From positions 1 to 51,621 of the IMG/VR virus record IMGVR_UViG_3300009159_000091: a DNA stretch of 51,621 nucleotides. The stretch is one strand, 5' to 3'. Each line of letters opens with the position of its first letter. Positions within the stretch are counted from its first letter, which is position 1. The DNA is from a virus. A program made the position numbers and the translations under genes. The notes beneath the pieces are model-generated. The model did not search any database. It was not told where the DNA came from and saw only the letters and a program-made list of their open reading frames with translations. Shown piece after piece: positions 1-51,621 of the stretch.

Positions 1-44
1 AATTTATTCTCTACTAAGAATTTTTTTAAATTAAAATTTTCCAT
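1..44 (-). CDS. Start of a gene running off the left edge (partial)
   Basis: Only 14 complete codons are inside the window, reading MENFNLKKFLVENK. A promoter-like CTATTTATA box lies 16 nt upstream and an A-rich leader precedes the ATG. The segment closely matches the first residues of the protein at 32926-34302 (NFNLRQFLTENKLT) and the C-terminal tail of the one at 32467-32904 (FDLRKYLVENKMT). That supports a real start of a protein carrying the same targeting-like motif. Its function cannot be read from 14 residues. Confidence 0.6.
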   Translation of the reverse strand, partial: MENFNLKKFLVENK

Positions 45-60
45 TTTGTTTTTATTTTTA

Positions 61-69
61 TATAAATAG
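61..69 (-). promoter_or_regulatory. Late-promoter-like box upstream of the left-edge gene
   Basis: The plus strand reads TATAAATAG; in the gene direction this is CTATTTATA, followed by TAAAAATAAAA. It ends 16 nt before the ATG at 44. This box type recurs at similar spacing before many genes in the window and resembles the T4 late promoter TATAAATA, but in inverted orientation. Its promoter function is inferred. Confidence 0.45.
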
Positions 70-72
70 TAC

Positions 73-762
73 TTATTTTCTTAAATCGAAATTAGCTTTT
101 CTATCGTTTTCTAATTTTATTTCAGGATCTTTTTCTACTTCTGTAGAAGTTGATAATATCGGTTTTTGATTTGTAGCTGGATCTTCTACAAGGAAGGAAT
201 AATCTGTTATAAATGTAGAAATTCCTGGCATCTGAGATTCTAAAGCTGTAATTGTTTTTTTATTCTTTGATGCTGCTCCTTCATATGGATATCCATTAAA
301 ATTTTTATCTTCGGCTGGTCCTTGTATAATCCAGTATACTGTTGCAAAACTCTTATTAGGGATTTCCTTTCTTATTGCTAAATAATCTTCTTTTGATACT
401 TCTGTAATTTTCTTTGTATTATTTGCTTGGACAAAGTATCTTGTAATTGCCCCTTTATTTTTATCAGAGTTTTTTACTTTTGGTTTAAAAAAACTTTTTA
501 AAGCCATAGATAGTAATGCTGTTGCAACAGTTAGTAGTTGGCCAGGTAATTCTGTTCTTACTTTTATCAGCTCTCCTCCTTTATCGTCTGGGGTTTTTCC
601 TGCAAAGTACCTTTTTTTGTAATCTTCAAAATAATTACCTTTATAATCTTTACCTGTGTCTTTATATGCAAATTCTCCTCCTGGTGTAGATTTAGGTTCA
701 GTATATTTTGTTTTTGCTATATACTTAACTTGTTTCGATTTTGTATCTCTATCTGTTGCCAT
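73..762 (-). CDS. Baseplate-region protein of unknown function, 229 aa
   Basis: Not recognised with certainty. The protein is lysine-rich and hydrophilic, with one moderately hydrophobic stretch around residues 73-92 (PGQLLTVATALLSMALKSFF), too short and amphipathic to call a membrane anchor. A YFAGKTPDD motif near residue 52 resembles one I associate with baseplate-cluster proteins of related marine and flavobacterial phages (recollection, not searched). It starts 2 nt after the stop of the hub-lysozyme gene, so it is probably co-translated with the baseplate genes. It ends in NFDLRK, resembling the FNLRxFLxENK motif that starts the next gene. A baseplate or tail-tip structural role is inferred from position. 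Confidence 0.6.
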   Translation of the reverse strand: MATDRDTKSKQVKYIAKTKYTEPKSTPGGEFAYKDTGKDYKGNYFEDYKKRYFAGKTPDDKGGELIKVRTELPGQLLTVATALLSMALKSFFKPKVKNSDKNKGAITRYFVQANNTKKITEVSKEDYLAIRKEIPNKSFATVYWIIQGPAEDKNFNGYPYEGAASKNKKTITALESQMPGISTFITDYSFLVEDPATNQKPILSTSTEVEKDPEIKLENDRKANFDLRK

Positions 763-764
763 AA

Positions 765-3635
765 TTATGCGTATGCTGAATTATCTTTTGAAATATCTGC
801 CCAGTATTTATTAAACTTAGCCTGTCTATCATCTAATCCGTTTGTACCTCCATTTACTCGTTGTGTAACTCTTCCTACATCTGCAGTTGTTATTCCTCCT
901 GTCAATCCTGTTATGTTTCTGGATAAGTACTTCCACCAGTAGCATGCAGAATCAGCTGCAAAATAATCTCCTTCAAGTATCGAAGGGTTTGTCATTATAT
1001 CTGCTTTAGATCCTGTACTTTTTAAATACTTACTGTATTTTGTGTAATTTTCTCTACCTGTAATTTGGATATACCCTCTTCCTTTAAACTTAACTCCATC
1101 TCCTGGCTGTGTATTCCCTAAATCTTTTCTTCCTTCATATGCTTTTCCTGATGCAAATTCTTTCTTCCATTGAAAGTTTCCTGATTCATGAGCACATTGA
1201 GCAAGAAAATGAGCTCTTTCTGTAGGAGCTGTAATTCCATACCTTCTCATAGCTCTTACAAGTTCAGTTGGTGGCGGCGGGGCTGGACCTTTCTTGGTTG
1301 TTGTACTAGATTTTGGAGTTTGTTTTTGCTCAGTTGAATAATTTCCATCTACTGTTGTAGCTGTTCCAACTGTTCCTGCTGCTGCTATTTCTTCTGCAGT
1401 AGGAGTATCAATAGTTAAAAATTGTGCGGCTATGTTTGTTAACCATCTACTATCTTTCCCTATAGTATGTTCTAGTCCAGTTATTAGGTATCCAAATTTT
1501 TCGTTATATTTACTTGGAAGTATTCCTGCATTAATTTTAAAACTCTCTGCTACCCTAAGTCCCCCTACTCCGTCTAATGTAATAGATAGTTCAACAGGAA
1601 CTAATCCAGGTACTGGTTGGCTTTGTATTATTCTATTTTTATTAGCTTGATCTACTGTCCATTCCTTATGACAAGTTTTAGCCGTTTCTAATTCTTCTTT
1701 ATCGTATCCTGTGTTTGAATTAAAATTTTGAAAAAAATCTATTACATCTGTTAACCAGTCAGCAAATCTCTCTGTCTTATCTTCTTCTTCTTCTTTTGCT
1801 GTCTCTTTACTAATACTTGATACATCTTTTGTAACTCTAATTCTATCAATGATTCCTGAGTTCCATTTTAGTATATTTTCAACATTTTCAGAATAGTTTT
1901 GTGTAGTTCCTTGGGCTGCAATTGATATTTGAGATCCCATTTCATTAGTTATTTTACTACTAATACTAACTTCACTGACGGTTGTTTTTACTCCTGAGAT
2001 ATTTATTACTGGAGAGATATCTCCTAATACTGTTGTATTTTTTCTATCTACTACAAAAAAAGTACCTCCATCATATTCATCATCGTATACTAATGCTAAT
2101 TCATTAATACCTCCCAAAGCATCGTTCATTCCTTCAAATATACTTGTAAGTATGTCGGATAAACTTTTATTAAATTTTCCTTCTGTATCAAGTGCCTCAT
2201 CCAATTTTTGCTTAAGGTACGGTATTGATACTAATATATTAAGTACATCATTTTTATATTTCTCATCAACTACAAGATTATTATGTATTGCATCAACTTT
2301 TCCTGGTACTACTGATAAAAAAAATGTCTTATAGGACCAATCTGATAAGGTAGGTGCTGTTGGTAGTACGCAAACTGTTGGGTCTATTGAAAAATGTGTA
2401 GGGAAGGTGAGTAGGTCTGATGATAGTTGTTGAACTTCCCCGTCCATTACGTATTCGTACTCTGTGTTAAATTTAAGGTATGTTCTAGAACCTGTGTCTT
2501 CTTCTTTTTTTGTATTATCAACAGGGACAACCATTTTATTTATAATATCTAAAAAAGTTCCTAACGTAATCCATTGCATAGGAGTTTCTGTATCAGAGAA
2601 CCATCCATCATCTAATTGAATATCATCATAATATCCTGTAAATGGTTTTAGTACGGCAGCTAGATCTGGTGCTTCTGATGCTAGGTCATCTCTATTGAAT
2701 GTACTGCCAAACATTGATCCCATTTTACCTAACTTAGCAAGTGCATAATGAAATATACTCTTTTTTTGTTCTTTTCCTTCTTCACTATCCGGATCATCAT
2801 ATTGAGCCTTATCTTTTATTCTTAATTTAGGATCAAAAGCTGATTTTATTGATTCAATAATTTCACCTGCAGATATAATGCTAATAGAGCATTCGTACTC
2901 TCCTGTAGGTTTAAAACTCCAATTAAAGTTTTTTATATTACCGAACATTGCATCGTAATTGTAATCTGATTGTTTTCTCGCTCTATCAATGTCGTTTAGT
3001 ATCATATCTACTTTAACGTTTTTTCCGTAGAATAAGTTTGGAGATACAGTATGTACAGCTGTACTGTATGATCCATTATTCATAAAGTAAGCAGTATGTC
3101 CCCATTCTAGTAGAACTGAAAAACCTGGTCGTAGAAATAATTTTTCTATCATATCAAAATCCTCTAGAGTCCATACAGATATTTTTACCTCTGCTTCTCT
3201 TAAAGTACCGTAGGTATTTTTTGATTTAACAGACATTCCTGTTACACCAGGCATTGGCCTAATACCTGTACTATTCGGCCTGTTGTTGTAAGCAGCAAAA
3301 TTATCTACTTCCTTACCTGTATTTACACCGCCTCTAAGTCCTCTGTTTGGATTTAGTAAACCGCCTTGTAATATATTTGATCTTGCTAGAGTGTTATCTC
3401 CTGTGATGTCTGTTCTACCTTCCTTAGCTTTTAGTTTTTTTATTTCATCTTGAGATAAAGTATTAACACTTGAAGATAGTCTAATCCAAGCTGTTCTACT
3501 GTTTTGATACAGTATATCTTCTCTTTTCTTTGTGAGTGTTCTCGATAGGGAGGCTTCCCTAGCTCTTATTTGATCTGCTACACTAGGTCTAATACCACTT
3601 CCAATTTTTCCAGTACGTGAATTACTTGTTGCCAT
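765..3635 (-). CDS. Baseplate hub protein fused to a GH19 (chitinase-like) lysozyme
   Basis: At 956 aa this is the likely counterpart of the T4 gp5/gp27 hub, which carries the tail lysozyme. Residues 1-770 form a tail-hub-like body; residues 690-760 (VPVELSITLDGVGG then GYLITGLEHTIG) resemble the gpD/gp27 hub fold. A Thr/Lys/Pro-rich linker with PPPP near residue 786 leads to a C-terminal glycoside hydrolase family 19 domain. That domain has HESGNF (catalytic Glu about 817), YEGRKDLGN (Glu about 834) and the signature GRGYIQITGRENY (about 853-865). The inferred role is local peptidoglycan cleavage during tail penetration. The start overlaps the stop of the upstream LysM-like gene by 1 nt. A free endolysin is less likely because of the long hub-like N-terminus. 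Confidence 0.85.
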   Translation of the reverse strand: MATSNSRTGKIGSGIRPSVADQIRAREASLSRTLTKKREDILYQNSRTAWIRLSSSVNTLSQDEIKKLKAKEGRTDITGDNTLARSNILQGGLLNPNRGLRGGVNTGKEVDNFAAYNNRPNSTGIRPMPGVTGMSVKSKNTYGTLREAEVKISVWTLEDFDMIEKLFLRPGFSVLLEWGHTAYFMNNGSYSTAVHTVSPNLFYGKNVKVDMILNDIDRARKQSDYNYDAMFGNIKNFNWSFKPTGEYECSISIISAGEIIESIKSAFDPKLRIKDKAQYDDPDSEEGKEQKKSIFHYALAKLGKMGSMFGSTFNRDDLASEAPDLAAVLKPFTGYYDDIQLDDGWFSDTETPMQWITLGTFLDIINKMVVPVDNTKKEEDTGSRTYLKFNTEYEYVMDGEVQQLSSDLLTFPTHFSIDPTVCVLPTAPTLSDWSYKTFFLSVVPGKVDAIHNNLVVDEKYKNDVLNILVSIPYLKQKLDEALDTEGKFNKSLSDILTSIFEGMNDALGGINELALVYDDEYDGGTFFVVDRKNTTVLGDISPVINISGVKTTVSEVSISSKITNEMGSQISIAAQGTTQNYSENVENILKWNSGIIDRIRVTKDVSSISKETAKEEEEDKTERFADWLTDVIDFFQNFNSNTGYDKEELETAKTCHKEWTVDQANKNRIIQSQPVPGLVPVELSITLDGVGGLRVAESFKINAGILPSKYNEKFGYLITGLEHTIGKDSRWLTNIAAQFLTIDTPTAEEIAAAGTVGTATTVDGNYSTEQKQTPKSSTTTKKGPAPPPPTELVRAMRRYGITAPTERAHFLAQCAHESGNFQWKKEFASGKAYEGRKDLGNTQPGDGVKFKGRGYIQITGRENYTKYSKYLKSTGSKADIMTNPSILEGDYFAADSACYWWKYLSRNITGLTGGITTADVGRVTQRVNGGTNGLDDRQAKFNKYWADISKDNSAYA

Positions 3636-3940
3636 TACCTAGTTGCATTAACTTGATTATATAGCTGAATTGCTCCGCTTTTGTCTGCAGGTATTCTTAA
3701 TTGTACTCCGGGTACTATTGTTAGTCCAGATTGTTGGAAGGTGTTTGCTGATGCTATAATCCACCATAGACTGTCATCACCGTAGAATTGTAGTGCTAGG
3801 GTATCGTACCTATCTCCTGCAGTAGTTATAACATAGTAGTCTTCTTGATTTAGAGGTATTTCCGGATATATAGAGTTCGTATAGTAAGGAACTCCTGTAG
3901 ATGTTTTTTCTGTTTTAATATTTGTGTACCTATTTGCCAT
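3635..3940 (-). CDS. Small LysM-like baseplate protein (gp53/gpX type)
   Basis: A 101-aa protein. The centre, DRYDTLALQFYGDDSLWWII followed by ASANTF and GVQLRIP, is the LysM-like fold of small contractile-tail proteins (T4 gp53, phage P2 gpX): a first helix ending with YGD, WW and a terminal x-LRIP strand. These proteins bind around the hub or wedge. It sits between the split baseplate gene and the hub-lysozyme and shares a single base with each neighbour, so translation is tightly coupled. Assignment to gp53 rather than a generic LysM tail protein is uncertain. Confidence 0.75.
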   Translation of the reverse strand: MANRYTNIKTEKTSTGVPYYTNSIYPEIPLNQEDYYVITTAGDRYDTLALQFYGDDSLWWIIASANTFQQSGLTIVPGVQLRIPADKSGAIQLYNQVNATR

Positions 3941-5094
3941 TAACTTATTTCTTCTGCTTGTGTAAAAAACGGTGAAGCACCTGGTTGATTTGTATTCTTG
4001 CTTGTAAAATAATGATATAGTCCTGTTTGCGGAGCAAAGTCATGTATCGGTTTAAAGGATATACTACACTCTAGTACCATTGGTAATTCTTGTACGTCTG
4101 ATTCCCCTGATTCTGGCGATTTCATTGCAATTTCCCATGGATAATCTGTTTGCCAAGCATACTTAATACTAGTTATTACACCCGGCACTTGTGTAAGATA
4201 TGAACCTAAAGTCAATTTAACAACAGTACCTCTCATAAAAGCACTATCTCCATATGTAGGTGCTGTAGTCGAAGCTAAATAGACCATTTTTCTGTATAAC
4301 GGTTTCATTTCTGATCTAGTAGCTGCTGCTATTTTAAATGAAAAATTAATATCTCTACTAAATCCTCCATATGTATAGAAATCTTCTGCTCTACCTACGT
4401 ACTTATGACCTTGCCAATCGGCATTAAATGAATCATCTAAACTATCTAAAAATGCTCTAAAGTGAATAAAAACACTCTCCCTGCTATCTGGGTTTATTAT
4501 TTCAAAATATAGCTTTGCAAAATCTCTTGCTGCTGAATTTCCGTCTGGGTTTGTTTTTGTGAGATCTAATGCATTTATTTTATCTTGTACTTCTGGATCT
4601 GTTGGTGCATTATAATCTACTCTAGCTATTTTTTTTCCCTGAGATCCTAATCCTACTCTGGTTTCTCTAGCATACTGTGTGTAGTCTTCTTTAGGAATGT
4701 TTTCATATCCTTCTTCTGCTGAAGCATATAATTTACTTCCTTGAGCTCCTGAATCTCTAAAGTCTTGTATTTTTTGAGTTCCGAATACTAAAGTCCCTCT
4801 ATCTCTATTAGGGGTAAATTTTTCATTACCTACTTGATCTTTCTTAGCTTCTTGAATACCTATTCCCGAAACTGTATTTACGTTAGCTTGATTAGGTACG
4901 TAATATGTTTCTAGGTTTGGTAGTGGTTGACCTAAGTTACCATTTATTACTGCATTTGTATAGGTCTTACTTTCGTTAAAAGTTTCAAAAAGACCTCCTT
5001 TTACATCTCCTTTATCTCCAGTTGATGGAATTAGTTTTTTAGTTTTATTCTCTGAAGGATTTTCTACAGGTTTTTTATATGGTTTAACAGTAGT
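3940..5094 (-). pseudogene. C-terminal part of a baseplate structural gene, cut off by an in-frame TAA
   Basis: After the TAA at 5095-5097 the same frame stays open for 384 codons to the stop at 3940. Only one ATG exists, at 4308, and it lies deep inside a conserved-looking domain. Around it the frame reads RDFAKLYFEIINPD, FIHFRAFLDSLDDSF, GRAEDFYTYGGFSRDI and then EMKPLYRKMVYLASTTAPTY. I associate this pattern with a large baseplate/structural protein of related phages (recollection). A product starting at 4308 would lack the front of this domain. The segment is therefore either a broken C-terminus or is reached by readthrough, and this reading rests on the continuous open frame. It abuts the LysM-like gene. 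Confidence 0.75.
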
Positions 5095-6051
5095 TTACTT
5101 ATTCTTATCTAGTAATCCAGGGTTTGGCTGATTTTTAGATCCTATTTCGCTCTTACTATCTTTACTTCCTGGTAGTTTTCCTTTTTCTACTGTAGTATCA
5201 TTTGGATGTATTCCATCACCTACTGCTGGAGATACTATTATCGGTGCTCCTGTAAGTGTATTACCTATTACATCTTTTGCTGTCTTTCCTGTATAGGTAT
5301 CTTGTGCAGTGTATAGCTGCTTTCCGTCACTACCGTTATTCGAAAGCAACTCTTCCTGATCAGCTTCTTTTATCTGATTACTTCTTCCTAATTCAAAAGG
5401 TTGAGCTGTTGTTTCGTACTGAGGTCCTAGCAGTGTTATTGGTTTTCCTGCCTCTGTTAATGCTTTATGTTGACTACTGTCTTCTGGTATAGATAAGTTA
5501 AGGTAATCATCGTAATCAAACTTACTCTCTCTCCCTAATAGCTCTGATTCATGTACTCCGGGAACTTCTTCCCCTCTTAATGCATACTGTGCTCCTTCTA
5601 TTCCTCCGGCTCCAAAAAATTGAGCAAAACCAGAAGCTTGGTTTCCGTTTGCTGGTTGAAGATATGTATCAGTTCTAAATCCTTTTAAGAAATGAAGTCC
5701 TGTTCCATTTACAGGAACTTGTGCTAGGGTTGATCCTAATATCTTTGCTGTACCGACTAAGGTATTTCCTAATTGACCTAATACTGCTCCTGCTACTGTT
5801 TTATTCCCTCTATTTTTTATTTTTTTATCAATATCTATTTGTTGAAGCAAAGCTTCATTTAACAGATACTTAATTCCTGGTTTATCAATAAGCATTTGGG
5901 CAATACGGGAAGTATCGTCTATACGGTGTTGAGCCTCCATTCCTAGTTGACTTCCAGGTGCTTGACCTATGTTCTTAGTAATGTAAGGTTTATCGTTTCC
6001 ATAACGAAGACTTTTTAGGTCTGTTTGGAGATTTATTAATCCGTTTGCCAT
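5095..6051 (-). CDS. N-terminal part of the split baseplate structural protein
   Basis: A 318-aa product ending at an in-frame TAA, with the frame continuing to 3940. It starts MANGLINLQTDLKSLRYGND and has a glycine-rich middle (AGAVLGQLGNTLVG, GFAQFFGAGG) and a polar C-terminus rich in Lys, Asp and Ser. No enzyme motif is seen. Unbroken, the gene would encode about 703 residues, the size expected of a large baseplate component. It begins 9 nt after the 69-aa gene. As it stands it lacks the conserved-looking C-terminal domain. Confidence 0.75.
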   Translation of the reverse strand: MANGLINLQTDLKSLRYGNDKPYITKNIGQAPGSQLGMEAQHRIDDTSRIAQMLIDKPGIKYLLNEALLQQIDIDKKIKNRGNKTVAGAVLGQLGNTLVGTAKILGSTLAQVPVNGTGLHFLKGFRTDTYLQPANGNQASGFAQFFGAGGIEGAQYALRGEEVPGVHESELLGRESKFDYDDYLNLSIPEDSSQHKALTEAGKPITLLGPQYETTAQPFELGRSNQIKEADQEELLSNNGSDGKQLYTAQDTYTGKTAKDVIGNTLTGAPIIVSPAVGDGIHPNDTTVEKGKLPGSKDSKSEIGSKNQPNPGLLDKNK

Positions 6052-6060
6052 AGTTGCTTA

Positions 6061-6270
6061 TTATCCTGGGGGATTGTCCAAATACTTTGCTGGTGTTACT
6101 CCGTCTAAATCTAAAACAGACGGGGATGGATACCCACCTGGTAGATTAGGATTGTTGTTAATTGACGATTGGTAATGCATAGTTGAGTTTGGATTGGCAC
6201 TAGCAATTTGTGCTGGTGTAAGTCCGTCTAAACCTAGGTTGCTTGATGGTAATAAGTCTAATAGTCCCAT
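6061..6270 (-). CDS. Small 69-aa virion-associated protein with an internal repeat
   Basis: The protein contains the phrase L-x-LDGLTPAQ near its N-terminus and LDLDGVTPAKYLDNPPG at its C-terminus, two versions of one motif (LDG-L/V-TPA). The middle is Asn/Pro-rich. The motif is one I associate with small tail-cluster proteins of marine and flavobacterial myophages (recollection). It lies between the tape measure and the split baseplate gene. A CTATTTATA box sits 21 nt upstream. Function unknown. Confidence 0.6.
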   Translation of the reverse strand: MGLLDLLPSSNLGLDGLTPAQIASANPNSTMHYQSSINNNPNLPGGYPSPSVLDLDGVTPAKYLDNPPG

Positions 6271-6291
6271 ATTAATTGTTTTTTATTTTAT

Positions 6292-6300
6292 TATAAATAG
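6292..6300 (-). promoter_or_regulatory. Late-promoter-like box before the 69-aa gene
   Basis: CTATTTATAATAAAAT in gene direction, 21 nt before the ATG at 6270, in the short gap after the tape measure gene. Confidence 0.5.
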
Positions 6301-6304
6301 TGTG

Positions 6305-9304
6305 TTACTGTGATTTTAAAACTGCAAGTGATTGTGCTCTACCTACTTTATTTGCATCTAAGTAAATATCTTGTCCATCTCTAACAAGATTAATTAGTGT
6401 TGTTAATTTTTCATTTACAGCTGCCATTGAGGAATTGCCTTCTCCTTCTTTTCCTGTTGCTATTTTCTCTTCTCCTCCTCCAAAAAGTGATGCAACTCCA
6501 TCTGCTACTGCTGTTAGGCCTGTTACTGCTACTAGCGCCGGAATCGCCATTGGTCCTGCAAGTGCTATTGCTCCTAACCCTGCTGCTATTCCGAATAAGG
6601 CTGGTCCTAGAAGAAGCATTGGTCCTATGCTATCCATTGTAACAGCTCCCATTAGTTTTACAAATCCATCTGCTACTGCCCCCACCATTGTTGCTAGTCC
6701 TGTAAAAATAGAAGTAACTACTGTTCCGAAGGCTTCAATTGCAGGTGCTGCCGATGCTAGTGCAATTCCAAATGGTATCATTGCCAATCCTAGTGCTGCT
6801 ATTAAGCCTATTGCTGCGAATGGAAGTCCTGTTGCTGCTGCTACTCCTAATGCTCTTAACCCTGTAGCTAATGCTCCTAATCCTATTGCTGCTGCTTCTC
6901 CTATTAACGCTATTCCTCCTAAGAATATTAATGAAGGTATTGCTATCAGTCCTGCTACTCCAAAAGCTGCTAATGCTAACGACCCCATAAGGGTACCTGA
7001 CATTGCACTTAGTCCTGTTGCTAATGCTGTAAAGTTTGAAGATAAACTTTTCAAGTCTACTTTCCCCATAAACAGTAAAAATGGTGTAGATGGAAGTGCA
7101 AGTACTAAAGCTGGGCCTGCTAATGCTAAGTTGACAATTCCTTTTAGTACTCCTTGAGCACCCATTTGTTTTAGTCCTTCTGCAAGATTCTTCATACTAT
7201 CTTTAAATCCTGTCCCGCCTACCTTATCTTCTACGGTTCCTTTTGCTTTATCTTCAACGGCTCCTTTAACAGTATCTAGTATACCCCCCTTTTCAGGAGC
7301 TTCAGCTACTTTTGGTGCTAATCCACCTAGGTAACTATCTTTTATCTCTTTAAACTTGTCGAAAAAGTCTGATTTGCTTATGTCTTTGAGTGATTGTCCT
7401 AAGTTACGGATTCCACCTACCATTGAACCTATGCCTTTTGCAATAGCTCCTCCCATAAAATATAACCCTATTGCAATTAATAGTGGTTTTATTAGTCCTA
7501 GTGTATCTAAGAATTTAACTATATACCCAACAATTCCTGCAATTGGATTTATAATTGCCCCTATTACATCTGCTATATCTGCAACAATATCTAAGATAGG
7601 AGCAAATGCTTGAGCAAGCTTATCAATAGCTTTCGATATTCTTTCTTGAACATCCATCTGTTTCATCGACTCCGCTGTTACACCTGCTGCTGCTGCTGCT
7701 TGTTCTTCAGTCATATGCTTCTCGATAGCTTTATTATATGCTATTCTTGCAAGTTGGTCTTTTGTTAATCCTAATGCTTTTGCATAAGCCTCTTGTTGAA
7801 TTCGGTTCATTTTTCCAAATTCATTAATATCTACTGAATTTTTAAAGATTTCGTTACCTAATCCAACTAAGTCATTCTTTAATGCTAGTTCTCTAGCTCT
7901 CTCTAAATTAAGCTGTTTTCCTGTTAGTAGTTCTGCTTCTAGTTCTGCTGAAATTGAGTCTTCAAAATTCATTAACGAACTTGCTATACTATCAACATCT
8001 TTTAACTCTAATCCTAATCTTCTTGCAGCTGAAGCTGCTTTTGCAATCATTGCAGGATTGTTTCCTAATGAGAGTTTTATTGAGTCTGATGTTGTTGCTA
8101 CATCCCTTAGTATTTGTCCTTGACTTACTGCTGCTCTATTTGCTTTATTAAATGCAGATGTTGATGCTACAATCCCGTCAACCATCCCGTTAATATCACC
8201 TGTGGTTGTCTGTGCCATAACAGCTAATCCACCTGCTTCATCAGCAGCTAAACCCATTTCATTTTTAAGTCCTGCTGCTCCTGCTAGTACGTCTGATGAA
8301 AATGCATTTTGTGCATTGATGCCTAACTGTTGTGTTAGTTCAACTGCTACTTTTAGTACATCTACTGTAGTTGCTACTTCAAAATTTGCTCCTGCTAATG
8401 CTTGACTATTTTGTCCAGTTAACCTTTCTAATTCTACAGATGCTTTATTTACTTCTAAAAATCCTGTGATAATTTTTTGTATTCCGTAATCAACAACATT
8501 TACTAAAGTAATTTGTTCTTTTACTGCTTCTGCAATATTTTTGTATTTATTTGTCTGAGACTTTAGTTCGTCACTCTGACTTTTGTATAATAAAAGCTGC
8601 TTTCTTAGTTCAGATTTTTTTTCTAATTCGTGGACACCAAGTCTTGCATACTCCTTTCCTATATCTGCAATTGCCTCTTGATTTAGCTTGTACTGCAGTC
8701 TTGCTTGCTTTGTCTTTTCAATTGCATCTGAGAAAGGTTTTGATAGTCCTTCAAATCCTAATTTTCCTAAAAGATTACCTACTCCTTCTAATCCTACTCC
8801 TAATAATCCTATTTCTTTGTTAACTTCTTGTTGTAACTTAATAGTTTTATCAACCTGATTGTTAAACTCAATTGCTTCCTTAAGAGCATCTCTAGTAGCT
8901 TCTAAGTCTGCGTCATTTAGATTACCCATACGTTCGGCTATCCTAAGTTCTTCAAAGTGTACTCTAGCCTTGTCTTTTAAGTCTTTTAGTTGTTTTTCTG
9001 TGTATGTATTCTCACCTCTTCTATAATCAACTAATTTTCTTGAAATATCAGAAATACCTGTAAGGGATTTTTTTGCTGTTGCCAAATACACATTCTGCCT
9101 TGACATTTCATTGACGCTATCTTTAAACGATTTTGAAATATAGTCAAGATGACCTCCCATTTCCCTAAGCTCAGTTGAAAGTGCTCCAAGTAACTGTTTA
9201 GCATCTTGTAGATTTTTTACATCAAAAGGTTGTATATATCCTAACTTCTTTCTGAGATCTTCAATCTGAGTTTTAAAATCTTTTAATTCTTCTGCAGGTG
9301 TCAT
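6305..9304 (-). CDS. Tail tape measure protein
   Basis: At 999 aa it is the functional counterpart of T4 gp29. The first 300 residues are charged and helical (for example EDLRKKLGYIQP, LNDADLEATRDALKEAIEF), consistent with coiled coil. The middle carries AAAAAGVTAESM. The C-terminal 400 residues hold several long hydrophobic, Gly/Ala-rich segments (IIGAIINPIAGIVGYIVKF, LIAIGLYFMGGAI, LAAFGVAGLIAIPSLIFLGG), typical of tape measures that insert in the host membrane. By the usual 1.5 Å per residue it would fit a tail near 150 nm (inference). It follows the gp26/chaperone-like pair, as expected in myovirus tail operons. Confidence 0.85.
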   Translation of the reverse strand: MTPAEELKDFKTQIEDLRKKLGYIQPFDVKNLQDAKQLLGALSTELREMGGHLDYISKSFKDSVNEMSRQNVYLATAKKSLTGISDISRKLVDYRRGENTYTEKQLKDLKDKARVHFEELRIAERMGNLNDADLEATRDALKEAIEFNNQVDKTIKLQQEVNKEIGLLGVGLEGVGNLLGKLGFEGLSKPFSDAIEKTKQARLQYKLNQEAIADIGKEYARLGVHELEKKSELRKQLLLYKSQSDELKSQTNKYKNIAEAVKEQITLVNVVDYGIQKIITGFLEVNKASVELERLTGQNSQALAGANFEVATTVDVLKVAVELTQQLGINAQNAFSSDVLAGAAGLKNEMGLAADEAGGLAVMAQTTTGDINGMVDGIVASTSAFNKANRAAVSQGQILRDVATTSDSIKLSLGNNPAMIAKAASAARRLGLELKDVDSIASSLMNFEDSISAELEAELLTGKQLNLERARELALKNDLVGLGNEIFKNSVDINEFGKMNRIQQEAYAKALGLTKDQLARIAYNKAIEKHMTEEQAAAAAGVTAESMKQMDVQERISKAIDKLAQAFAPILDIVADIADVIGAIINPIAGIVGYIVKFLDTLGLIKPLLIAIGLYFMGGAIAKGIGSMVGGIRNLGQSLKDISKSDFFDKFKEIKDSYLGGLAPKVAEAPEKGGILDTVKGAVEDKAKGTVEDKVGGTGFKDSMKNLAEGLKQMGAQGVLKGIVNLALAGPALVLALPSTPFLLFMGKVDLKSLSSNFTALATGLSAMSGTLMGSLALAAFGVAGLIAIPSLIFLGGIALIGEAAAIGLGALATGLRALGVAAATGLPFAAIGLIAALGLAMIPFGIALASAAPAIEAFGTVVTSIFTGLATMVGAVADGFVKLMGAVTMDSIGPMLLLGPALFGIAAGLGAIALAGPMAIPALVAVTGLTAVADGVASLFGGGEEKIATGKEGEGNSSMAAVNEKLTTLINLVRDGQDIYLDANKVGRAQSLAVLKSQ

Positions 9305-9320
9305 TTTAAAAATAGTTTAT

Positions 9321-9329
9321 TATAAATAG
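9321..9329 (-). promoter_or_regulatory. Late-promoter-like box before the tape measure gene
   Basis: CTATTTATAATAAA in gene direction, 16 nt before the ATG at 9304 and directly after the end of the chaperone-like gene. Confidence 0.5.
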
Positions 9330-9331
9330 GT

Positions 9332-9356
9332 AAAGCCCATATTATCTACGGGCTTT
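9332..9356 (-). terminator. Weak hairpin over the stop codon of the chaperone-like gene
   Basis: Arms AAAGCCC and GGGCTTT (7 bp, 11-nt loop) span the stop codon at 9342-9344. Only a short T run follows in gene direction, so it may be an attenuator or weak terminator. Confidence 0.3.
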
Positions 9357-9629
9357 TGTACTATAGTCTGGAGCTTTAATTTTTCCATTGTCAAGTAATG
9401 ACTGTTTTCCTGAAGCTTTCTGACTCTGTTTATTTTCATTTTCATAAAACTCAATCATTGTTCTATGTGTGAATCTTCTTAACCATATAGGAAATTCGTA
9501 TACTTCCCCAAAAGAATATCCTCCCTTGCCATGGAAACATATATCATGGATTTGATTAAAGAGAGACGCTCTATACTCCGGCGTCAGGCCAAAGAAAGCT
9601 AACTCCAATTGGAATATCAACCCCTCCAT
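9342..9629 (-). CDS. Tail assembly chaperone-like protein overlapping the gp26-like gene
   Basis: A 95-aa protein. The phrases FFGLTPEYRASLF, FHGKGGYSFGEVYEFP and PIWLRRFT match the pattern of small T4-like proteins encoded right after gp26 (gp51-like or tail-assembly chaperone C-terminal frame). The first 59 nt overlap the end of the upstream gene in another frame (+1, equivalent to -2). It can start at its own ATG at 9629, or it could be made as a frameshift fusion with the upstream protein, as in many tail chaperone pairs. Its position directly before the tape measure supports a tape-measure chaperone role. Confidence in the gene is high; in the mechanism it is low. Confidence 0.7.
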   Translation of the reverse strand: MEGLIFQLELAFFGLTPEYRASLFNQIHDICFHGKGGYSFGEVYEFPIWLRRFTHRTMIEFYENENKQSQKASGKQSLLDNGKIKAPDYSTKARR

Positions 9630-10311
9630 CTGGTCCGTTCTCAGGATAGAACTTTAGGTTTACATCAGGCTGAACTTGTCTAATATGCTCTCTAAATGCT
9701 CTAGAATCTCTAGCTAAGAAATAATTATCTACGAAATCTCTAATTGTTTTTATTTCTGTATCTCCATTTACCGAGGTAATCATTCTCTTTAGTCTTGTAG
9801 ATAGTTCTGCTGAAGATTCTTTGTTAAGTCTCTTAAGCCCTTTTACTTCTTGATCAATTGCTTGTTCGTCAGCATGAGTAAGTAGTTTGAATGTTAGTAC
9901 GGCTTGAGAGGATGGAGTAACAAATGTAAATTTATTCTCTCCTGATTTAAATAATGATTCATCTAATTCTTTTGGTTCAAGTAAAGATAAATCAACTACT
10001 TGTTTTTCTCCTGCGTAGTCAAACTCATAATCTTTTCCGTAACCTAAAATACGGGAAGCAATTAATATTGCATTCTTATCCCCTACTAGTAAATCTCCAT
10101 AGGTAATTGGTGTTACGATAAGAGATTGTAATAATTTATCAATAACTACTCCTGATTGTATATAGTTTTGATTTGTTAGAATATCCTCTTCTCTAGCAGT
10201 CATGTACTTCATTTCAATTTTACCTTCTGCTAAAGGAGAATCTTTTGGGTAAAGTAACCCTTTTGAAGGAAGTTCCACCATTTCGGTAGGAAATTTTTGT
10301 TTTTGTTCCAT
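9571..10311 (-). CDS. gp26: Baseplate hub assembly protein, T4 gp26-like
   Basis: A 246-aa protein. The N-terminus VELPSKGLLYPKDSPLAEG followed by MKYMTAREEDILTN is the hallmark of the gp26-type family in T4-like phages. The rest is a mixed fold with TRLKRMITSVNGD and IRDFVDNYFLARDSRAFREH. In T4, gp26 belongs to the central baseplate hub assembly pathway; in many relatives the same gene is the first frame of the chaperone pair. It lies between the tube and the tape measure, follows a terminator and a promoter-like box, and its last 59 nt overlap the next gene. Confidence 0.8.
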   Translation of the reverse strand: MEQKQKFPTEMVELPSKGLLYPKDSPLAEGKIEMKYMTAREEDILTNQNYIQSGVVIDKLLQSLIVTPITYGDLLVGDKNAILIASRILGYGKDYEFDYAGEKQVVDLSLLEPKELDESLFKSGENKFTFVTPSSQAVLTFKLLTHADEQAIDQEVKGLKRLNKESSAELSTRLKRMITSVNGDTEIKTIRDFVDNYFLARDSRAFREHIRQVQPDVNLKFYPENGPDGGVDIPIGVSFLWPDAGV

Positions 10312-10341
10312 AAATTTTATTTGTTAGTAACTTTTTCTATA

Positions 10342-10350
10342 TATAAATAT
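10342..10350 (-). promoter_or_regulatory. Late-promoter-like box before the gp26-like gene
   Basis: ATATTTATATATAG in gene direction, 30 nt before the ATG at 10311 and just after the terminator that closes the tube gene. Confidence 0.45.
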
Positions 10351-10367
10351 ATGAAAATAAAATTTAT

Positions 10368-10392
10368 AAAAAAAGCCTGTATTTACCAGGCT
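10368..10392 (-). terminator. Intrinsic terminator after the tail tube gene
   Basis: In gene direction the stem AGCCTG/CAGGCT has a 7-nt loop and is followed by seven T residues. It separates the tube gene (stop at 10418) from the gp26-like gene. Confidence 0.75.
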
Positions 10393-10417
10393 CTTATTGA
10401 TTGTATTTTGTACTTGA

Positions 10418-10906
10418 TTAATAGTTTAAGACACAATAATCCATTGCTATTGTAATTCCTATCTCTACAATACCATCCGTTGAAGTCCAGTCGAATTGAC
10501 CGAAATCACCTTTAGTAAGAAAGGCTCCTTTAATAATCCATTCTCCTACGATATCTCCTACAGGACCTAATATGTTTAAAGTTAAATCTTTTTTGTAGAA
10601 ATCAGAATAACCTGATCTACCGGTTACTGATTCGTGTGCTAGACGAGCCCATTCCATTACTGCTTGTGCTCCAGAAGGTGTGATTGGTGAATACAAAGTC
10701 ATATCCATATCTTGCCACTCTCTTTTTCCCCTAATTTTTCTATAGGTATTAATGTGATCAAGTTTTATTACTGGATCTTGGAATGTTGGTGCTTTTACAT
10801 TCTTTACCATAAAGGCTGGAATGTTATCTATATACATTACGAACCTGTGTTGAACCATTGGTTCAAAAGCTCTAAACATTATCTCATTAGGGTCGAGAAC
10901 AGCCAT
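10418..10906 (-). CDS. gp19: Tail tube protein, T4 gp19-like
   Basis: At 162 aa it is the same size as T4 gp19 (163 aa). Motifs include HRFVMYIDNIPAFMVKNVKA, the basic KIRGKREWQDMDMTLYSPI and a C-terminal strand WTSTDGIVEIGITIAMDYC, all typical of the tube/Hcp-like beta-barrel fold of this family. It polymerises into the inner tail tube. It is preceded by the sheath gene, with a dead homing-endonuclease remnant between them, and followed by a strong terminator, consistent with a highly expressed separate transcript. Confidence 0.93.
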   Translation of the reverse strand: MAVLDPNEIMFRAFEPMVQHRFVMYIDNIPAFMVKNVKAPTFQDPVIKLDHINTYRKIRGKREWQDMDMTLYSPITPSGAQAVMEWARLAHESVTGRSGYSDFYKKDLTLNILGPVGDIVGEWIIKGAFLTKGDFGQFDWTSTDGIVEIGITIAMDYCVLNY

Positions 10907-10921
10907 ATATTTCTTATTTTA

Positions 10922-11171
10922 TTAGTTATTTTTATTTTTATTTTGTTTGCAATTTTCTCTATGAAATCTCTTAAAAGCACTTGCTCCTTGTATCGATCTT
11001 CCACAATGCTCACAGTTTTGTATTCTGTGACTTGGATTGTTACTTATAAATAGAGCTACTTGATGGTTTCTTTCTTCTACTTTTGTAGTCGTAGGCACGT
11101 TTTTCAGTGCCTATTCCTACATAAAATACTTTATTTGAATCTAAATTAATATGTCTGTAAACGACTATCAA
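10922..11171 (-). pseudogene. Remnant of a GIY-YIG homing endonuclease
   Basis: From a TTG at 11171 the frame reads LIVVYRHINLDSNKVFYVGI followed by GTEKRAYDYKSRRK, a recognisable start of a GIY-YIG nuclease, and stops at 11040. In the next frame, ending at 10922, lies CEHCGRSIQGASAFKR then FHRENCK, a CxxC...HxxxxC finger of the kind that ends the intact endonuclease at 24670-25296. The middle of the gene is missing and the halves are out of frame. It therefore looks like a decayed mobile gene stranded between sheath and tube. A CTATTTATA-like box precedes it. Confidence 0.75.
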
Positions 11172-11186
11172 GATACTTTATTTTAT

Positions 11187-11195
11187 TATAAATAT
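11187..11195 (-). promoter_or_regulatory. Late-promoter-like box downstream of the sheath gene
   Basis: ATATTTATAATAAAATAAAG in gene direction, 15 nt before the remnant's TTG at 11171. It may now drive the tube gene, whose start is 280 nt further on. A second TATAAATAG copy at 11045-11053 lies inside the remnant. Confidence 0.4.
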
Positions 11196-11209
11196 GTGTT
11201 GTTAATAAA

Positions 11210-13315
11210 TTATGCAAATGTAGCTCCGGTTGGTTCAACTACGAAGTCTAATACTACGAATTCGATAGTTTTTGTTGGTTGGATATAAATTTGTCCTACT
11301 AATTGATTTCTATCTATAACATCTGCTGTGTTGTTTGTATCATCCATTACTACTCTATAAGCATAAAGACCTTGTCTTTGTACTACTGATTCTAAGTAAG
11401 GATTTACCGTCGCTAAGAACTTATTTCTTGTTGCTATAGTATTCTGTTCGAATACTAAGTTTTTAGCTTGGTCACCAATAAACTTCTTAAGTTCTATAAG
11501 TAAACGTCTTACATTTACTCTATCTAATGCTGATGCTTTAGTTTGTAATGTTTTTTGTCCGAATACTGAAATACCTGTTCCTGGGAATGTAGCAATTGGA
11601 TTTACTTTTGCTGCATAAAGAGTATCTCTATCCCCTTTAGTTAATTTTCTTTCTGCTTGAATTACTCCTGGAAGTCCTCCTCTTACAAGTCCTGCTGGGG
11701 CAAACCATGGTGCTGTAGCTGCATCTGTAAATGCATAAACTCCTGGAATAATTGTTCCTGCTGGTGCATATTCGTTTCTACCTGTAGCTGATTGAAGTTG
11801 CACCCAAGGCCAGTAAGTTGCAGCGTATGATGAGTTAATTGTTACTGCTTGACCTGTTACATCACTTACAATCGATCCTGTCTTTACCAAATCAACTACT
11901 GCAATACAATCTCCTCTTGATTCTGCTAATGATATAAAAGAAGCAAGTGTAGAAGTAAATCCGGCGTTATTAAGTAATCCTGGTGTTGAGACTACGTTAA
12001 ATTGGTAATCATCTTTATTCGATAATAGTGAGATTGCTGTTGCATAGTTTGCAGGTACCAATCCTTGAGATTCTCCTGATGTAGTTCCTATTGCTCCAAA
12101 ATAACTAGCTCCTGATTTTGCTGTTCCTATAGCACTGTAAAATGCTCCTGAAGCTGCTCTTGGTAAATATGTTGAGAAGGAAACTCCAGATGCATTTGTA
12201 TTAACTGTGATTCCATCATTCGCTAAATAATCAGGAGTTGTTAAGTCTACTGAAGATACTCTAATATAGTTTGATCTGTTAGGGAATGTACCTTGGAAGT
12301 AGTTGTACGATACTCCTGTTGATGAATCTGTTGCTACTGTTACGTACTGGTTACCTATTACTTTCTCAATATAGTTATCAGATTTTGGATCTAGTGATAA
12401 GTTAGTAAATGTTTCTAGAATTACCTGATTGTTTGTATTATCGTTACCCTGTCTTACAAGTAATGTGAATGTTCCTAATGTTGTATTAATATTTGCAACT
12501 TGACATCTTACATTATCTGCTGAACCAGATATTAATGATCCGTCTGAGTTTTGAGCTCCTGGATCTGCTGCTCCTGTTGCGTTATTGTAAGTAACTCCTT
12601 TTCCTAATGTAGTTAAAGTAAACGGTGCTTGATCTGTACCACCTCCTAGGGTAATTAATGTAAAGTTAGGTGTTGATTTTGCTGCTGATCCAGTTAAGAA
12701 AGTTATTCCATTTGCTAAAGTACCTAATGATGCTGTTAGAGCTAATGCTGTAGCAGTTCCTGAAGCTGAAACAGGTACGTAAGCTGATGCTCCGTTAATT
12801 TCTGTTACTAAATTAGTTATTGTAGTTGCTACTGAAGATCCTGTTGCAAAGTACCAAGTATTTCCTGATGGATTATCTGCTGGTACTGATCCCGTAGCAA
12901 CGAATGTATATGTAGTTCCAGCGTATGATACTGCGTACTGTTGTCCATCTGCTGATTGAGATGCAATAGTTCCTGAACCTGTTGCTTTATTTAATCCTGT
13001 TAAAATATTTGTTGAAACCGCTCCTGTATATGATCCAGATACAACTCTAGTCACTAATGCTGTTTGACCTCCTTGTGAGAAATAGTTTTTTACAGCAACT
13101 GAAGTTAAAAATTCGTAGATATTAGACGCTGAAGTAAATGTCTCCCCAAACTTTCTAGTATAATCGTTATACGAAGTTACAGCAGTTGGCTGATTGTCAG
13201 GTCCTTTAACTGTTGGTCCAATAAATGCTGCTCCTGCTGCAACTGGTGCTGGTTGTACAAAAGAGATGTCATTTTCCCTTGTAAATACTCCTGGAGAGAT
13301 AATTGATTCTGCCAT
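11210..13315 (-). CDS. gp18: Tail sheath protein, T4 gp18-like
   Basis: A 701-aa protein (T4 gp18 is 659 aa). The start, ESIISPGVFTRENDISFVQP, is the conserved sheath N-terminus. The C-terminal domain (LDRVNVRRLLIELKKFIGDQ, FEQNTIATRNKFLATVNPYL, ending IEFVVLDFVVEPTGATFA) is the conserved contractile core. The central part is Ala/Gly/Thr/Ser-rich and probably holds the variable surface domains. It forms the contractile outer layer of the tail. It lies upstream of the tube gene, separated by the endonuclease remnant. No in-frame break was seen. Confidence 0.93.
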   Translation of the reverse strand: MAESIISPGVFTRENDISFVQPAPVAAGAAFIGPTVKGPDNQPTAVTSYNDYTRKFGETFTSASNIYEFLTSVAVKNYFSQGGQTALVTRVVSGSYTGAVSTNILTGLNKATGSGTIASQSADGQQYAVSYAGTTYTFVATGSVPADNPSGNTWYFATGSSVATTITNLVTEINGASAYVPVSASGTATALALTASLGTLANGITFLTGSAAKSTPNFTLITLGGGTDQAPFTLTTLGKGVTYNNATGAADPGAQNSDGSLISGSADNVRCQVANINTTLGTFTLLVRQGNDNTNNQVILETFTNLSLDPKSDNYIEKVIGNQYVTVATDSSTGVSYNYFQGTFPNRSNYIRVSSVDLTTPDYLANDGITVNTNASGVSFSTYLPRAASGAFYSAIGTAKSGASYFGAIGTTSGESQGLVPANYATAISLLSNKDDYQFNVVSTPGLLNNAGFTSTLASFISLAESRGDCIAVVDLVKTGSIVSDVTGQAVTINSSYAATYWPWVQLQSATGRNEYAPAGTIIPGVYAFTDAATAPWFAPAGLVRGGLPGVIQAERKLTKGDRDTLYAAKVNPIATFPGTGISVFGQKTLQTKASALDRVNVRRLLIELKKFIGDQAKNLVFEQNTIATRNKFLATVNPYLESVVQRQGLYAYRVVMDDTNNTADVIDRNQLVGQIYIQPTKTIEFVVLDFVVEPTGATFA

Positions 13316-13397
13316 GTTTTTTAAAATTGTGTTAGTTATTTTTTAATAATCTATATATTGAGAAAACCTAAACTAAATAAGAAGGTCTTTTATTCTC

Positions 13398-13407
13398 TAA
13401 TAAATAG
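13398..13407 (-). promoter_or_regulatory. Late-promoter-like box upstream of the sheath gene
   Basis: CTATTTATTA in gene direction, 82 nt before the sheath ATG. The spacing is longer than for most copies, so the sheath mRNA would have a longer leader. Confidence 0.35.
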
Positions 13408-13452
13408 GAAAGGAGAGTCAAAACCCTCCTTAAGTAATTCGATACTGTTATT

Positions 13453-13716
13453 TTACTCTTCTTGTAATTGACTGGGGATAAAAACTCCTTCCTCGATATT
13501 AATAGTTCCGTTTCCGTATTCTTTTTCTAGAAATTCTGCTAGTATTTTTTCTTCATCCTTTAGTTCAGTAAGAAATTGTTCTACATTTAATCTTCTCTGA
13601 TTAATATTTAGTTTTTCTAACTCTATTTGACCTAGTTCTACTTTTACTTCCTGGTTTCTAAACTGTATTGATTTTATTTGATCTATGATTTCTTGTGGTA
13701 ATTTTGTTGTTTCCAT
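13453..13716 (-). CDS. Small coiled-coil protein, 87 aa
   Basis: Highly charged and almost entirely helical by composition (QFRNQEVKVELGQIELEKLN, QFLTELKDEEKILAEFLEKE), ending in YGNGTINIEEGVFIP. Short proteins with this helix plus GKGTINxxxGxF ending occur in T4-like tail and neck clusters (recollection). It sits between the membrane protein and the sheath gene. Function unknown. Confidence 0.65.
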   Translation of the reverse strand: METTKLPQEIIDQIKSIQFRNQEVKVELGQIELEKLNINQRRLNVEQFLTELKDEEKILAEFLEKEYGNGTINIEEGVFIPSQLQEE

Positions 13717-13765
13717 AAACTATTTATTTTTATTATAAGTTATCGATTTTTATTTAAAAAAACAA

Positions 13766-14131
13766 CTATGATAATAATAGTAGAGCCAATATTGCTCCTA
13801 ATATACCTCCATAACTTCCCATATTAACATCTGTTTGATGAAATGGTGCTTGGTATTTATATTGATAATACCCTTCTCTTACCCCATTAATAGCATAAGC
13901 TCCAAATCCTCCTAAAAAGATAGGTAAGAAGTTCCCCGTTTCTTCTAGATGAGCATAAGTAAATAATAACCAAATACTAAAAAAAGTTAATACTAATGAG
14001 TAACCAAGATGTTTATGGTAGTTCTGCTTTATAAAGTTAGGTGTAAATATTTTTTTTATATCTAAGATATAGTTTGTAAAGTTTTTCCAAAGTATAGGAA
14101 AAATTATTACTTCAAAATAAAATTTTTTCAT
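13766..14131 (-). CDS. Small integral membrane protein (holin-like candidate)
   Basis: A 121-aa protein with about three hydrophobic segments: around residues 42-60 (LGYSLVLTFFSIWLLFTYAH), 68-84 (FLPIFLGGFGAYAING) and 104-121 (GSYGGILGAILALLLLS). The N-terminus is basic and aromatic. The VNMGSYGGILGAI ending resembles small membrane proteins found near structural genes in other phages. It overlaps the upstream 59-aa gene by ATGA. A role in lysis is one possibility, but holin identity is inferred only from size and hydrophobicity. Confidence 0.6.
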   Translation of the reverse strand: MKKFYFEVIIFPILWKNFTNYILDIKKIFTPNFIKQNYHKHLGYSLVLTFFSIWLLFTYAHLEETGNFLPIFLGGFGAYAINGVREGYYQYKYQAPFHQTDVNMGSYGGILGAILALLLLS

Positions 14132-14307
14132 AGTGATTCAATATAAGTTTGTATTTCTTCTTGAGTAAAAAACTCTCTGTTATATACAGTTCCATTTGCT
14201 ATTAAATAAGCTCTGTATAATTCAAATGTAGGTTCTCCATCTTCCATAATCACAATCTCATTGAGATCGTTAAATGTTATACTATCTGATGTTAAATAAT
14301 AATTCAT
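14128..14307 (-). CDS. Small 59-aa protein between fibre and membrane protein
   Basis: Starts ATG at 14307 directly after the fibre stop and ends TGA overlapping the ATG of the membrane protein (ATGA). It reads MNYYLTSDSITFNDLNEIVI, then MEDGEPTFELYRAYLIANG, and ends FFTQEEIQTYIESL. It is acidic with no recognised domain. The tight coupling on both sides supports translation. It could be a small fibre-associated or lysis-associated factor; nothing in the sequence decides this. Confidence 0.65.
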   Translation of the reverse strand: MNYYLTSDSITFNDLNEIVIMEDGEPTFELYRAYLIANGTVYNREFFTQEEIQTYIESL

Positions 14308-14308
14308 A

Positions 14309-17300
14309 TTAAGTAAATTTAATTAATTGCATTCCTCCAAAATCTAAAGCACATATTGCTGAATTGGCATTATTACTACATCCTGCTGACATTGTTAGCA
14401 ATGTTGAAGCTGCTATTAAATTAGTACTTACTGTTCCAGTAACTGTATCTCCGGTATTTAATCTTTTCAATGTATATTTAATATTTCCACTTACTGTTTC
14501 TATAGTGGCATAGTACATATCTGTAGAAACTGTATTAGCAGGAAAAAGAGCACCTAAATCTATTGAAGTTGCTGTTCCTGTTGCATCGTTATGAATAAAT
14601 TGCCAATTAGTACTACCATCTATTCTAGCAAATGCTGCACAATTTATAAACGTAGTTGGATCAACATTTGTTACAATAAAATTTGCTACAAAAACACCAA
14701 TAGAATATCTTACATTGGTATTTGTTGCACCAGTTGAAGCTCCAAATTTAAATGATGCCTTAAAGCCAGTATTTATACTAAAATAACCTACAACTTGTCT
14801 AAAGGTAAAAACATTAGCTGCAACAGCTGTAGTTTCTAAAGCAATTCTTGTTGTTCTTGTAAATAGATTAGTATCTGTAATTGTTCTTATTCCTGGAGTT
14901 CCACCAATAGTTAAAGCAGTTCCTACAACATTATTTGTTGTTGCAGCACCATTATTAGGCATATTAATAGTTATGTCTTGTAATAGTATATCAGGTGCTA
15001 CAAAGCTTGATGTACTTGAAGTTAGTACGTAAGGTTGTAACATTGAACTAGTTGCACTTGTTAGCACATAGTCAGGAGCTAGTGATGCTGTAGCTGCAAA
15101 GGATGAGCTTACTGCTTGTAAAACATATGAAGCACTTTGTGCATTTTGAACGTATGAAGCTGTTAATGCATTTGTAGCCCAAGATGAAGTTCCAAATAAA
15201 GAACCTGTAAATCCTCCAGTAAATGATCCTGAAAATGATCCTGTATTTGATAGAAATTGATCTACTCTATTTGCTGTTACTATTAATGAAGGAATACCTG
15301 GTACTACTCCAAATGCGGATTCTGCATGTAAACGTACATTAGCATCTGGTGAATACCACATTAATTGGAAGTAATCATTTGCCGCTGCATTTACAAAGAA
15401 ATTCCATGCTGCAACGTAATGAGCCCCATTACCAGTTAATTGTACTGATGTTGCTGTATCTGTTAAATTTGTTCCATTTTTTCTAAGCCAAATCCATATT
15501 TCATCTGTTCCTGAATCTGTTTTATCTACTTGAGCAGAAAATTGAATGTCGTATACACCTGCATTTTCAGTCTTAATATATGTGTTAAATGGGTCTGTTG
15601 ATCCGGATACTAATACTCCATTTGTAATGTCTGTTGTGTTAAGAGACATTGAACGAGCGGTACCCGCTACATTAGTTTGTGTTTGGGTAGAGTAAAACGA
15701 CCCATATGATCCAGTTGCTGTATTAAACCCACCACCACTACTTAATGCTGAGACTGTAACTTGTCCTAAACCATTAGTTGGTGATAGTGTTACATTTGGT
15801 CCTGCTAGTAATTGTGTTACTCCTCCGTTTAGAGCATATGAAGCTGTTATTGAATTGTTTGACCAAGATGAAGTACCAAATAAAGATCCTGTTATACCTT
15901 GAGTTACATTTAAAGAACCAGTTATTACTTGATTTCCTATAAAAGTATTTGAACCAGTTGTTGCAAATGATCCTGTATTTATACTACCACCAGAAGCTGT
16001 TGAATTTATAGTTACCGAACCGCTTCCGCCATTGGTTATAGTTACATTTGTTCCAGCGATAATTTGTGTTACTCCACCGTTTAGTGCATAGGAAGCTGTT
16101 GTAGCAAATGAACTTGATATTGATCTTGAAGAGCTTATAGCAAAAGATGCAGTTAAAGCATATGATGCACTTACTGCTTGAGTAGCATTTGCAGCATTAT
16201 CTGCATTTGTAGCATTTGTTGCAGTTCCTGTTAAATTTCCAATTATACCTCCAGTTACATCTAAGGATCCTGTTATTTCAACTATAGAATCATGAGCATA
16301 TATTAAGTTTGATCTATTTTCATTACTTGTACCATTTCCGTGAATAAACGAAGATGATGTTCCAAGTGGTATATTATATTGACCCTGTACATGTTGATAG
16401 TTTCCTAATGCTACTGTTTCTAGACCTTCAGCATGAGCATAGATTCCTATTGCTTGGGTAAGTCTACCTTCAGCATGGGAACCAACTCCTATTGCTTGTG
16501 TGGATGCTCCTTCTGCATGTGAATAAGTTCCAACTGCTTGTGTGTTTCCTCCTTCAGTATGTGAATAATTTCCTAAGGCAGTAGTAGTCTGTCCTTCTGC
16601 ATGGGAGTAGTCTCCTACAGCTTTAGTGCTATTTCCTTCAGTATGTGAGTATATTCCCGGTATAGTGCTGGTGCTTCCAAAGGTTCCGCCATTGTTTAGT
16701 AAGTATGTTATATCTCCAATAACACCTGATGTTACATTTAATGTAGTATCTACTAATTGTATTAATGTGCTAGACCCATTAAAAGTAACAGTGTCAATTA
16801 AATAAGATGTCTTTGTATTAATATTAGTATCAAACACATATAAATAACCGCCTGGTGTAAAAAAGGATGATACATTACTATTTAGAGTTATTAATCCATT
16901 TACTATATTACCTTTTTCAAATGCAGTTTGAATACCTGTTTTTGTTTGAGTTCCTTCAGCATGAGAATAGTTTCCTATTGCAATTGTATTATTTCCTTCT
17001 GCATGTGAGTATATACCACTTGCTGTAACTGCAAGTCCTTGTTGTAAACTCTGATTTAAGTAATCAAAAGTAAATGATCCTGTACCCTGAAGTCGACTTC
17101 CACTATTAAATTGAATTTGAGTAGTACTTCCTCCAGCGATTGATGGTGCCCAAGAAGCTGATATTGCAAATGAACTTGATATTGCTTGTGAAGCACTTAT
17201 AGCAAATGAACTTGATATAGCATTTATAGCCCAAGAAGCAGTACCAAATAAAGAACCAGTAAAACTGCCAGTAAAACTTCCTGTGTTATAAGATGAAGTA

Positions 17301-17455
17301 AAAGCATTAAATGAAGAAGTTGTTACAAAAGAACCAGTATTTATACTTTGTGCAGGTAAATTTGTTAACCCACTACCGTCTCCGGTAAAACTTCCTGTAA
17401 AAGATCCAGTTAAGTTAACAGTTATTTGCTTTCCTTGTATTAATTTTAATGCCAT
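14309..17455 (-). CDS. Large tail fibre/adhesin with SHAEG and A-S-F-A repeats
   Basis: A 1048-aa protein. The N-terminus has GSFTGSFTG units and AISSSFAISASQAISSSFA-type repeats. Residues 150-358 carry 14-residue YSHAEG/YSHTEG repeats like the YadA/Hep_Hag head of trimeric adhesins, interrupted by a separate beta-rich insert (about 170-267), ending in QHVQGQYNI. A central region (AGVYDIQFSAQVDKTDSGTD, WLRKNGTNL) resembles a C1q/TNF-like jelly roll. The last 200 residues are an unrelated Thr/Asn-rich domain, probably the receptor-binding tip. It is paralogous to the fibre at 49470-50840. Host recognition is inferred. Confidence 0.8.
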   Translation of the reverse strand: MALKLIQGKQITVNLTGSFTGSFTGDGSGLTNLPAQSINTGSFVTTSSFNAFTSSYNTGSFTGSFTGSLFGTASWAINAISSSFAISASQAISSSFAISASWAPSIAGGSTTQIQFNSGSRLQGTGSFTFDYLNQSLQQGLAVTASGIYSHAEGNNTIAIGNYSHAEGTQTKTGIQTAFEKGNIVNGLITLNSNVSSFFTPGGYLYVFDTNINTKTSYLIDTVTFNGSSTLIQLVDTTLNVTSGVIGDITYLLNNGGTFGSTSTIPGIYSHTEGNSTKAVGDYSHAEGQTTTALGNYSHTEGGNTQAVGTYSHAEGASTQAIGVGSHAEGRLTQAIGIYAHAEGLETVALGNYQHVQGQYNIPLGTSSSFIHGNGTSNENRSNLIYAHDSIVEITGSLDVTGGIIGNLTGTATNATNADNAANATQAVSASYALTASFAISSSRSISSSFATTASYALNGGVTQIIAGTNVTITNGGSGSVTINSTASGGSINTGSFATTGSNTFIGNQVITGSLNVTQGITGSLFGTSSWSNNSITASYALNGGVTQLLAGPNVTLSPTNGLGQVTVSALSSGGGFNTATGSYGSFYSTQTQTNVAGTARSMSLNTTDITNGVLVSGSTDPFNTYIKTENAGVYDIQFSAQVDKTDSGTDEIWIWLRKNGTNLTDTATSVQLTGNGAHYVAAWNFFVNAAANDYFQLMWYSPDANVRLHAESAFGVVPGIPSLIVTANRVDQFLSNTGSFSGSFTGGFTGSLFGTSSWATNALTASYVQNAQSASYVLQAVSSSFAATASLAPDYVLTSATSSMLQPYVLTSSTSSFVAPDILLQDITINMPNNGAATTNNVVGTALTIGGTPGIRTITDTNLFTRTTRIALETTAVAANVFTFRQVVGYFSINTGFKASFKFGASTGATNTNVRYSIGVFVANFIVTNVDPTTFINCAAFARIDGSTNWQFIHNDATGTATSIDLGALFPANTVSTDMYYATIETVSGNIKYTLKRLNTGDTVTGTVSTNLIAASTLLTMSAGCSNNANSAICALDFGGMQLIKFT
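16382..17008 (-). repeat. SHAEG coding repeats in the large fibre
   Basis: Two repeat units, an inserted domain, then seven units of 14 residues (42 bp) with the core Y-S-H-A/T-E-G followed by T-x-A-x-G. The last is degenerate (QHVQG). The repeats stay in frame and code for an adhesin head, not a CRISPR. Confidence 0.8.
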
Positions 17456-17458
17456 ATC

Positions 17459-18688
17459 TTAACTAAATTTTCCTACTATTATTACTTGATCTGTAGAATC
17501 TAATGTAAATCCTAGTTGATTAAATGTAACTTGTATGTTTGCTCCACTCTGCACTGTCGTTCTATTTTCTGTTGGAATCATTACTCCGTTTATATATACT
17601 TGAAAATCCCCTTCATCCATAGTAGGGAATCCAGTTGGTGGTGTTGCAATTAAATGATTATTAAATGTAGCAGTTGTACTTGTTACTGTATTTGCTAATG
17701 CTGTATTTGACATTCCTACGTACGCTATCTGTTCTGCTGTCATTCCTGATCCTCCTGTTCCTCCCCCGCTAGATACTCCGGTTAAGGCTGTATCGTAGAA
17801 GCGAGTAGGAGCTTGTGTTAGTGGGCTTCTTGCTGCTGCATTAAGAATTTCTACACTACCTGCTGTTTCTATTTTAAAACTAACAGCTGATTTTGAGAAG
17901 AATTTTCTTGGATTAGCTGCAGAAGTATTTATTGCATCCGATACTATATACCCTGCCATTTTAATTTGGAAGGTAGTTTTTACTGTTCTATCATTTCCTT
18001 CTACTAATTCAGTTGTTGTTGTATAATTATCAATTGCTGCTCTAAATTTAAATCTCTCAGGATCTCCCCAATAAGCATCTGATGCAAAATTAATTGATTC
18101 AACTATCTTATTCATTTGCTCTACGTATTCTGTAAATATTGTACAAGAATAAGTAATATTAATATAATCAGGAATAATAACTCCGTAAAATTCTCTTACC
18201 GGAATTCTATTTGTAAGTATCCCAAAAGCATCGTATATATTTTTATTTGAGTATTTTTTTTCAAAAACACCAAAATGAATTGGATTATTTGCATCCATTT
18301 TATTCCCAAGAGCTCTATTTTTTTCAAGAGAATCTCTCTTAAACATAATTAATGGTGCTTGCATTTTACCGTCCTTATCTCTATAATACCCATCTTTTTG
18401 AACTGATGCCCATCTTTCTGGTGAACCGTAAATGAAAGGAACAGGTACTTTTATTCCGTTTTGTTGTACGGATGGTTTAATTACATTTTGAAAATAGTAT
18501 ACAATTGCAGAATCTATATCTTTTAATCCAACTGAGAAATCTTTTGTATCGTCATTCTTCCTTGTTCTTTGATTTTCTCTTCTTTTATTTGCTGGCACAG
18601 GAGCTTTACCATTATTCAAATATGGTGTAATCGTCTCTTGAGACAATTCTACTTGTGATTTTGGTATAGGCTTTCTTGTTTTTGCCAT
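17459..18688 (-). CDS. gp15: Tail completion / sheath-stabilising protein, gp15-like
   Basis: A 409-aa protein. The conserved block includes DIDSAIVYYFQNVIKPSVQQ, IYGSPERWASVQKDGYYRD, LIMFKRDSLEKNRALGNK and YVEQMNKIVESINFASDAYW. I associate this pattern with the T4 gp15-type tail terminator of marine T4-like phages. T4 gp15 is 272 aa; here the extra length is a Gly/Ser linker (SSGGGTGGSG, about residue 305) and a C-terminal beta domain. It caps the tail and links it to the neck. It sits directly after the gp14-like gene, sharing one base, in the expected 13-14-15 order. Confidence 0.75.
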   Translation of the reverse strand: MAKTRKPIPKSQVELSQETITPYLNNGKAPVPANKRRENQRTRKNDDTKDFSVGLKDIDSAIVYYFQNVIKPSVQQNGIKVPVPFIYGSPERWASVQKDGYYRDKDGKMQAPLIMFKRDSLEKNRALGNKMDANNPIHFGVFEKKYSNKNIYDAFGILTNRIPVREFYGVIIPDYINITYSCTIFTEYVEQMNKIVESINFASDAYWGDPERFKFRAAIDNYTTTTELVEGNDRTVKTTFQIKMAGYIVSDAINTSAANPRKFFSKSAVSFKIETAGSVEILNAAARSPLTQAPTRFYDTALTGVSSGGGTGGSGMTAEQIAYVGMSNTALANTVTSTTATFNNHLIATPPTGFPTMDEGDFQVYINGVMIPTENRTTVQSGANIQVTFNQLGFTLDSTDQVIIVGKFS

Positions 18689-19176
18689 TATAATCTATCT
18701 TTTACAATTGCTACTTTGGTTGATCTAGTTAAGTGACATTCCAATATTAACGATACGGATGCTCCAAAATTACTTCCATAATCAGTTAGACTATATGCAT
18801 TGTCTTTCCCTAAGAATAACTGGTTCTCTGTAATGTTATCTATTTCGTAGTAATTCTCCATCCACATTACAATATCTCCAATCTCAGGTTCAGTATTTGT
18901 ATCTATTAGATCCTGTCTTAACATATTGAATTTAACCTCTCTTACAATATCCACCCCTAAATCATCTACAGTTGATCTTTGATCTCCTCTCTGAATTAAG
19001 CAATTATATTTGATTGGAGACCAGAATACTTTTTCCATTCCCTCTCCATAGATATTTGCAGTAGTTTGTTCTAAAGACATTTTATAGAATAGGATTTCCT
19101 GCTCTATAACGTCTGAGAGAAGTTCTCTGTTAATTCCTGTGAATAATCCAAAATCTCTTTGACTACCGAATATCAT
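18688..19176 (-). CDS. gp14: Neck protein, gp14-like
   Basis: A 162-aa protein. Motifs include FWSPIKYNCLIQRGDQRSTV, DDLGVDIVREVKFNMLRQDL and EPEIGDIVMWMENYYEIDN, in the head-closure/neck pattern of T4-like phages, where gp13 and gp14 join the portal vertex to the tail. It is somewhat shorter than T4 gp14 (256 aa). Start and stop overlap both neighbours by one base (TAATG), indicating a translationally coupled neck operon. Confidence 0.75.
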   Translation of the reverse strand: MIFGSQRDFGLFTGINRELLSDVIEQEILFYKMSLEQTTANIYGEGMEKVFWSPIKYNCLIQRGDQRSTVDDLGVDIVREVKFNMLRQDLIDTNTEPEIGDIVMWMENYYEIDNITENQLFLGKDNAYSLTDYGSNFGASVSLILECHLTRSTKVAIVKDRL

Positions 19177-19487
19177 TATCTACTTGTTGGTTCTATTGTA
19201 TTTGATGCTACTTCTACTCTTTTTATATTAGGTACAAGCCTGAAAGCATCTTTTCTTATTTTTTCATACACCCCTTGTGCCGGTCTTGAAGTAAGTATTT
19301 TTACTTTTAAAACCACTATGTTAGTTTCTTCACTAGAATCTATAGCAGTTACTCTTGTAACTCCAGGCATAGCTCTAATAAAATCAGCTACTTGAGAAGC
19401 AGTAATTTCGTCTGTATGCCTTACTCTCATTAGTCCCTGGTATAGGCTAAATTCTTTTGCTTCAGTTAATATATCTTTTAATTTCAT
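19176..19487 (-). CDS. Conserved 103-aa protein between the neck genes
   Basis: N-terminus MKLKDILTEAKEF resembles the T4 capsid-targeting signal MKTYQEFIAE, with a possible cut after LTE. The body, MRVRHTDEITASQVADFIRA then MPGVTRVT and VVLKVKILT, has a beta-alpha-beta ferredoxin-like look and is a pattern I have seen in T4-like neck clusters. It is joined to both neck genes by single-base overlaps. A structural role at the head-neck junction is inferred. Confidence 0.7.
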   Translation of the reverse strand: MKLKDILTEAKEFSLYQGLMRVRHTDEITASQVADFIRAMPGVTRVTAIDSSEETNIVVLKVKILTSRPAQGVYEKIRKDAFRLVPNIKRVEVASNTIEPTSR

Positions 19488-20650
19488 TATCCTATATAAA
19501 TTAACATTGGTACTTGGCTAAGAGTTTTACCTAAAGCCTCTACTTCTGCTGCTTTTCTTTCTAATTGTGCTTGTTTTGAAGTAGCATCTAAATCCCCTCT
19601 TAATTTTTCCAATAATGCTGTTTTTTCTGTTCTAGCATCTGATAATAAATCAGCTTGATTTAAAGTAGCTTCTGAACCTGGAATAGGAACTGTTGTATAT
19701 TTTCCTCTAACGTATGCTAATAATTCTTTTGCAAGTGCTAAGGTATACCTATAAATCCATTCCCTACCTGGTGTGTTAATCTGAGTAAAGGAAGGATTTG
19801 TATATGGTACATTTGATATATTTGTTATTGGAGTTCCTCCTGTAGCTGCTGCAGCAGTATTTGCATTATCACTTAATCCCTGTTTTTCTGCTACTTTATA
19901 ATATTCAAATCTTATATACCCTGATCTGGTTGGTACTGGAAATAATCTTAATTGATTATCGATTATTTCAAAAGAGTATGCTGATTTTCTTACCTGGTCA
20001 TTAAATTCAATTGCCTGTACTTTTAATATATCATAAGAAATTGGCATTAATAAGAAATTAACCCCTGGTGAGTATGATCCAAAATCAAAAGCATCCATAA
20101 GTGATTGAATACCTGTTCCTGTACCTGCATAAGGATCAAAGTATCTCATAATGGCAGGTGGTGCTTGGTAAAATACTTTTCTTATTTCAATTGATCCTGT
20201 TATTCCTTGACCAATCGCCCATTGTTTTACATCATATACTTGCTGTCCAGAAATTACTTCTATTGATCCAGTATACATTCTTACGTTACCTCCTACACCT
20301 GCTTCAGTTCCATATGCTTCAGATAATCTAATCGTATTTTGAATAGAAGGCGTAATTACTGAATTATTTAGATTTGATCCTGTTGGACCTCCTTCTAATG
20401 ATAGGTAATTCTGTACTACTTGTGCTTGATATACTTCATTTCCGTAAGTAGTTACAGCTTCTTCAAAGCATGCATAAAATGATCCTGAGTTAAGTTCAAC
20501 ATCCATTAACGGATATCCTAACCTAATGGCACAATATTTTGCTACCTTATCTGCTGAGGATGAAAATTGGTTATCTGCATCGTAAAATCCGAATGGTGTT
20601 TGACCTGGTGAGAATGTAGAACTACCATTCCATATTGATACTGTTGCCAT
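19487..20650 (-). CDS. gp13: Neck protein, gp13-like
   Basis: A 387-aa protein. It begins MATVSIWNGSSTFSPGQTPF and contains VAKYCAIRLGYPLMDVEL, FYACFEEAVTTYGNEV, a QQVYDVKQWA strand and IRFEYYKV, the layout of the gp13-type head-completion protein in marine T4-like phages. The C-terminal 100 residues (TLALAKELLAYVRGKY, LLEKLRGDL) are helical. It lies directly downstream of phoH and heads the gp13-gp14-gp15 series. A promoter-like box lies 15 nt before its ATG. Confidence 0.75.
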   Translation of the reverse strand: MATVSIWNGSSTFSPGQTPFGFYDADNQFSSSADKVAKYCAIRLGYPLMDVELNSGSFYACFEEAVTTYGNEVYQAQVVQNYLSLEGGPTGSNLNNSVITPSIQNTIRLSEAYGTEAGVGGNVRMYTGSIEVISGQQVYDVKQWAIGQGITGSIEIRKVFYQAPPAIMRYFDPYAGTGTGIQSLMDAFDFGSYSPGVNFLLMPISYDILKVQAIEFNDQVRKSAYSFEIIDNQLRLFPVPTRSGYIRFEYYKVAEKQGLSDNANTAAAATGGTPITNISNVPYTNPSFTQINTPGREWIYRYTLALAKELLAYVRGKYTTVPIPGSEATLNQADLLSDARTEKTALLEKLRGDLDATSKQAQLERKAAEVEALGKTLSQVPMLIYIG

Positions 20651-20665
20651 TGACTATAATTTATT

Positions 20666-20674
20666 TATAAATAG
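20666..20674 (-). promoter_or_regulatory. Late-promoter-like box before the gp13-like gene
   Basis: CTATTTATAAATAAATTATAG in gene direction, 15 nt before the ATG. This copy also contains a forward TATAAATA, so it matches the T4 late consensus in both directions. Confidence 0.55.
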
Positions 20675-20684
20675 CAAGTTTCTA

Positions 20685-21371
20685 TCAATCTCTAAAATCC
20701 TGATATACTTTTAGTATAGGGGATACTATTTCGTGTCTGTGGTTTGCTTTTAATGCAAAGACTTTGAATCCTTGTACTTGTTCTTCAATACGAGTTAAGA
20801 AAGAAAACCCAGTTTCTTTTTTTACTTTAAGATCAATTTGTGCTAAATCCCCACAAATTACCATTTTAGAATTCTTACCTAATCTCCCTAGTACAGTTTC
20901 CATTTGATCGTGAGTAACGTTTTGTGCTTCATCTACAATGACAAAAGCATCCACAAACGTTCTTCCTCTCATAAAAGCAAAAGGAACTATTTCAATATTT
21001 CCGTATTCTAATTCTTTATCTACTTTTTCCTTACCGTAGAGCATGTATAAGTTATGATATATTGGTGCTAACCAAGGATCCATCTTTTCTTTAAGATCGC
21101 CTGGTAAGAATCCTAATTCTTCTTTAGCTACAGTTGGTCTTGTTATAATAATCTTCTCTACTTCTTTACTAAAAAGCATATCGAGTGCTGCTTGCACTGC
21201 TACTAAGGTTTTTCCTGAACCTGCCATTCCCTTAAGTACGACTACTGGATTTTCTACAATAAGGGCTTTTGCTTGTTTTTGTTCTTCATTAAGTTGGAGT
21301 TGGAACTTAATTGGATTCTTCGGTTTTCTTTTTTGAGTAAAAACCTGATCGGTGTGATGATTTGAAGACAT
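20685..21371 (-). CDS. phoH: PhoH-like P-loop ATPase
   Basis: A 228-aa protein. Walker A GMAGSGKT is at residues 48-55 and Walker B FVIVDEAQN near 143-151, with VICGDLAQIDL (171-181) as the downstream sensor motif, in the order of the PhoH/RecD-like helicase fold. PhoH genes are common in marine phages, often near structural genes; their function in infection is not settled (RNA or DNA remodelling has been proposed). It lies between the capsid and neck genes, after a strong terminator and with its own promoter-like box. Confidence 0.92.
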   Translation of the reverse strand: MSSNHHTDQVFTQKRKPKNPIKFQLQLNEEQKQAKALIVENPVVVLKGMAGSGKTLVAVQAALDMLFSKEVEKIIITRPTVAKEELGFLPGDLKEKMDPWLAPIYHNLYMLYGKEKVDKELEYGNIEIVPFAFMRGRTFVDAFVIVDEAQNVTHDQMETVLGRLGKNSKMVICGDLAQIDLKVKKETGFSFLTRIEEQVQGFKVFALKANHRHEIVSPILKVYQDFRD

Positions 21372-21393
21372 ATGTTATAACGTTATCGTTTAA

Positions 21394-21402
21394 TATAAAT
21401 AT
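21394..21402 (-). promoter_or_regulatory. Late-promoter-like box before phoH
   Basis: ATATTTATATTAAA in gene direction, 22 nt before the phoH ATG and just past the capsid terminator. Confidence 0.45.
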
Positions 21403-21418
21403 ACGAACTTTACTTATA

Positions 21419-21444
21419 TAAAAAAAGAGGACCGAAGTCCTCTT
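21419..21444 (-). terminator. Strong intrinsic terminator after the major capsid gene
   Basis: A perfect 8-bp stem AAGAGGAC/GTCCTCTT closed by a TTCG tetraloop and followed by a T tract in gene direction. It lies between the capsid stop (21467) and phoH. The other strand also has a T-rich tail, so it could act both ways. Confidence 0.9.
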
Positions 21445-21466
21445 TAGTTTTTTATTCATATTTCGA

Positions 21467-23104
21467 TTACACTGTTGCAGCGTCTGATACGAAAATTTTC
21501 CCGTAAAACTCGGGTCTGATCATTTTCTTAGCGTATCTTGTCATAATACCTTTTCTCGGAGTAAATGTCGCTGGATCGTACACTAGTGGTGTCATCATTA
21601 ATGGAATATATGGAGCATAAACTGCACCTGTTTCCAAGAATTGAGATCCTCTGTAACCCATTAAGATAATGTTTTCAGTCATGTAAGGGTTTTTGTAAAC
21701 TCTAAATCTTGAGTTTAATTGTCCAACTTTTTGAACTCCCATTGCAAAATCCATTTTATCACCGTTTGTATCTGCTGCATATCCTGGAATTGATTCTAAG
21801 ATTGTAGCTACAGTTGGAGAACATACTAAGAAGTTTGCTCCACCTCTAAGTGTTTTTTGGTGAATTTTGTTAGATACTTTTTGGATTTTAGTTCCGATAG
21901 TTTGGAACCATTGTCCTTGAGTATTATAGAAACCAGAAGTTGATGTTGTCCATGCTCCGGCTGCAGTTGTACCAGTCCATACTTTGTTGTTAACAGCTGA
22001 CCATCTTTCAGTTGTAGCTGCGTCTTGAATCAACATATCAATTAACTCTAAGTCAATCTCCATAGAGATGTATTCCGATAATAATGATGTTAATTCTGCT
22101 TCAGCATCGATTGAGTGGTAAGCGTTAAGATCTTGTGCAAACTCTGGAGTCCATTGTGCTTTCAATTTTCTTGTTTTAGCAACGATAGCTTCAGAAGCAA
22201 GTGTTACGTTAATTTCAGGAATTGAAATTGTAGATGGTGCTTGTCCGCCAGTGGTTGGAATTTTTGTAGATCCATCCTCAAAGTCACCTCTTGATGTATC
22301 AAGTGGTTGTACTGAGTATGCTACTGATCCTACAACAGTTCCTGCAGCGTTGAAAGTTTTTTGAGTTGTATCAACTACGAATACTACTGTATTAGAAGAA
22401 GATAAGTAAGTTAACTCCGGATTAGTTGTAAAGTCTACTGATCCTGATAATAATCTGAAAGATCTAATAGCTTCTAAGTCTGAACCTGATAGGAAAGATG
22501 TTGCTACTTTTACTTCTCTAAAGTTAGTTGCTGTTAAATCTGTGTTATACGCAATAGATGCAGATGATGCTGATCCTGTTGCTGGTGTTGTTAAAGATGC
22601 AGTGTATTGGTTAGCAGAGTATCCGAATCTACCTGCTCCATATAAGCCTCCTGATACTTCTTCGTCTACTCCTATTTTATCGTTAGCTGTAGATACGTTT
22701 CCGTACATGTTGTTTGCACCTGTACTAGTAAATCCATTTGTTGTAGTACCATATTTAAAGTCTAAGTAGAAAATAAGACCTGATGGTAAGTTCATTGGTT
22801 GAACAGATAAGAAATCTTTAGCTGAAATTTGAGCGAATACTTTACGTACTAATGGTAAAGCTACTCCAGCCCATTGCTCAGCACCACCTGTTGATGTACC
22901 GATTGCACCGTTACCTGTTTGAGATGCTTCAGATACGATTTGTTTTGCTTGATTCTCAAGAATCATAGCCATGTTGTTTCTGTCGTTTACGTTAGAGATC
23001 CCCTCTAGTAAACCAGATTTAGCCCATTTTCCTGAAAGACGTTGAGCATCAGCTTGTAACGTCTTATAGTTCCCTGAACCTTCTAATAATTGATTTAATT
23101 CCAT
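21467..23104 (-). CDS. gp23: Major capsid protein, T4 gp23-like
   Basis: A 545-aa protein (T4 gp23 is 521 aa). The N-terminus MELNQLLEGSGN recalls gp23's LLEGEG. The motif SVQPMNLPSGLIFYLDFKYG is the conserved gp23 signature, and the C-terminus (GIMTRYAKKMIRPEFYGKIF) matches the family. A prohead-protease site is plausible after QIVSE (Glu59), near where T4 gp23 is cut at Glu65. It forms the hexamers of the head shell. It follows the scaffold gene and is closed by the strongest terminator in the window, fitting very high late expression. Confidence 0.95.
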   Translation of the reverse strand: MELNQLLEGSGNYKTLQADAQRLSGKWAKSGLLEGISNVNDRNNMAMILENQAKQIVSEASQTGNGAIGTSTGGAEQWAGVALPLVRKVFAQISAKDFLSVQPMNLPSGLIFYLDFKYGTTTNGFTSTGANNMYGNVSTANDKIGVDEEVSGGLYGAGRFGYSANQYTASLTTPATGSASSASIAYNTDLTATNFREVKVATSFLSGSDLEAIRSFRLLSGSVDFTTNPELTYLSSSNTVVFVVDTTQKTFNAAGTVVGSVAYSVQPLDTSRGDFEDGSTKIPTTGGQAPSTISIPEINVTLASEAIVAKTRKLKAQWTPEFAQDLNAYHSIDAEAELTSLLSEYISMEIDLELIDMLIQDAATTERWSAVNNKVWTGTTAAGAWTTSTSGFYNTQGQWFQTIGTKIQKVSNKIHQKTLRGGANFLVCSPTVATILESIPGYAADTNGDKMDFAMGVQKVGQLNSRFRVYKNPYMTENIILMGYRGSQFLETGAVYAPYIPLMMTPLVYDPATFTPRKGIMTRYAKKMIRPEFYGKIFVSDAATV

Positions 23105-23132
23105 GTTTGGTTAAATAATTTTGTTTTGTTAA

Positions 23133-24209
23133 TTAAAATTGTCTTTCTTTGATACCTGCTAGAATTTGCATTCTATTTACTGCTTCTGAAACTTCATTAA
23201 TAACTTGTTTCTGAGTAGAACCTGCTGGTTTAGATGCAAATGATTTATGCTCTCTAATAGCTGGTTTTGCAGGTTGTTTTGCTACAACATTTTTAGAAAC
23301 TGTTTCGAAAACTAATTTTACTTCTTTAACTGTTTCTGCTTTGTCGAAAGCTGCTACAACATTTACTTTTTGACCTTCTGTAAGGTTATTTGCTTTGAAA
23401 ACTTTATTTACGTAAAGTAACTTAGCGTTTAAAAGATTAACTTCTTGAAGTTGGTTTCTTAAGATCTTAACTGTTTTAAGAGCTTCGTTTAAGTCCTCTT
23501 CCATTGGATTTGGTTTTTTCATTCCTTCCATTTTAGAATTTTTCATTCCTTCCATGTATCCGTCACCTTTTGTTCCTGCTGAATCATCTCTTTTAGAACC
23601 TGGTTTTCTGTGATATGCGTGATTCACTTTTCCTGGAACTTCTTTTGGAGTAGAGTATCCGTCATCTTCAGTCATTTTATCTTCGTGACTTCCTTCTTCT
23701 AATTCTCTTAGTAACTCGTTGATGTCGATTTCTTCTTCATCTTCCATACTTGTCATATCATCACCTCCCATATCATCTGCTGGAAGTTCATCTTCCATTC
23801 CATCTTCTGCACCTGTTTCTTGTGCTACGATGTCTCTGATTAGATCTTTTAGGTCTTCGACTGACATGTCTTCGATGTTAAGTTCTTCCTCTTCACCCTC
23901 TTCTTCTTCTTCAGTTGGCTCTTCTTCGTCTTCTTCAGGAGCTTCTTCGTCTTCTTCTTCTCTAAGAACATTTCCATGTCTTCTTGGATTTTCAGAGTAG
24001 CTTTCTGTTTCTGCACCGTTAATAGTTTCTTCTGATATCTCTTCTTCCATTTCGTCATTTTCCATTTCCTGTAGCTTTTTAGCTAACATTTCTTTTAAAT
24101 GTGGAGTAATAGATTCTTCTAAAGCTTCTTTAGCGTTGGCGATTGCAGCCTCACGAATAGTTTTTGCTTCAGCAATTGCTTGCTTTAATAAATCTTTGTT
24201 TGTTGACAT
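23133..24209 (-). CDS. gp22: Prohead core scaffold, T4 gp22-like
   Basis: A 358-aa protein, extremely acidic in the middle (long Glu/Asp runs around residues 52-180), with helical, charged ends. It starts MSTNKDLLKQAIAEAKTIRE and ends NRMQILAGIKERQF. Position directly before gp23 and after gp21 is the T4 order 21-22-23. Composition fits the major core protein, which is degraded by the prohead protease. IAE near residue 14 fits the protease consensus. No enzyme motif is present. It is preceded by an unusually long leader of about 180 nt. Confidence 0.85.
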   Translation of the reverse strand: MSTNKDLLKQAIAEAKTIREAAIANAKEALEESITPHLKEMLAKKLQEMENDEMEEEISEETINGAETESYSENPRRHGNVLREEEDEEAPEEDEEEPTEEEEEGEEEELNIEDMSVEDLKDLIRDIVAQETGAEDGMEDELPADDMGGDDMTSMEDEEEIDINELLRELEEGSHEDKMTEDDGYSTPKEVPGKVNHAYHRKPGSKRDDSAGTKGDGYMEGMKNSKMEGMKKPNPMEEDLNEALKTVKILRNQLQEVNLLNAKLLYVNKVFKANNLTEGQKVNVVAAFDKAETVKEVKLVFETVSKNVVAKQPAKPAIREHKSFASKPAGSTQKQVINEVSEAVNRMQILAGIKERQF

Positions 24210-24279
24210 TTTGTTTTGATTTTTGTCGTACGCTTATTGTAGTAGTTAGAAGCGTAATAATGTTTTTACTTTGTAGTAG

Positions 24280-24300
24280 ATGTCATATATATCATGACAT
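24280..24300. repeat. Inverted repeat in the scaffold leader
   Basis: The palindrome ATGTCAT-atatatc-ATGACAT (7-bp arms, 7-nt spacer) lies about 70 nt upstream of the gp22 start. It has no T tract and could be an operator or an mRNA hairpin. A smaller CGCTT/AAGCG pair lies closer to the start. Confidence 0.45.
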
Positions 24301-24306
24301 ATTCAG

Positions 24307-24316
24307 TAATAAATAT
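24307..24316 (-). promoter_or_regulatory. Late-promoter-like box upstream of the scaffold gene
   Basis: ATATTTATTA in gene direction, 97 nt before the gp22 ATG, between the terminator and the palindrome. If used, the gp22-gp23 transcript carries a long leader. Confidence 0.4.
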
Positions 24317-24334
24317 ATCGTATTTTCCGAAACA

Positions 24335-24361
24335 TAAAAAACCCACCTTTATAGGGTGGGT
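24335..24361 (-). terminator. Intrinsic terminator upstream of the scaffold gene
   Basis: In gene direction ACCCACC/GGTGGGT (7 bp, 7-nt loop) is followed by six T residues. It closes the 92-aa gene. It is nearly identical to the hairpin at 32419-32444, including the flanking CATAAAAAA on the plus strand. Confidence 0.85.
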
Positions 24362-24388
24362 GTGTTTACTTTTCTTTATATGCTAGTT

Positions 24389-24667
24389 TTAATTATCGTC
24401 TTCATTTTCATCATAAATTTCATCATAACTTCCGTTACCGTTTATTTGAAGTATTTTAATAGATTCATCAGTTTCCCTATCATATTCTCCTTTTTCGATA
24501 ATTTGTACAATTTCCTGGTTTGTATATCCCATACACCCTACTCTGACTGGAAGATTTGTATCGTACTTTCTTAGTTCCAGTATAAGCTTTCCTACTGTAA
24601 AGTTTTCAACATTTTCCTTAAGTAAGTACTTTGCTTGCCATTGGTGTATATCAAAATCGTTTTTCAT
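24389..24667 (-). CDS. Small acidic protein, 92 aa
   Basis: N-terminus MKNDFDIHQWQAKYLLKENV. The phrase FDxHxWQAKYLxE resembles the N-terminal segment of several phage head-associated proteins (recollection) and ends with LKE, a possible prohead-protease site. The middle (KLILELRKYDTNLPVRVG) suggests a small alpha/beta domain and the tail is Asp/Glu-rich. It is located between the homing endonuclease and the scaffold and ends just before a terminator. Function unknown; a minor core protein is possible. Confidence 0.6.
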   Translation of the reverse strand: MKNDFDIHQWQAKYLLKENVENFTVGKLILELRKYDTNLPVRVGCMGYTNQEIVQIIEKGEYDRETDESIKILQINGNGSYDEIYDENEDDN

Positions 24668-24669
24668 TT

Positions 24670-25296
24670 TTATTTTTTTATTTGTTTACAATTTTCAAAA
24701 TGCCATCTAAGCATATTTGGTTTTTGACCTTCTTTGTTACAATGCGGACATTTTAATGTATGTCTGAATGTATTTTTTTCTGATATTTTTTGTCTGTCTG
24801 AGATTTCCTGTTTTTGTTTGTCTGATTTTGGGATTCCTAACCTTTGTTCAGATAATCTTTTTTTAACCTCTTCACTTACTTTATATCCTTTTCTTTTTTC
24901 AGATATCTTCTTCTTTGTTTCTTCAGAGTGTTTTTTTCCAAACATATAGTTCTTCTCTCCTTTCTTTGAGGTACTCATCCTATCTTTAGTTTCTTCAGAC
25001 ATTAGTCCTGATCTGTCACCTACTTTAGTGTATCTCAGATTTAATCCTGCTTTAGGATCTAGTACGTTGTAATACTCTTGCCAACTTCTCTCTTTTTCGT
25101 TTAATTCGGTGCTTTTACATTCTTCAATTATCTCAAAGATATGTTTTACTGGTGTGTACTTTTGTAGGGATCTGAGTAGCTTTACCTGTTGTGTGCAGTT
25201 TAGTTTTTCGTAGTACTGGAATCGCTGTTCTATTTTAGTACTTTGTCCTACGTATATTTTCCCTGTTGGGGATGTTATTTTATATATTCCTACCAT
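24670..25296 (-). CDS. GIY-YIG homing endonuclease with NUMOD3 motifs
   Basis: A 208-aa protein. The catalytic GIY-YIG domain is at the N-terminus: GIY at 3-5, KIYVGQS around 13-19 and an Arg at 25. Basic NUMOD3-like DNA-binding repeats follow (GKKHSEETKKKISEKRKG, SEEVKKRLSEQRLG). A finger CPHCNKEGQKPNM...HFENCK closes the protein. Free-standing enzymes of this kind (T4 Seg family) cut cognate phages and spread their own gene. It is inserted between the prohead protease and a small gene, splitting the 21-22 pair, with its own promoter-like box 13 nt upstream. It appears intact. Confidence 0.92.
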   Translation of the reverse strand: MVGIYKITSPTGKIYVGQSTKIEQRFQYYEKLNCTQQVKLLRSLQKYTPVKHIFEIIEECKSTELNEKERSWQEYYNVLDPKAGLNLRYTKVGDRSGLMSEETKDRMSTSKKGEKNYMFGKKHSEETKKKISEKRKGYKVSEEVKKRLSEQRLGIPKSDKQKQEISDRQKISEKNTFRHTLKCPHCNKEGQKPNMLRWHFENCKQIKK

Positions 25297-25309
25297 TTAC
25301 TTTCTTTAT

Positions 25310-25318
25310 TATAAATAG
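25310..25318 (-). promoter_or_regulatory. Late-promoter-like box before the homing endonuclease
   Basis: CTATTTATAATAAA in gene direction, 13 nt before the ATG at 25296. Confidence 0.45.
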
Positions 25319-25340
25319 CAAGTTTATCCCATTACACCAG

Positions 25341-25922
25341 TTAAGCTCTTAGTATATTGTTTATGATTGAGTCTAGTTTTGCATACTTATTTATACTCTG
25401 TTTTCCCTCATTAAGGCGAATAGGTGTCATGAAAGCTCCATCTGTACTCGGATTTGAGACAAAATCCCAGCATACTAACTGAAAGTCGTCTTGAACCATT
25501 AAAGTTCCTTCATTTGTTTGTTGTACTGATCCTGTTCCACGAGATGATATTCCTATTGTATGTCCTCCTCTTAGGATTTCTTTTACGATGTTTCCTGAAG
25601 GGGTGTTTAGTAGTTCTACTTTTCCCATCAAATCATCACCTTGCCACCATAATTCCTTTACAACATGTGAGGCATTTTTTAATGATACAACTGGAGATTC
25701 TGGATGATCTAATTCACCATATGCATTCCCTACTTTTACAAAATTCTCTACATAGTTTTTTACTTCTTCTTCAAGAATTTCTCTTTTATAGATTCTTCCG
25801 TTTTGATTCTTTGCTCCTGCTCTTTGCATAATACCTGTTACTTCAAAAACACCTGGTTTGGTTTTTGATTCAGTAAGAAGTCCTTTGAAAGGAGTTACAT
25901 TTATTAATAGTGGATTGTTCAT
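25341..25922 (-). CDS. gp21: Prohead core protease, T4 gp21-like
   Basis: A 193-aa protein of the S77 serine protease family (T4 gp21, 212 aa). The likely catalytic His is in GELDHPE (His73) and the Ser in TIGISSRGTG (Ser126/127). NGRIYKREIL and the FVSNPSTDGAFM block also match the family. It matures the head by cutting after LxE/IxE. Its own GLLTES near residue 19 and the C-terminal LNEGKQ could be self-cleavage points. The start overlaps the stop of the upstream gene by one base. Confidence 0.93.
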   Translation of the reverse strand: MNNPLLINVTPFKGLLTESKTKPGVFEVTGIMQRAGAKNQNGRIYKREILEEEVKNYVENFVKVGNAYGELDHPESPVVSLKNASHVVKELWWQGDDLMGKVELLNTPSGNIVKEILRGGHTIGISSRGTGSVQQTNEGTLMVQDDFQLVCWDFVSNPSTDGAFMTPIRLNEGKQSINKYAKLDSIINNILRA

Positions 25923-27508
25923 TATAGTATATCTTTTAATGATATTGATTCATCCATTCCTTCACTATCAGCTTGACGTCTATCTTGATTTGCTAGGCTC
26001 TGTAAAGCTCCTGCTTTTGCTCTATTAATCAGACTTAGTAAATGTTTAAATTTATTATCTTCTGTAGTTGATGCTTGAACTTGTGCTTGTTTATGTAATT
26101 TTTCAAATTTAGAAGGTTCAGTTTCGTACATTGTCATAAATTTACGAACCATATTTTTGTCTGCTTCTGTATCTGTTGCTTCTTCTAAATCTCCGTCAAT
26201 AAAAGGGTCCGAGAAGTTTTCGTCATCGTAGTCTATTTCATCTTCTTCTGGATAATCTTTATTTGAGTAATCTCTAAAGATTGCTAAAAGACCTCGGTTA
26301 TATCCGTAGATTTGATGATCATCTAAAAAGTCTGCTAAATTATCAGCAACTGCTTCTTCTTCTGGACTTGTTAATATGTCAAATAACATATCTGTGTATC
26401 CGTAGATTTGATTATCTTCTAAATAATCTTCTAACTCTCTTTTATACTCAGCGTCTGTTTTAGATCCTTGCATTTCATATAGATCTTCATCTGGTTCTGG
26501 ATAGTAATCTCCAAAATCACTTACTGGTCCATAATCTCCATGATCATTTGCTCTTTCTTCTCTTTCCTCATCTTGATCATATAGATCTGGATCTGTATTC
26601 TCTAAAAGTATATTTTTTATTACTCCTTTGATTGCTTCTTTTAGTGCTGCTTTTTTAAGTCCGTTTTCTTTATCAACTTCGTTTTTTGGAGTTGCATCAA
26701 TCATTAAATCAGTTCTTTTTGCATTTGCTTTTACTCCTGCTACTTGATTTGTATAAAAAATTGTATCTTTTTCTAGATTTTTAAGAACTTTTCCTAATGC
26801 TTTTGTATATTCTTCCGGTGTTGGAGTTCCTAAGATATTTAATCCTTCCAATTCAACTCTTAATCCTCTTAGTATTTGTTCGTATGGATATTTATCCATA
26901 TCGTTGGTTGGTTTGTATCTGTAATCTGTTAAGCTTTTATTTGTAAGTCTAGCTTCGTTTACGTTCTCTACTTTTACAATTTCTTCTGGTGTAAACTGAG
27001 ATAAAAATTCTCTAGGAGAACTTTGTATTGATTCTCCATCTTTATCATAAATGTTGATACCTTCTATGCTAAAGAATAATCCGTTATTTCCTTGATACAT
27101 ATCTTCCCAATCTCCATCTATGGCGAAATAGTTACCATCTGGTAATTCTAAGATTTTAGAATAATCTTCTTTTACAGTTTCTTTGATCTCCTGATCAGCA
27201 TGAACAACGTTTGCTATATCTTGATTTATCATATAACCGCCATTGGAAGTTACAAATGATTTAGGATCATTTGGAAGATGAAATCTAACATTTCTATAAA
27301 TTTTACCGTTTTTAAGCTTTACATTCTTAAGATTTTTAGTATCAACCTCTTCTTTTATAGCTTGCTTACGTCTTTCTAATTCAGCTTTTACTCTTGCAAT
27401 TTGATCTTGGTTACCTTCAAATCTAGATGAGTTAATTATCATATCAGCAAGTGCATCGTCAGAGTAATCTTTAAAACTCTCTTCAGTACTGTATGCTTCT
27501 CTAATCAT
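25922..27508 (-). CDS. Head-region protein, main part of a gene split by an in-frame TAA
   Basis: A 528-aa acidic protein of unknown function. Segments include RFEGNQDQIARVKAELERRK, a beta-rich KLKNGKIYRNVRFHLPND and two matching helical motifs, LEDNQIYGYTDMLFDIL and LDDHQIYGYNRGLLAIF, which form an internal duplication. It ends ESISLKDIL. The frame continues upstream of the ATG at 27508 through DDAVKILKNRGMIREA to a TAA at 27542, then on to an upstream ATG at 27658. The ATG at 27508 may thus be an internal codon. It is located between the core proteins and gp21, so a prohead core role is inferred. Confidence 0.75.
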   Translation of the reverse strand: MIREAYSTEESFKDYSDDALADMIINSSRFEGNQDQIARVKAELERRKQAIKEEVDTKNLKNVKLKNGKIYRNVRFHLPNDPKSFVTSNGGYMINQDIANVVHADQEIKETVKEDYSKILELPDGNYFAIDGDWEDMYQGNNGLFFSIEGINIYDKDGESIQSSPREFLSQFTPEEIVKVENVNEARLTNKSLTDYRYKPTNDMDKYPYEQILRGLRVELEGLNILGTPTPEEYTKALGKVLKNLEKDTIFYTNQVAGVKANAKRTDLMIDATPKNEVDKENGLKKAALKEAIKGVIKNILLENTDPDLYDQDEEREERANDHGDYGPVSDFGDYYPEPDEDLYEMQGSKTDAEYKRELEDYLEDNQIYGYTDMLFDILTSPEEEAVADNLADFLDDHQIYGYNRGLLAIFRDYSNKDYPEEDEIDYDDENFSDPFIDGDLEEATDTEADKNMVRKFMTMYETEPSKFEKLHKQAQVQASTTEDNKFKHLLSLINRAKAGALQSLANQDRRQADSEGMDESISLKDIL

Positions 27509-27541
27509 TCCTCTGTTCTTAAGAATTTTAACAGCATCATC

Positions 27542-27658
27542 TTATCCATTGAAATGAGTTACTAGATTTGGTTGCTCCATTCTAGCATCTCTTAGGAACT
27601 GATCTTTTGTAAATTTTCCTTCGTTTATTCCGTTATATTTTTCTTGTAATGTTCTCAT
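27542..27658 (-). pseudogene. N-terminal 38 codons cut from the 528-aa gene by TAA
   Basis: Reads MRTLQEKYNGINEGKFTKDQ followed by FLRDARMEQPNLVTHFNG and TAA. The start lies 1 nt after the stop of the 113-aa gene, in the coupled style of this operon. The frame is identical to the downstream gene (distance to 27508 is 150 nt), and after the TAA it continues DDAVKILKNRG. This strongly suggests one original gene of about 578 codons. It may still be made as a short peptide with downstream re-initiation at 27508. Confidence 0.7.
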
Positions 27659-27659
27659 G

Positions 27660-28001
27660 TTATCTTTTATCAGATTTTTTTACTACCTTGTCTAGCTTAT
27701 AACCCATTTCTTCTGTTTTTTTTACTGCAGGACTTTTATCCATTTCTGTTTCTGAAACAAAAGCATGTGGTGTATTTACTTGTATTTCATCTAAGTATGC
27801 AAAGGCTTTTGTATCATATGGACGTTTTTTTAACTTAACTGTCGTAAAACCTAATCTTTCTCCTTGCTTTGTAGCAGCATTTTTACCTTGACCTTTTTTA
27901 GCAAATGCTTTAGGAGTTGAATATCCTCCAACAGCACCAGTCACATTACCTTCCTCTTCAAGTACTTCTTTAATCATCTGTTTTAATTGTGACTTTTTCA
28001 T
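27660..28001 (-). CDS. Small basic head-region protein, 113 aa
   Basis: N-terminus MKKSQLKQMIKEVLEEEGN, a targeting-like amphipathic segment with IKE and LEE. Then GGYSTPKAFAKKGQGKNAAT, a motif I associate with small proteins beside the portal gene in T4-like phages (recollection), and a lysine-rich C-terminus. It overlaps the upstream gene by ATGA. Small basic proteins here are candidates for prohead core or DNA-bound internal proteins, comparable to T4 gp67/gp68; the identity is not proven. Confidence 0.65.
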   Translation of the reverse strand: MKKSQLKQMIKEVLEEEGNVTGAVGGYSTPKAFAKKGQGKNAATKQGERLGFTTVKLKKRPYDTKAFAYLDEIQVNTPHAFVSETEMDKSPAVKKTEEMGYKLDKVVKKSDKR

Positions 28002-28852
28002 ACTCTTTTTAATTCTCCTACTAATTCATAGTACTGCATAAGAGTAACTAAATGGTTATCGGTAACCTTTTCTGTATTTTTAACTGGAGTAATTGATTTA
28101 GCTATTTCGTCTAATTTAATTTTAACGATTTGATCTTCAATTCTTGGTTTTAGTTTTGTAATCTGCACTTGTATTTTACCTAATTCCTCATTAACTAATG
28201 ATCTTAGTTTTGTAGTTGAGTTTGCAGAGATAATAAATTCTCTAAGTATGTTCTTCTGTTCTGGAAGAAGATCAACATATTTATCGTTAAATTTCTCTAA
28301 TAATATTTTATAGGTAAGTAGTCTTAAATCCTTATCGTATTTTGAATATTCTTCAATTAAGGTATCTTTTGCACTATTTACATCCTGTTTTGTTTGTAAG
28401 AAATGCTCAAGTAATGTTGTCTTATTATCTACAAAGACTTGAGGATCTACTAATCCTTCTGTATTTTGAGCTTCCATTAAACAATACAAAGCAGCTAATG
28501 GTTTATAACTTTCTACTTTAATTGAGAAAAAATCCTCTAAGTTATAATGGTTCTTTAACTCCTTTATTAATTCGTATTTTTGTTTACTCAAAGTATTCGT
28601 ATCTATTTTTCTAGATAATTCTACAATAGTAGATAAAATTGCTTCTGCTTTCTTTTGACCTATTCCTTTGTTCTTTAATACAAAGTCGTATAGTTTAAAT
28701 TCTTTTACTAGAGAGGTATTCCCAGTATAGAATTTTTTTAATATCTTAACTGCCGGTGAGTCTTTTCTTGACAGGGTATCAGCTGCTATTTGTTTTACTA
28801 GTAATTCAAATATCAACCCTGTATTCTTATATTTACTGTGTTTTACTTTCAC
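27998..28852 (-). CDS. Head-region helical protein, 284 aa, GTG start
   Basis: Starts with GTG (28850-28852), as no ATG lies at the conserved-looking start VKHSKYKNTGLIFELLVKQI. Almost all helical and lysine-rich, with YDFVLKNKGIGQKKAEAILS (a helix-hairpin-helix-like phrase), LEHFLQTKQDVNSAKDTLIE and ILREFIISANSTTKLRSLVN. The first motif is one I recall from proteins next to the portal in T4-like phages. Probably a prohead core or portal-associated protein; no enzymatic motif is seen. A promoter-like box lies 17 nt upstream. Confidence 0.7.
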   Translation of the reverse strand: MKVKHSKYKNTGLIFELLVKQIAADTLSRKDSPAVKILKKFYTGNTSLVKEFKLYDFVLKNKGIGQKKAEAILSTIVELSRKIDTNTLSKQKYELIKELKNHYNLEDFFSIKVESYKPLAALYCLMEAQNTEGLVDPQVFVDNKTTLLEHFLQTKQDVNSAKDTLIEEYSKYDKDLRLLTYKILLEKFNDKYVDLLPEQKNILREFIISANSTTKLRSLVNEELGKIQVQITKLKPRIEDQIVKIKLDEIAKSITPVKNTEKVTDNHLVTLMQYYELVGELKRV

Positions 28853-28869
28853 GGTATTCTTTGATTTAT

Positions 28870-28879
28870 TAATAAATAG
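28870..28879 (-). promoter_or_regulatory. Late-promoter-like box before the 284-aa gene
   Basis: CTATTTATTAATAAA in gene direction, 17 nt before the GTG start at 28852. Confidence 0.45.
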
Positions 28880-28882
28880 GTG

Positions 28883-30778
28883 TTAATTATCTAAATTATC
28901 TTTAATATTATCTTCATTCAATAAATCAGACTGTTCCTCTATTTTCTCTTCAAAGATTAATGTCTTTTTAAATGGAGAGAATATATTCTTATTCTGTGTT
29001 AAGACTAGTTTTGCCTTAAGATTGCCATGTGCTTTCTTTTTAGATGTATCTTCGCTTACGTTTTCGTTATCACTAGGGAAGCCACCTTTCATTCCATGAA
29101 CTCCTAATCTATCTCTACCACCCATTGGATCTTTCTGTGTACCTAGAACTGAGAATTTCTCTCTAGGCTTGCCCTCCGGTTGTGGGTCTCTCTCATCATA
29201 TCCAGCAGGAACATCTCCTTGCTCTCTTGCTCCGTAAATAGAAGCTAAGTCATGCGGTGTTCCATAAGATTCCCCTGTTACTACAGGATCATTCCCTTCA
29301 TTCTCTATTTGAGATAACCTAAAGTCACGTTTAGCATCTTCTCTAACTAGATCTCTCATTTCATTATACTTATCTTCTGATAGATTAAAGATATAGTCGT
29401 AAATATAGTCTGATGAAAATAATTTAGTTTCTTTCATTTGACGAGCTAGGTCAATTTTCTCTTTTAATAAAGCTACTTTTTCTTGCTCGAATATAATAGA
29501 TGCTGTAGATAATTTAATTTCAAAATTAGTTAGAGATTCACCTTTAAATCCTTGAGCATATAAATGCACCAAAGCAATTTTAGTTAATTCACTTTCTACG
29601 ATTCTTTGAATTCTTTCTACTGTTCTTGCAAAACGAATATCTTCTGCAGCTAATGTTGCTTTTCCTGATAAATCTTTCTCAAATCCAAAATAAGCTTTAG
29701 GTACCTTTAATGCAGCAAACATTTTATCTCTTAGGTATTCAACGTCTTTTATTCCGTCATACTCTAATCCTTTTGTTGTTTCAATTTTTGTAGAAGTATC
29801 TCCCCCTCTTACTGGAAGGTAAAAGTCTTCCATCATATTCATCATATTGAATTTTAGGTTATAATCACCTGTTTGTGGATCAATATAAGGAGTTTTTTTA
29901 ATACTATTAATTGTTTTTTGCATGAATTGTTCTACCTCATTTGGTGGAATTGCTCCTACATTAATATAAAACATTCTCTTTTCAGGAGCTCTCATGATAC
30001 GGTGAATTAACATCGCATCCTCCATTAAAGTCATTTGCTTGTAAATTTTTCTAGCAGGTTCTATATAAGATCTACCATAAGGAAGATAATTTGTATCTGC
30101 AATTAACCTAAAGTGAGCTACTTCGTAGTTATCTAGATTGATAACTGATTTGTTTGAATTAGGAATATAGTTTGGATCCATCGATGAAGCAAGTCCATCC
30201 GGGTCAATTGTAAAAGTTACTTTAGTTGGATTATCTTTATCTACTCCTTCGTGTCTAACCATATGATAAACCGTGTAAGGAAGTACATTATATACTCCAA
30301 ATTCTTCTGAGATTTCTAGTTTTAAAAAGAAATCACCGTACTTACACATATTTCTAATCCATGACCATAGATTAAATTCAATATTTAATACATCGTAATA
30401 TAGGTTGTAAAGAACTCTTTGTATATTTTCATCCGAAGATTTTATAGATAGTACTTCGTTATATTCGTTTCTTAGAGTAGCTTCATCTGCTAGGATATCT
30501 AAGCATGATGCGATAAATGGATCTGAATCCATTGCTTCATAATCTGAATATAGTTGAATTCTTAATGTTTGGTAATTAAGATTTGGATTAAATATATTCT
30601 TATTGTTGTATATGTATAGACGAGAAAATCTATCTAGTAGTGCATTTGTTTGATATTTACCAGTAGTTTGTATCTGATTAATATCTGCTATTTTTAGTTC
30701 ATCTCCTCCTACATTTCTAACTAAGATATCTGTTGAAAACAGTCTCTGTAGGTTGGAAAATAAATTTCTTTCTGCCAT
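28883..30778 (-). CDS. gp20: Portal vertex protein, T4 gp20-like
   Basis: A 631-aa protein (T4 gp20 is 524 aa). Portal motifs include YSDYEAMDSDPFIASCLDIL, LWSWIRNMCKYGDFFLKLEI, EDAMLIHRIMRAPEKRMFYI, PYIDPQTGDYNLKFN and YLRDKMFAALKVPKAYFGF, all in family order. The extra length is a polar C-terminus from about residue 490 (GKPREKFSVLGTQKDPMGGR, then a lysine-rich tail and acidic end). It forms the dodecamer through which DNA is packaged and to which the neck binds. It follows the terminase gene. Confidence 0.95.
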   Translation of the reverse strand: MAERNLFSNLQRLFSTDILVRNVGGDELKIADINQIQTTGKYQTNALLDRFSRLYIYNNKNIFNPNLNYQTLRIQLYSDYEAMDSDPFIASCLDILADEATLRNEYNEVLSIKSSDENIQRVLYNLYYDVLNIEFNLWSWIRNMCKYGDFFLKLEISEEFGVYNVLPYTVYHMVRHEGVDKDNPTKVTFTIDPDGLASSMDPNYIPNSNKSVINLDNYEVAHFRLIADTNYLPYGRSYIEPARKIYKQMTLMEDAMLIHRIMRAPEKRMFYINVGAIPPNEVEQFMQKTINSIKKTPYIDPQTGDYNLKFNMMNMMEDFYLPVRGGDTSTKIETTKGLEYDGIKDVEYLRDKMFAALKVPKAYFGFEKDLSGKATLAAEDIRFARTVERIQRIVESELTKIALVHLYAQGFKGESLTNFEIKLSTASIIFEQEKVALLKEKIDLARQMKETKLFSSDYIYDYIFNLSEDKYNEMRDLVREDAKRDFRLSQIENEGNDPVVTGESYGTPHDLASIYGAREQGDVPAGYDERDPQPEGKPREKFSVLGTQKDPMGGRDRLGVHGMKGGFPSDNENVSEDTSKKKAHGNLKAKLVLTQNKNIFSPFKKTLIFEEKIEEQSDLLNEDNIKDNLDN

Positions 30779-30794
30779 TGTTAAATATTTTATT

Positions 30795-30803
30795 TATAAA
30801 TAG
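30795..30803 (-). promoter_or_regulatory. Late-promoter-like box before the portal gene
   Basis: CTATTTATAAATAAAATA in gene direction, 16 nt before the ATG. It also contains a forward TATAAATA. Confidence 0.5.
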
Positions 30804-30806
30804 TGG

Positions 30807-32384
30807 TTATCCCAATAGCCAAGTGAGATCCTCATCCCCATGGCTTGTTTTCATAAGATAAGGATTATTTCTCATGGGAGCAACATTAAAAACCGGTGTA
30901 TCTTCTCTTTGATTTAAACTAACAAGGGAGTTCATTGTGGCTCTTGAAAGGTCCATTCCCTGTTGTCTCATTTTAACGGCTGTATCTCTTACATAAAGTG
31001 CAATAGCTAGTGGCATTACAAGGTCATCATTATATCCGATCTGTGCTTGTGGTTTTCCATTTTTCCAAACAAATACCCTTAACTCAGCCATCGTTCTTTT
31101 GGACTTGATTATAACTGATTTCTCTCTAATATATTCAGTTAACTTTGCAATTACTAGTGGTCTTGTTCTCAAGGACATTGTAAATCCAGGAACTAACTTA
31201 TCTCTTTCAAACTTAGCCATATATGATTCGACTGTTTCAGTTTCTGACCTTGATGAATAGTATAGGTTCTTATATTCCCTGGATATTACTTGCTCTATTG
31301 TTGACCATCCTATATTTGCATTCTCTATTACAAGTAGTGCATCATTATATTCAGTTGCTATGCTTACTAGTACATTTCCAAATTCTTTAGGGGATAATTT
31401 ACCTTTATATTCTCCTACTTGAGTACATGATTCAATATCAAATATATGGAATGTGGAGTAATCGGTTGAATCTCCTCTAGATACATCGGCAATAATCATA
31501 TACGATTTTTGATAATCAACCCCTTCCCATATCCATAGATTATTATCTACTCCTCTTTTTTCAATAGGTTCTTGAATATATGTTTCCTCGTAAAAAGATA
31601 GTAATTCTGGTTCAATAACCGTATCTCCGGAAGTTAAAAAGTCACAATCACACTCCTGTGCAGCTGCTCTTACTCCTAATTTCTTATCTTGTTCATCTCT
31701 CCAATCTTGTTCTCTTTCTGGATGTACTGACCATGGTAATTTAACTGGAATGAATCCATTTTCTCCTGCTTCAGCATCTACCCATGTTTTATGAAACCAG
31801 TTTGCAATACCATTTGGAGTGGAAAGGGCCATACATTGACCTCCAGTTGCTAGGGTTTGTTGTGCTGCTGTATATGTTTCTTCAATATTGTCAATGAAAG
31901 CAGCTTCATCTATTAGTAACAATGATACTGCTTCTGAACGAGCAGAATCTGTATTTGATGATTTAGCTGTAATTTTAGAACCGTTTTTTAGTCTAAGAGA
32001 TAATTTATTTTTTTCTGTAAAGGGTAATTGTAACCATTTTGGTAGATTCTCATACATGAAAATCGTTTTAGTTACTAAATTACGTGCTGTTGCTTGAGTA
32101 ATTGCTAATGCAAGTATATTTTTATCTTTATGAAAGAGCATTAACCACAAAGCATATGCAGATGCTAGAGTAGAGATACCTAACTGTCTTGATTTTAAAG
32201 TGATGATATAATTTTCATCTCTAAATAAATGCAGTACGCTTTCTTGGAATGGATATAGGTTGAATAAAATTCTACCTCTTTTTGGATGCTGTATATAGCA
32301 GTACTTCTTCATGAAGTAAGCTGGGTCTTTGGCACACTTAATATATTCTTGGGCTACTATTTGTTTAATATCTGGTTGTGACAT
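30807..32384 (-). CDS. gp17: Terminase large subunit, T4 gp17-like
   Basis: A 525-aa protein. ATPase: Walker A-type LKSRQLGIST (63-72), Walker B SLLLIDEAAF (154-163), coupling motif LSTPNG (188-193). Nuclease: acidic residues in MIIADVSRGDSTDYS (Asp300), LLVIENANIG (Glu354) and YNDDLVMPLA near the C-terminus. All expected catalytic residues are present. It packages DNA into the prohead and cuts the concatemer. It is a little shorter than T4 gp17 (610 aa). No small subunit (gp16) was recognised next to it. A terminator and promoter-like box separate it from upstream genes. Confidence 0.96.
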   Translation of the reverse strand: MSQPDIKQIVAQEYIKCAKDPAYFMKKYCYIQHPKRGRILFNLYPFQESVLHLFRDENYIITLKSRQLGISTLASAYALWLMLFHKDKNILALAITQATARNLVTKTIFMYENLPKWLQLPFTEKNKLSLRLKNGSKITAKSSNTDSARSEAVSLLLIDEAAFIDNIEETYTAAQQTLATGGQCMALSTPNGIANWFHKTWVDAEAGENGFIPVKLPWSVHPEREQDWRDEQDKKLGVRAAAQECDCDFLTSGDTVIEPELLSFYEETYIQEPIEKRGVDNNLWIWEGVDYQKSYMIIADVSRGDSTDYSTFHIFDIESCTQVGEYKGKLSPKEFGNVLVSIATEYNDALLVIENANIGWSTIEQVISREYKNLYYSSRSETETVESYMAKFERDKLVPGFTMSLRTRPLVIAKLTEYIREKSVIIKSKRTMAELRVFVWKNGKPQAQIGYNDDLVMPLAIALYVRDTAVKMRQQGMDLSRATMNSLVSLNQREDTPVFNVAPMRNNPYLMKTSHGDEDLTWLLG

Positions 32385-32400
32385 ATTATATAATTATATA

Positions 32401-32410
32401 TAATAAATAG
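32401..32410 (-). promoter_or_regulatory. Late-promoter-like box before the terminase gene
   Basis: CTATTTATTATATATAAT in gene direction, 16 nt before the ATG and directly after the terminator. Confidence 0.45.
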
Positions 32411-32418
32411 CCGAACAT

Positions 32419-32444
32419 AAAAAAACCCACCTTTGTGGGGTGGG
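32419..32444 (-). terminator. Intrinsic terminator upstream of the terminase gene
   Basis: In gene direction CCCACC/GGTGGG with a 7-nt loop is followed by seven T residues. It ends the 145-aa gene. It is a near copy of the terminator at 24335-24361. Confidence 0.85.
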
Positions 32445-32466
32445 CTTGTTTTATTCTAATAGTAGT

Positions 32467-32904
32467 TTATTCTTGTGTTCTTGAATTACTAGTCATTTTA
32501 TTCTCTACTAAGTACTTTCTTAAATCAAATCCTTCCTTTAAATCTGCTTTTGTTTCTTTTTTAGTGAATTTTTTATCACCTAATTTTTCCATCTTCTCGA
32601 TACCTTTTCTTAAAGTCATGATATCTTTTTTCATTTGTTTAAGTTTCTTTTGATCGATATGATCTGCATCATCTCCTTCTTCAAGTGCTGTTGCTTTTTT
32701 TTCTAATCCATCAGCAACTCTTTTCATTTCTTGCATTTTAAATTTATGAGCTTCTTCATCTGTACTTTTATCAATTTCTTGCATAAGTTTTTCGATGCTT
32801 TCGTATTTTGGCATAGGCTTTTCTTCTACCATTTCTTCTCCTTCTGGAATTGTTATTTCCGGTGCAGGGTTTGGTAATTGGTTTGGATCATCATGACGAC
32901 CCAT
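32467..32904 (-). CDS. Charged coiled-coil protein with a C-terminal targeting-like motif
   Basis: A 145-aa protein. Pro/Glu-rich N-terminus, then a long charged helix (MQEMKRVADGLEKKATALEE, LKQMKKDIMTLRKGIEKMEK) consistent with coiled coil. The C-terminus, EGFDLRKYLVENKMTSNSRT, matches the N-terminal motif of the 458-aa protein just upstream and of the gene at the left edge. Here the motif sits at the end of the protein rather than the start. Function unknown; possibly a head or core component. It ends just before the terminator. Confidence 0.6.
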   Translation of the reverse strand: MGRHDDPNQLPNPAPEITIPEGEEMVEEKPMPKYESIEKLMQEIDKSTDEEAHKFKMQEMKRVADGLEKKATALEEGDDADHIDQKKLKQMKKDIMTLRKGIEKMEKLGDKKFTKKETKADLKEGFDLRKYLVENKMTSNSRTQE

Positions 32905-32925
32905 TGTGTAGTCTACGTTATCGTC

Positions 32926-34302
32926 TTAAGTTACTTCTAATCCTAATGCGTTTTCTACTAATCTAGTTAAGTATTTGTCTCTTTGTGTCATTTTATTTTC
33001 TTTTACTGTTTCTTTTTCTTTTACTCCTATCTTAGTTGTTTTACCCCAAGTAGATGTTTTTGTTTTTCCGTCTTTAGTTTTTAGTGTTACTTCTACTTTT
33101 CCTGATGGTGTTCTAGCACCTGCAGATACAGATACTACTTCATCTCCTGATCCTATAATATCTCCTTTTTTAAGATGCTGTGCTTCTTTTGAGTTTTTTG
33201 ATACTTTGTATGATTTAGCTTCTTTTATGTTTGCTGAATCGAGGTTCTGATATACCATTTCTCTTTGCTGTGATGATAGCGGTTTGAAGTTCTCTAAGTT
33301 ACCTCCAAATTCTGGGAATAGTTTATTTGCAACTCTCATCATTTCTGCATGTTTTCTTTTTTCTGAATTTACCATGTCGAATCCTGCTTGCATTGATGCT
33401 GGTGCTACTTCTTCCATTCTGCTTCTACTTGCTAGTATATTGTTAACTGCATTTGGTGTACCTCCAAAACCTTTTGCACCCTTACCGCTTAGTATGTATC
33501 TCAATTCTTCGTCTGATATATTGGTATCTTGAATTTGATTATAGTACTTCATTCGTAACATGTTTTCTGATCTTGCATCTGCATCTTTAGTTAGTTCCTC
33601 AGGTGATCGGTCTAGTGGTTCGATAGCTGGATTTGAACTAGGTCTAGATAGTATATTTCTATCGTGAATACCTTCTTCCATTTCTTCTTCATTACCTTCC
33701 AAATACAATTGTCTATCTAAAATTAATTCTCCTACTATTCCGTAGTTTTCTTCTTCGAATTTTATTAATTCTTCTTCTGTTAATGGAGTTCCATCTTTAT
33801 ACTCTGCATAAGTAATGTAAGCATCTGTGAAGTCTGGATAGTCACTTGTATCTATGTCTTCAATCTCAATTGACCTAATATCTACTGGTTTTCCATTTAA
33901 TGAAGCTTCTTCGTTCATTTTATTTTTCATTGAATCAGATGCTTCTAGTAAACCTTCTTCCTTTAGTTGTGAATTAATATCCTCTTCAATAAAGTCTGCG
34001 ATGTACGATGATATCTCTTGTTCGTTTTGTATATCTTCTGAGCTAACAGGTTCTCCAGATACGTCTATTGATATAAAGTCGATATAACCGTCTTCATCTT
34101 CTAGTGCATAAAAGCAAGTATCCATTATACTTGAATCTTCTAAGCTGTAGATTTTTACTCCATCTATAGTAGTCATATAAAATCCTCCTGTTCCTTCTTC
34201 ATCGAAGTATTTGTAATCTTCTTGCTCTTCTTTTAAAAGTTTTGCGTTTTTTGTAAGTTTATTCTCTGTTAAGAATTGTCTTAAATTAAAGTTATCTGCC
34301 AT
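32926..34302 (-). CDS. Acidic 458-aa protein with FNLRxFLxENK start
   Basis: N-terminus NFNLRQFLTENKLTKNAKLL carries LTE, matching the prohead-protease consensus. An acidic beta-rich part follows (GGFYMTTIDGVKIYS, YIDFISIDVSGEPVS), a middle segment GAKGFGGTPNAVNNILASRS with EMMRVANKLFPEFGG, then a basic beta domain (KKGDIIGSGDEVVSVSAGAR, KVEVTLKTKDGKTKTSTW) and an ending MTQRDKYLTRLVENAL. It appears to be a mosaic of short modules. No catalytic motif is seen. Virion-internal role inferred from motif and position. Confidence 0.6.
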   Translation of the reverse strand: MADNFNLRQFLTENKLTKNAKLLKEEQEDYKYFDEEGTGGFYMTTIDGVKIYSLEDSSIMDTCFYALEDEDGYIDFISIDVSGEPVSSEDIQNEQEISSYIADFIEEDINSQLKEEGLLEASDSMKNKMNEEASLNGKPVDIRSIEIEDIDTSDYPDFTDAYITYAEYKDGTPLTEEELIKFEEENYGIVGELILDRQLYLEGNEEEMEEGIHDRNILSRPSSNPAIEPLDRSPEELTKDADARSENMLRMKYYNQIQDTNISDEELRYILSGKGAKGFGGTPNAVNNILASRSRMEEVAPASMQAGFDMVNSEKRKHAEMMRVANKLFPEFGGNLENFKPLSSQQREMVYQNLDSANIKEAKSYKVSKNSKEAQHLKKGDIIGSGDEVVSVSAGARTPSGKVEVTLKTKDGKTKTSTWGKTTKIGVKEKETVKENKMTQRDKYLTRLVENALGLEVT

Positions 34303-34320
34303 TGTGTTTATATTTTTGTT

Positions 34321-34329
34321 TATAAATAG
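34321..34329 (-). promoter_or_regulatory. Late-promoter-like box before the 458-aa gene
   Basis: CTATTTATAAACAAA in gene direction, 18 nt before the ATG at 34302. Confidence 0.45.
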
Positions 34330-34336
34330 TTTATTA

Positions 34337-35572
34337 TTAGTTAAAAAGTCCTTTACTGTAATTTATCATACCTTGGTTTATTGATACTCCACTTAAGACC
34401 TTTTCAGTAGCAATGTTATTTAGCGTATCCCTTGTTATGTATGTGTATTCCATATCCCCATTTGGAGACACGTTCATAATATATCCCGCTTCCCCACTAC
34501 CTATCGGTTTATCAATAAACTTTGCCTTTAACAAATCCCGTAGCAAGATAGCTGCGAGTTCTTTTGGATCTCTAGTATCACCAACATGCTCAAATACTTC
34601 ATCTATTTTTGCAAACATTGTATTAAAAAATGGTAGATTAAACTCTGCTATCTTTGGCTTCATCTTATATACATTGAGTACATGTTCACAAGCTTCAACC
34701 ACATCGCTAGTAGTTGCATGAATTGCGTTTGGTGGAAGTGTTTTCTTTCCTTCTCCTGAGAATTCAGATACTAGTGCATTAATCCCAAATACTGTATTTA
34801 ACTTTTTTAACTCTGTAGTATATTTACCTATTCTACCTAGCTGTATCATATCCTTTCCTTTTGGAAAAGCTTTTACTTCTACTCCTATATTATTTACTAA
34901 TAAATCTGCGTTACTACCTCCTCTACTGTCCTCTACCTTATTTCCTGCCTGCGATAATAACCAGTAAACTGCAATTTCTCCATGCCCTGATCCTTTTGAT
35001 CCTGCAGATCCTAATTCATCTTTTGCTTTTGGAGGAGCTATTTTATATAGTTTTTCAAATATAGCTTTGTCGTGAGCGTTTTTTACATCTATTGTCCCGT
35101 TACCCTGCACCATTTTATAGTCTTCTGGGTTACCTTCAATAGGGGGTATATTATCCGTATCTAGTGCATGTACTATTATTTCATCGTAAGTAGTCTTAGG
35201 TACTTGTGGTTTTCGCTCTCTTTTTGCTTTTGGCTTAGCAGCTGTTTGTTGTATTTCTTGACCTTTTTTTGCCTTTTGAGGTAAGTTAAACTTAACTCCA
35301 TTTGCTTCTAGTGTTTCTCTATTATAGTCCTTTTTAGTACCTTTTTCGTCTTGTGCTAGTATAAATTTATCTGTAGAATCCTTAAGTACTGTGTAGTTTG
35401 TTCTATCTATTTCAAAAGTTGTTCCTTTCGGTGTAACTGTTCCTTCCATAACAATTCCATACTCAGAATAGATTTCTCTAAGTATTTCAATATCATCAGG
35501 ATTATTCATATCTGGATAACCTTTCTTGCACCTAAATGCCCATTCTATTAGTACCTTATCTACTACGTTCAT
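34337..35572 (-). CDS. PD-(D/E)XK nuclease-like protein, 411 aa
   Basis: The N-terminus VVDKVLIEWAFRCKKGYPDM is a motif I recall in modular virion proteins of marine T4-like phages. A basic Lys/Arg linker follows (about 100-125). Residues 195-236 fit a restriction-like nuclease core: GHGEIAVYWLL (Glu199), GGSNADLLVNN (Asp223) and GVEVKAF (Glu232, Lys234), that is E...D...ExK. The C-terminus is beta-rich. The target is unknown; it could act on host or packaged DNA. Fold assignment is by motif only. It lies in the run of targeting-motif proteins upstream of terminase. Confidence 0.65.
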   Translation of the reverse strand: MNVVDKVLIEWAFRCKKGYPDMNNPDDIEILREIYSEYGIVMEGTVTPKGTTFEIDRTNYTVLKDSTDKFILAQDEKGTKKDYNRETLEANGVKFNLPQKAKKGQEIQQTAAKPKAKRERKPQVPKTTYDEIIVHALDTDNIPPIEGNPEDYKMVQGNGTIDVKNAHDKAIFEKLYKIAPPKAKDELGSAGSKGSGHGEIAVYWLLSQAGNKVEDSRGGSNADLLVNNIGVEVKAFPKGKDMIQLGRIGKYTTELKKLNTVFGINALVSEFSGEGKKTLPPNAIHATTSDVVEACEHVLNVYKMKPKIAEFNLPFFNTMFAKIDEVFEHVGDTRDPKELAAILLRDLLKAKFIDKPIGSGEAGYIMNVSPNGDMEYTYITRDTLNNIATEKVLSGVSINQGMINYSKGLFN

Positions 35573-35581
35573 AACTTATTT

Positions 35582-36142
35582 TTATAATGATGTTGGGGTT
35601 TCTTCTTCAGGACCTCCTCCTGCTTCTTCCTCGCCTCCGAAATCTGCTCCGGCTGCTTCACCACCTTCAGGTGCTGTTTCTACTCCAGGAAATTCTCCTC
35701 CACCGCCTCCGGCTGCTGGTTCTGCACCAGGTGTTTCTCCTCCGAATTGATCTGCTCCTGGTTCTTCTCCTTGAGAAATTGGGCCATTAATTAGTATTCT
35801 ATTTAAGGAATCTACTGCTTGTTGATATGATGATACTGTTCCTAAGTAGTAATTTTTTCCTTCTATGTTTGCATCAAAGTCTTTTCCTTCCCATTTCATA
35901 TTGAAGGTCTGCCCATTCTTTAACACTACTATAAAGGTAGTTGGTTTAGGAGCAACCCACTTAACATCCTCAACAAATTCATCAAATTCATGAGTTAGTA
36001 ATTTTACTAATGATTTTTTTAGGGTTGGAAATTTACCTAATATTAATTGGGTAGATGTTTTTAATGCAGGTACTTCTGGTGTTTCTTTTAATACTTCTAC
36101 GTATGCTTCTACTATTATATCTCTAAGTTCTGATCTTTTCAT
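35582..36142 (-). CDS. Head-region protein with targeting-like start and Gly/Glu-rich tail
   Basis: A 186-aa protein. N-terminus [20 protein letters not shown] contains IVE and LKE, possible protease sites. The central domain ([58 protein letters not shown]) is well formed and resembles a conserved domain in T4-like phages (recollection). From about residue 125 the protein is a low-complexity Gly/Glu/Pro/Ala tail. The start overlaps the previous stop by one base. Unknown function; a core or internal protein is likely. Confidence 0.65.
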
Positions 36143-37872
36143 TAGTCTCTAAATTTACAGTTTTTTTGACCTGTTAAATATGGTGTTGGATGTGCTGTTC
36201 CTTTTACATGAACATGGCCGCATTTATGACAACAGGTACTTTTAGCTTCTTCTAGAGCTACTGCTGCAATATTAACTTGCTGTTGCTCAGGCTTATTTAC
36301 TTCATAATCTAAGTATTGTCTTGCTGCAGATAGATTTGCTTTTGCATTAACAATTTTTGCTTGCCACCAATGTGGAAAATCAACTTCTTGTTGTCCTTCA
36401 AATTGTGCTACTAATTCATATAGGCTTTTTGCCGATTGCATTATACCGTATATATCTCCTAATAGCATTCCTGGTTCATCATCTTCATGACCTAAATCTA
36501 GATCCTCATTTAACCCTTTCCATCCCTGTGATTTCAATACTCCCATTATTGCATATACTGCATCTTGGGTTGAGTAATCATACATTTTTGCTAATCCGCC
36601 TACAAATCTATTTACATATTTTATAAGTTCTGGGTTTGTCCCTTCAGTCATATTTTTTGAAATAGCTTCTCTTCTTTTTACTAAGTATTTATCTGCTGAA
36701 TCTACTTTTCCGTCGTTGTTAATATCGTCATCTTCTTTTCCAACTGGATCTAGTTTTTCTGCTAATTTCTTTGCTTGAGCTGTTGCTATTGCATAGGTTC
36801 TTGCATCTTTTGGCTCACCTTCCTTCTTCATTGCTTTTACAATTTCTTCTCTCTTTTTAACTTCAGGCTTTGTAAGTTTTTTTTCTGCTACTTGATCTTC
36901 ATAGTCATCTTCATAATCATCTTCCGGTGAATCACATGCTTCTAAATCGTATTGAAGCTGTAGTTTTAAATCTTTAGCTGATTCTCCTGGATAATCTTTC
37001 TTAAGTCTAGCTAGTATCTGTGGATCATATATCATAGATTCTGCCATATCGTATGCAAATTCTGTACTTCCTGCATCATCAATTGCTCCTTGTAAGATTT
37101 TTCTGTATTGTGCTTCCGAGTAAGGACGAATTCCTTGTGGTTTTCTTTCTCTTGGCTGTCTATCAAAAAAGTTTGGATTATCTTGTAAAACTTTTTCTTT
37201 TCTAAAAGTTCTAACAGGTCCATTGTTTTGAGATCCCATAATTAAGTCATCTCTCATTCCTGTAAACTCAAAGTTACCTAATCCATTAATATTGAAGGTT
37301 GCTTCTGAAATATATTTATTCATTTGAGAGGGATCAGATTCTGGTTCCATTGCTGCTATTTGATCATACTCATCATCCGATGGTTCTGCTATATACTTTT
37401 TCATTGCATCACTTAGTTTATCTTCTAGTTCCGGAGTTGGGAGAGAGACGGTGTTTCCTTGTGTTATTATGAAGTCTACTAGTTCCATTGGCTCGTTTCC
37501 TAAATCTAATATAATACTTTCTGTATCTGGATTTAAAGTAAATTTAAAAACATCATGTCCTTTATCATTACTATACTTTACCTTAATATTGAATTTATTA
37601 AGTCCAACTCCTGTAAGTCTAATATCAACTACTTCATCTCCTTGTCCTCTTAGGGATTTAAGTAGTGATTTACCTACTACTTTTCCTACTGCACCTGCTT
37701 CTTCTGCAGTGTATTTTCTACCTGCTTCTTCTTCTAATTTTTCAGTGGCAGGGTCTACAAGTTGTACATCCATTCCTTTATCTGTATATTTTTTAATTTC
37801 AGTATCAGGTGTTCCTTTTTTTAGCTCTACTGATCCTTTTTCAACTTCTAGTAATTGCATTAATTTCTTCAT
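36142..37872 (-). CDS. Modular 576-aa protein with EF-hand-like loop and zinc-ribbon end
   Basis: N-terminus [13 protein letters not shown] fits the targeting pattern. Modules in order: a beta-rich domain (about 60-150); an acidic stretch near 170; [20 protein letters not shown], a phrase common in phage virion proteins; an EF-hand/dockerin-like loop [15 protein letters not shown] near 383; a helical block with [20 protein letters not shown]; and a C-terminal Cys-rich end [12 protein letters not shown]...NC that could bind zinc. It looks assembled from widely reused small domains. Probably a minor virion or internal protein; function unknown. Confidence 0.65.
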
Positions 37873-37881
37873 TTGCTAGTC

Positions 37882-37890
37882 TATAAATAT
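37882..37890 (-). promoter_or_regulatory. Late-promoter-like box before the 576-aa gene
   Basis: ATATTTATAGACTAG in gene direction, 9 nt before the ATG. A second variant, CTATTTATTT, lies at 37913-37922, so this gap carries two candidate boxes. Confidence 0.45.
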
Positions 37891-37929
37891 AGTAATTATT
37901 TTTCTATTATACAAATAAATAGGGGTTTT

Positions 37930-38247
37930 TTATTGACAATGGTAATTTAAGTATCTCTGTAATGCTTTTGCATAATGAGTACCTTTATCTTTTAATTCTG
38001 CTTTTGCAGCTCTTACTTTTGTACAAGATAATTTTCCTAATCTATCTTTTAATATTCCTGGTTGAACAGGATCATCTATTCCTTCTTCTATTTCCATTAG
38101 CTTTTTTCCAGCCTCTACTGCTGCTTTATAAGCTTTACTTCCTTTTCTTGCAGGCTTTCTACCACTTTTTCGCTTAGCATTTATGTTATCCCAAAGACTT
38201 TCTTCGAGAACTTCTTTAATTATCTCTCTTAGTTGGTTTTTTTTCAT
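37930..38247 (-). CDS. Small basic protein with targeting-like start, 105 aa
   Basis: N-terminus MKKNQLREIIKEVLEESLWD (IKE, LEE) runs into a second known phage phrase, SLWDNINAKRKSGRKPARKG followed by SKAYKAAVEAG. The C-terminus KLSCTKVRAAKAELKDKGTH is basic and helical. The composition suits DNA binding inside the head. The first 32 nt overlap the end of the upstream gene in another frame. Function unknown. Confidence 0.65.
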   Translation of the reverse strand: MKKNQLREIIKEVLEESLWDNINAKRKSGRKPARKGSKAYKAAVEAGKKLMEIEEGIDDPVQPGILKDRLGKLSCTKVRAAKAELKDKGTHYAKALQRYLNYHCQ

Positions 38248-38860
38248 TTTCTAAAGTATAATAGTAGATATTTTCATTTCCTTTTTCCATTGTCCATTTA
38301 TCTGAAACTGATTCACAGAACCATTCTTTATTATCTATCATCCAATCTGGTTTTTCTGGAAATGGTTGAGTTACGAAAGACATATCTCTCCACATTAGCC
38401 TATTATTAGGTTGGAGAGTAAAGTTTCCGTTATCAAGTTTAATTAAGTGAGCTGCTTTGTATTGGGTAGGTTCGTTGGAGTATGGGTTATTAAACCAATC
38501 AAAAGTCATTAAGTAATTTCCCCACTCTTTACTTCCGTCTTTAAATATTGCTTTTACTCTTGATTGTAATAGATAATCATATGTTGTAATAGATATATCA
38601 TGTCCAAAACAATCCCATAACTGTAAATGATCTAAAGCCATTCTAGGTGCATCATCTTTCCAAGCAAGCATATGGATTGGAACTCTTGATCTAACAGCTC
38701 CTTCATCAGTCATTATATGGAAAGTAAGAGCTCTTCCTCCTACAGATTGTACTCCAAACACTATTACATCTTGCATACCTTCTCTCCCGTCATGCTGGTA
38801 CATATGCTCGATTCTCATCTTAGCATAGAAATGAGGTATGGATGTATTTAGTGTTGGCAT
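38216..38860 (-). CDS. Conserved phage protein of unknown function, 214 aa
   Basis: A beta-rich soluble protein: MQDVIVFGVQSVGGRALTFH, PIHMLAWKDDAPRMALDHLQ, LWDCFGHDISITTYDYL, AAHLIKLDNGNFTLQPNNRL. This block is one I recall in T4-like marine phages, always unassigned. It lacks the LxE-type N-terminus of its neighbours. It starts one base inside the preceding gene and ends inside the next, so it belongs to the same operon. No enzyme motif identified. Confidence 0.65.
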   Translation of the reverse strand: MPTLNTSIPHFYAKMRIEHMYQHDGREGMQDVIVFGVQSVGGRALTFHIMTDEGAVRSRVPIHMLAWKDDAPRMALDHLQLWDCFGHDISITTYDYLLQSRVKAIFKDGSKEWGNYLMTFDWFNNPYSNEPTQYKAAHLIKLDNGNFTLQPNNRLMWRDMSFVTQPFPEKPDWMIDNKEWFCESVSDKWTMEKGNENIYYYTLENEKKPTKRDN

Positions 38861-39174
38861 TATTTTTCTCTTATTAATAATTCTCCCAATACTTCTAGTC
38901 TACCTACTTCTCTTTGAAATTCAATTTGAGACATATTTAAAGAGATTTTTTTATAAGTTTCTTCAAACTCTTTCTCTGCTTTTTCCATATCAAGCTTTCC
39001 TTCAACAGCTTTCTTATAATAAGGAGCTTTTACTTTAAAATGGTGCCAAGTAAGTAGAGCAAGTCCTCCTTTTTCATGAGCATTTGATGCTATTTTAGCG
39101 GCTCCTTCTCCTCTGGTTTTAGCAAAGTCTTCAAAAGCCTCTTTAGCTTCTCTTAATAGTTCTAGTAGTTTCAT
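38860..39174 (-). CDS. Small helical protein with T4-like targeting start, 104 aa
   Basis: N-terminus MKLLELLREAKEAFEDFAKT is one of the best matches in the window to the T4 signal MKTYQEFIAE, with LRE followed by AKE. The rest is helical (EKGGLALLTWHHFKVKAPYY, LDMEKAEKEFEETYKKI, ending RLEVLGELLIREK). No cysteine or catalytic motif. Starts 3 nt after the upstream stop. Proposed internal head protein by motif; function unknown. Confidence 0.65.
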   Translation of the reverse strand: MKLLELLREAKEAFEDFAKTRGEGAAKIASNAHEKGGLALLTWHHFKVKAPYYKKAVEGKLDMEKAEKEFEETYKKISLNMSQIEFQREVGRLEVLGELLIREK

Positions 39175-39176
39175 AT

Positions 39177-39647
39177 CTATTTTGTTTTACCCCAAGTTTT
39201 ACCTTTTCCTTTTGTCTTACATTGAGCAGGTGTTGGTCTACATGCTGGGTATTTTGATCTTTTTTCTCCTTCTTGTCTTCCGCAGGATTTATATCCTCCT
39301 TTTCCGTCAGGTGCATTACAGTCAACCCATCCTTTGGATTTTCCTTTTGCTCCTTTTCTTGAGAACCATTTACGAAGTGATTCGTCCTCTTGTAGTAGTT
39401 CTTGGATTGCTTGTTTTACTTTCTTAAGCCCTGAACCATAAGGTGCTGCTTTACCTGATTGTGGATCTTCGGTTTCTTTTATGTCTTTCCAGATATCTCC
39501 TTTTCTACATCTAACAATTGCTCCTGATCTATACGCTGAGGGTTTATCGTATTTTGTTCTAGCAATACGTAGACACCTATCTGCTTTCTCTTCAGATAAA
39601 ACTTCTTTAATTAGTTGAACTAAATATAAGTTATTTACCCTGTCCAT
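39177..39647 (-). CDS. Basic Cys/Gly-rich protein, 156 aa
   Basis: N-terminus VNNLYLVQLIKEVLSEEKAD carries IKE/LSE. Then RCLRIARTKYDKPSAYRSGA, VRCRKGDIWKDIKE, RKWFSRKGAKGKSKGWVDCN, GYKSCGRQEGEKRSKYPACR and a PTPAQCK end. Six or more cysteines in these short basic motifs suggest metal or DNA binding. The last block is a module I recall at the ends of several marine phage proteins and some large eukaryotic viruses. Overlaps the 45-aa gene at its start by 17 nt. Function unknown. Confidence 0.65.
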   Translation of the reverse strand: MDRVNNLYLVQLIKEVLSEEKADRCLRIARTKYDKPSAYRSGAIVRCRKGDIWKDIKETEDPQSGKAAPYGSGLKKVKQAIQELLQEDESLRKWFSRKGAKGKSKGWVDCNAPDGKGGYKSCGRQEGEKRSKYPACRPTPAQCKTKGKGKTWGKTK

Positions 39648-39768
39648 TATACAGTTTTTTATAGTTCTTAGAACTCTTTAATTTTGAAGTTTTACATTTT
39701 GAATGAACTCCGGGTCTTGCTACTTTTGCTTTTTCTAATCTAGTTGTAGAAGGTGCTGCTTTTGACAT
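39631..39768 (-). CDS. Very small basic protein, 45 aa
   Basis: Reads MSKAAPSTTRLEKAKVARPG followed by VHSKCKTSKLKSSKNYKKLY and NGQGK. This pattern (RLxKAKVARPGxHxKxKTSKLKxSKNYKKxYxGQG) is one I recall as a conserved small protein of T4-like phages. It is strongly basic, so nucleic-acid binding is plausible. It overlaps the next gene by 17 nt and has a promoter-like box about 25 nt upstream. Confidence 0.8.
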   Translation of the reverse strand: MSKAAPSTTRLEKAKVARPGVHSKCKTSKLKSSKNYKKLYNGQGK

Positions 39769-39793
39769 AAATTAACTACTATTTACTGTGTTA

Positions 39794-39803
39794 AAATAAA
39801 TAG
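39794..39803 (-). promoter_or_regulatory. Late-promoter-like box before the 45-aa gene
   Basis: CTATTTATTTTAACA in gene direction, 25 nt before the ATG at 39768. Confidence 0.4.
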
Positions 39804-39816
39804 TAAGGAAAATTTA

Positions 39817-40398
39817 TTACGAATCTACATGGCTTTTCAAATGCTTTAAGTATTCCTGTAAATTTTCTAATGCTTTTTCTTTTACCTTAGTATTATTATT
39901 AGTCCAATCTTCAACATCCCCTTGCTCTGTTACAAAAGTATCTGTTTGGTTTATTTGTTCAAGAAAGTATTGTTCTATATCTCGAAGAAATACCTTTAAT
40001 CCTCCTTTAATCATGGACTTTTCATACTGTTCGTATAGTCCTGCTTTTCTTAAAGTAGCTTCATACTCTACAGTACAGGGGTCAAAACAAAAACCATGTA
40101 CTTTATACATTTTTTGAGCTAGCCAATGCTTCATAGGACCTCCACATTTTGGGCATTTTAAAGGCATTTGCATAGCTTTTTTTGCTGCATCTAGTTTTGT
40201 TATGTTCTGTTTAATTCCGTCTTTGATCGTCCAGGTACGTCCGCTTTCTTCCCATATATCTCCTTCATTATGGATTTCATATTGCTTTTCATACCCTACC
40301 CCGGTAACTGTTTTTCCTGAGAAATCTTTCTTTACTAGATTCCTAACTCTTTCTACGTCTTTTGACTTGAATTCTTTCTTAAGTAAGCTCTCGCCCAT
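39817..40398 (-). CDS. Zinc-binding conserved phage protein, 193 aa
   Basis: Blocks include VRNLVKKDFSGKTVTGVGYE, NEGDIWEESGRTWTIKDGIK and a zinc-finger-like LKCPKCGGPMKHWLAQKMYK ending in GFCFDPC, giving CxxC plus a later CxxxxC. The C-terminal half is helical. Found in this form in other T4-like phages (recollection) without assigned function. It overlaps the HAD nucleotidase gene by 20 nt. A structural zinc site is likely; an enzymatic role is not evident. Confidence 0.7.
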   Translation of the reverse strand: MGESLLKKEFKSKDVERVRNLVKKDFSGKTVTGVGYEKQYEIHNEGDIWEESGRTWTIKDGIKQNITKLDAAKKAMQMPLKCPKCGGPMKHWLAQKMYKVHGFCFDPCTVEYEATLRKAGLYEQYEKSMIKGGLKVFLRDIEQYFLEQINQTDTFVTEQGDVEDWTNNNTKVKEKALENLQEYLKHLKSHVDS

Positions 40399-40966
40399 AA
40401 CCTAACTCTTTTAGTTTGTTTATAACTGATTGGATTTCTCCATCCTTTACCTCTAATGCTATACCTCCTTTACCAGCAAATGCTGCTAAATTACTTGGCT
40501 TATCATCTATTAATATAGCATTTTCATTTGCAAAATCCGACTTAGCTTCTCCGAATCTAAATTCTACAGGCGGTGTTGGAGATAAGTGTTCTTTTACCCA
40601 TAATCTTTTTCCTAATCTTGAAGCATTATGTCTAGAGGGTGAAGTAAGTATTATCGGGTTATATGGTTCTATAAAAGACCACAATGCTTTTCCATTTTGC
40701 ATCCATTCCATTCCTGACCAAAAATCCGGACCTAATTCATCTATAAAACGCCAAAATTCTGCCTGTCCTTCTAGTTTTTCAAAATGCTTTGGCCTAGTTA
40801 CTTGCTTTATTACTTCTTTTGAGTAGTATTTAGTACCTTCTCTTCTTAACTCATCAACAAATCTCTTTTCAAAATTCGTTAATACCCCGTCCATATCACA
40901 GTAGATTTGATATTTTGGATAATAATCTTCCTCTGTAAGTAGTAATTCTTTTAATGATGTTATCAT
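40379..40966 (-). CDS. HAD-superfamily 5'(3')-deoxyribonucleotidase-like phosphatase
   Basis: A 195-aa protein. HAD motifs in order: YCDMDGVLTNFE (nucleophile Asp24, acid Asp26), IILTSP (Thr108 or Ser109), Lys142 in GEAKSDFA, and ILIDDKPSN (Asp154/155). The aromatic cap (FWRFIDELGPDFWSGMEW) resembles NT5C-type nucleotidases, which dephosphorylate nucleoside monophosphates. Unlike free enzymes it begins with an extra segment, MITSLKELLLTEEDYYPK, that contains LTE and resembles a head-targeting leader. Adjacent to a metallopeptidase and a zinc protein. Substrate not determined. Confidence 0.85.
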   Translation of the reverse strand: MITSLKELLLTEEDYYPKYQIYCDMDGVLTNFEKRFVDELRREGTKYYSKEVIKQVTRPKHFEKLEGQAEFWRFIDELGPDFWSGMEWMQNGKALWSFIEPYNPIILTSPSRHNASRLGKRLWVKEHLSPTPPVEFRFGEAKSDFANENAILIDDKPSNLAAFAGKGGIALEVKDGEIQSVINKLKELGYGRELT

Positions 40967-41337
40967 AACCTGTTTATTTTAAATTTATTCCAATTTTCTT
41001 CTTCCTGTCTTGCCTGTATTTCATAGGGATGATCTGTATAACTATATCCTTGCTTATAGTACCTTGTCATCCAAGTTGGTGATTGAAGATAATGTTTATA
41101 TTCATGCAATAATGTTCTTATCAGATCCTCTTCTGTTTTTATATTTTTCCAATATACGTTAATATCAGTCTCTATGTGACAGAATTCACCTTTTATCGTC
41201 TTATGTTCTGCATCACTATATGGACTATCTTCAATGTATATGTAGGGAAAGGAGGCATGATGTTTACTCATGCCATAGTGTTTCTGTATCTTCTCTATAT
41301 ACAATTCTGTTAAGTTTTCTACAACTCTTTTATCCAT
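40963..41337 (-). CDS. Small HExxH metallopeptidase-like protein, 124 aa
   Basis: The zinc motif LLHEYKHYLQSP (HExxH) is followed 20 residues on by HPYEIQARQEE, whose Glu could be the third ligand, a minigluzincin/SprT-like arrangement. The N-terminal half (YGMSKHHASFPYIYIEDSPY, GEFCHIETDINVYWKNI) resembles the beta sheet preceding the active-site helix. No pro-region or signal peptide. It overlaps the large fusion gene by 8 nt, which itself ends in a second HExxH domain. Substrate unknown; host or virion protein processing is inferred. Confidence 0.7.
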   Translation of the reverse strand: MDKRVVENLTELYIEKIQKHYGMSKHHASFPYIYIEDSPYSDAEHKTIKGEFCHIETDINVYWKNIKTEEDLIRTLLHEYKHYLQSPTWMTRYYKQGYSYTDHPYEIQARQEEENWNKFKINRL

Positions 41338-43954
41338 TCTTTTGACTATCCTCCCAGTTTCTAAAACACATATTACCTTCTAGATATGCTTCTTTTTCTA
41401 TTTCCTGTAAGTGACTATCTTCGTTGGTATTTGTTGTTTGTATGTTACCTAATCTACCTTCTAGATTCTGTATATGATGAATCATCTCATGAGTAAAAGA
41501 TCTACATACATCTTTCGGGTGTCTTCCTAGTACATATAAAACTACTTCTTTATTATCTGGATCATAGTATGCTGTTTTTCCAAAGAAATTACCTGCTTCT
41601 TGAGGATCTTTTTTAATTTTAATTTCCGGAAAAGGTACTATTTTCATCTTTTGATCAAGCATATATCCTAATATAGATGCAAGATGTGGTGTATAATCGA
41701 AATCATTTACAGCACATTCGTTTAATTTACCTTGGAATGGTGTATAATCAAAACTTATAGGATTTTGTAATTTATTAGTAATAACTATCCTATCTTGTTG
41801 AAAGACTATTTCAAATTCTTCCTTAGGGATATAAATTTTTAAATCATCATATAGTCTGTTTAATACTGCCCTGTCAGCAGAAGGTATCGCAGATGAAGCT
41901 GCTATCGGAGTACCTGTTGAATTTTCCTCTAGTGGATGTACTTGTTGTTTTTTCTTCATTACTACCATTTTTCCAGGTCCTTCTGGTGATTTAAACGGCA
42001 TGCTTACATCTTTTCTAAAATACCCTGGTATTCTGTTTGCTTTATTATCTGTTAGACTTGCATATACTGTCTGATAGTTTCTACCTTCCTCATTATCTAG
42101 TGACCCTATTCCTAGGTAATCTGGTTGATGCTGTTCAATAAAATCTAATATAATTTTATACATAGTAGATAATATCTTTACGTAATTTTCTTTACCGCCT
42201 TGTGGAGTTGATACTTTACTCTTTATAGGGTGAAATGCAATATTATAAAAAGTACCTTCATCCCCGTATGGACTTTTTGCAAATGGAGTTATCGAATATC
42301 TATATTTTGAATCTCCTACTGCAAATGTTCCTGACATTGTTCCACCATTTATCTTTACTGCATTATCTTTAGAAAAAGATATTTCATGTAGTGCTTTTTG
42401 AAAATAAGAGCTTAGTGGCTTAGGGTATGCAAACTTCCCTTCATCTAAGTATAAGTCATGTTTTTTACTTGGAAAAAAGTTATTAAATACTTCTTCTATA
42501 CTATCTGACATTCTATCTTCTATAGATTTTGGAGTCACTATATCTATAATTGCTTGCTTATCTTGTTGTGATACTACTGATGGAATCCATTTTCCTGATA
42601 GCATATATTCTTCTGAACTCCTTATTACCGATGCTGAGAATTTATCATCTTCTTTGGTTGCAATAATTGGAAGTTCCATTAGTTCTACTTTCGGATACTT
42701 ATCTTTATTTTTAATAATACCGGAAAATTTTTTCATTTCATCGGCAGTAGTTCCTGTAATAATTTTATCTACTTTAGGTTGATTTTCGTCAATCCATAAA
42801 TATGTATCTAAGATAGGAGTTTTTTCACTTATATAAACTTCAACTGGAGTAGCTAGGTATTTTGCGTATATTTCCCAAATAGCTTTTGACTGCTGAGCAG
42901 TAATTGGTACTCCTTCTCTAACTAGTGGTCCAATAAATATAACTAATTTATCGGCTTGATTCCCTAATATTTTTGCATTCTCATAATGTACCTTATGAGG
43001 TGGTTTAAATCCTCCAGCATAGATAGCTACAGTTTTTGTTTCATTGCCATTCTCCAATAAACTATTAACTTTATTTAAAGCTGCTTCCTTATCAGCTCCT
43101 TTTGGTGTACCTGTTTCTCCTGCTCCAATTACTAACATTGATTTAAAAGTACCTTTGATCCTATTTTTAGATCTTTGGCTTCTCCATTGCTTATCTATCA
43201 ATTGCTTTAATAATTGCTCAAAGGAACCGTTTATATTATAATCTTTGAATAATGTTTCAACATCCGGCCATTTATAGGACATCCATATATCACGTCTTTC
43301 TACTTCTCTAAAGTTTTCTAAAGTGACAATTCTTAAAGTTAGCCCTTTTGATGATAGTACGAATTCGTATTCTTGATTTTCCTTTAATTGAGGTACTTCT
43401 TTTATCCCTAATCTTTTAAATATTTCAAATGGATCTTCTTCAATACACATTGTTTTTGCTAATCCGATTAACAATGCTTGTTTAGGGCCTGGAATGTCTA
43501 AGAATGAGGTTCTATAGTTTGATTCTTCTTCAGTAGAAACAATCATATTGTCTATTTGAACTGTAAGATCAGGAAATCCTTCAATAGGATACTGGGTAAT
43601 TACTATATCACCTGTTCCTGCTGTCTTCTTCCCTGTATGCCTTCCTGCTCTAAAGGGTACTGTTATAGTGTCTGAAAGAGAATTAAGATATGCTGCAAAA
43701 TCAGCTTTTATCTTTTTCATATCCTCTCTGCTACCTTCTAACTCAACAACTAAATCAATATCTCCGTGACCTTCTGGTTTCTCTTGCCCTCCAACTACTT
43801 CACCGTTTTCATCCTTTGGAATAACATTGTATGATCCAGTTATTTTAGCACTTTTAAATGTAGGGTATTTTTTAAGTACCTTTTCTATAAAAGAATCTAC
43901 AGTCTTTTTAACTGCCGAACTTGGTATTCTATTTGCTCCTATCGATCCTGACAT
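41330..43954 (-). CDS. Multidomain nucleotidyltransferase, cytidylyltransferase and metallopeptidase fusion, 874 aa
   Basis: Three enzyme-like domains in one chain. (1) Residues 35-260: Pol-beta-type nucleotidyltransferase, ITGSYN at 38-43, GHGDIDLVV at 62-70 and a further Asp in VQIDNMIV. (2) Residues 307-470: HxGH-class adenylyl/cytidylyltransferase, YAGGFKPPHKVH at 312-323 (Gly replaced by Val) and SASVIRSS at 440-447. (3) Residues 740-874: zinc peptidase, SFTHEMIHHIQN (HExxH 822-826) with acidic residues at 851-860. The region 490-680 is a separate mixed domain. The upstream neighbour is another nucleotidyltransferase. Substrates and virion packaging are unknown. Confidence 0.8.
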   Translation of the reverse strand: MSGSIGANRIPSSAVKKTVDSFIEKVLKKYPTFKSAKITGSYNVIPKDENGEVVGGQEKPEGHGDIDLVVELEGSREDMKKIKADFAAYLNSLSDTITVPFRAGRHTGKKTAGTGDIVITQYPIEGFPDLTVQIDNMIVSTEEESNYRTSFLDIPGPKQALLIGLAKTMCIEEDPFEIFKRLGIKEVPQLKENQEYEFVLSSKGLTLRIVTLENFREVERRDIWMSYKWPDVETLFKDYNINGSFEQLLKQLIDKQWRSQRSKNRIKGTFKSMLVIGAGETGTPKGADKEAALNKVNSLLENGNETKTVAIYAGGFKPPHKVHYENAKILGNQADKLVIFIGPLVREGVPITAQQSKAIWEIYAKYLATPVEVYISEKTPILDTYLWIDENQPKVDKIITGTTADEMKKFSGIIKNKDKYPKVELMELPIIATKEDDKFSASVIRSSEEYMLSGKWIPSVVSQQDKQAIIDIVTPKSIEDRMSDSIEEVFNNFFPSKKHDLYLDEGKFAYPKPLSSYFQKALHEISFSKDNAVKINGGTMSGTFAVGDSKYRYSITPFAKSPYGDEGTFYNIAFHPIKSKVSTPQGGKENYVKILSTMYKIILDFIEQHQPDYLGIGSLDNEEGRNYQTVYASLTDNKANRIPGYFRKDVSMPFKSPEGPGKMVVMKKKQQVHPLEENSTGTPIAASSAIPSADRAVLNRLYDDLKIYIPKEEFEIVFQQDRIVITNKLQNPISFDYTPFQGKLNECAVNDFDYTPHLASILGYMLDQKMKIVPFPEIKIKKDPQEAGNFFGKTAYYDPDNKEVVLYVLGRHPKDVCRSFTHEMIHHIQNLEGRLGNIQTTNTNEDSHLQEIEKEAYLEGNMCFRNWEDSQKNG

Positions 43955-43955
43955 G

Positions 43956-44867
43956 TTATACTGTTTTATATTTTACTAAGATAGAATCGTCCGGTAAGAA
44001 TTTACCTGTTAATCCTAACCTCTCTTGATTATCTATCCAATATTGCTGTAGATCTTCTGGAATATCTGCTCTTGTGCTTTCTAGTATTTTTAAATAAGTA
44101 TCGAAAATTCCATTGAGGTCTTCCGGTGATAGATTCTTTCTTAAAGCTTCCATAACATCGAAATAGTTTGCTACAGAGTCTTTTGTAAGCTGTAATCCAT
44201 ACCTCTTATTTAATACTTCAATTGCTTGTTGCGGTGTAGTTGCTACTACTTCTCCTGTTTCTTTACTTTTAACTCCATTTGCATGTGAGAAAGTATATCC
44301 ACCATGAGAGAACATAGCTACTAGTAATTGAGTTCTATGTAATCCTTTTACGTTTCCTTTATATACTGCTGAATAATGTGAGAACTCTAACCAATCTACA
44401 TCACCGATATTTATATCAATTTGTACACTAGTTCCATTTGTTTCTCCTGCTTCGTTATATTGTGGAAACATTAAGAATAGCTGACCTGAACCAGCTCCTT
44501 TCATATCCGGTACAATATCTGAGTTTGAATTTTGAAGTACTTCTGCTGTAGCTACAACAACTGCTCTTCTCATTAACTGTTCATCCGAAGCTGTTCTTGC
44601 TCTCTTTTTAAATGCTTCAAACAATTTCATGATATGGTCTCTATCTAATCCCCAATCATCAACATCATCAAAAGATGATCCTGCTAATACTAGGTCGATA
44701 TCTCCTGATACGTCTTTTTTCCCTACAGATCCTAATGTTTTCATTGTTGAAAAATGTGCTTCTGCTTTAGGGTATATTTGCTTAAATTGTTTTAAAAACT
44801 CTTTAAGAGTAGGTTTTATATCCTCTTTCTTTATTGATGCTGTATTTCCAAATACGTTTCCTCCCAT
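43956..44867 (-). CDS. Nucleotidyltransferase-like protein, 303 aa
   Basis: MGGNVFGNTASIKKEDIKPT, then TLGSVGKKDVSGDIDLVL: GS at 46-47 and DxD at 56-58, the Pol-beta superfamily signature, plus SVQIDINIGDVDWL as the probable third acidic position. Close to a family I recall from cyanophages and pelagiphages (MGGNVF... start). It probably transfers a nucleotide to a small molecule, RNA or protein; the target is unknown. It ends 1 nt before the fusion gene, whose first domain belongs to the same superfamily, so the pair may have arisen by duplication. Confidence 0.75.
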   Translation of the reverse strand: MGGNVFGNTASIKKEDIKPTLKEFLKQFKQIYPKAEAHFSTMKTLGSVGKKDVSGDIDLVLAGSSFDDVDDWGLDRDHIMKLFEAFKKRARTASDEQLMRRAVVVATAEVLQNSNSDIVPDMKGAGSGQLFLMFPQYNEAGETNGTSVQIDINIGDVDWLEFSHYSAVYKGNVKGLHRTQLLVAMFSHGGYTFSHANGVKSKETGEVVATTPQQAIEVLNKRYGLQLTKDSVANYFDVMEALRKNLSPEDLNGIFDTYLKILESTRADIPEDLQQYWIDNQERLGLTGKFLPDDSILVKYKTV

Positions 44868-44924
44868 ACTTTCTTTATTTACCTAAATATATGAATATTA
44901 TTTTAAATATCCAACGATTATATT

Positions 44925-44934
44925 AAATAAATAG
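44925..44934 (-). promoter_or_regulatory. Late-promoter-like box before the nucleotidyltransferase
   Basis: CTATTTATTTAATA in gene direction, 57 nt before the ATG at 44867, immediately after the exonuclease gene. Confidence 0.4.
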
Positions 44935-44936
44935 TG

Positions 44937-45719
44937 TTAAAGTTTGATAGTAGTCGGGTATGATGTGAACTTAGGCTCTGTGGTTGGATGTTCAATTTCA
45001 TATAATCTATAGATTAATTTAAATAGTTCAAAATTCTCTTCTATATTATCTACAACTTTTAATTCCCATCCTTTCCCCTGTACTTTTTTACCACTCTTAT
45101 CCTCTCCTCTAGTAGCTGCTTTTAACCAAAGAATAGCTGTTCTATCTATCTTAATTCCTTTTGCTTCTTCTATTGACTTAGCATAAGCTGCTAATTGAAG
45201 TTCATATGATTTATGTAATGAGTTTGATGTTTTAAAGTCAATAAGCCAGGTTTCTCCATTTATTTTTACAACTAAGTCAGCAGTTCCTGCGTATTTATAA
45301 GTGTCTGAATATGTAAACTCTTCTAAGAATATTAATTCAGGTTTAGCTATATCCCAGAATTCTTTAAATTTAAGAATCATTCCCCATACTAATTCATTGT
45401 ATCTTGCATTCCCGTAATCATCCATCCATTGGATTTCTTTACCTTCTAGTAACTCTTCAATTGCATTATGAGTTTGAGTACCTTCGTCTCCGGCTCTTCT
45501 CATTATAATGTCTGAGTTGTGTCCTACATCTTTTAGCCAATTTTCAAAGAACTTATTCTTTGGCATGTACTGTAAGATTGAAGTAACTGAAGGATAATAT
45601 ACTCCTTCTGATCTTTGATAGACCCTTCTATCTAGAAAATTAATTTGCTTTAGTTCTGGTTTAAAATCCAGTCTCTTTTTTGCATGCTCTGTTAGGATGT
45701 TTGCTCCTTTTTGTATCAT
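44937..45719 (-). CDS. RecB/Cas4-like PD-(D/E)XK exonuclease
   Basis: A 260-aa protein. Hallmark motifs: RRAGDEGTQTHNAIEEL (His84), YAGTADLVVKI (Asp148), WLIDFKTSNS (Asp161, Lys163) and YELQLAAYAKSI (Gln175), the full set of the RecB-family nuclease. SVTSILQYMPKNKF near residue 44 is also usual in phage members. Likely a DNA exonuclease in recombination or replication. It follows the primase by 1 nt, so the two are probably co-expressed. No iron-sulfur cysteine cluster is visible, unlike Cas4. Confidence 0.88.
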   Translation of the reverse strand: MIQKGANILTEHAKKRLDFKPELKQINFLDRRVYQRSEGVYYPSVTSILQYMPKNKFFENWLKDVGHNSDIIMRRAGDEGTQTHNAIEELLEGKEIQWMDDYGNARYNELVWGMILKFKEFWDIAKPELIFLEEFTYSDTYKYAGTADLVVKINGETWLIDFKTSNSLHKSYELQLAAYAKSIEEAKGIKIDRTAILWLKAATRGEDKSGKKVQGKGWELKVVDNIEENFELFKLIYRLYEIEHPTTEPKFTSYPTTIKL

Positions 45720-45720
45720 G

Positions 45721-46647
45721 TTATGATAGTTTATAGCGAAGAAGTTTTCCTAAGTCCATTTCTTCAGCCTGTTGTACGTAATGAGTGAAATTTTTAAATC
45801 CCATCTCGCTTGGATCTTTATCTTCCATATCTACTAGGTAGACCCTTTTACCCATATTTAAAAACTTTTCTGTGTACTCTAATGCTTTTTTAAAAGCATC
45901 TTTATCAAGTGCTATGTAAATATCTTCCACCCTACTATCGACTATTTTTCGTAGTAATGATTTTGATAGTGATTTTCCTAATATTGGAACTGCATTTCTC
46001 TTAACCGCTATTGCATCAAACACACCTTCTACCAATACAATTGGTCTATCCCAATTGATTAGATTTTCAAATCCAATAATGTCTTTTGATGTTTCTGGGT
46101 TTCGGTACTTGTTGAAAGCATTCTCATATGTTCTTCCTACAAAGAAGTTTAATTGTCCGGATTCATTATATGAAGGTACTATAATTCTTCCTTCATATTC
46201 TCCGGAGGTACAGTATCCTATATTGTATTTTAGGAAGTCCCTATCTGTAAATCCTCTTCTATATAAATAGCTTCTAACTTTATTTGCTATAACAGAAGTA
46301 TGTGATGCTGAGTGAATTGATTTAAATTCTTTAGGTAGTTCAACTATATTATCAACCTTATATCCTATCTCATCTCCCTTTCTAACATATCGTAGAATTT
46401 CATATGCTTGTTCGGCAGGGACTTGTAATTGCTTTAGTAACGACTTAACTGTCTTTCCTTTAAATCCACATACCCAGCAGGCAAAGGTATTTTCTCCTTT
46501 TTCGTTTGTATGTAGGTTTATTTCTAGTTTTGGCTTATGGTGATTGCATTTTGGACATGCAAATGCGTAGTTCTCCCTAGCTTTTTTGTAGGATTTACCG
46601 AGTATGTTTTCTAAATAACCAAGTAGTATAGGACTTTCCATACTCAT
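45721..46647 (-). CDS. gp61: DNA primase, T4 gp61-like (zinc-ribbon plus TOPRIM)
   Basis: A 308-aa protein (T4 gp61 is 342 aa). The zinc site has CPKC (31-34) and CWVC (57-60). The linker RGFTDRDFLKYNIGYCTSGE and the strand GRIIVPSYNESGQLNFFVGR are typical of DnaG-type primases. The TOPRIM domain has VLVEGVFDAIAV (Glu207, Asp211) and IYIALDKDA (Asp248, Asp250). It makes RNA primers with the replicative helicase, which is not in this window. It lies just downstream of a terminator, so expression may come from its own promoter or readthrough. Confidence 0.92.
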   Translation of the reverse strand: MSMESPILLGYLENILGKSYKKARENYAFACPKCNHHKPKLEINLHTNEKGENTFACWVCGFKGKTVKSLLKQLQVPAEQAYEILRYVRKGDEIGYKVDNIVELPKEFKSIHSASHTSVIANKVRSYLYRRGFTDRDFLKYNIGYCTSGEYEGRIIVPSYNESGQLNFFVGRTYENAFNKYRNPETSKDIIGFENLINWDRPIVLVEGVFDAIAVKRNAVPILGKSLSKSLLRKIVDSRVEDIYIALDKDAFKKALEYTEKFLNMGKRVYLVDMEDKDPSEMGFKNFTHYVQQAEEMDLGKLLRYKLS

Positions 46648-46654
46648 AATATAC

Positions 46655-46680
46655 GAAAAAAGGCTTGAATAAACAAGCCT
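46655..46680 (-). terminator. Intrinsic terminator before the primase gene
   Basis: In gene direction AGGCTTG/CAAGCCT (7 bp, 6-nt loop) is followed by a T tract. It lies between the 39-aa ORF (stop 46689) and the primase start (46647), separating the accessory block from the replication genes. Confidence 0.85.
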
Positions 46681-46688
46681 CTCTTTGG

Positions 46689-46808
46689 TTATATTAATTT
46701 TTTAAGTATTAATTCATTCTGCTTTATCAGATTAAATGTTTTTAATACTGATTTTCTGCTCTTACTTGTTCTAGTTCTTTGCGGTGATGTATGATTTCCT
46801 CTAGCCAT
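46689..46808 (-). CDS. Tiny basic protein, 39 aa
   Basis: Starts MARGNHTSPQRTRTSKSRKS and continues VLKTFNLIKQNELILKKLI before TAA. The ATG overlaps the stop of the kinase-like gene (TAATG). The first half is very basic (Arg/Lys/Ser), the second a short amphipathic helix. Too short for family assignment. Its coupling to the upstream gene and the terminator 9 nt after its stop support it as the last gene of a transcript. Confidence 0.55.
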   Translation of the reverse strand: MARGNHTSPQRTRTSKSRKSVLKTFNLIKQNELILKKLI

Positions 46809-47248
46809 TATACGTCTATTATTTTTACCTTACCTGTTCTATCTTGCATTACATTATCCATTTTAATTGAACCTCCAGGTCCTTGTAAGTCTGGGTATAT
46901 GTTTAGTCTTTCTGCTTCTAATTCTATTTCTTCGATTGGAACTGTATCAGGTGCTGCAGTATATGGTTGTAGATATTCCATTGTAATTACTGCTAGTTTT
47001 GGATTTATTTCCTCTACATCATAAATATAAGCAAAGTACTTTGTTTTTACTTGCTTAATCTGCTTTGCATCTTCAATTTCTTCTCCGTCAGTTGTTATTT
47101 TTAGCACTTTATCTCCTAATAAAAAAGCAGATCCATAATCACCTGATCCTAAAAATTTACCTCCTTGTTGTTTTACTTTTTCAACTAGGTCTTGGTAGTC
47201 TTGGGTAGGTGTTAATATCTCTTTTAGTATAGAAAGTATTTTTATCAT
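46808..47248 (-). CDS. Miniature protein-kinase-like protein, 146 aa
   Basis: N-terminus MIKILSILKEILTPTQDYQD carries LKE. Then kinase-like signatures in order: glycine loop FLGSGDYGSAFL (33-43), KVLKITTDG with a possible ATP-binding Lys50, hinge AVITMEYLQ (87-94), YPDL (118-121) as a possible catalytic loop, DNVMQD (131-136) and a terminal KIIDV where Asp145 could be the DFG Asp. The protein ends there, with no C-lobe helices, so it is a minimal kinase fold or pseudokinase. Substrate unknown. Overlaps neighbours by one base on both sides. Confidence 0.65.
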   Translation of the reverse strand: MIKILSILKEILTPTQDYQDLVEKVKQQGGKFLGSGDYGSAFLLGDKVLKITTDGEEIEDAKQIKQVKTKYFAYIYDVEEINPKLAVITMEYLQPYTAAPDTVPIEEIELEAERLNIYPDLQGPGGSIKMDNVMQDRTGKVKIIDV

Positions 47249-47724
47249 TAGTCTAATCCGCCCATTGCTCTTACTGCTTGTCCTTGCTTTTGATCATAAG
47301 GTGCACTAAATTGGATTGTATCACCATGAGCATCTAATTCAAATTGAGTTATTGGAGAATCTTGTACTGCTTCCATTGCTTGTGCTGCATCTGTTAGCTT
47401 CTGTACTGTTCCTCTACCTGTAGCTATTTTATAATATTTTGCTCCTCTATTGTTCTCAATATAAGTGATTGCATCATTTTTTGAGTACATTTTACCTTCT
47501 CCTTCATCAAGTGGTATGTCTGGATTTCCTCTATCTAATATATCGTTTCCTCTTTTTGGATCTCCTTTATACTTCTCTTCTTCTTCAGGACGTTGTTTTG
47601 CAATTGCTGTTAAAATGTTTCTAAAGTCGTCTGTTGTACCTCCTTGAGTAGTTCCTCCTGGTGCATATTTAGAATAGCCGGTTATTTCTTTTAGTACTAG
47701 TTCTCGTAATTGTGATCTTTTCAT
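47248..47724 (-). CDS. 158-aa protein with targeting-like start
   Basis: The start at 47724 was chosen over the upstream in-frame ATG (47787). There the protein begins MKRSQLRELVLKEITGYSKY, nearly the N-terminus of the protein at 35582-36142 ([14 protein letters not shown]). The ATG also overlaps the stop of a 30-aa ORF (ATGA). The rest (GAKYYKIATGRGTVQKLTDA, TQFELDAHGDTIQFSAPY) has no recognised domain. LKE near residue 12 fits the protease consensus. Function unknown. Confidence 0.65.
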   Translation of the reverse strand: MKRSQLRELVLKEITGYSKYAPGGTTQGGTTDDFRNILTAIAKQRPEEEEKYKGDPKRGNDILDRGNPDIPLDEGEGKMYSKNDAITYIENNRGAKYYKIATGRGTVQKLTDAAQAMEAVQDSPITQFELDAHGDTIQFSAPYDQKQGQAVRAMGGLD

Positions 47725-47813
47725 TGTTTTCTTTTTAGTTCTACCATAAACAGAATTGTTCCTAATACTAATACTGTTAGTATCCAATAATACCCTGTAA
47801 TCTCTGCTTCCAC
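47721..47813 (-). CDS. Single-span membrane peptide, 30 aa, GTG start
   Basis: From GTG at 47813 the frame reads MEAEITGYYWILTVLVLGTI followed by LFMVELKRKQ and TGA. One 17-residue hydrophobic segment is flanked by an acidic N-terminus and a basic C-terminus (KRKQ), so a membrane orientation with the C-terminus inside is likely. It overlaps the upstream cupin stop (TAG/GTG) and the downstream ATG (ATGA). This exact nesting between two genes supports translation. Role unknown. Confidence 0.55.
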   Translation of the reverse strand: MEAEITGYYWILTVLVLGTILFMVELKRKQ

Positions 47814-48070
47814 TAGAATTCTATTATATGTACGTTTAACTCCCCTGTTCCTTTTATTAACCTATGATAGGTGTTCTTTGGTATAAATATCACGTCTTTT
47901 AGTACCTGAGGTATTTCATTATCAAACTGGAATTGCCAATCTGTTTCCTCAAGTACGGTTACTTCTCTATCTTCTCTATCTCTGTGCCAAACCAATTCCT
48001 CCTCATCAATATCTTGTGAGAATGTTCTTACAATTAAGTTGTTTTCTCTTATCTGACTATAAGGATTCAC
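47813..48070 (-). CDS. Small cupin-fold protein, 85 aa
   Basis: ELVWHRDREDREVTVLEETD, then WQFQFDN and VIFIPKNTYHRLIKGTGELN form the two conserved cupin beta motifs, with His in WHRD and YHRL as possible metal ligands. It resembles a small cupin carried by marine T4-like phages (recollection). Too short for an oxygenase with extra domains; it could be a metal-dependent isomerase-like or sensory domain. It starts 1 nt after the DUF5856-like gene. Confidence 0.75.
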   Translation of the reverse strand: MNPYSQIRENNLIVRTFSQDIDEEELVWHRDREDREVTVLEETDWQFQFDNEIPQVLKDVIFIPKNTYHRLIKGTGELNVHIIEF

Positions 48071-48436
48071 CTATGATAAAAATCTTAACTTATACTTAGT
48101 TGTTTCTAGTAATTCTACTAAGGTGTCTATTTGGTTCTGTAAATAAGAATCATCATTATCTTGTCTTAATACCTCAATTGATACTGTTAGTTTATCTAGA
48201 AATTCAATTACCTGACTTGAATCTGAATAGTTTACTATTGGATAAGTTTCATAATCTGTTAAAATTCCGTATTTCCCTTGGTATGATTCAACTAATCCAT
48301 CTAATAAGTCTATTACCTGATCATAGTAAGTACCTAGGGCGAGATGTTCAGCAAACGACTTTGTTTGCCAGTGAAAGATATGAGTCTGTGTCCTTGAATG
48401 TAATAGGAGTGAGATCATTTTTGAGCAATTATTCAT
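48071..48436 (-). CDS. Ferritin/Dps-like helical protein (DUF5856 type), 121 aa
   Basis: LHSRTQTHIFHWQTKSFAEH, LALGTYYDQVIDLLDGLVES and YQGKYG match a phage family I recall as DUF5856, related in pattern to Dps (HWxxxxxxxHxxxxxYYD...DxxxE). The remainder is helical. Metal binding by His and Asp/Glu is possible; DNA protection as in Dps is only an analogy. It sits in the small accessory block with the cupin. Confidence 0.65.
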   Translation of the reverse strand: MNNCSKMISLLLHSRTQTHIFHWQTKSFAEHLALGTYYDQVIDLLDGLVESYQGKYGILTDYETYPIVNYSDSSQVIEFLDKLTVSIEVLRQDNDDSYLQNQIDTLVELLETTKYKLRFLS

Positions 48437-48456
48437 ATTTATCTTATTTAAGTATT

Positions 48457-49020
48457 TTACCAGTATCCTGAGAAGTTCTTAGCTCCTCCTAATGATTTCC
48501 AATATCTTCCTATATGACATCCCCAGTAATTTGGTGATAATCTATTCTTTTCTGTAGCACATTTATGCCTAGCTGCAAAAGAATGTCTTGCTTTTGGATC
48601 ATCTATCTTAACTGATAATCCTGTTGTACCTCCGAATTGTACTTTTTTTACTTTTTTTGATTTTGGATCTTTAACATATACTACGAACTTTTTAGATCCT
48701 CCTCTTTTTGGCTTACCCAATTGAACTTTCTTCCCATGATACTCTGCTTCATCAAGTTTTTGTTCGTTTACTAATGGTAGATCTAAAGGAACTTTTACCC
48801 CTTCATACATTCCATATTCTCCAATATCTGTATTTTCTAATAAATCTAAATCTTGTTCATTTAGTGTTACTTTACCGTCTCTAAGAGCTTGTCTTGCTTC
48901 AGCAAATAATTGTATAAACGAATCAGAAGAATAGCGGTAGACACATTCAGATAACGTCAGTTTGTTATCTAAATGGTACTGTAAGGTTGGTAAACCAACT
49001 ATCTCTTGTAATTTTATCAT
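48457..49020 (-). CDS. 187-aa protein ending in an RHxC/YWxC domain
   Basis: The N-terminus is helical, with LTLSECVYRYSSDSFIQLFA and a GKVTLNEQDLDLLENTDIGE acidic part. The C-terminal domain reads KVQFGGTTGLSVKIDDPKAR, HSFAARHKCATEKNRLSPNY and WGCHIGRYWKSLGG. The RH-x-C...YW-x-C pattern is a module I recall at the C-termini of many marine phage proteins, probably zinc-binding. It overlaps the SegE-like gene by ATGA. Function unknown; a virion component is possible. Confidence 0.7.
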   Translation of the reverse strand: MIKLQEIVGLPTLQYHLDNKLTLSECVYRYSSDSFIQLFAEARQALRDGKVTLNEQDLDLLENTDIGEYGMYEGVKVPLDLPLVNEQKLDEAEYHGKKVQLGKPKRGGSKKFVVYVKDPKSKKVKKVQFGGTTGLSVKIDDPKARHSFAARHKCATEKNRLSPNYWGCHIGRYWKSLGGAKNFSGYW

Positions 49021-49454
49021 ACGAAATCTTTTCTAAAATATCTTCCTTCTATATTATCATTTATATAGTTAGAATCTGGTTCTATTACTCCTTTAATAAA
49101 TAGTAATTTATTCTCATAATAAGTATGAAGCTTTTTGTTTGGAGTAAAGATAAGAATTTCTCTTGAGAATTCCGACTGTTTACCTTCTTTTATTAGCTGT
49201 TTTATTTCCGGATGAGATCCGTGATAGGTTTTCCAATCAGATTCTTTCTTAACTATCTTAGATTTACTAGTTCTTTTATCTGTTACTAAGGCTAATTCTT
49301 TTTTTCCTAAAGCTTTTTTTGTAACAGAAATAAGTTGTTTCTTTCCTAAGTATTTTCTACCGGTTGGTAGATGTGTTACTTCATAGATAAACCCGAAGTT
49401 ATCTCCGGGCATATCTGTAAGTTCGTTTATTTGTTTATCTTTATATAACCACAT
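49017..49454 (-). CDS. SegE-like GIY-YIG domain protein
   Basis: A 145-aa protein. MWLYKDKQINELTDMPGDNF, then GFIYEVTHLPTGRKYLGKKQ form a GIY-YIG core (FIY...KYLG) of the type I recall in T4-like phages as putative endonuclease SegE. ESDWKTYHGSHPEIK and YYENKLLFIKG continue the family pattern. It lacks NUMOD or finger DNA-binding modules and sits tightly within an operon (ATGA with the next gene). It may therefore be a resident nuclease rather than a homing enzyme. An inverted-type TATAAATAG variant lies inside the gene at 49094-49103. Confidence 0.75.
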   Translation of the reverse strand: MWLYKDKQINELTDMPGDNFGFIYEVTHLPTGRKYLGKKQLISVTKKALGKKELALVTDKRTSKSKIVKKESDWKTYHGSHPEIKQLIKEGKQSEFSREILIFTPNKKLHTYYENKLLFIKGVIEPDSNYINDNIEGRYFRKDFV

Positions 49455-49469
49455 TTTTTATTTTGTTTT

Positions 49470-50840
49470 TTAGAATAATGCATTCCAAGATGTTCCGTTA
49501 TAGTAATATACCTTACTGGCACCTGCTGATCCTGAAGCTATTATCATTCCCTCTACAGGGGTTGGAGTTGTTGTTCTACGTGTTAGTGATAATATATCAT
49601 TAATTGCTACAGATCCTGAAAAATTAAATGAACCTGAAGCTGGGTGTAATAAGTTTTGGAAGTTTAGTTTAGTTACAGATCCTGATTCTACTGTAATAGT
49701 ATATCTATTACTAGTATCCGGATATTGTATTAGTGTTATTCCATCATTTGATCCCGAACCTACTATATTTAAAGTTGTATCATAAAGTCCATAGTTTTGT
49801 ATTACGTGATTTAACTGTACCTTTCCTGATGTATTTATTTTGATTCCGTCACTTCCATAATTCTCTTGTACATTATTGCCTATTGTTAATCTGTCTGAAA
49901 GATCTCTAAATATTGCATAACTCGAGGTGGATCCTTGTGATGCAGTTCCAAAGTAAATTGGTCTATCCCCTGGTAGTACTACTGTACCGCTAATTAGTAA
50001 CGAACCACTTACTTGAAAGGTACTTCCTGATGCAAATACTAAGTTTTTCTTATTTGATGAATTTGTTCCGTTTCCTATAATAAAGGCACTTTCAGCTGAA
50101 GAAGTTATATTATATCGACCTTGTACATGTTGATAATTTCCTAATGCTATTGTTCCTAGTCCTTCAGCATGTGAGTAATTTCCTATTGCTTGTGTACTCT
50201 GCCCTTCTGCATGTGACGCATCTCCAACTGCTATAGTTGATATTCCTTCGGCATGTGAATAACTTCCAGATGCTATTGTATAACTTCCTTCAGCATGTGA
50301 GTAATCTCCTGATGCAGATGTATTAGTTCCTTCAGCATGAGATCCAGTTCGTAATGCTATTGTTGAACCTCCTTCGGCATGAGAACCTCGTCCTGATGCA
50401 ACTGTAGATATTCCTTCAGCATGAGCTGCATATGCTGATGCAGATGTATCATTTCCTTCAGCATGGGAAGCTGATCCTGATGCCGTAGTTCCTTCGCCTT
50501 CTGCATGTGCATTAGACTCTGCTGCTGTAGTGGTTCTTCCTTGAGCGTGAGAGTTAGCACCTATTGCCTTATTGCTACTATGTCCTTGAGCAAATGATCC
50601 TGTTATAGATACAAAACTATTTCTCGTAATACCTCCTCCTACCATATCAGTCCATTTAGATCCGGAAGGTATGGTAAAGGATGTTGAAGTAGGTGATTGC
50701 CCTATCAGTGTACTTCCTGTTGTAAATAAAGTAAGTATTTGTCCTGTGAGGGAGGAAGAGTAGTAGAATGATGCAAAGTTAGTATCTACTTGTGTGTGAG
50801 TTAAGGCTGATCCTGTGACTGTTCTTAATACTATTGCCAT
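49470..50840 (-). CDS. Tail fibre/adhesin with eleven SHAEG repeats
   Basis: A 456-aa protein. N-terminus AIVLRTVTGSALTHTQVDTN is probably the attachment end. Residues 97-241 hold eleven 14-residue repeats (core SHAEG...T-x-ASG), the YadA/Hep_Hag head pattern of trimeric adhesins. Then comes the shared neck IALGNYQHVQGRYNI with FIIGNGTNSSNKKNLVFASG, and a C-terminal domain with ITVESGSVTKLNFQNLLHPA, SVAINDILSLTRRTTTPTPV and VYYYNGTSWNALF. The repeat and neck are paralogous to the fibre at 14309-17455. Probably trimeric and involved in adsorption. Starts one base inside the upstream virion gene. Confidence 0.8.
   Translation of the reverse strand: MAIVLRTVTGSALTHTQVDTNFASFYYSSSLTGQILTLFTTGSTLIGQSPTSTSFTIPSGSKWTDMVGGGITRNSFVSITGSFAQGHSSNKAIGANSHAQGRTTTAAESNAHAEGEGTTASGSASHAEGNDTSASAYAAHAEGISTVASGRGSHAEGGSTIALRTGSHAEGTNTSASGDYSHAEGSYTIASGSYSHAEGISTIAVGDASHAEGQSTQAIGNYSHAEGLGTIALGNYQHVQGRYNITSSAESAFIIGNGTNSSNKKNLVFASGSTFQVSGSLLISGTVVLPGDRPIYFGTASQGSTSSYAIFRDLSDRLTIGNNVQENYGSDGIKINTSGKVQLNHVIQNYGLYDTTLNIVGSGSNDGITLIQYPDTSNRYTITVESGSVTKLNFQNLLHPASGSFNFSGSVAINDILSLTRRTTTPTPVEGMIIASGSAGASKVYYYNGTSWNALF
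50118..50552 (-). repeat. SHAEG coding repeats in the smaller fibre
   Basis: Eleven consecutive in-frame 42-bp units, the first SHAQG and the last QHVQG, with nine HAEG units between. Unlike the array at 16382-17008 it has no inserted domain. Confidence 0.85.
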
Positions 50841-51621
50841 TATATGTCTATTTTAACTATTATTGTCATTTCTGTATTTGCTGTTTTTGGTAATGGTTGT
50901 GCCATCTTTCCTACTGCTATTAGTTCGTTTGTATCGTTATACAATCCTACTGTTGTTATATATGGTTGGAATTCACTTCCTGTTATATTATTTCTTTTCT
51001 CCCCTATATTAACGCTAGCAGATGTAGCATATAGGTTTCCTTCATTATCATACACTGTTCTTAAAGAACCTGTTGAACTACTTGGATTATATGTAAAGTT
51101 AAATTCAGACTGTCCTACTCTACAATGGTAATTGTGAGTGAATATAGGGTGACTTGATTGCCAATTTAATACGAAGTTCGGTTTTAAAGCAGTAGACCAC
51201 ATATTCTGCAATACTGCTATGGATTGTCGGTCTGTAACGCTTATTATTCCGTGAGGGTATATTATATCTCCTACGTATTTTCTAGGGCTACTTCCACTAA
51301 GGTATAGGTTTCCTTCTCCGTCATCATCTATCCCTAATACATCTATATTAACTATTAAATCTGGATCGTTTGTATATCCTTCATTCATGTAACTAGCACT
51401 AACATATCTTGATTTCTGTACCTGTGTTAGGTATATATTTAGATTCGTACCTGGTGCTAAGTATATACCGGTTGCACTTCTTGGTATTGATATTACAAAA
51501 GGTGGTGCTGATATCTCTCTTGTACCAGATATAAATAATGTGCTTTGCTCGTAGTAATCAAAAGAGTGCGATACAATACTTCCAGAAATCCTATCGGGGT
51601 AGTACAGCTGCTTTAGGCTAT
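50840..51621 (-). CDS. Virion/tail protein, 5' end cut by the window edge
   Basis: The first ATG is at 51388, but the frame stays open upstream of it to the window edge, reading SLKQLYYPDRISGSIVSHSF, then GTREISAPPFVISIPRS and LNIYLTQVQKSRYVSASYMN. The start therefore lies outside the window; at least 259 residues are visible. The content is beta-rich with no membrane segment: GDIIYPHGIISVTDRQSIAV, QSSHPIFTHNYHCRVGQSEF, QPYITTVGLYNDTNELIAVG. It ends next to the fibre with a one-base overlap. The pattern resembles a structural tail protein of marine T4-like phages (recollection). Confidence 0.75.
   Translation of the reverse strand, partial: SLKQLYYPDRISGSIVSHSFDYYEQSTLFISGTREISAPPFVISIPRSATGIYLAPGTNLNIYLTQVQKSRYVSASYMNEGYTNDPDLIVNIDVLGIDDDGEGNLYLSGSSPRKYVGDIIYPHGIISVTDRQSIAVLQNMWSTALKPNFVLNWQSSHPIFTHNYHCRVGQSEFNFTYNPSSSTGSLRTVYDNEGNLYATSASVNIGEKRNNITGSEFQPYITTVGLYNDTNELIAVGKMAQPLPKTANTEMTIIVKIDI

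Follow-up and report, generated by a model that had tools for sequence, protein, structure and literature searches.

Why does a single late gene of a phage join several unrelated enzymes in one chain, and how would such a chain be used? The question is raised by DNA from a T4-like phage of Flavobacterium-type hosts (IMG/VR record IMGVR_UViG_3300009159_000091); the window is the whole stretch of 51,621 nucleotides that was analysed. The earlier note had described two open reading frames here, of 874 and 303 aa, and both are present, the longer one (P0001) at 41330-43954 on the minus strand. The features that concern us, with a bar marking each cut in a site, are as follows.

21467..23104, minus strand: major capsid protein, gp23 type, with N-terminal LLE|G motifs
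25341..25922, minus strand: prohead (head maturation) protease, gp21 type (phrog_207, 5.9e-52), with its own leader FKGLLTE|SKT
40379..40966, minus strand: P0004, a 5'(3')-deoxyribonucleotidase (NT5C) with the capsid-targeting-like leader MITSLKELLLTEE
40963..41337, minus strand: P0003, a separate small zincin (HEYKH) that overlaps the P0001 stop codon and replaces the fused second zincin of relatives
41333..41707, minus strand: zincin I, P0001 residues 750-874 (H822 E823 H826, E853)
41717..41719, minus strand: E746 codon, in QGKLNE|CAVND, the site predicted at the PreZ/zincin junction
41735..41908, minus strand: "PreZ", a small alpha/beta domain preceding the zincin, residues 683-740 (family architecture, model)
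41924..41926, minus strand: E677 codon, in the predicted site VHPLEE|NSTG (VKE|GSSGT in homologues; Glu kept in 50/56)
41933..42439, minus strand: "Mid", a movable domain of no known family, residues about 506-674
42440..42523, minus strand: conserved amphipathic helix (KMxDxIxxxF) and low-confidence linker, residues 478-505, ending in the predicted site DLYLDE|GKFAY
42509..43039, minus strand: HIGH-superfamily nucleotidyltransferase, residues 306-482 (GGFKPPHKVH, SAxxIR; relatives' Pfam matches, fold, alignment)
43052..43054, minus strand: E301 codon, in KVNSLLE|NGNET, the site predicted for the prohead protease at the pol-beta/HIGH junction (...TLSE|A in homologues)
43100..43954, minus strand: pol-beta-fold nucleotidyltransferase domain, residues 1-285 (G40 S41, D65xD67, D135; fold, alignment, relatives' NTP_transf_2/Polbeta matches)
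43956..44867, minus strand: P0002, a second pol-beta-fold nucleotidyltransferase, 303 aa (fold and homology)

The fourth segment of the chain (residues about 506-674) and the second zincin gene downstream (40963-41337) had been overlooked by the earlier note.

P0001 alone gave no usable match in sequence searches of Pfam, PHROGs and PDB, and its relatives were needed to identify the domains. Among them, Pfam CTP_transf_like is matched by 33 of the 56 family members (best 2.5e-6) and NTP_transf_2 by seven (best 7.4e-4), while the zincin matches are weak (Peptidase_M91 in 12, DUF6782 in 9). The N-terminal domain has its best fold matches in DNA pol beta/lambda; it combines GS, DxD and a third Asp with a palm fold, and D65/D67/D135 are kept in all 40 aligned sequences that have the domain. 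The middle domain shows a Rossmann-like fold matching CoaD and NadM (CoaD TMt 0.62), with an (H/T)xxH and a C-terminal [ST]xTxIR-type motif, and H320/H323 and R445 are each kept in 53/53. In the model, the zincin motif residues lie on two successive helices (813-831 and 847-873), an HExxH helix and a following helix that carries the third-ligand Glu, as in gluzincin-like enzymes; H822/E823/H826 and E853 are invariant (56/56). Viral models matched IrrE-like and SprT-like zincins, which were assigned to the C-terminal domain by length and description, and the zincin profile found no significant match in the PDB. The proposal of three enzyme domains in one chain is thus borne out, as is the view that the neighbouring gene repeats the first domain type: P0002 folds as a pol-beta palm (pLDDT 91.9) with pol lambda/beta as its best fold matches, and hhalign shows its homology to the N-terminal part of P0001 (E 8e-6). 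The label "HxGH cytidylyltransferase" holds as far as the HIGH superfamily goes; the nearest solved relatives, however, are adenylyltransferases (archaeal NMNAT at 2.6e-4, PPAT, NadM), and the motif reads HKVH. Position 322 is V in P0001, A in 28/53 and G in 18/53, and, judging from the alignment, loss of the Gly is a feature of the clade, with A or V in most of its fused members. For the Mid domain no family was found (relative L095 has a weak DUF6934 match), and its model confidence is about 26-72.

The fusion had been thought unusual, a view that does not survive comparison. It recurs in the immuto phages, which are in culture on the laboratory host Flavobacterium sp. LMO8, and dozens of viral contigs have it too; in the immuto-like clade this gene usually combines pol-beta, HIGH and zincin domains in one chain. 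The sequenced isolate Flavobacterium phage immuto_2-6A (NC_055915) has the same gene with the same neighbours, immutovirus gp088, carrying pol-beta, HIGH and zincin I and sharing 52.6% identity over 81% of the P0001 query. It lacks the Mid domain, and its second zincin is fused C-terminally, whereas here it is the separate P0003. Across the family the cassette array is conserved but shuffled. A second zincin is usual, fused or as the next gene, followed by the 5'-deoxyribonucleotidase; Mid occupies the same place in relative L015 but follows the zincin in L095 and L096, in which MNQLVQILIED or MNKLVQTLIEN precedes the HIGH domain; and among the shuffled cassettes L049 has a weak ART-like and L066 a weak YunG-like match. 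What is new here is the prohead-protease motif of the linkers, the fusion itself being already present in immuto phages and contigs.

T4 gp21 cleaves after L/I-x-E, and capsid-targeting leaders carry cargo proteins into the head (PMC9026906). Across the family, [LIVM]xE[GAS] occurs 84 times in 4484 aa of linkers versus 92 times in 28890 aa of domains, and 19+-4 times in shuffled linkers. In 25 stricter, non-redundant members, 44 [LIVM]-x-E|[GAS] junction motifs were found versus 13.5+-4.0 expected; when 19 residues were tried at the E position in this set, only E was enriched and no other exceeded 1 SD, nor was E enriched when shifted to neighbouring distances from the preceding hydrophobic residue. 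With [LIVM]xE counted wherever a small or polar residue follows, a site is present at the pol-beta|HIGH junction in 27/29 members and at the HIGH|PreZ junction in 36/37. The zincin I|zincin II junction scored 3/22, its site (VMAE|GRYD, QITE|GKYD) falling inside the zincin II model used. The motif was likewise enriched in a head-core set serving as positive control (18 vs 7.2 expected), with no enrichment in portal/terminase/PhoH/primase/exonuclease proteins (7 vs 6.3) and a mild one in tail proteins (19 vs 11.6, p 0.02); the related helix-like pattern [GAS]E.[LIVM] is also above expectation (26 vs 13.6). P0001 alone shows no motif excess (2 observed vs 2.9 expected), the residue after Glu at its four junction sites being N, G, N and C, so that support for the claim comes from the family as a whole. 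In the models, the family sites follow an amphipathic helix and fall within linkers of low confidence, and in P0001 linkers 490-537, 618-688 and 731-749 have predicted pLDDT <50. In two naturally split genes (L063, L057) the stand-alone zincin begins with this helix and site, which there resemble a T4 capsid-targeting leader. P0001 itself starts with MSGSIGANRIPSS, which is no capsid-targeting leader, its leader-like elements being internal; P0002 also has no such N-terminal leader.

The late-gene neighbourhood of P0001 is rich in similar leaders. In the immuto gene block around gp088, 8/24 genes carry them versus 1.9 expected, with no enrichment among immuto early genes (5/52 vs 5.6) or tail genes (0/25 vs 1.8).

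T4-like phages carry single proteins in the head by means of short cleaved leaders. The T4 internal proteins IPI-III and Alt share with the P0001 family the short leader, the L/I-x-E site, the late genes and a gp21-type protease in the genome, but they are single cargoes with one leader each, whereas the family chains enzymes with a site per junction. HIGH nucleotidyltransferases have been detected in the virions of four T4-like cyanophages, although the authors of these virion data themselves caution about possible carry-over, and the N-termini of three of the genes read MKNFSSFLTE|A, MRFRQFIIE|A and MKSFLQFLKE|A. S-CREM2 gp154, S-SZBM1_140 and S-SCSM1_91, virion-associated proteins of the cytidylyltransferase/NMNAT type, are HIGH nucleotidyltransferases with a capsid-targeting leader; they match neither the zincin I nor the N-terminal pol-beta profile, so neither domain is fused to them, and S-CREM2 gp156, with a pol-beta-type nucleotidyltransferase motif, is encoded two genes from gp154. 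Homology to these proteins is distant, the best score among 17 proteins being 11.5 bits; for immuto-like virions themselves, no proteome turned up in the literature searched. The polyvalent proteins described by Iyer et al. (2017; PMC5512222) share the chain of many unrelated enzyme domains, the zincin, the late-gene neighbourhood and the shuffled cassettes, and P0001 likewise holds at least two domains of disparate activity near virion genes. Yet that text does not mention the HIGH superfamily, places pol-beta nucleotidyltransferases in conjugative elements only, and ascribes domain release to the embedded peptidase.

This evidence agrees with the earlier note in its proposal of a polyprotein or a delivered effector. 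Its suggestion that the HExxH peptidase does the processing is less plausible than processing by the phage's prohead protease, since L/I-x-E, the gp21 motif, stands at the junctions, which would need no embedded peptidase. Release of the single domains by the zincin, be it ahead of packaging or once the chain has been injected, would agree with the zincin's invariant catalytic residues, with a second zincin often fused or adjacent, and with the place of zincins as the hub of polyvalent proteins, whose processing they are proposed to carry out (PMC5512222). Stand-alone zincin genes exist as well, however, some with the same site N-terminally, and similarity to Pfam MPTase-PolyVal (PF18818) is weak and not significant (0.013, in 2/11 members), and we regard self-processing as unlikely. 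Equally unlikely, in our judgement, is that P0001 stays in one piece through packaging and injection and acts as a single multi-enzyme effector, with its L-x-E motifs unused or serving for trimming only: the N4 virion RNA polymerase, likewise zincin-fused, is packaged unprocessed (PMC5512222), but the site is conserved at several junctions here and natural fission falls at similar places.

Least probable is an ordinary cytoplasmic late enzyme that stays outside the virion, such as an NMN adenylyltransferase that helps to restore NAD+ and has a peptidase fused to it. The closest solved relatives are NMNAT/PPAT, the gp088 record is annotated as NMN adenylyltransferase, and NAD+ salvage is known in phages (PMC9503650), where every NadM-containing phage is reported to have NadV. 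Set against this, the partner nicotinamide phosphoribosyltransferase is present in just 1/8 related phage records and absent from seven, some possibly incomplete, which weakens NAD+ salvage as the main role, and junction motifs and cassette shuffling are left unexplained. The immuto block gene gp100, recorded as "NAD synthetase", is a GIY-YIG endonuclease by its homologue in the window and lends no support to an NAD pathway.

We therefore favour another account: P0001 is probably a polyprotein of the capsid interior, processed by the prohead protease and not mainly by its own peptidase. It would consist of head-to-tail enzyme cassettes (pol-beta nucleotidyltransferase, HIGH adenylyltransferase-like nucleotidyltransferase, Mid, zincin), mostly linked through an amphipathic helix with an L/I-x-E site, of the kind that in other proteins forms the capsid-targeting leader at the N-terminus. 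The chain would be incorporated into the prohead core and cut at the junctions by the gp21-type protease (25341-25922) during head maturation; we infer that the freed, active enzymes are injected with the DNA, to act early on host nucleotides or proteins, and the zincin may cleave host targets. For the clade as a whole, it seems somewhat favoured that injected enzyme cargo is made as true polyproteins: one capsid-targeting event would load several enzymes in a fixed ratio, the prohead protease rather than an embedded peptidase would free them in the head, and evolution would add or swap enzymes at the junctions through "leader + domain" cassettes.

If true, an enzyme chain with shared cut sites would mean that a DNA phage makes use of a polyprotein strategy, and would account for the large "unknown" multi-enzyme genes beside the head genes of aquatic T4-like phages. 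A leader helix plus L/I-x-E at domain borders would offer a sequence rule for the injected cargo of uncultured phages, and the termini that the model predicts directly would be usable in proteomics. It may also bear on the repeated appearance of NMNAT-like transferases in phage virions.

Both open reading frames of the earlier note are present in the window, a 51,621-base fragment from a close relative of the Flavobacterium immuto phages (Immutovirus). From the tail proteins to terminase, its genes stand in the same order as theirs. One base separates P0001, the fused chain, from its neighbour P0002, and the P0001 stop codon is overlapped by the next gene, P0003 (a small zincin), so that the three look like one transcription unit.

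41330-43954, minus strand: P0001 ORF, 874 aa
43956-44867, minus strand: P0002 ORF, 303 aa
P0001 residues 1-285: pol-beta fold (Foldseek; conserved GS...DxD...D)
P0001 residues 306-482: HIGH nucleotidyltransferase (Pfam, profile and fold matches)
P0001 residues 750-874: zincin (HEMIHH and third-ligand Glu; zincin residues invariant in 56 sequences)
P0001 E301, E505, E677, E746: predicted junction sites

Searched singly, P0001 gave no match, but an alignment of 56 sequences resolves its domains. The best Foldseek matches of residues 1-285, the GDID-bearing domain, are DNA polymerase lambda/beta (E 1.8e-5). CTP_transf_like is matched by 33/56 aligned sequences in the HIGH domain, which also has profile matches to NMNAT MJ0541 (2.6e-4) and PPAT and a fold match to CoaD (TMt 0.62). 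The fold matches include IrrE-N and SprT-like viral proteins, assigned by length and description to the HExxH-bearing zincin. Alignment and folds confirm the three domain types proposed earlier (nucleotidyltransferase, HxGH-type transferase and HExxH peptidase). P0002, said to repeat the first of them, is indeed homologous to the P0001 N-terminus; its confident model (pLDDT 91.9) best matches pol beta/lambda at TM-scores near 0.37, which indicate a shared palm only and should not be read as ground for a polymerase function.

The fusion is not unique to this phage; 232 relatives were found in IMG/VR by profile scan. Among the best 80 of these, the HIGH domain with zincin I is the core architecture, and the pol-beta domain is an addition of the immuto-like clade. 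Many carry a second zincin (zincin II) as the C-terminal end of the chain, or have as the following gene a small zincin of another kind (P0003 type); NT5C, a 5'(3')-deoxyribonucleotidase, comes next in nearly all loci extending far enough. Fused zincin II and the P0003-type zincin never occur together in the loci examined; in the window, P0003 (40963-41337, HEYKH) stands in for the former. Further cassettes sit in linkers, including the Mid domain (window and L015; after the zincin in L095/L096), another pol-beta NTase (L056) and a weakly YunG-like domain (L066). In a 1127-aa relative (L049:3980-7363), the insert that separates the HIGH domain from the zincin holds a further HExxH-type motif, a stretch resembling a zinc ribbon and a weak ADP-ribosyltransferase-like (HYD1) match. 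Natural fission is also seen, with zincin I alone in L057, L062 and L063, zincin II alone in L119, and a split chain in L024.

At the domain junctions, [LIVM]-x-E precedes a small or polar residue in 27/29 cases between pol-beta and HIGH domains and in 36/37 between HIGH and PreZ (a small alpha/beta domain). The density of the stricter [LIVM]xE[GAS] in linkers is 5.8 times that in domains and 4.4 times that in shuffled linkers. When 19 residues were tried at the E position of the motif in 25 less similar sequences, E alone was enriched (44 observed vs 13.5+-4.0 expected), and none of the others came 1 SD above its expected count. With E shifted by one place, either towards the hydrophobic residue or away from it, there was no enrichment. 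The motif is the specificity reported for the T4 prohead protease gp21, L/I-x-E (PMC9026906). In P0001, E505, E677 and E746 lie in stretches with pLDDT <50, whereas E301 borders a block where it is about 69; Glu677 is kept in 50/56 sequences despite surroundings without a confident fold. Within P0001 taken singly the motif is not in excess, and E-containing motifs are also present inside its folded domains. NPQDGKAAPYGSGYKK, a short peptide that reads DPQSGKAAPYGSGLKK in the window, turns up in proteins of these phages that are not related to each other: within a DUF5872-like protein (window 39177-39647) and within P0001-family linkers of L008 and L011.

A conserved amphipathic helix, KMxDxIDxVFxxFF, precedes the HIGH-PreZ site. 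The zincin I gene of L063 begins MKDVMLKTIDKVLDDMFSIEQVRKITE/ASSGT (slash, predicted cut), where the internal linker of the family stands as an N-terminal leader. Other genes of the block around P0001 start with MKKNQLREIIKEVLEE, MKLLELLREAK, MITSLKELLLTEE and similar sequences. In immuto, genes of this block show the leader pattern more often than expected (8/24 vs 1.9); the figures are 3/16 vs 1.3 in the head set, 2/14 vs 0.7 in baseplate/fibre, 5/52 vs 5.6 in early and 0/25 vs 1.8 in tail genes. Such motifs also stand at the N-termini of the window's prohead protease and capsid protein themselves. Many window genes begin with capsid-targeting-like leaders and are candidates for injected proteins:

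27660-28001
32926-34302
35582-36142
36142-37872
37930-38247
38860-39174
46808-47248
47248-47787

Adjoining the prohead protease gene is a GIY-YIG/NUMOD3 homing-type endonuclease gene (24670-25296). Another, at 49017-49454, is a SegE-type GIY-YIG endonuclease (Pfam 1.9e-26) homologous to immuto gp100, whose public label 'NAD synthetase' therefore looks wrong.

Proteomics of virions has revealed NMNAT- or cytidylyltransferase-like proteins in the cyanophages S-CBWM1, S-SZBM1, S-SCSM1 and S-CREM2 (PMC10665884, PMC9602691, PMC9146016). Three of the four genes were read and start MKNFSSFLTE/A, MRFRQFIIE/A and MKSFLQFLKE/A, each a typical leader. They independently link leader, HIGH NTase and virion, as support by an analogy of family and leader, since HIGH-domain homology to the P0001 family is weak by score. 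Two genes after the virion cytidylyltransferase, S-CREM2 gp156 (L156:4013-4726) has a pol-beta-type NTase motif (GGNANYNYTPYSDIDLHLVVD), a pairing that echoes P0002/P0001.

Most likely, P0001 would be made late, built into the prohead core, cut by the gp21-type protease and injected, the freed enzymes acting early in the host. The main rival is that the zincin processes its own chain, as has been proposed for polyvalent proteins (PMC5512222). As to function, a small molecule would receive a nucleotide, probably AMP, from the HIGH domain, some acceptor would receive a nucleotide from the pol-beta domains, and the zincins would cleave a host or phage protein. NAD+ restoration as the role of P0001 is possible but poorly supported, because NAPRTase is absent from 7/8 related records, which may be incomplete.

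No paper joining prohead protease, polyprotein and targeting sequence was found in the literature searched, outside which most subscription journals lie. Polyvalent proteins are already known, and so are the capsid-targeted proteins of T4; a chain whose junctions hold prohead-protease sites combines the two kinds.
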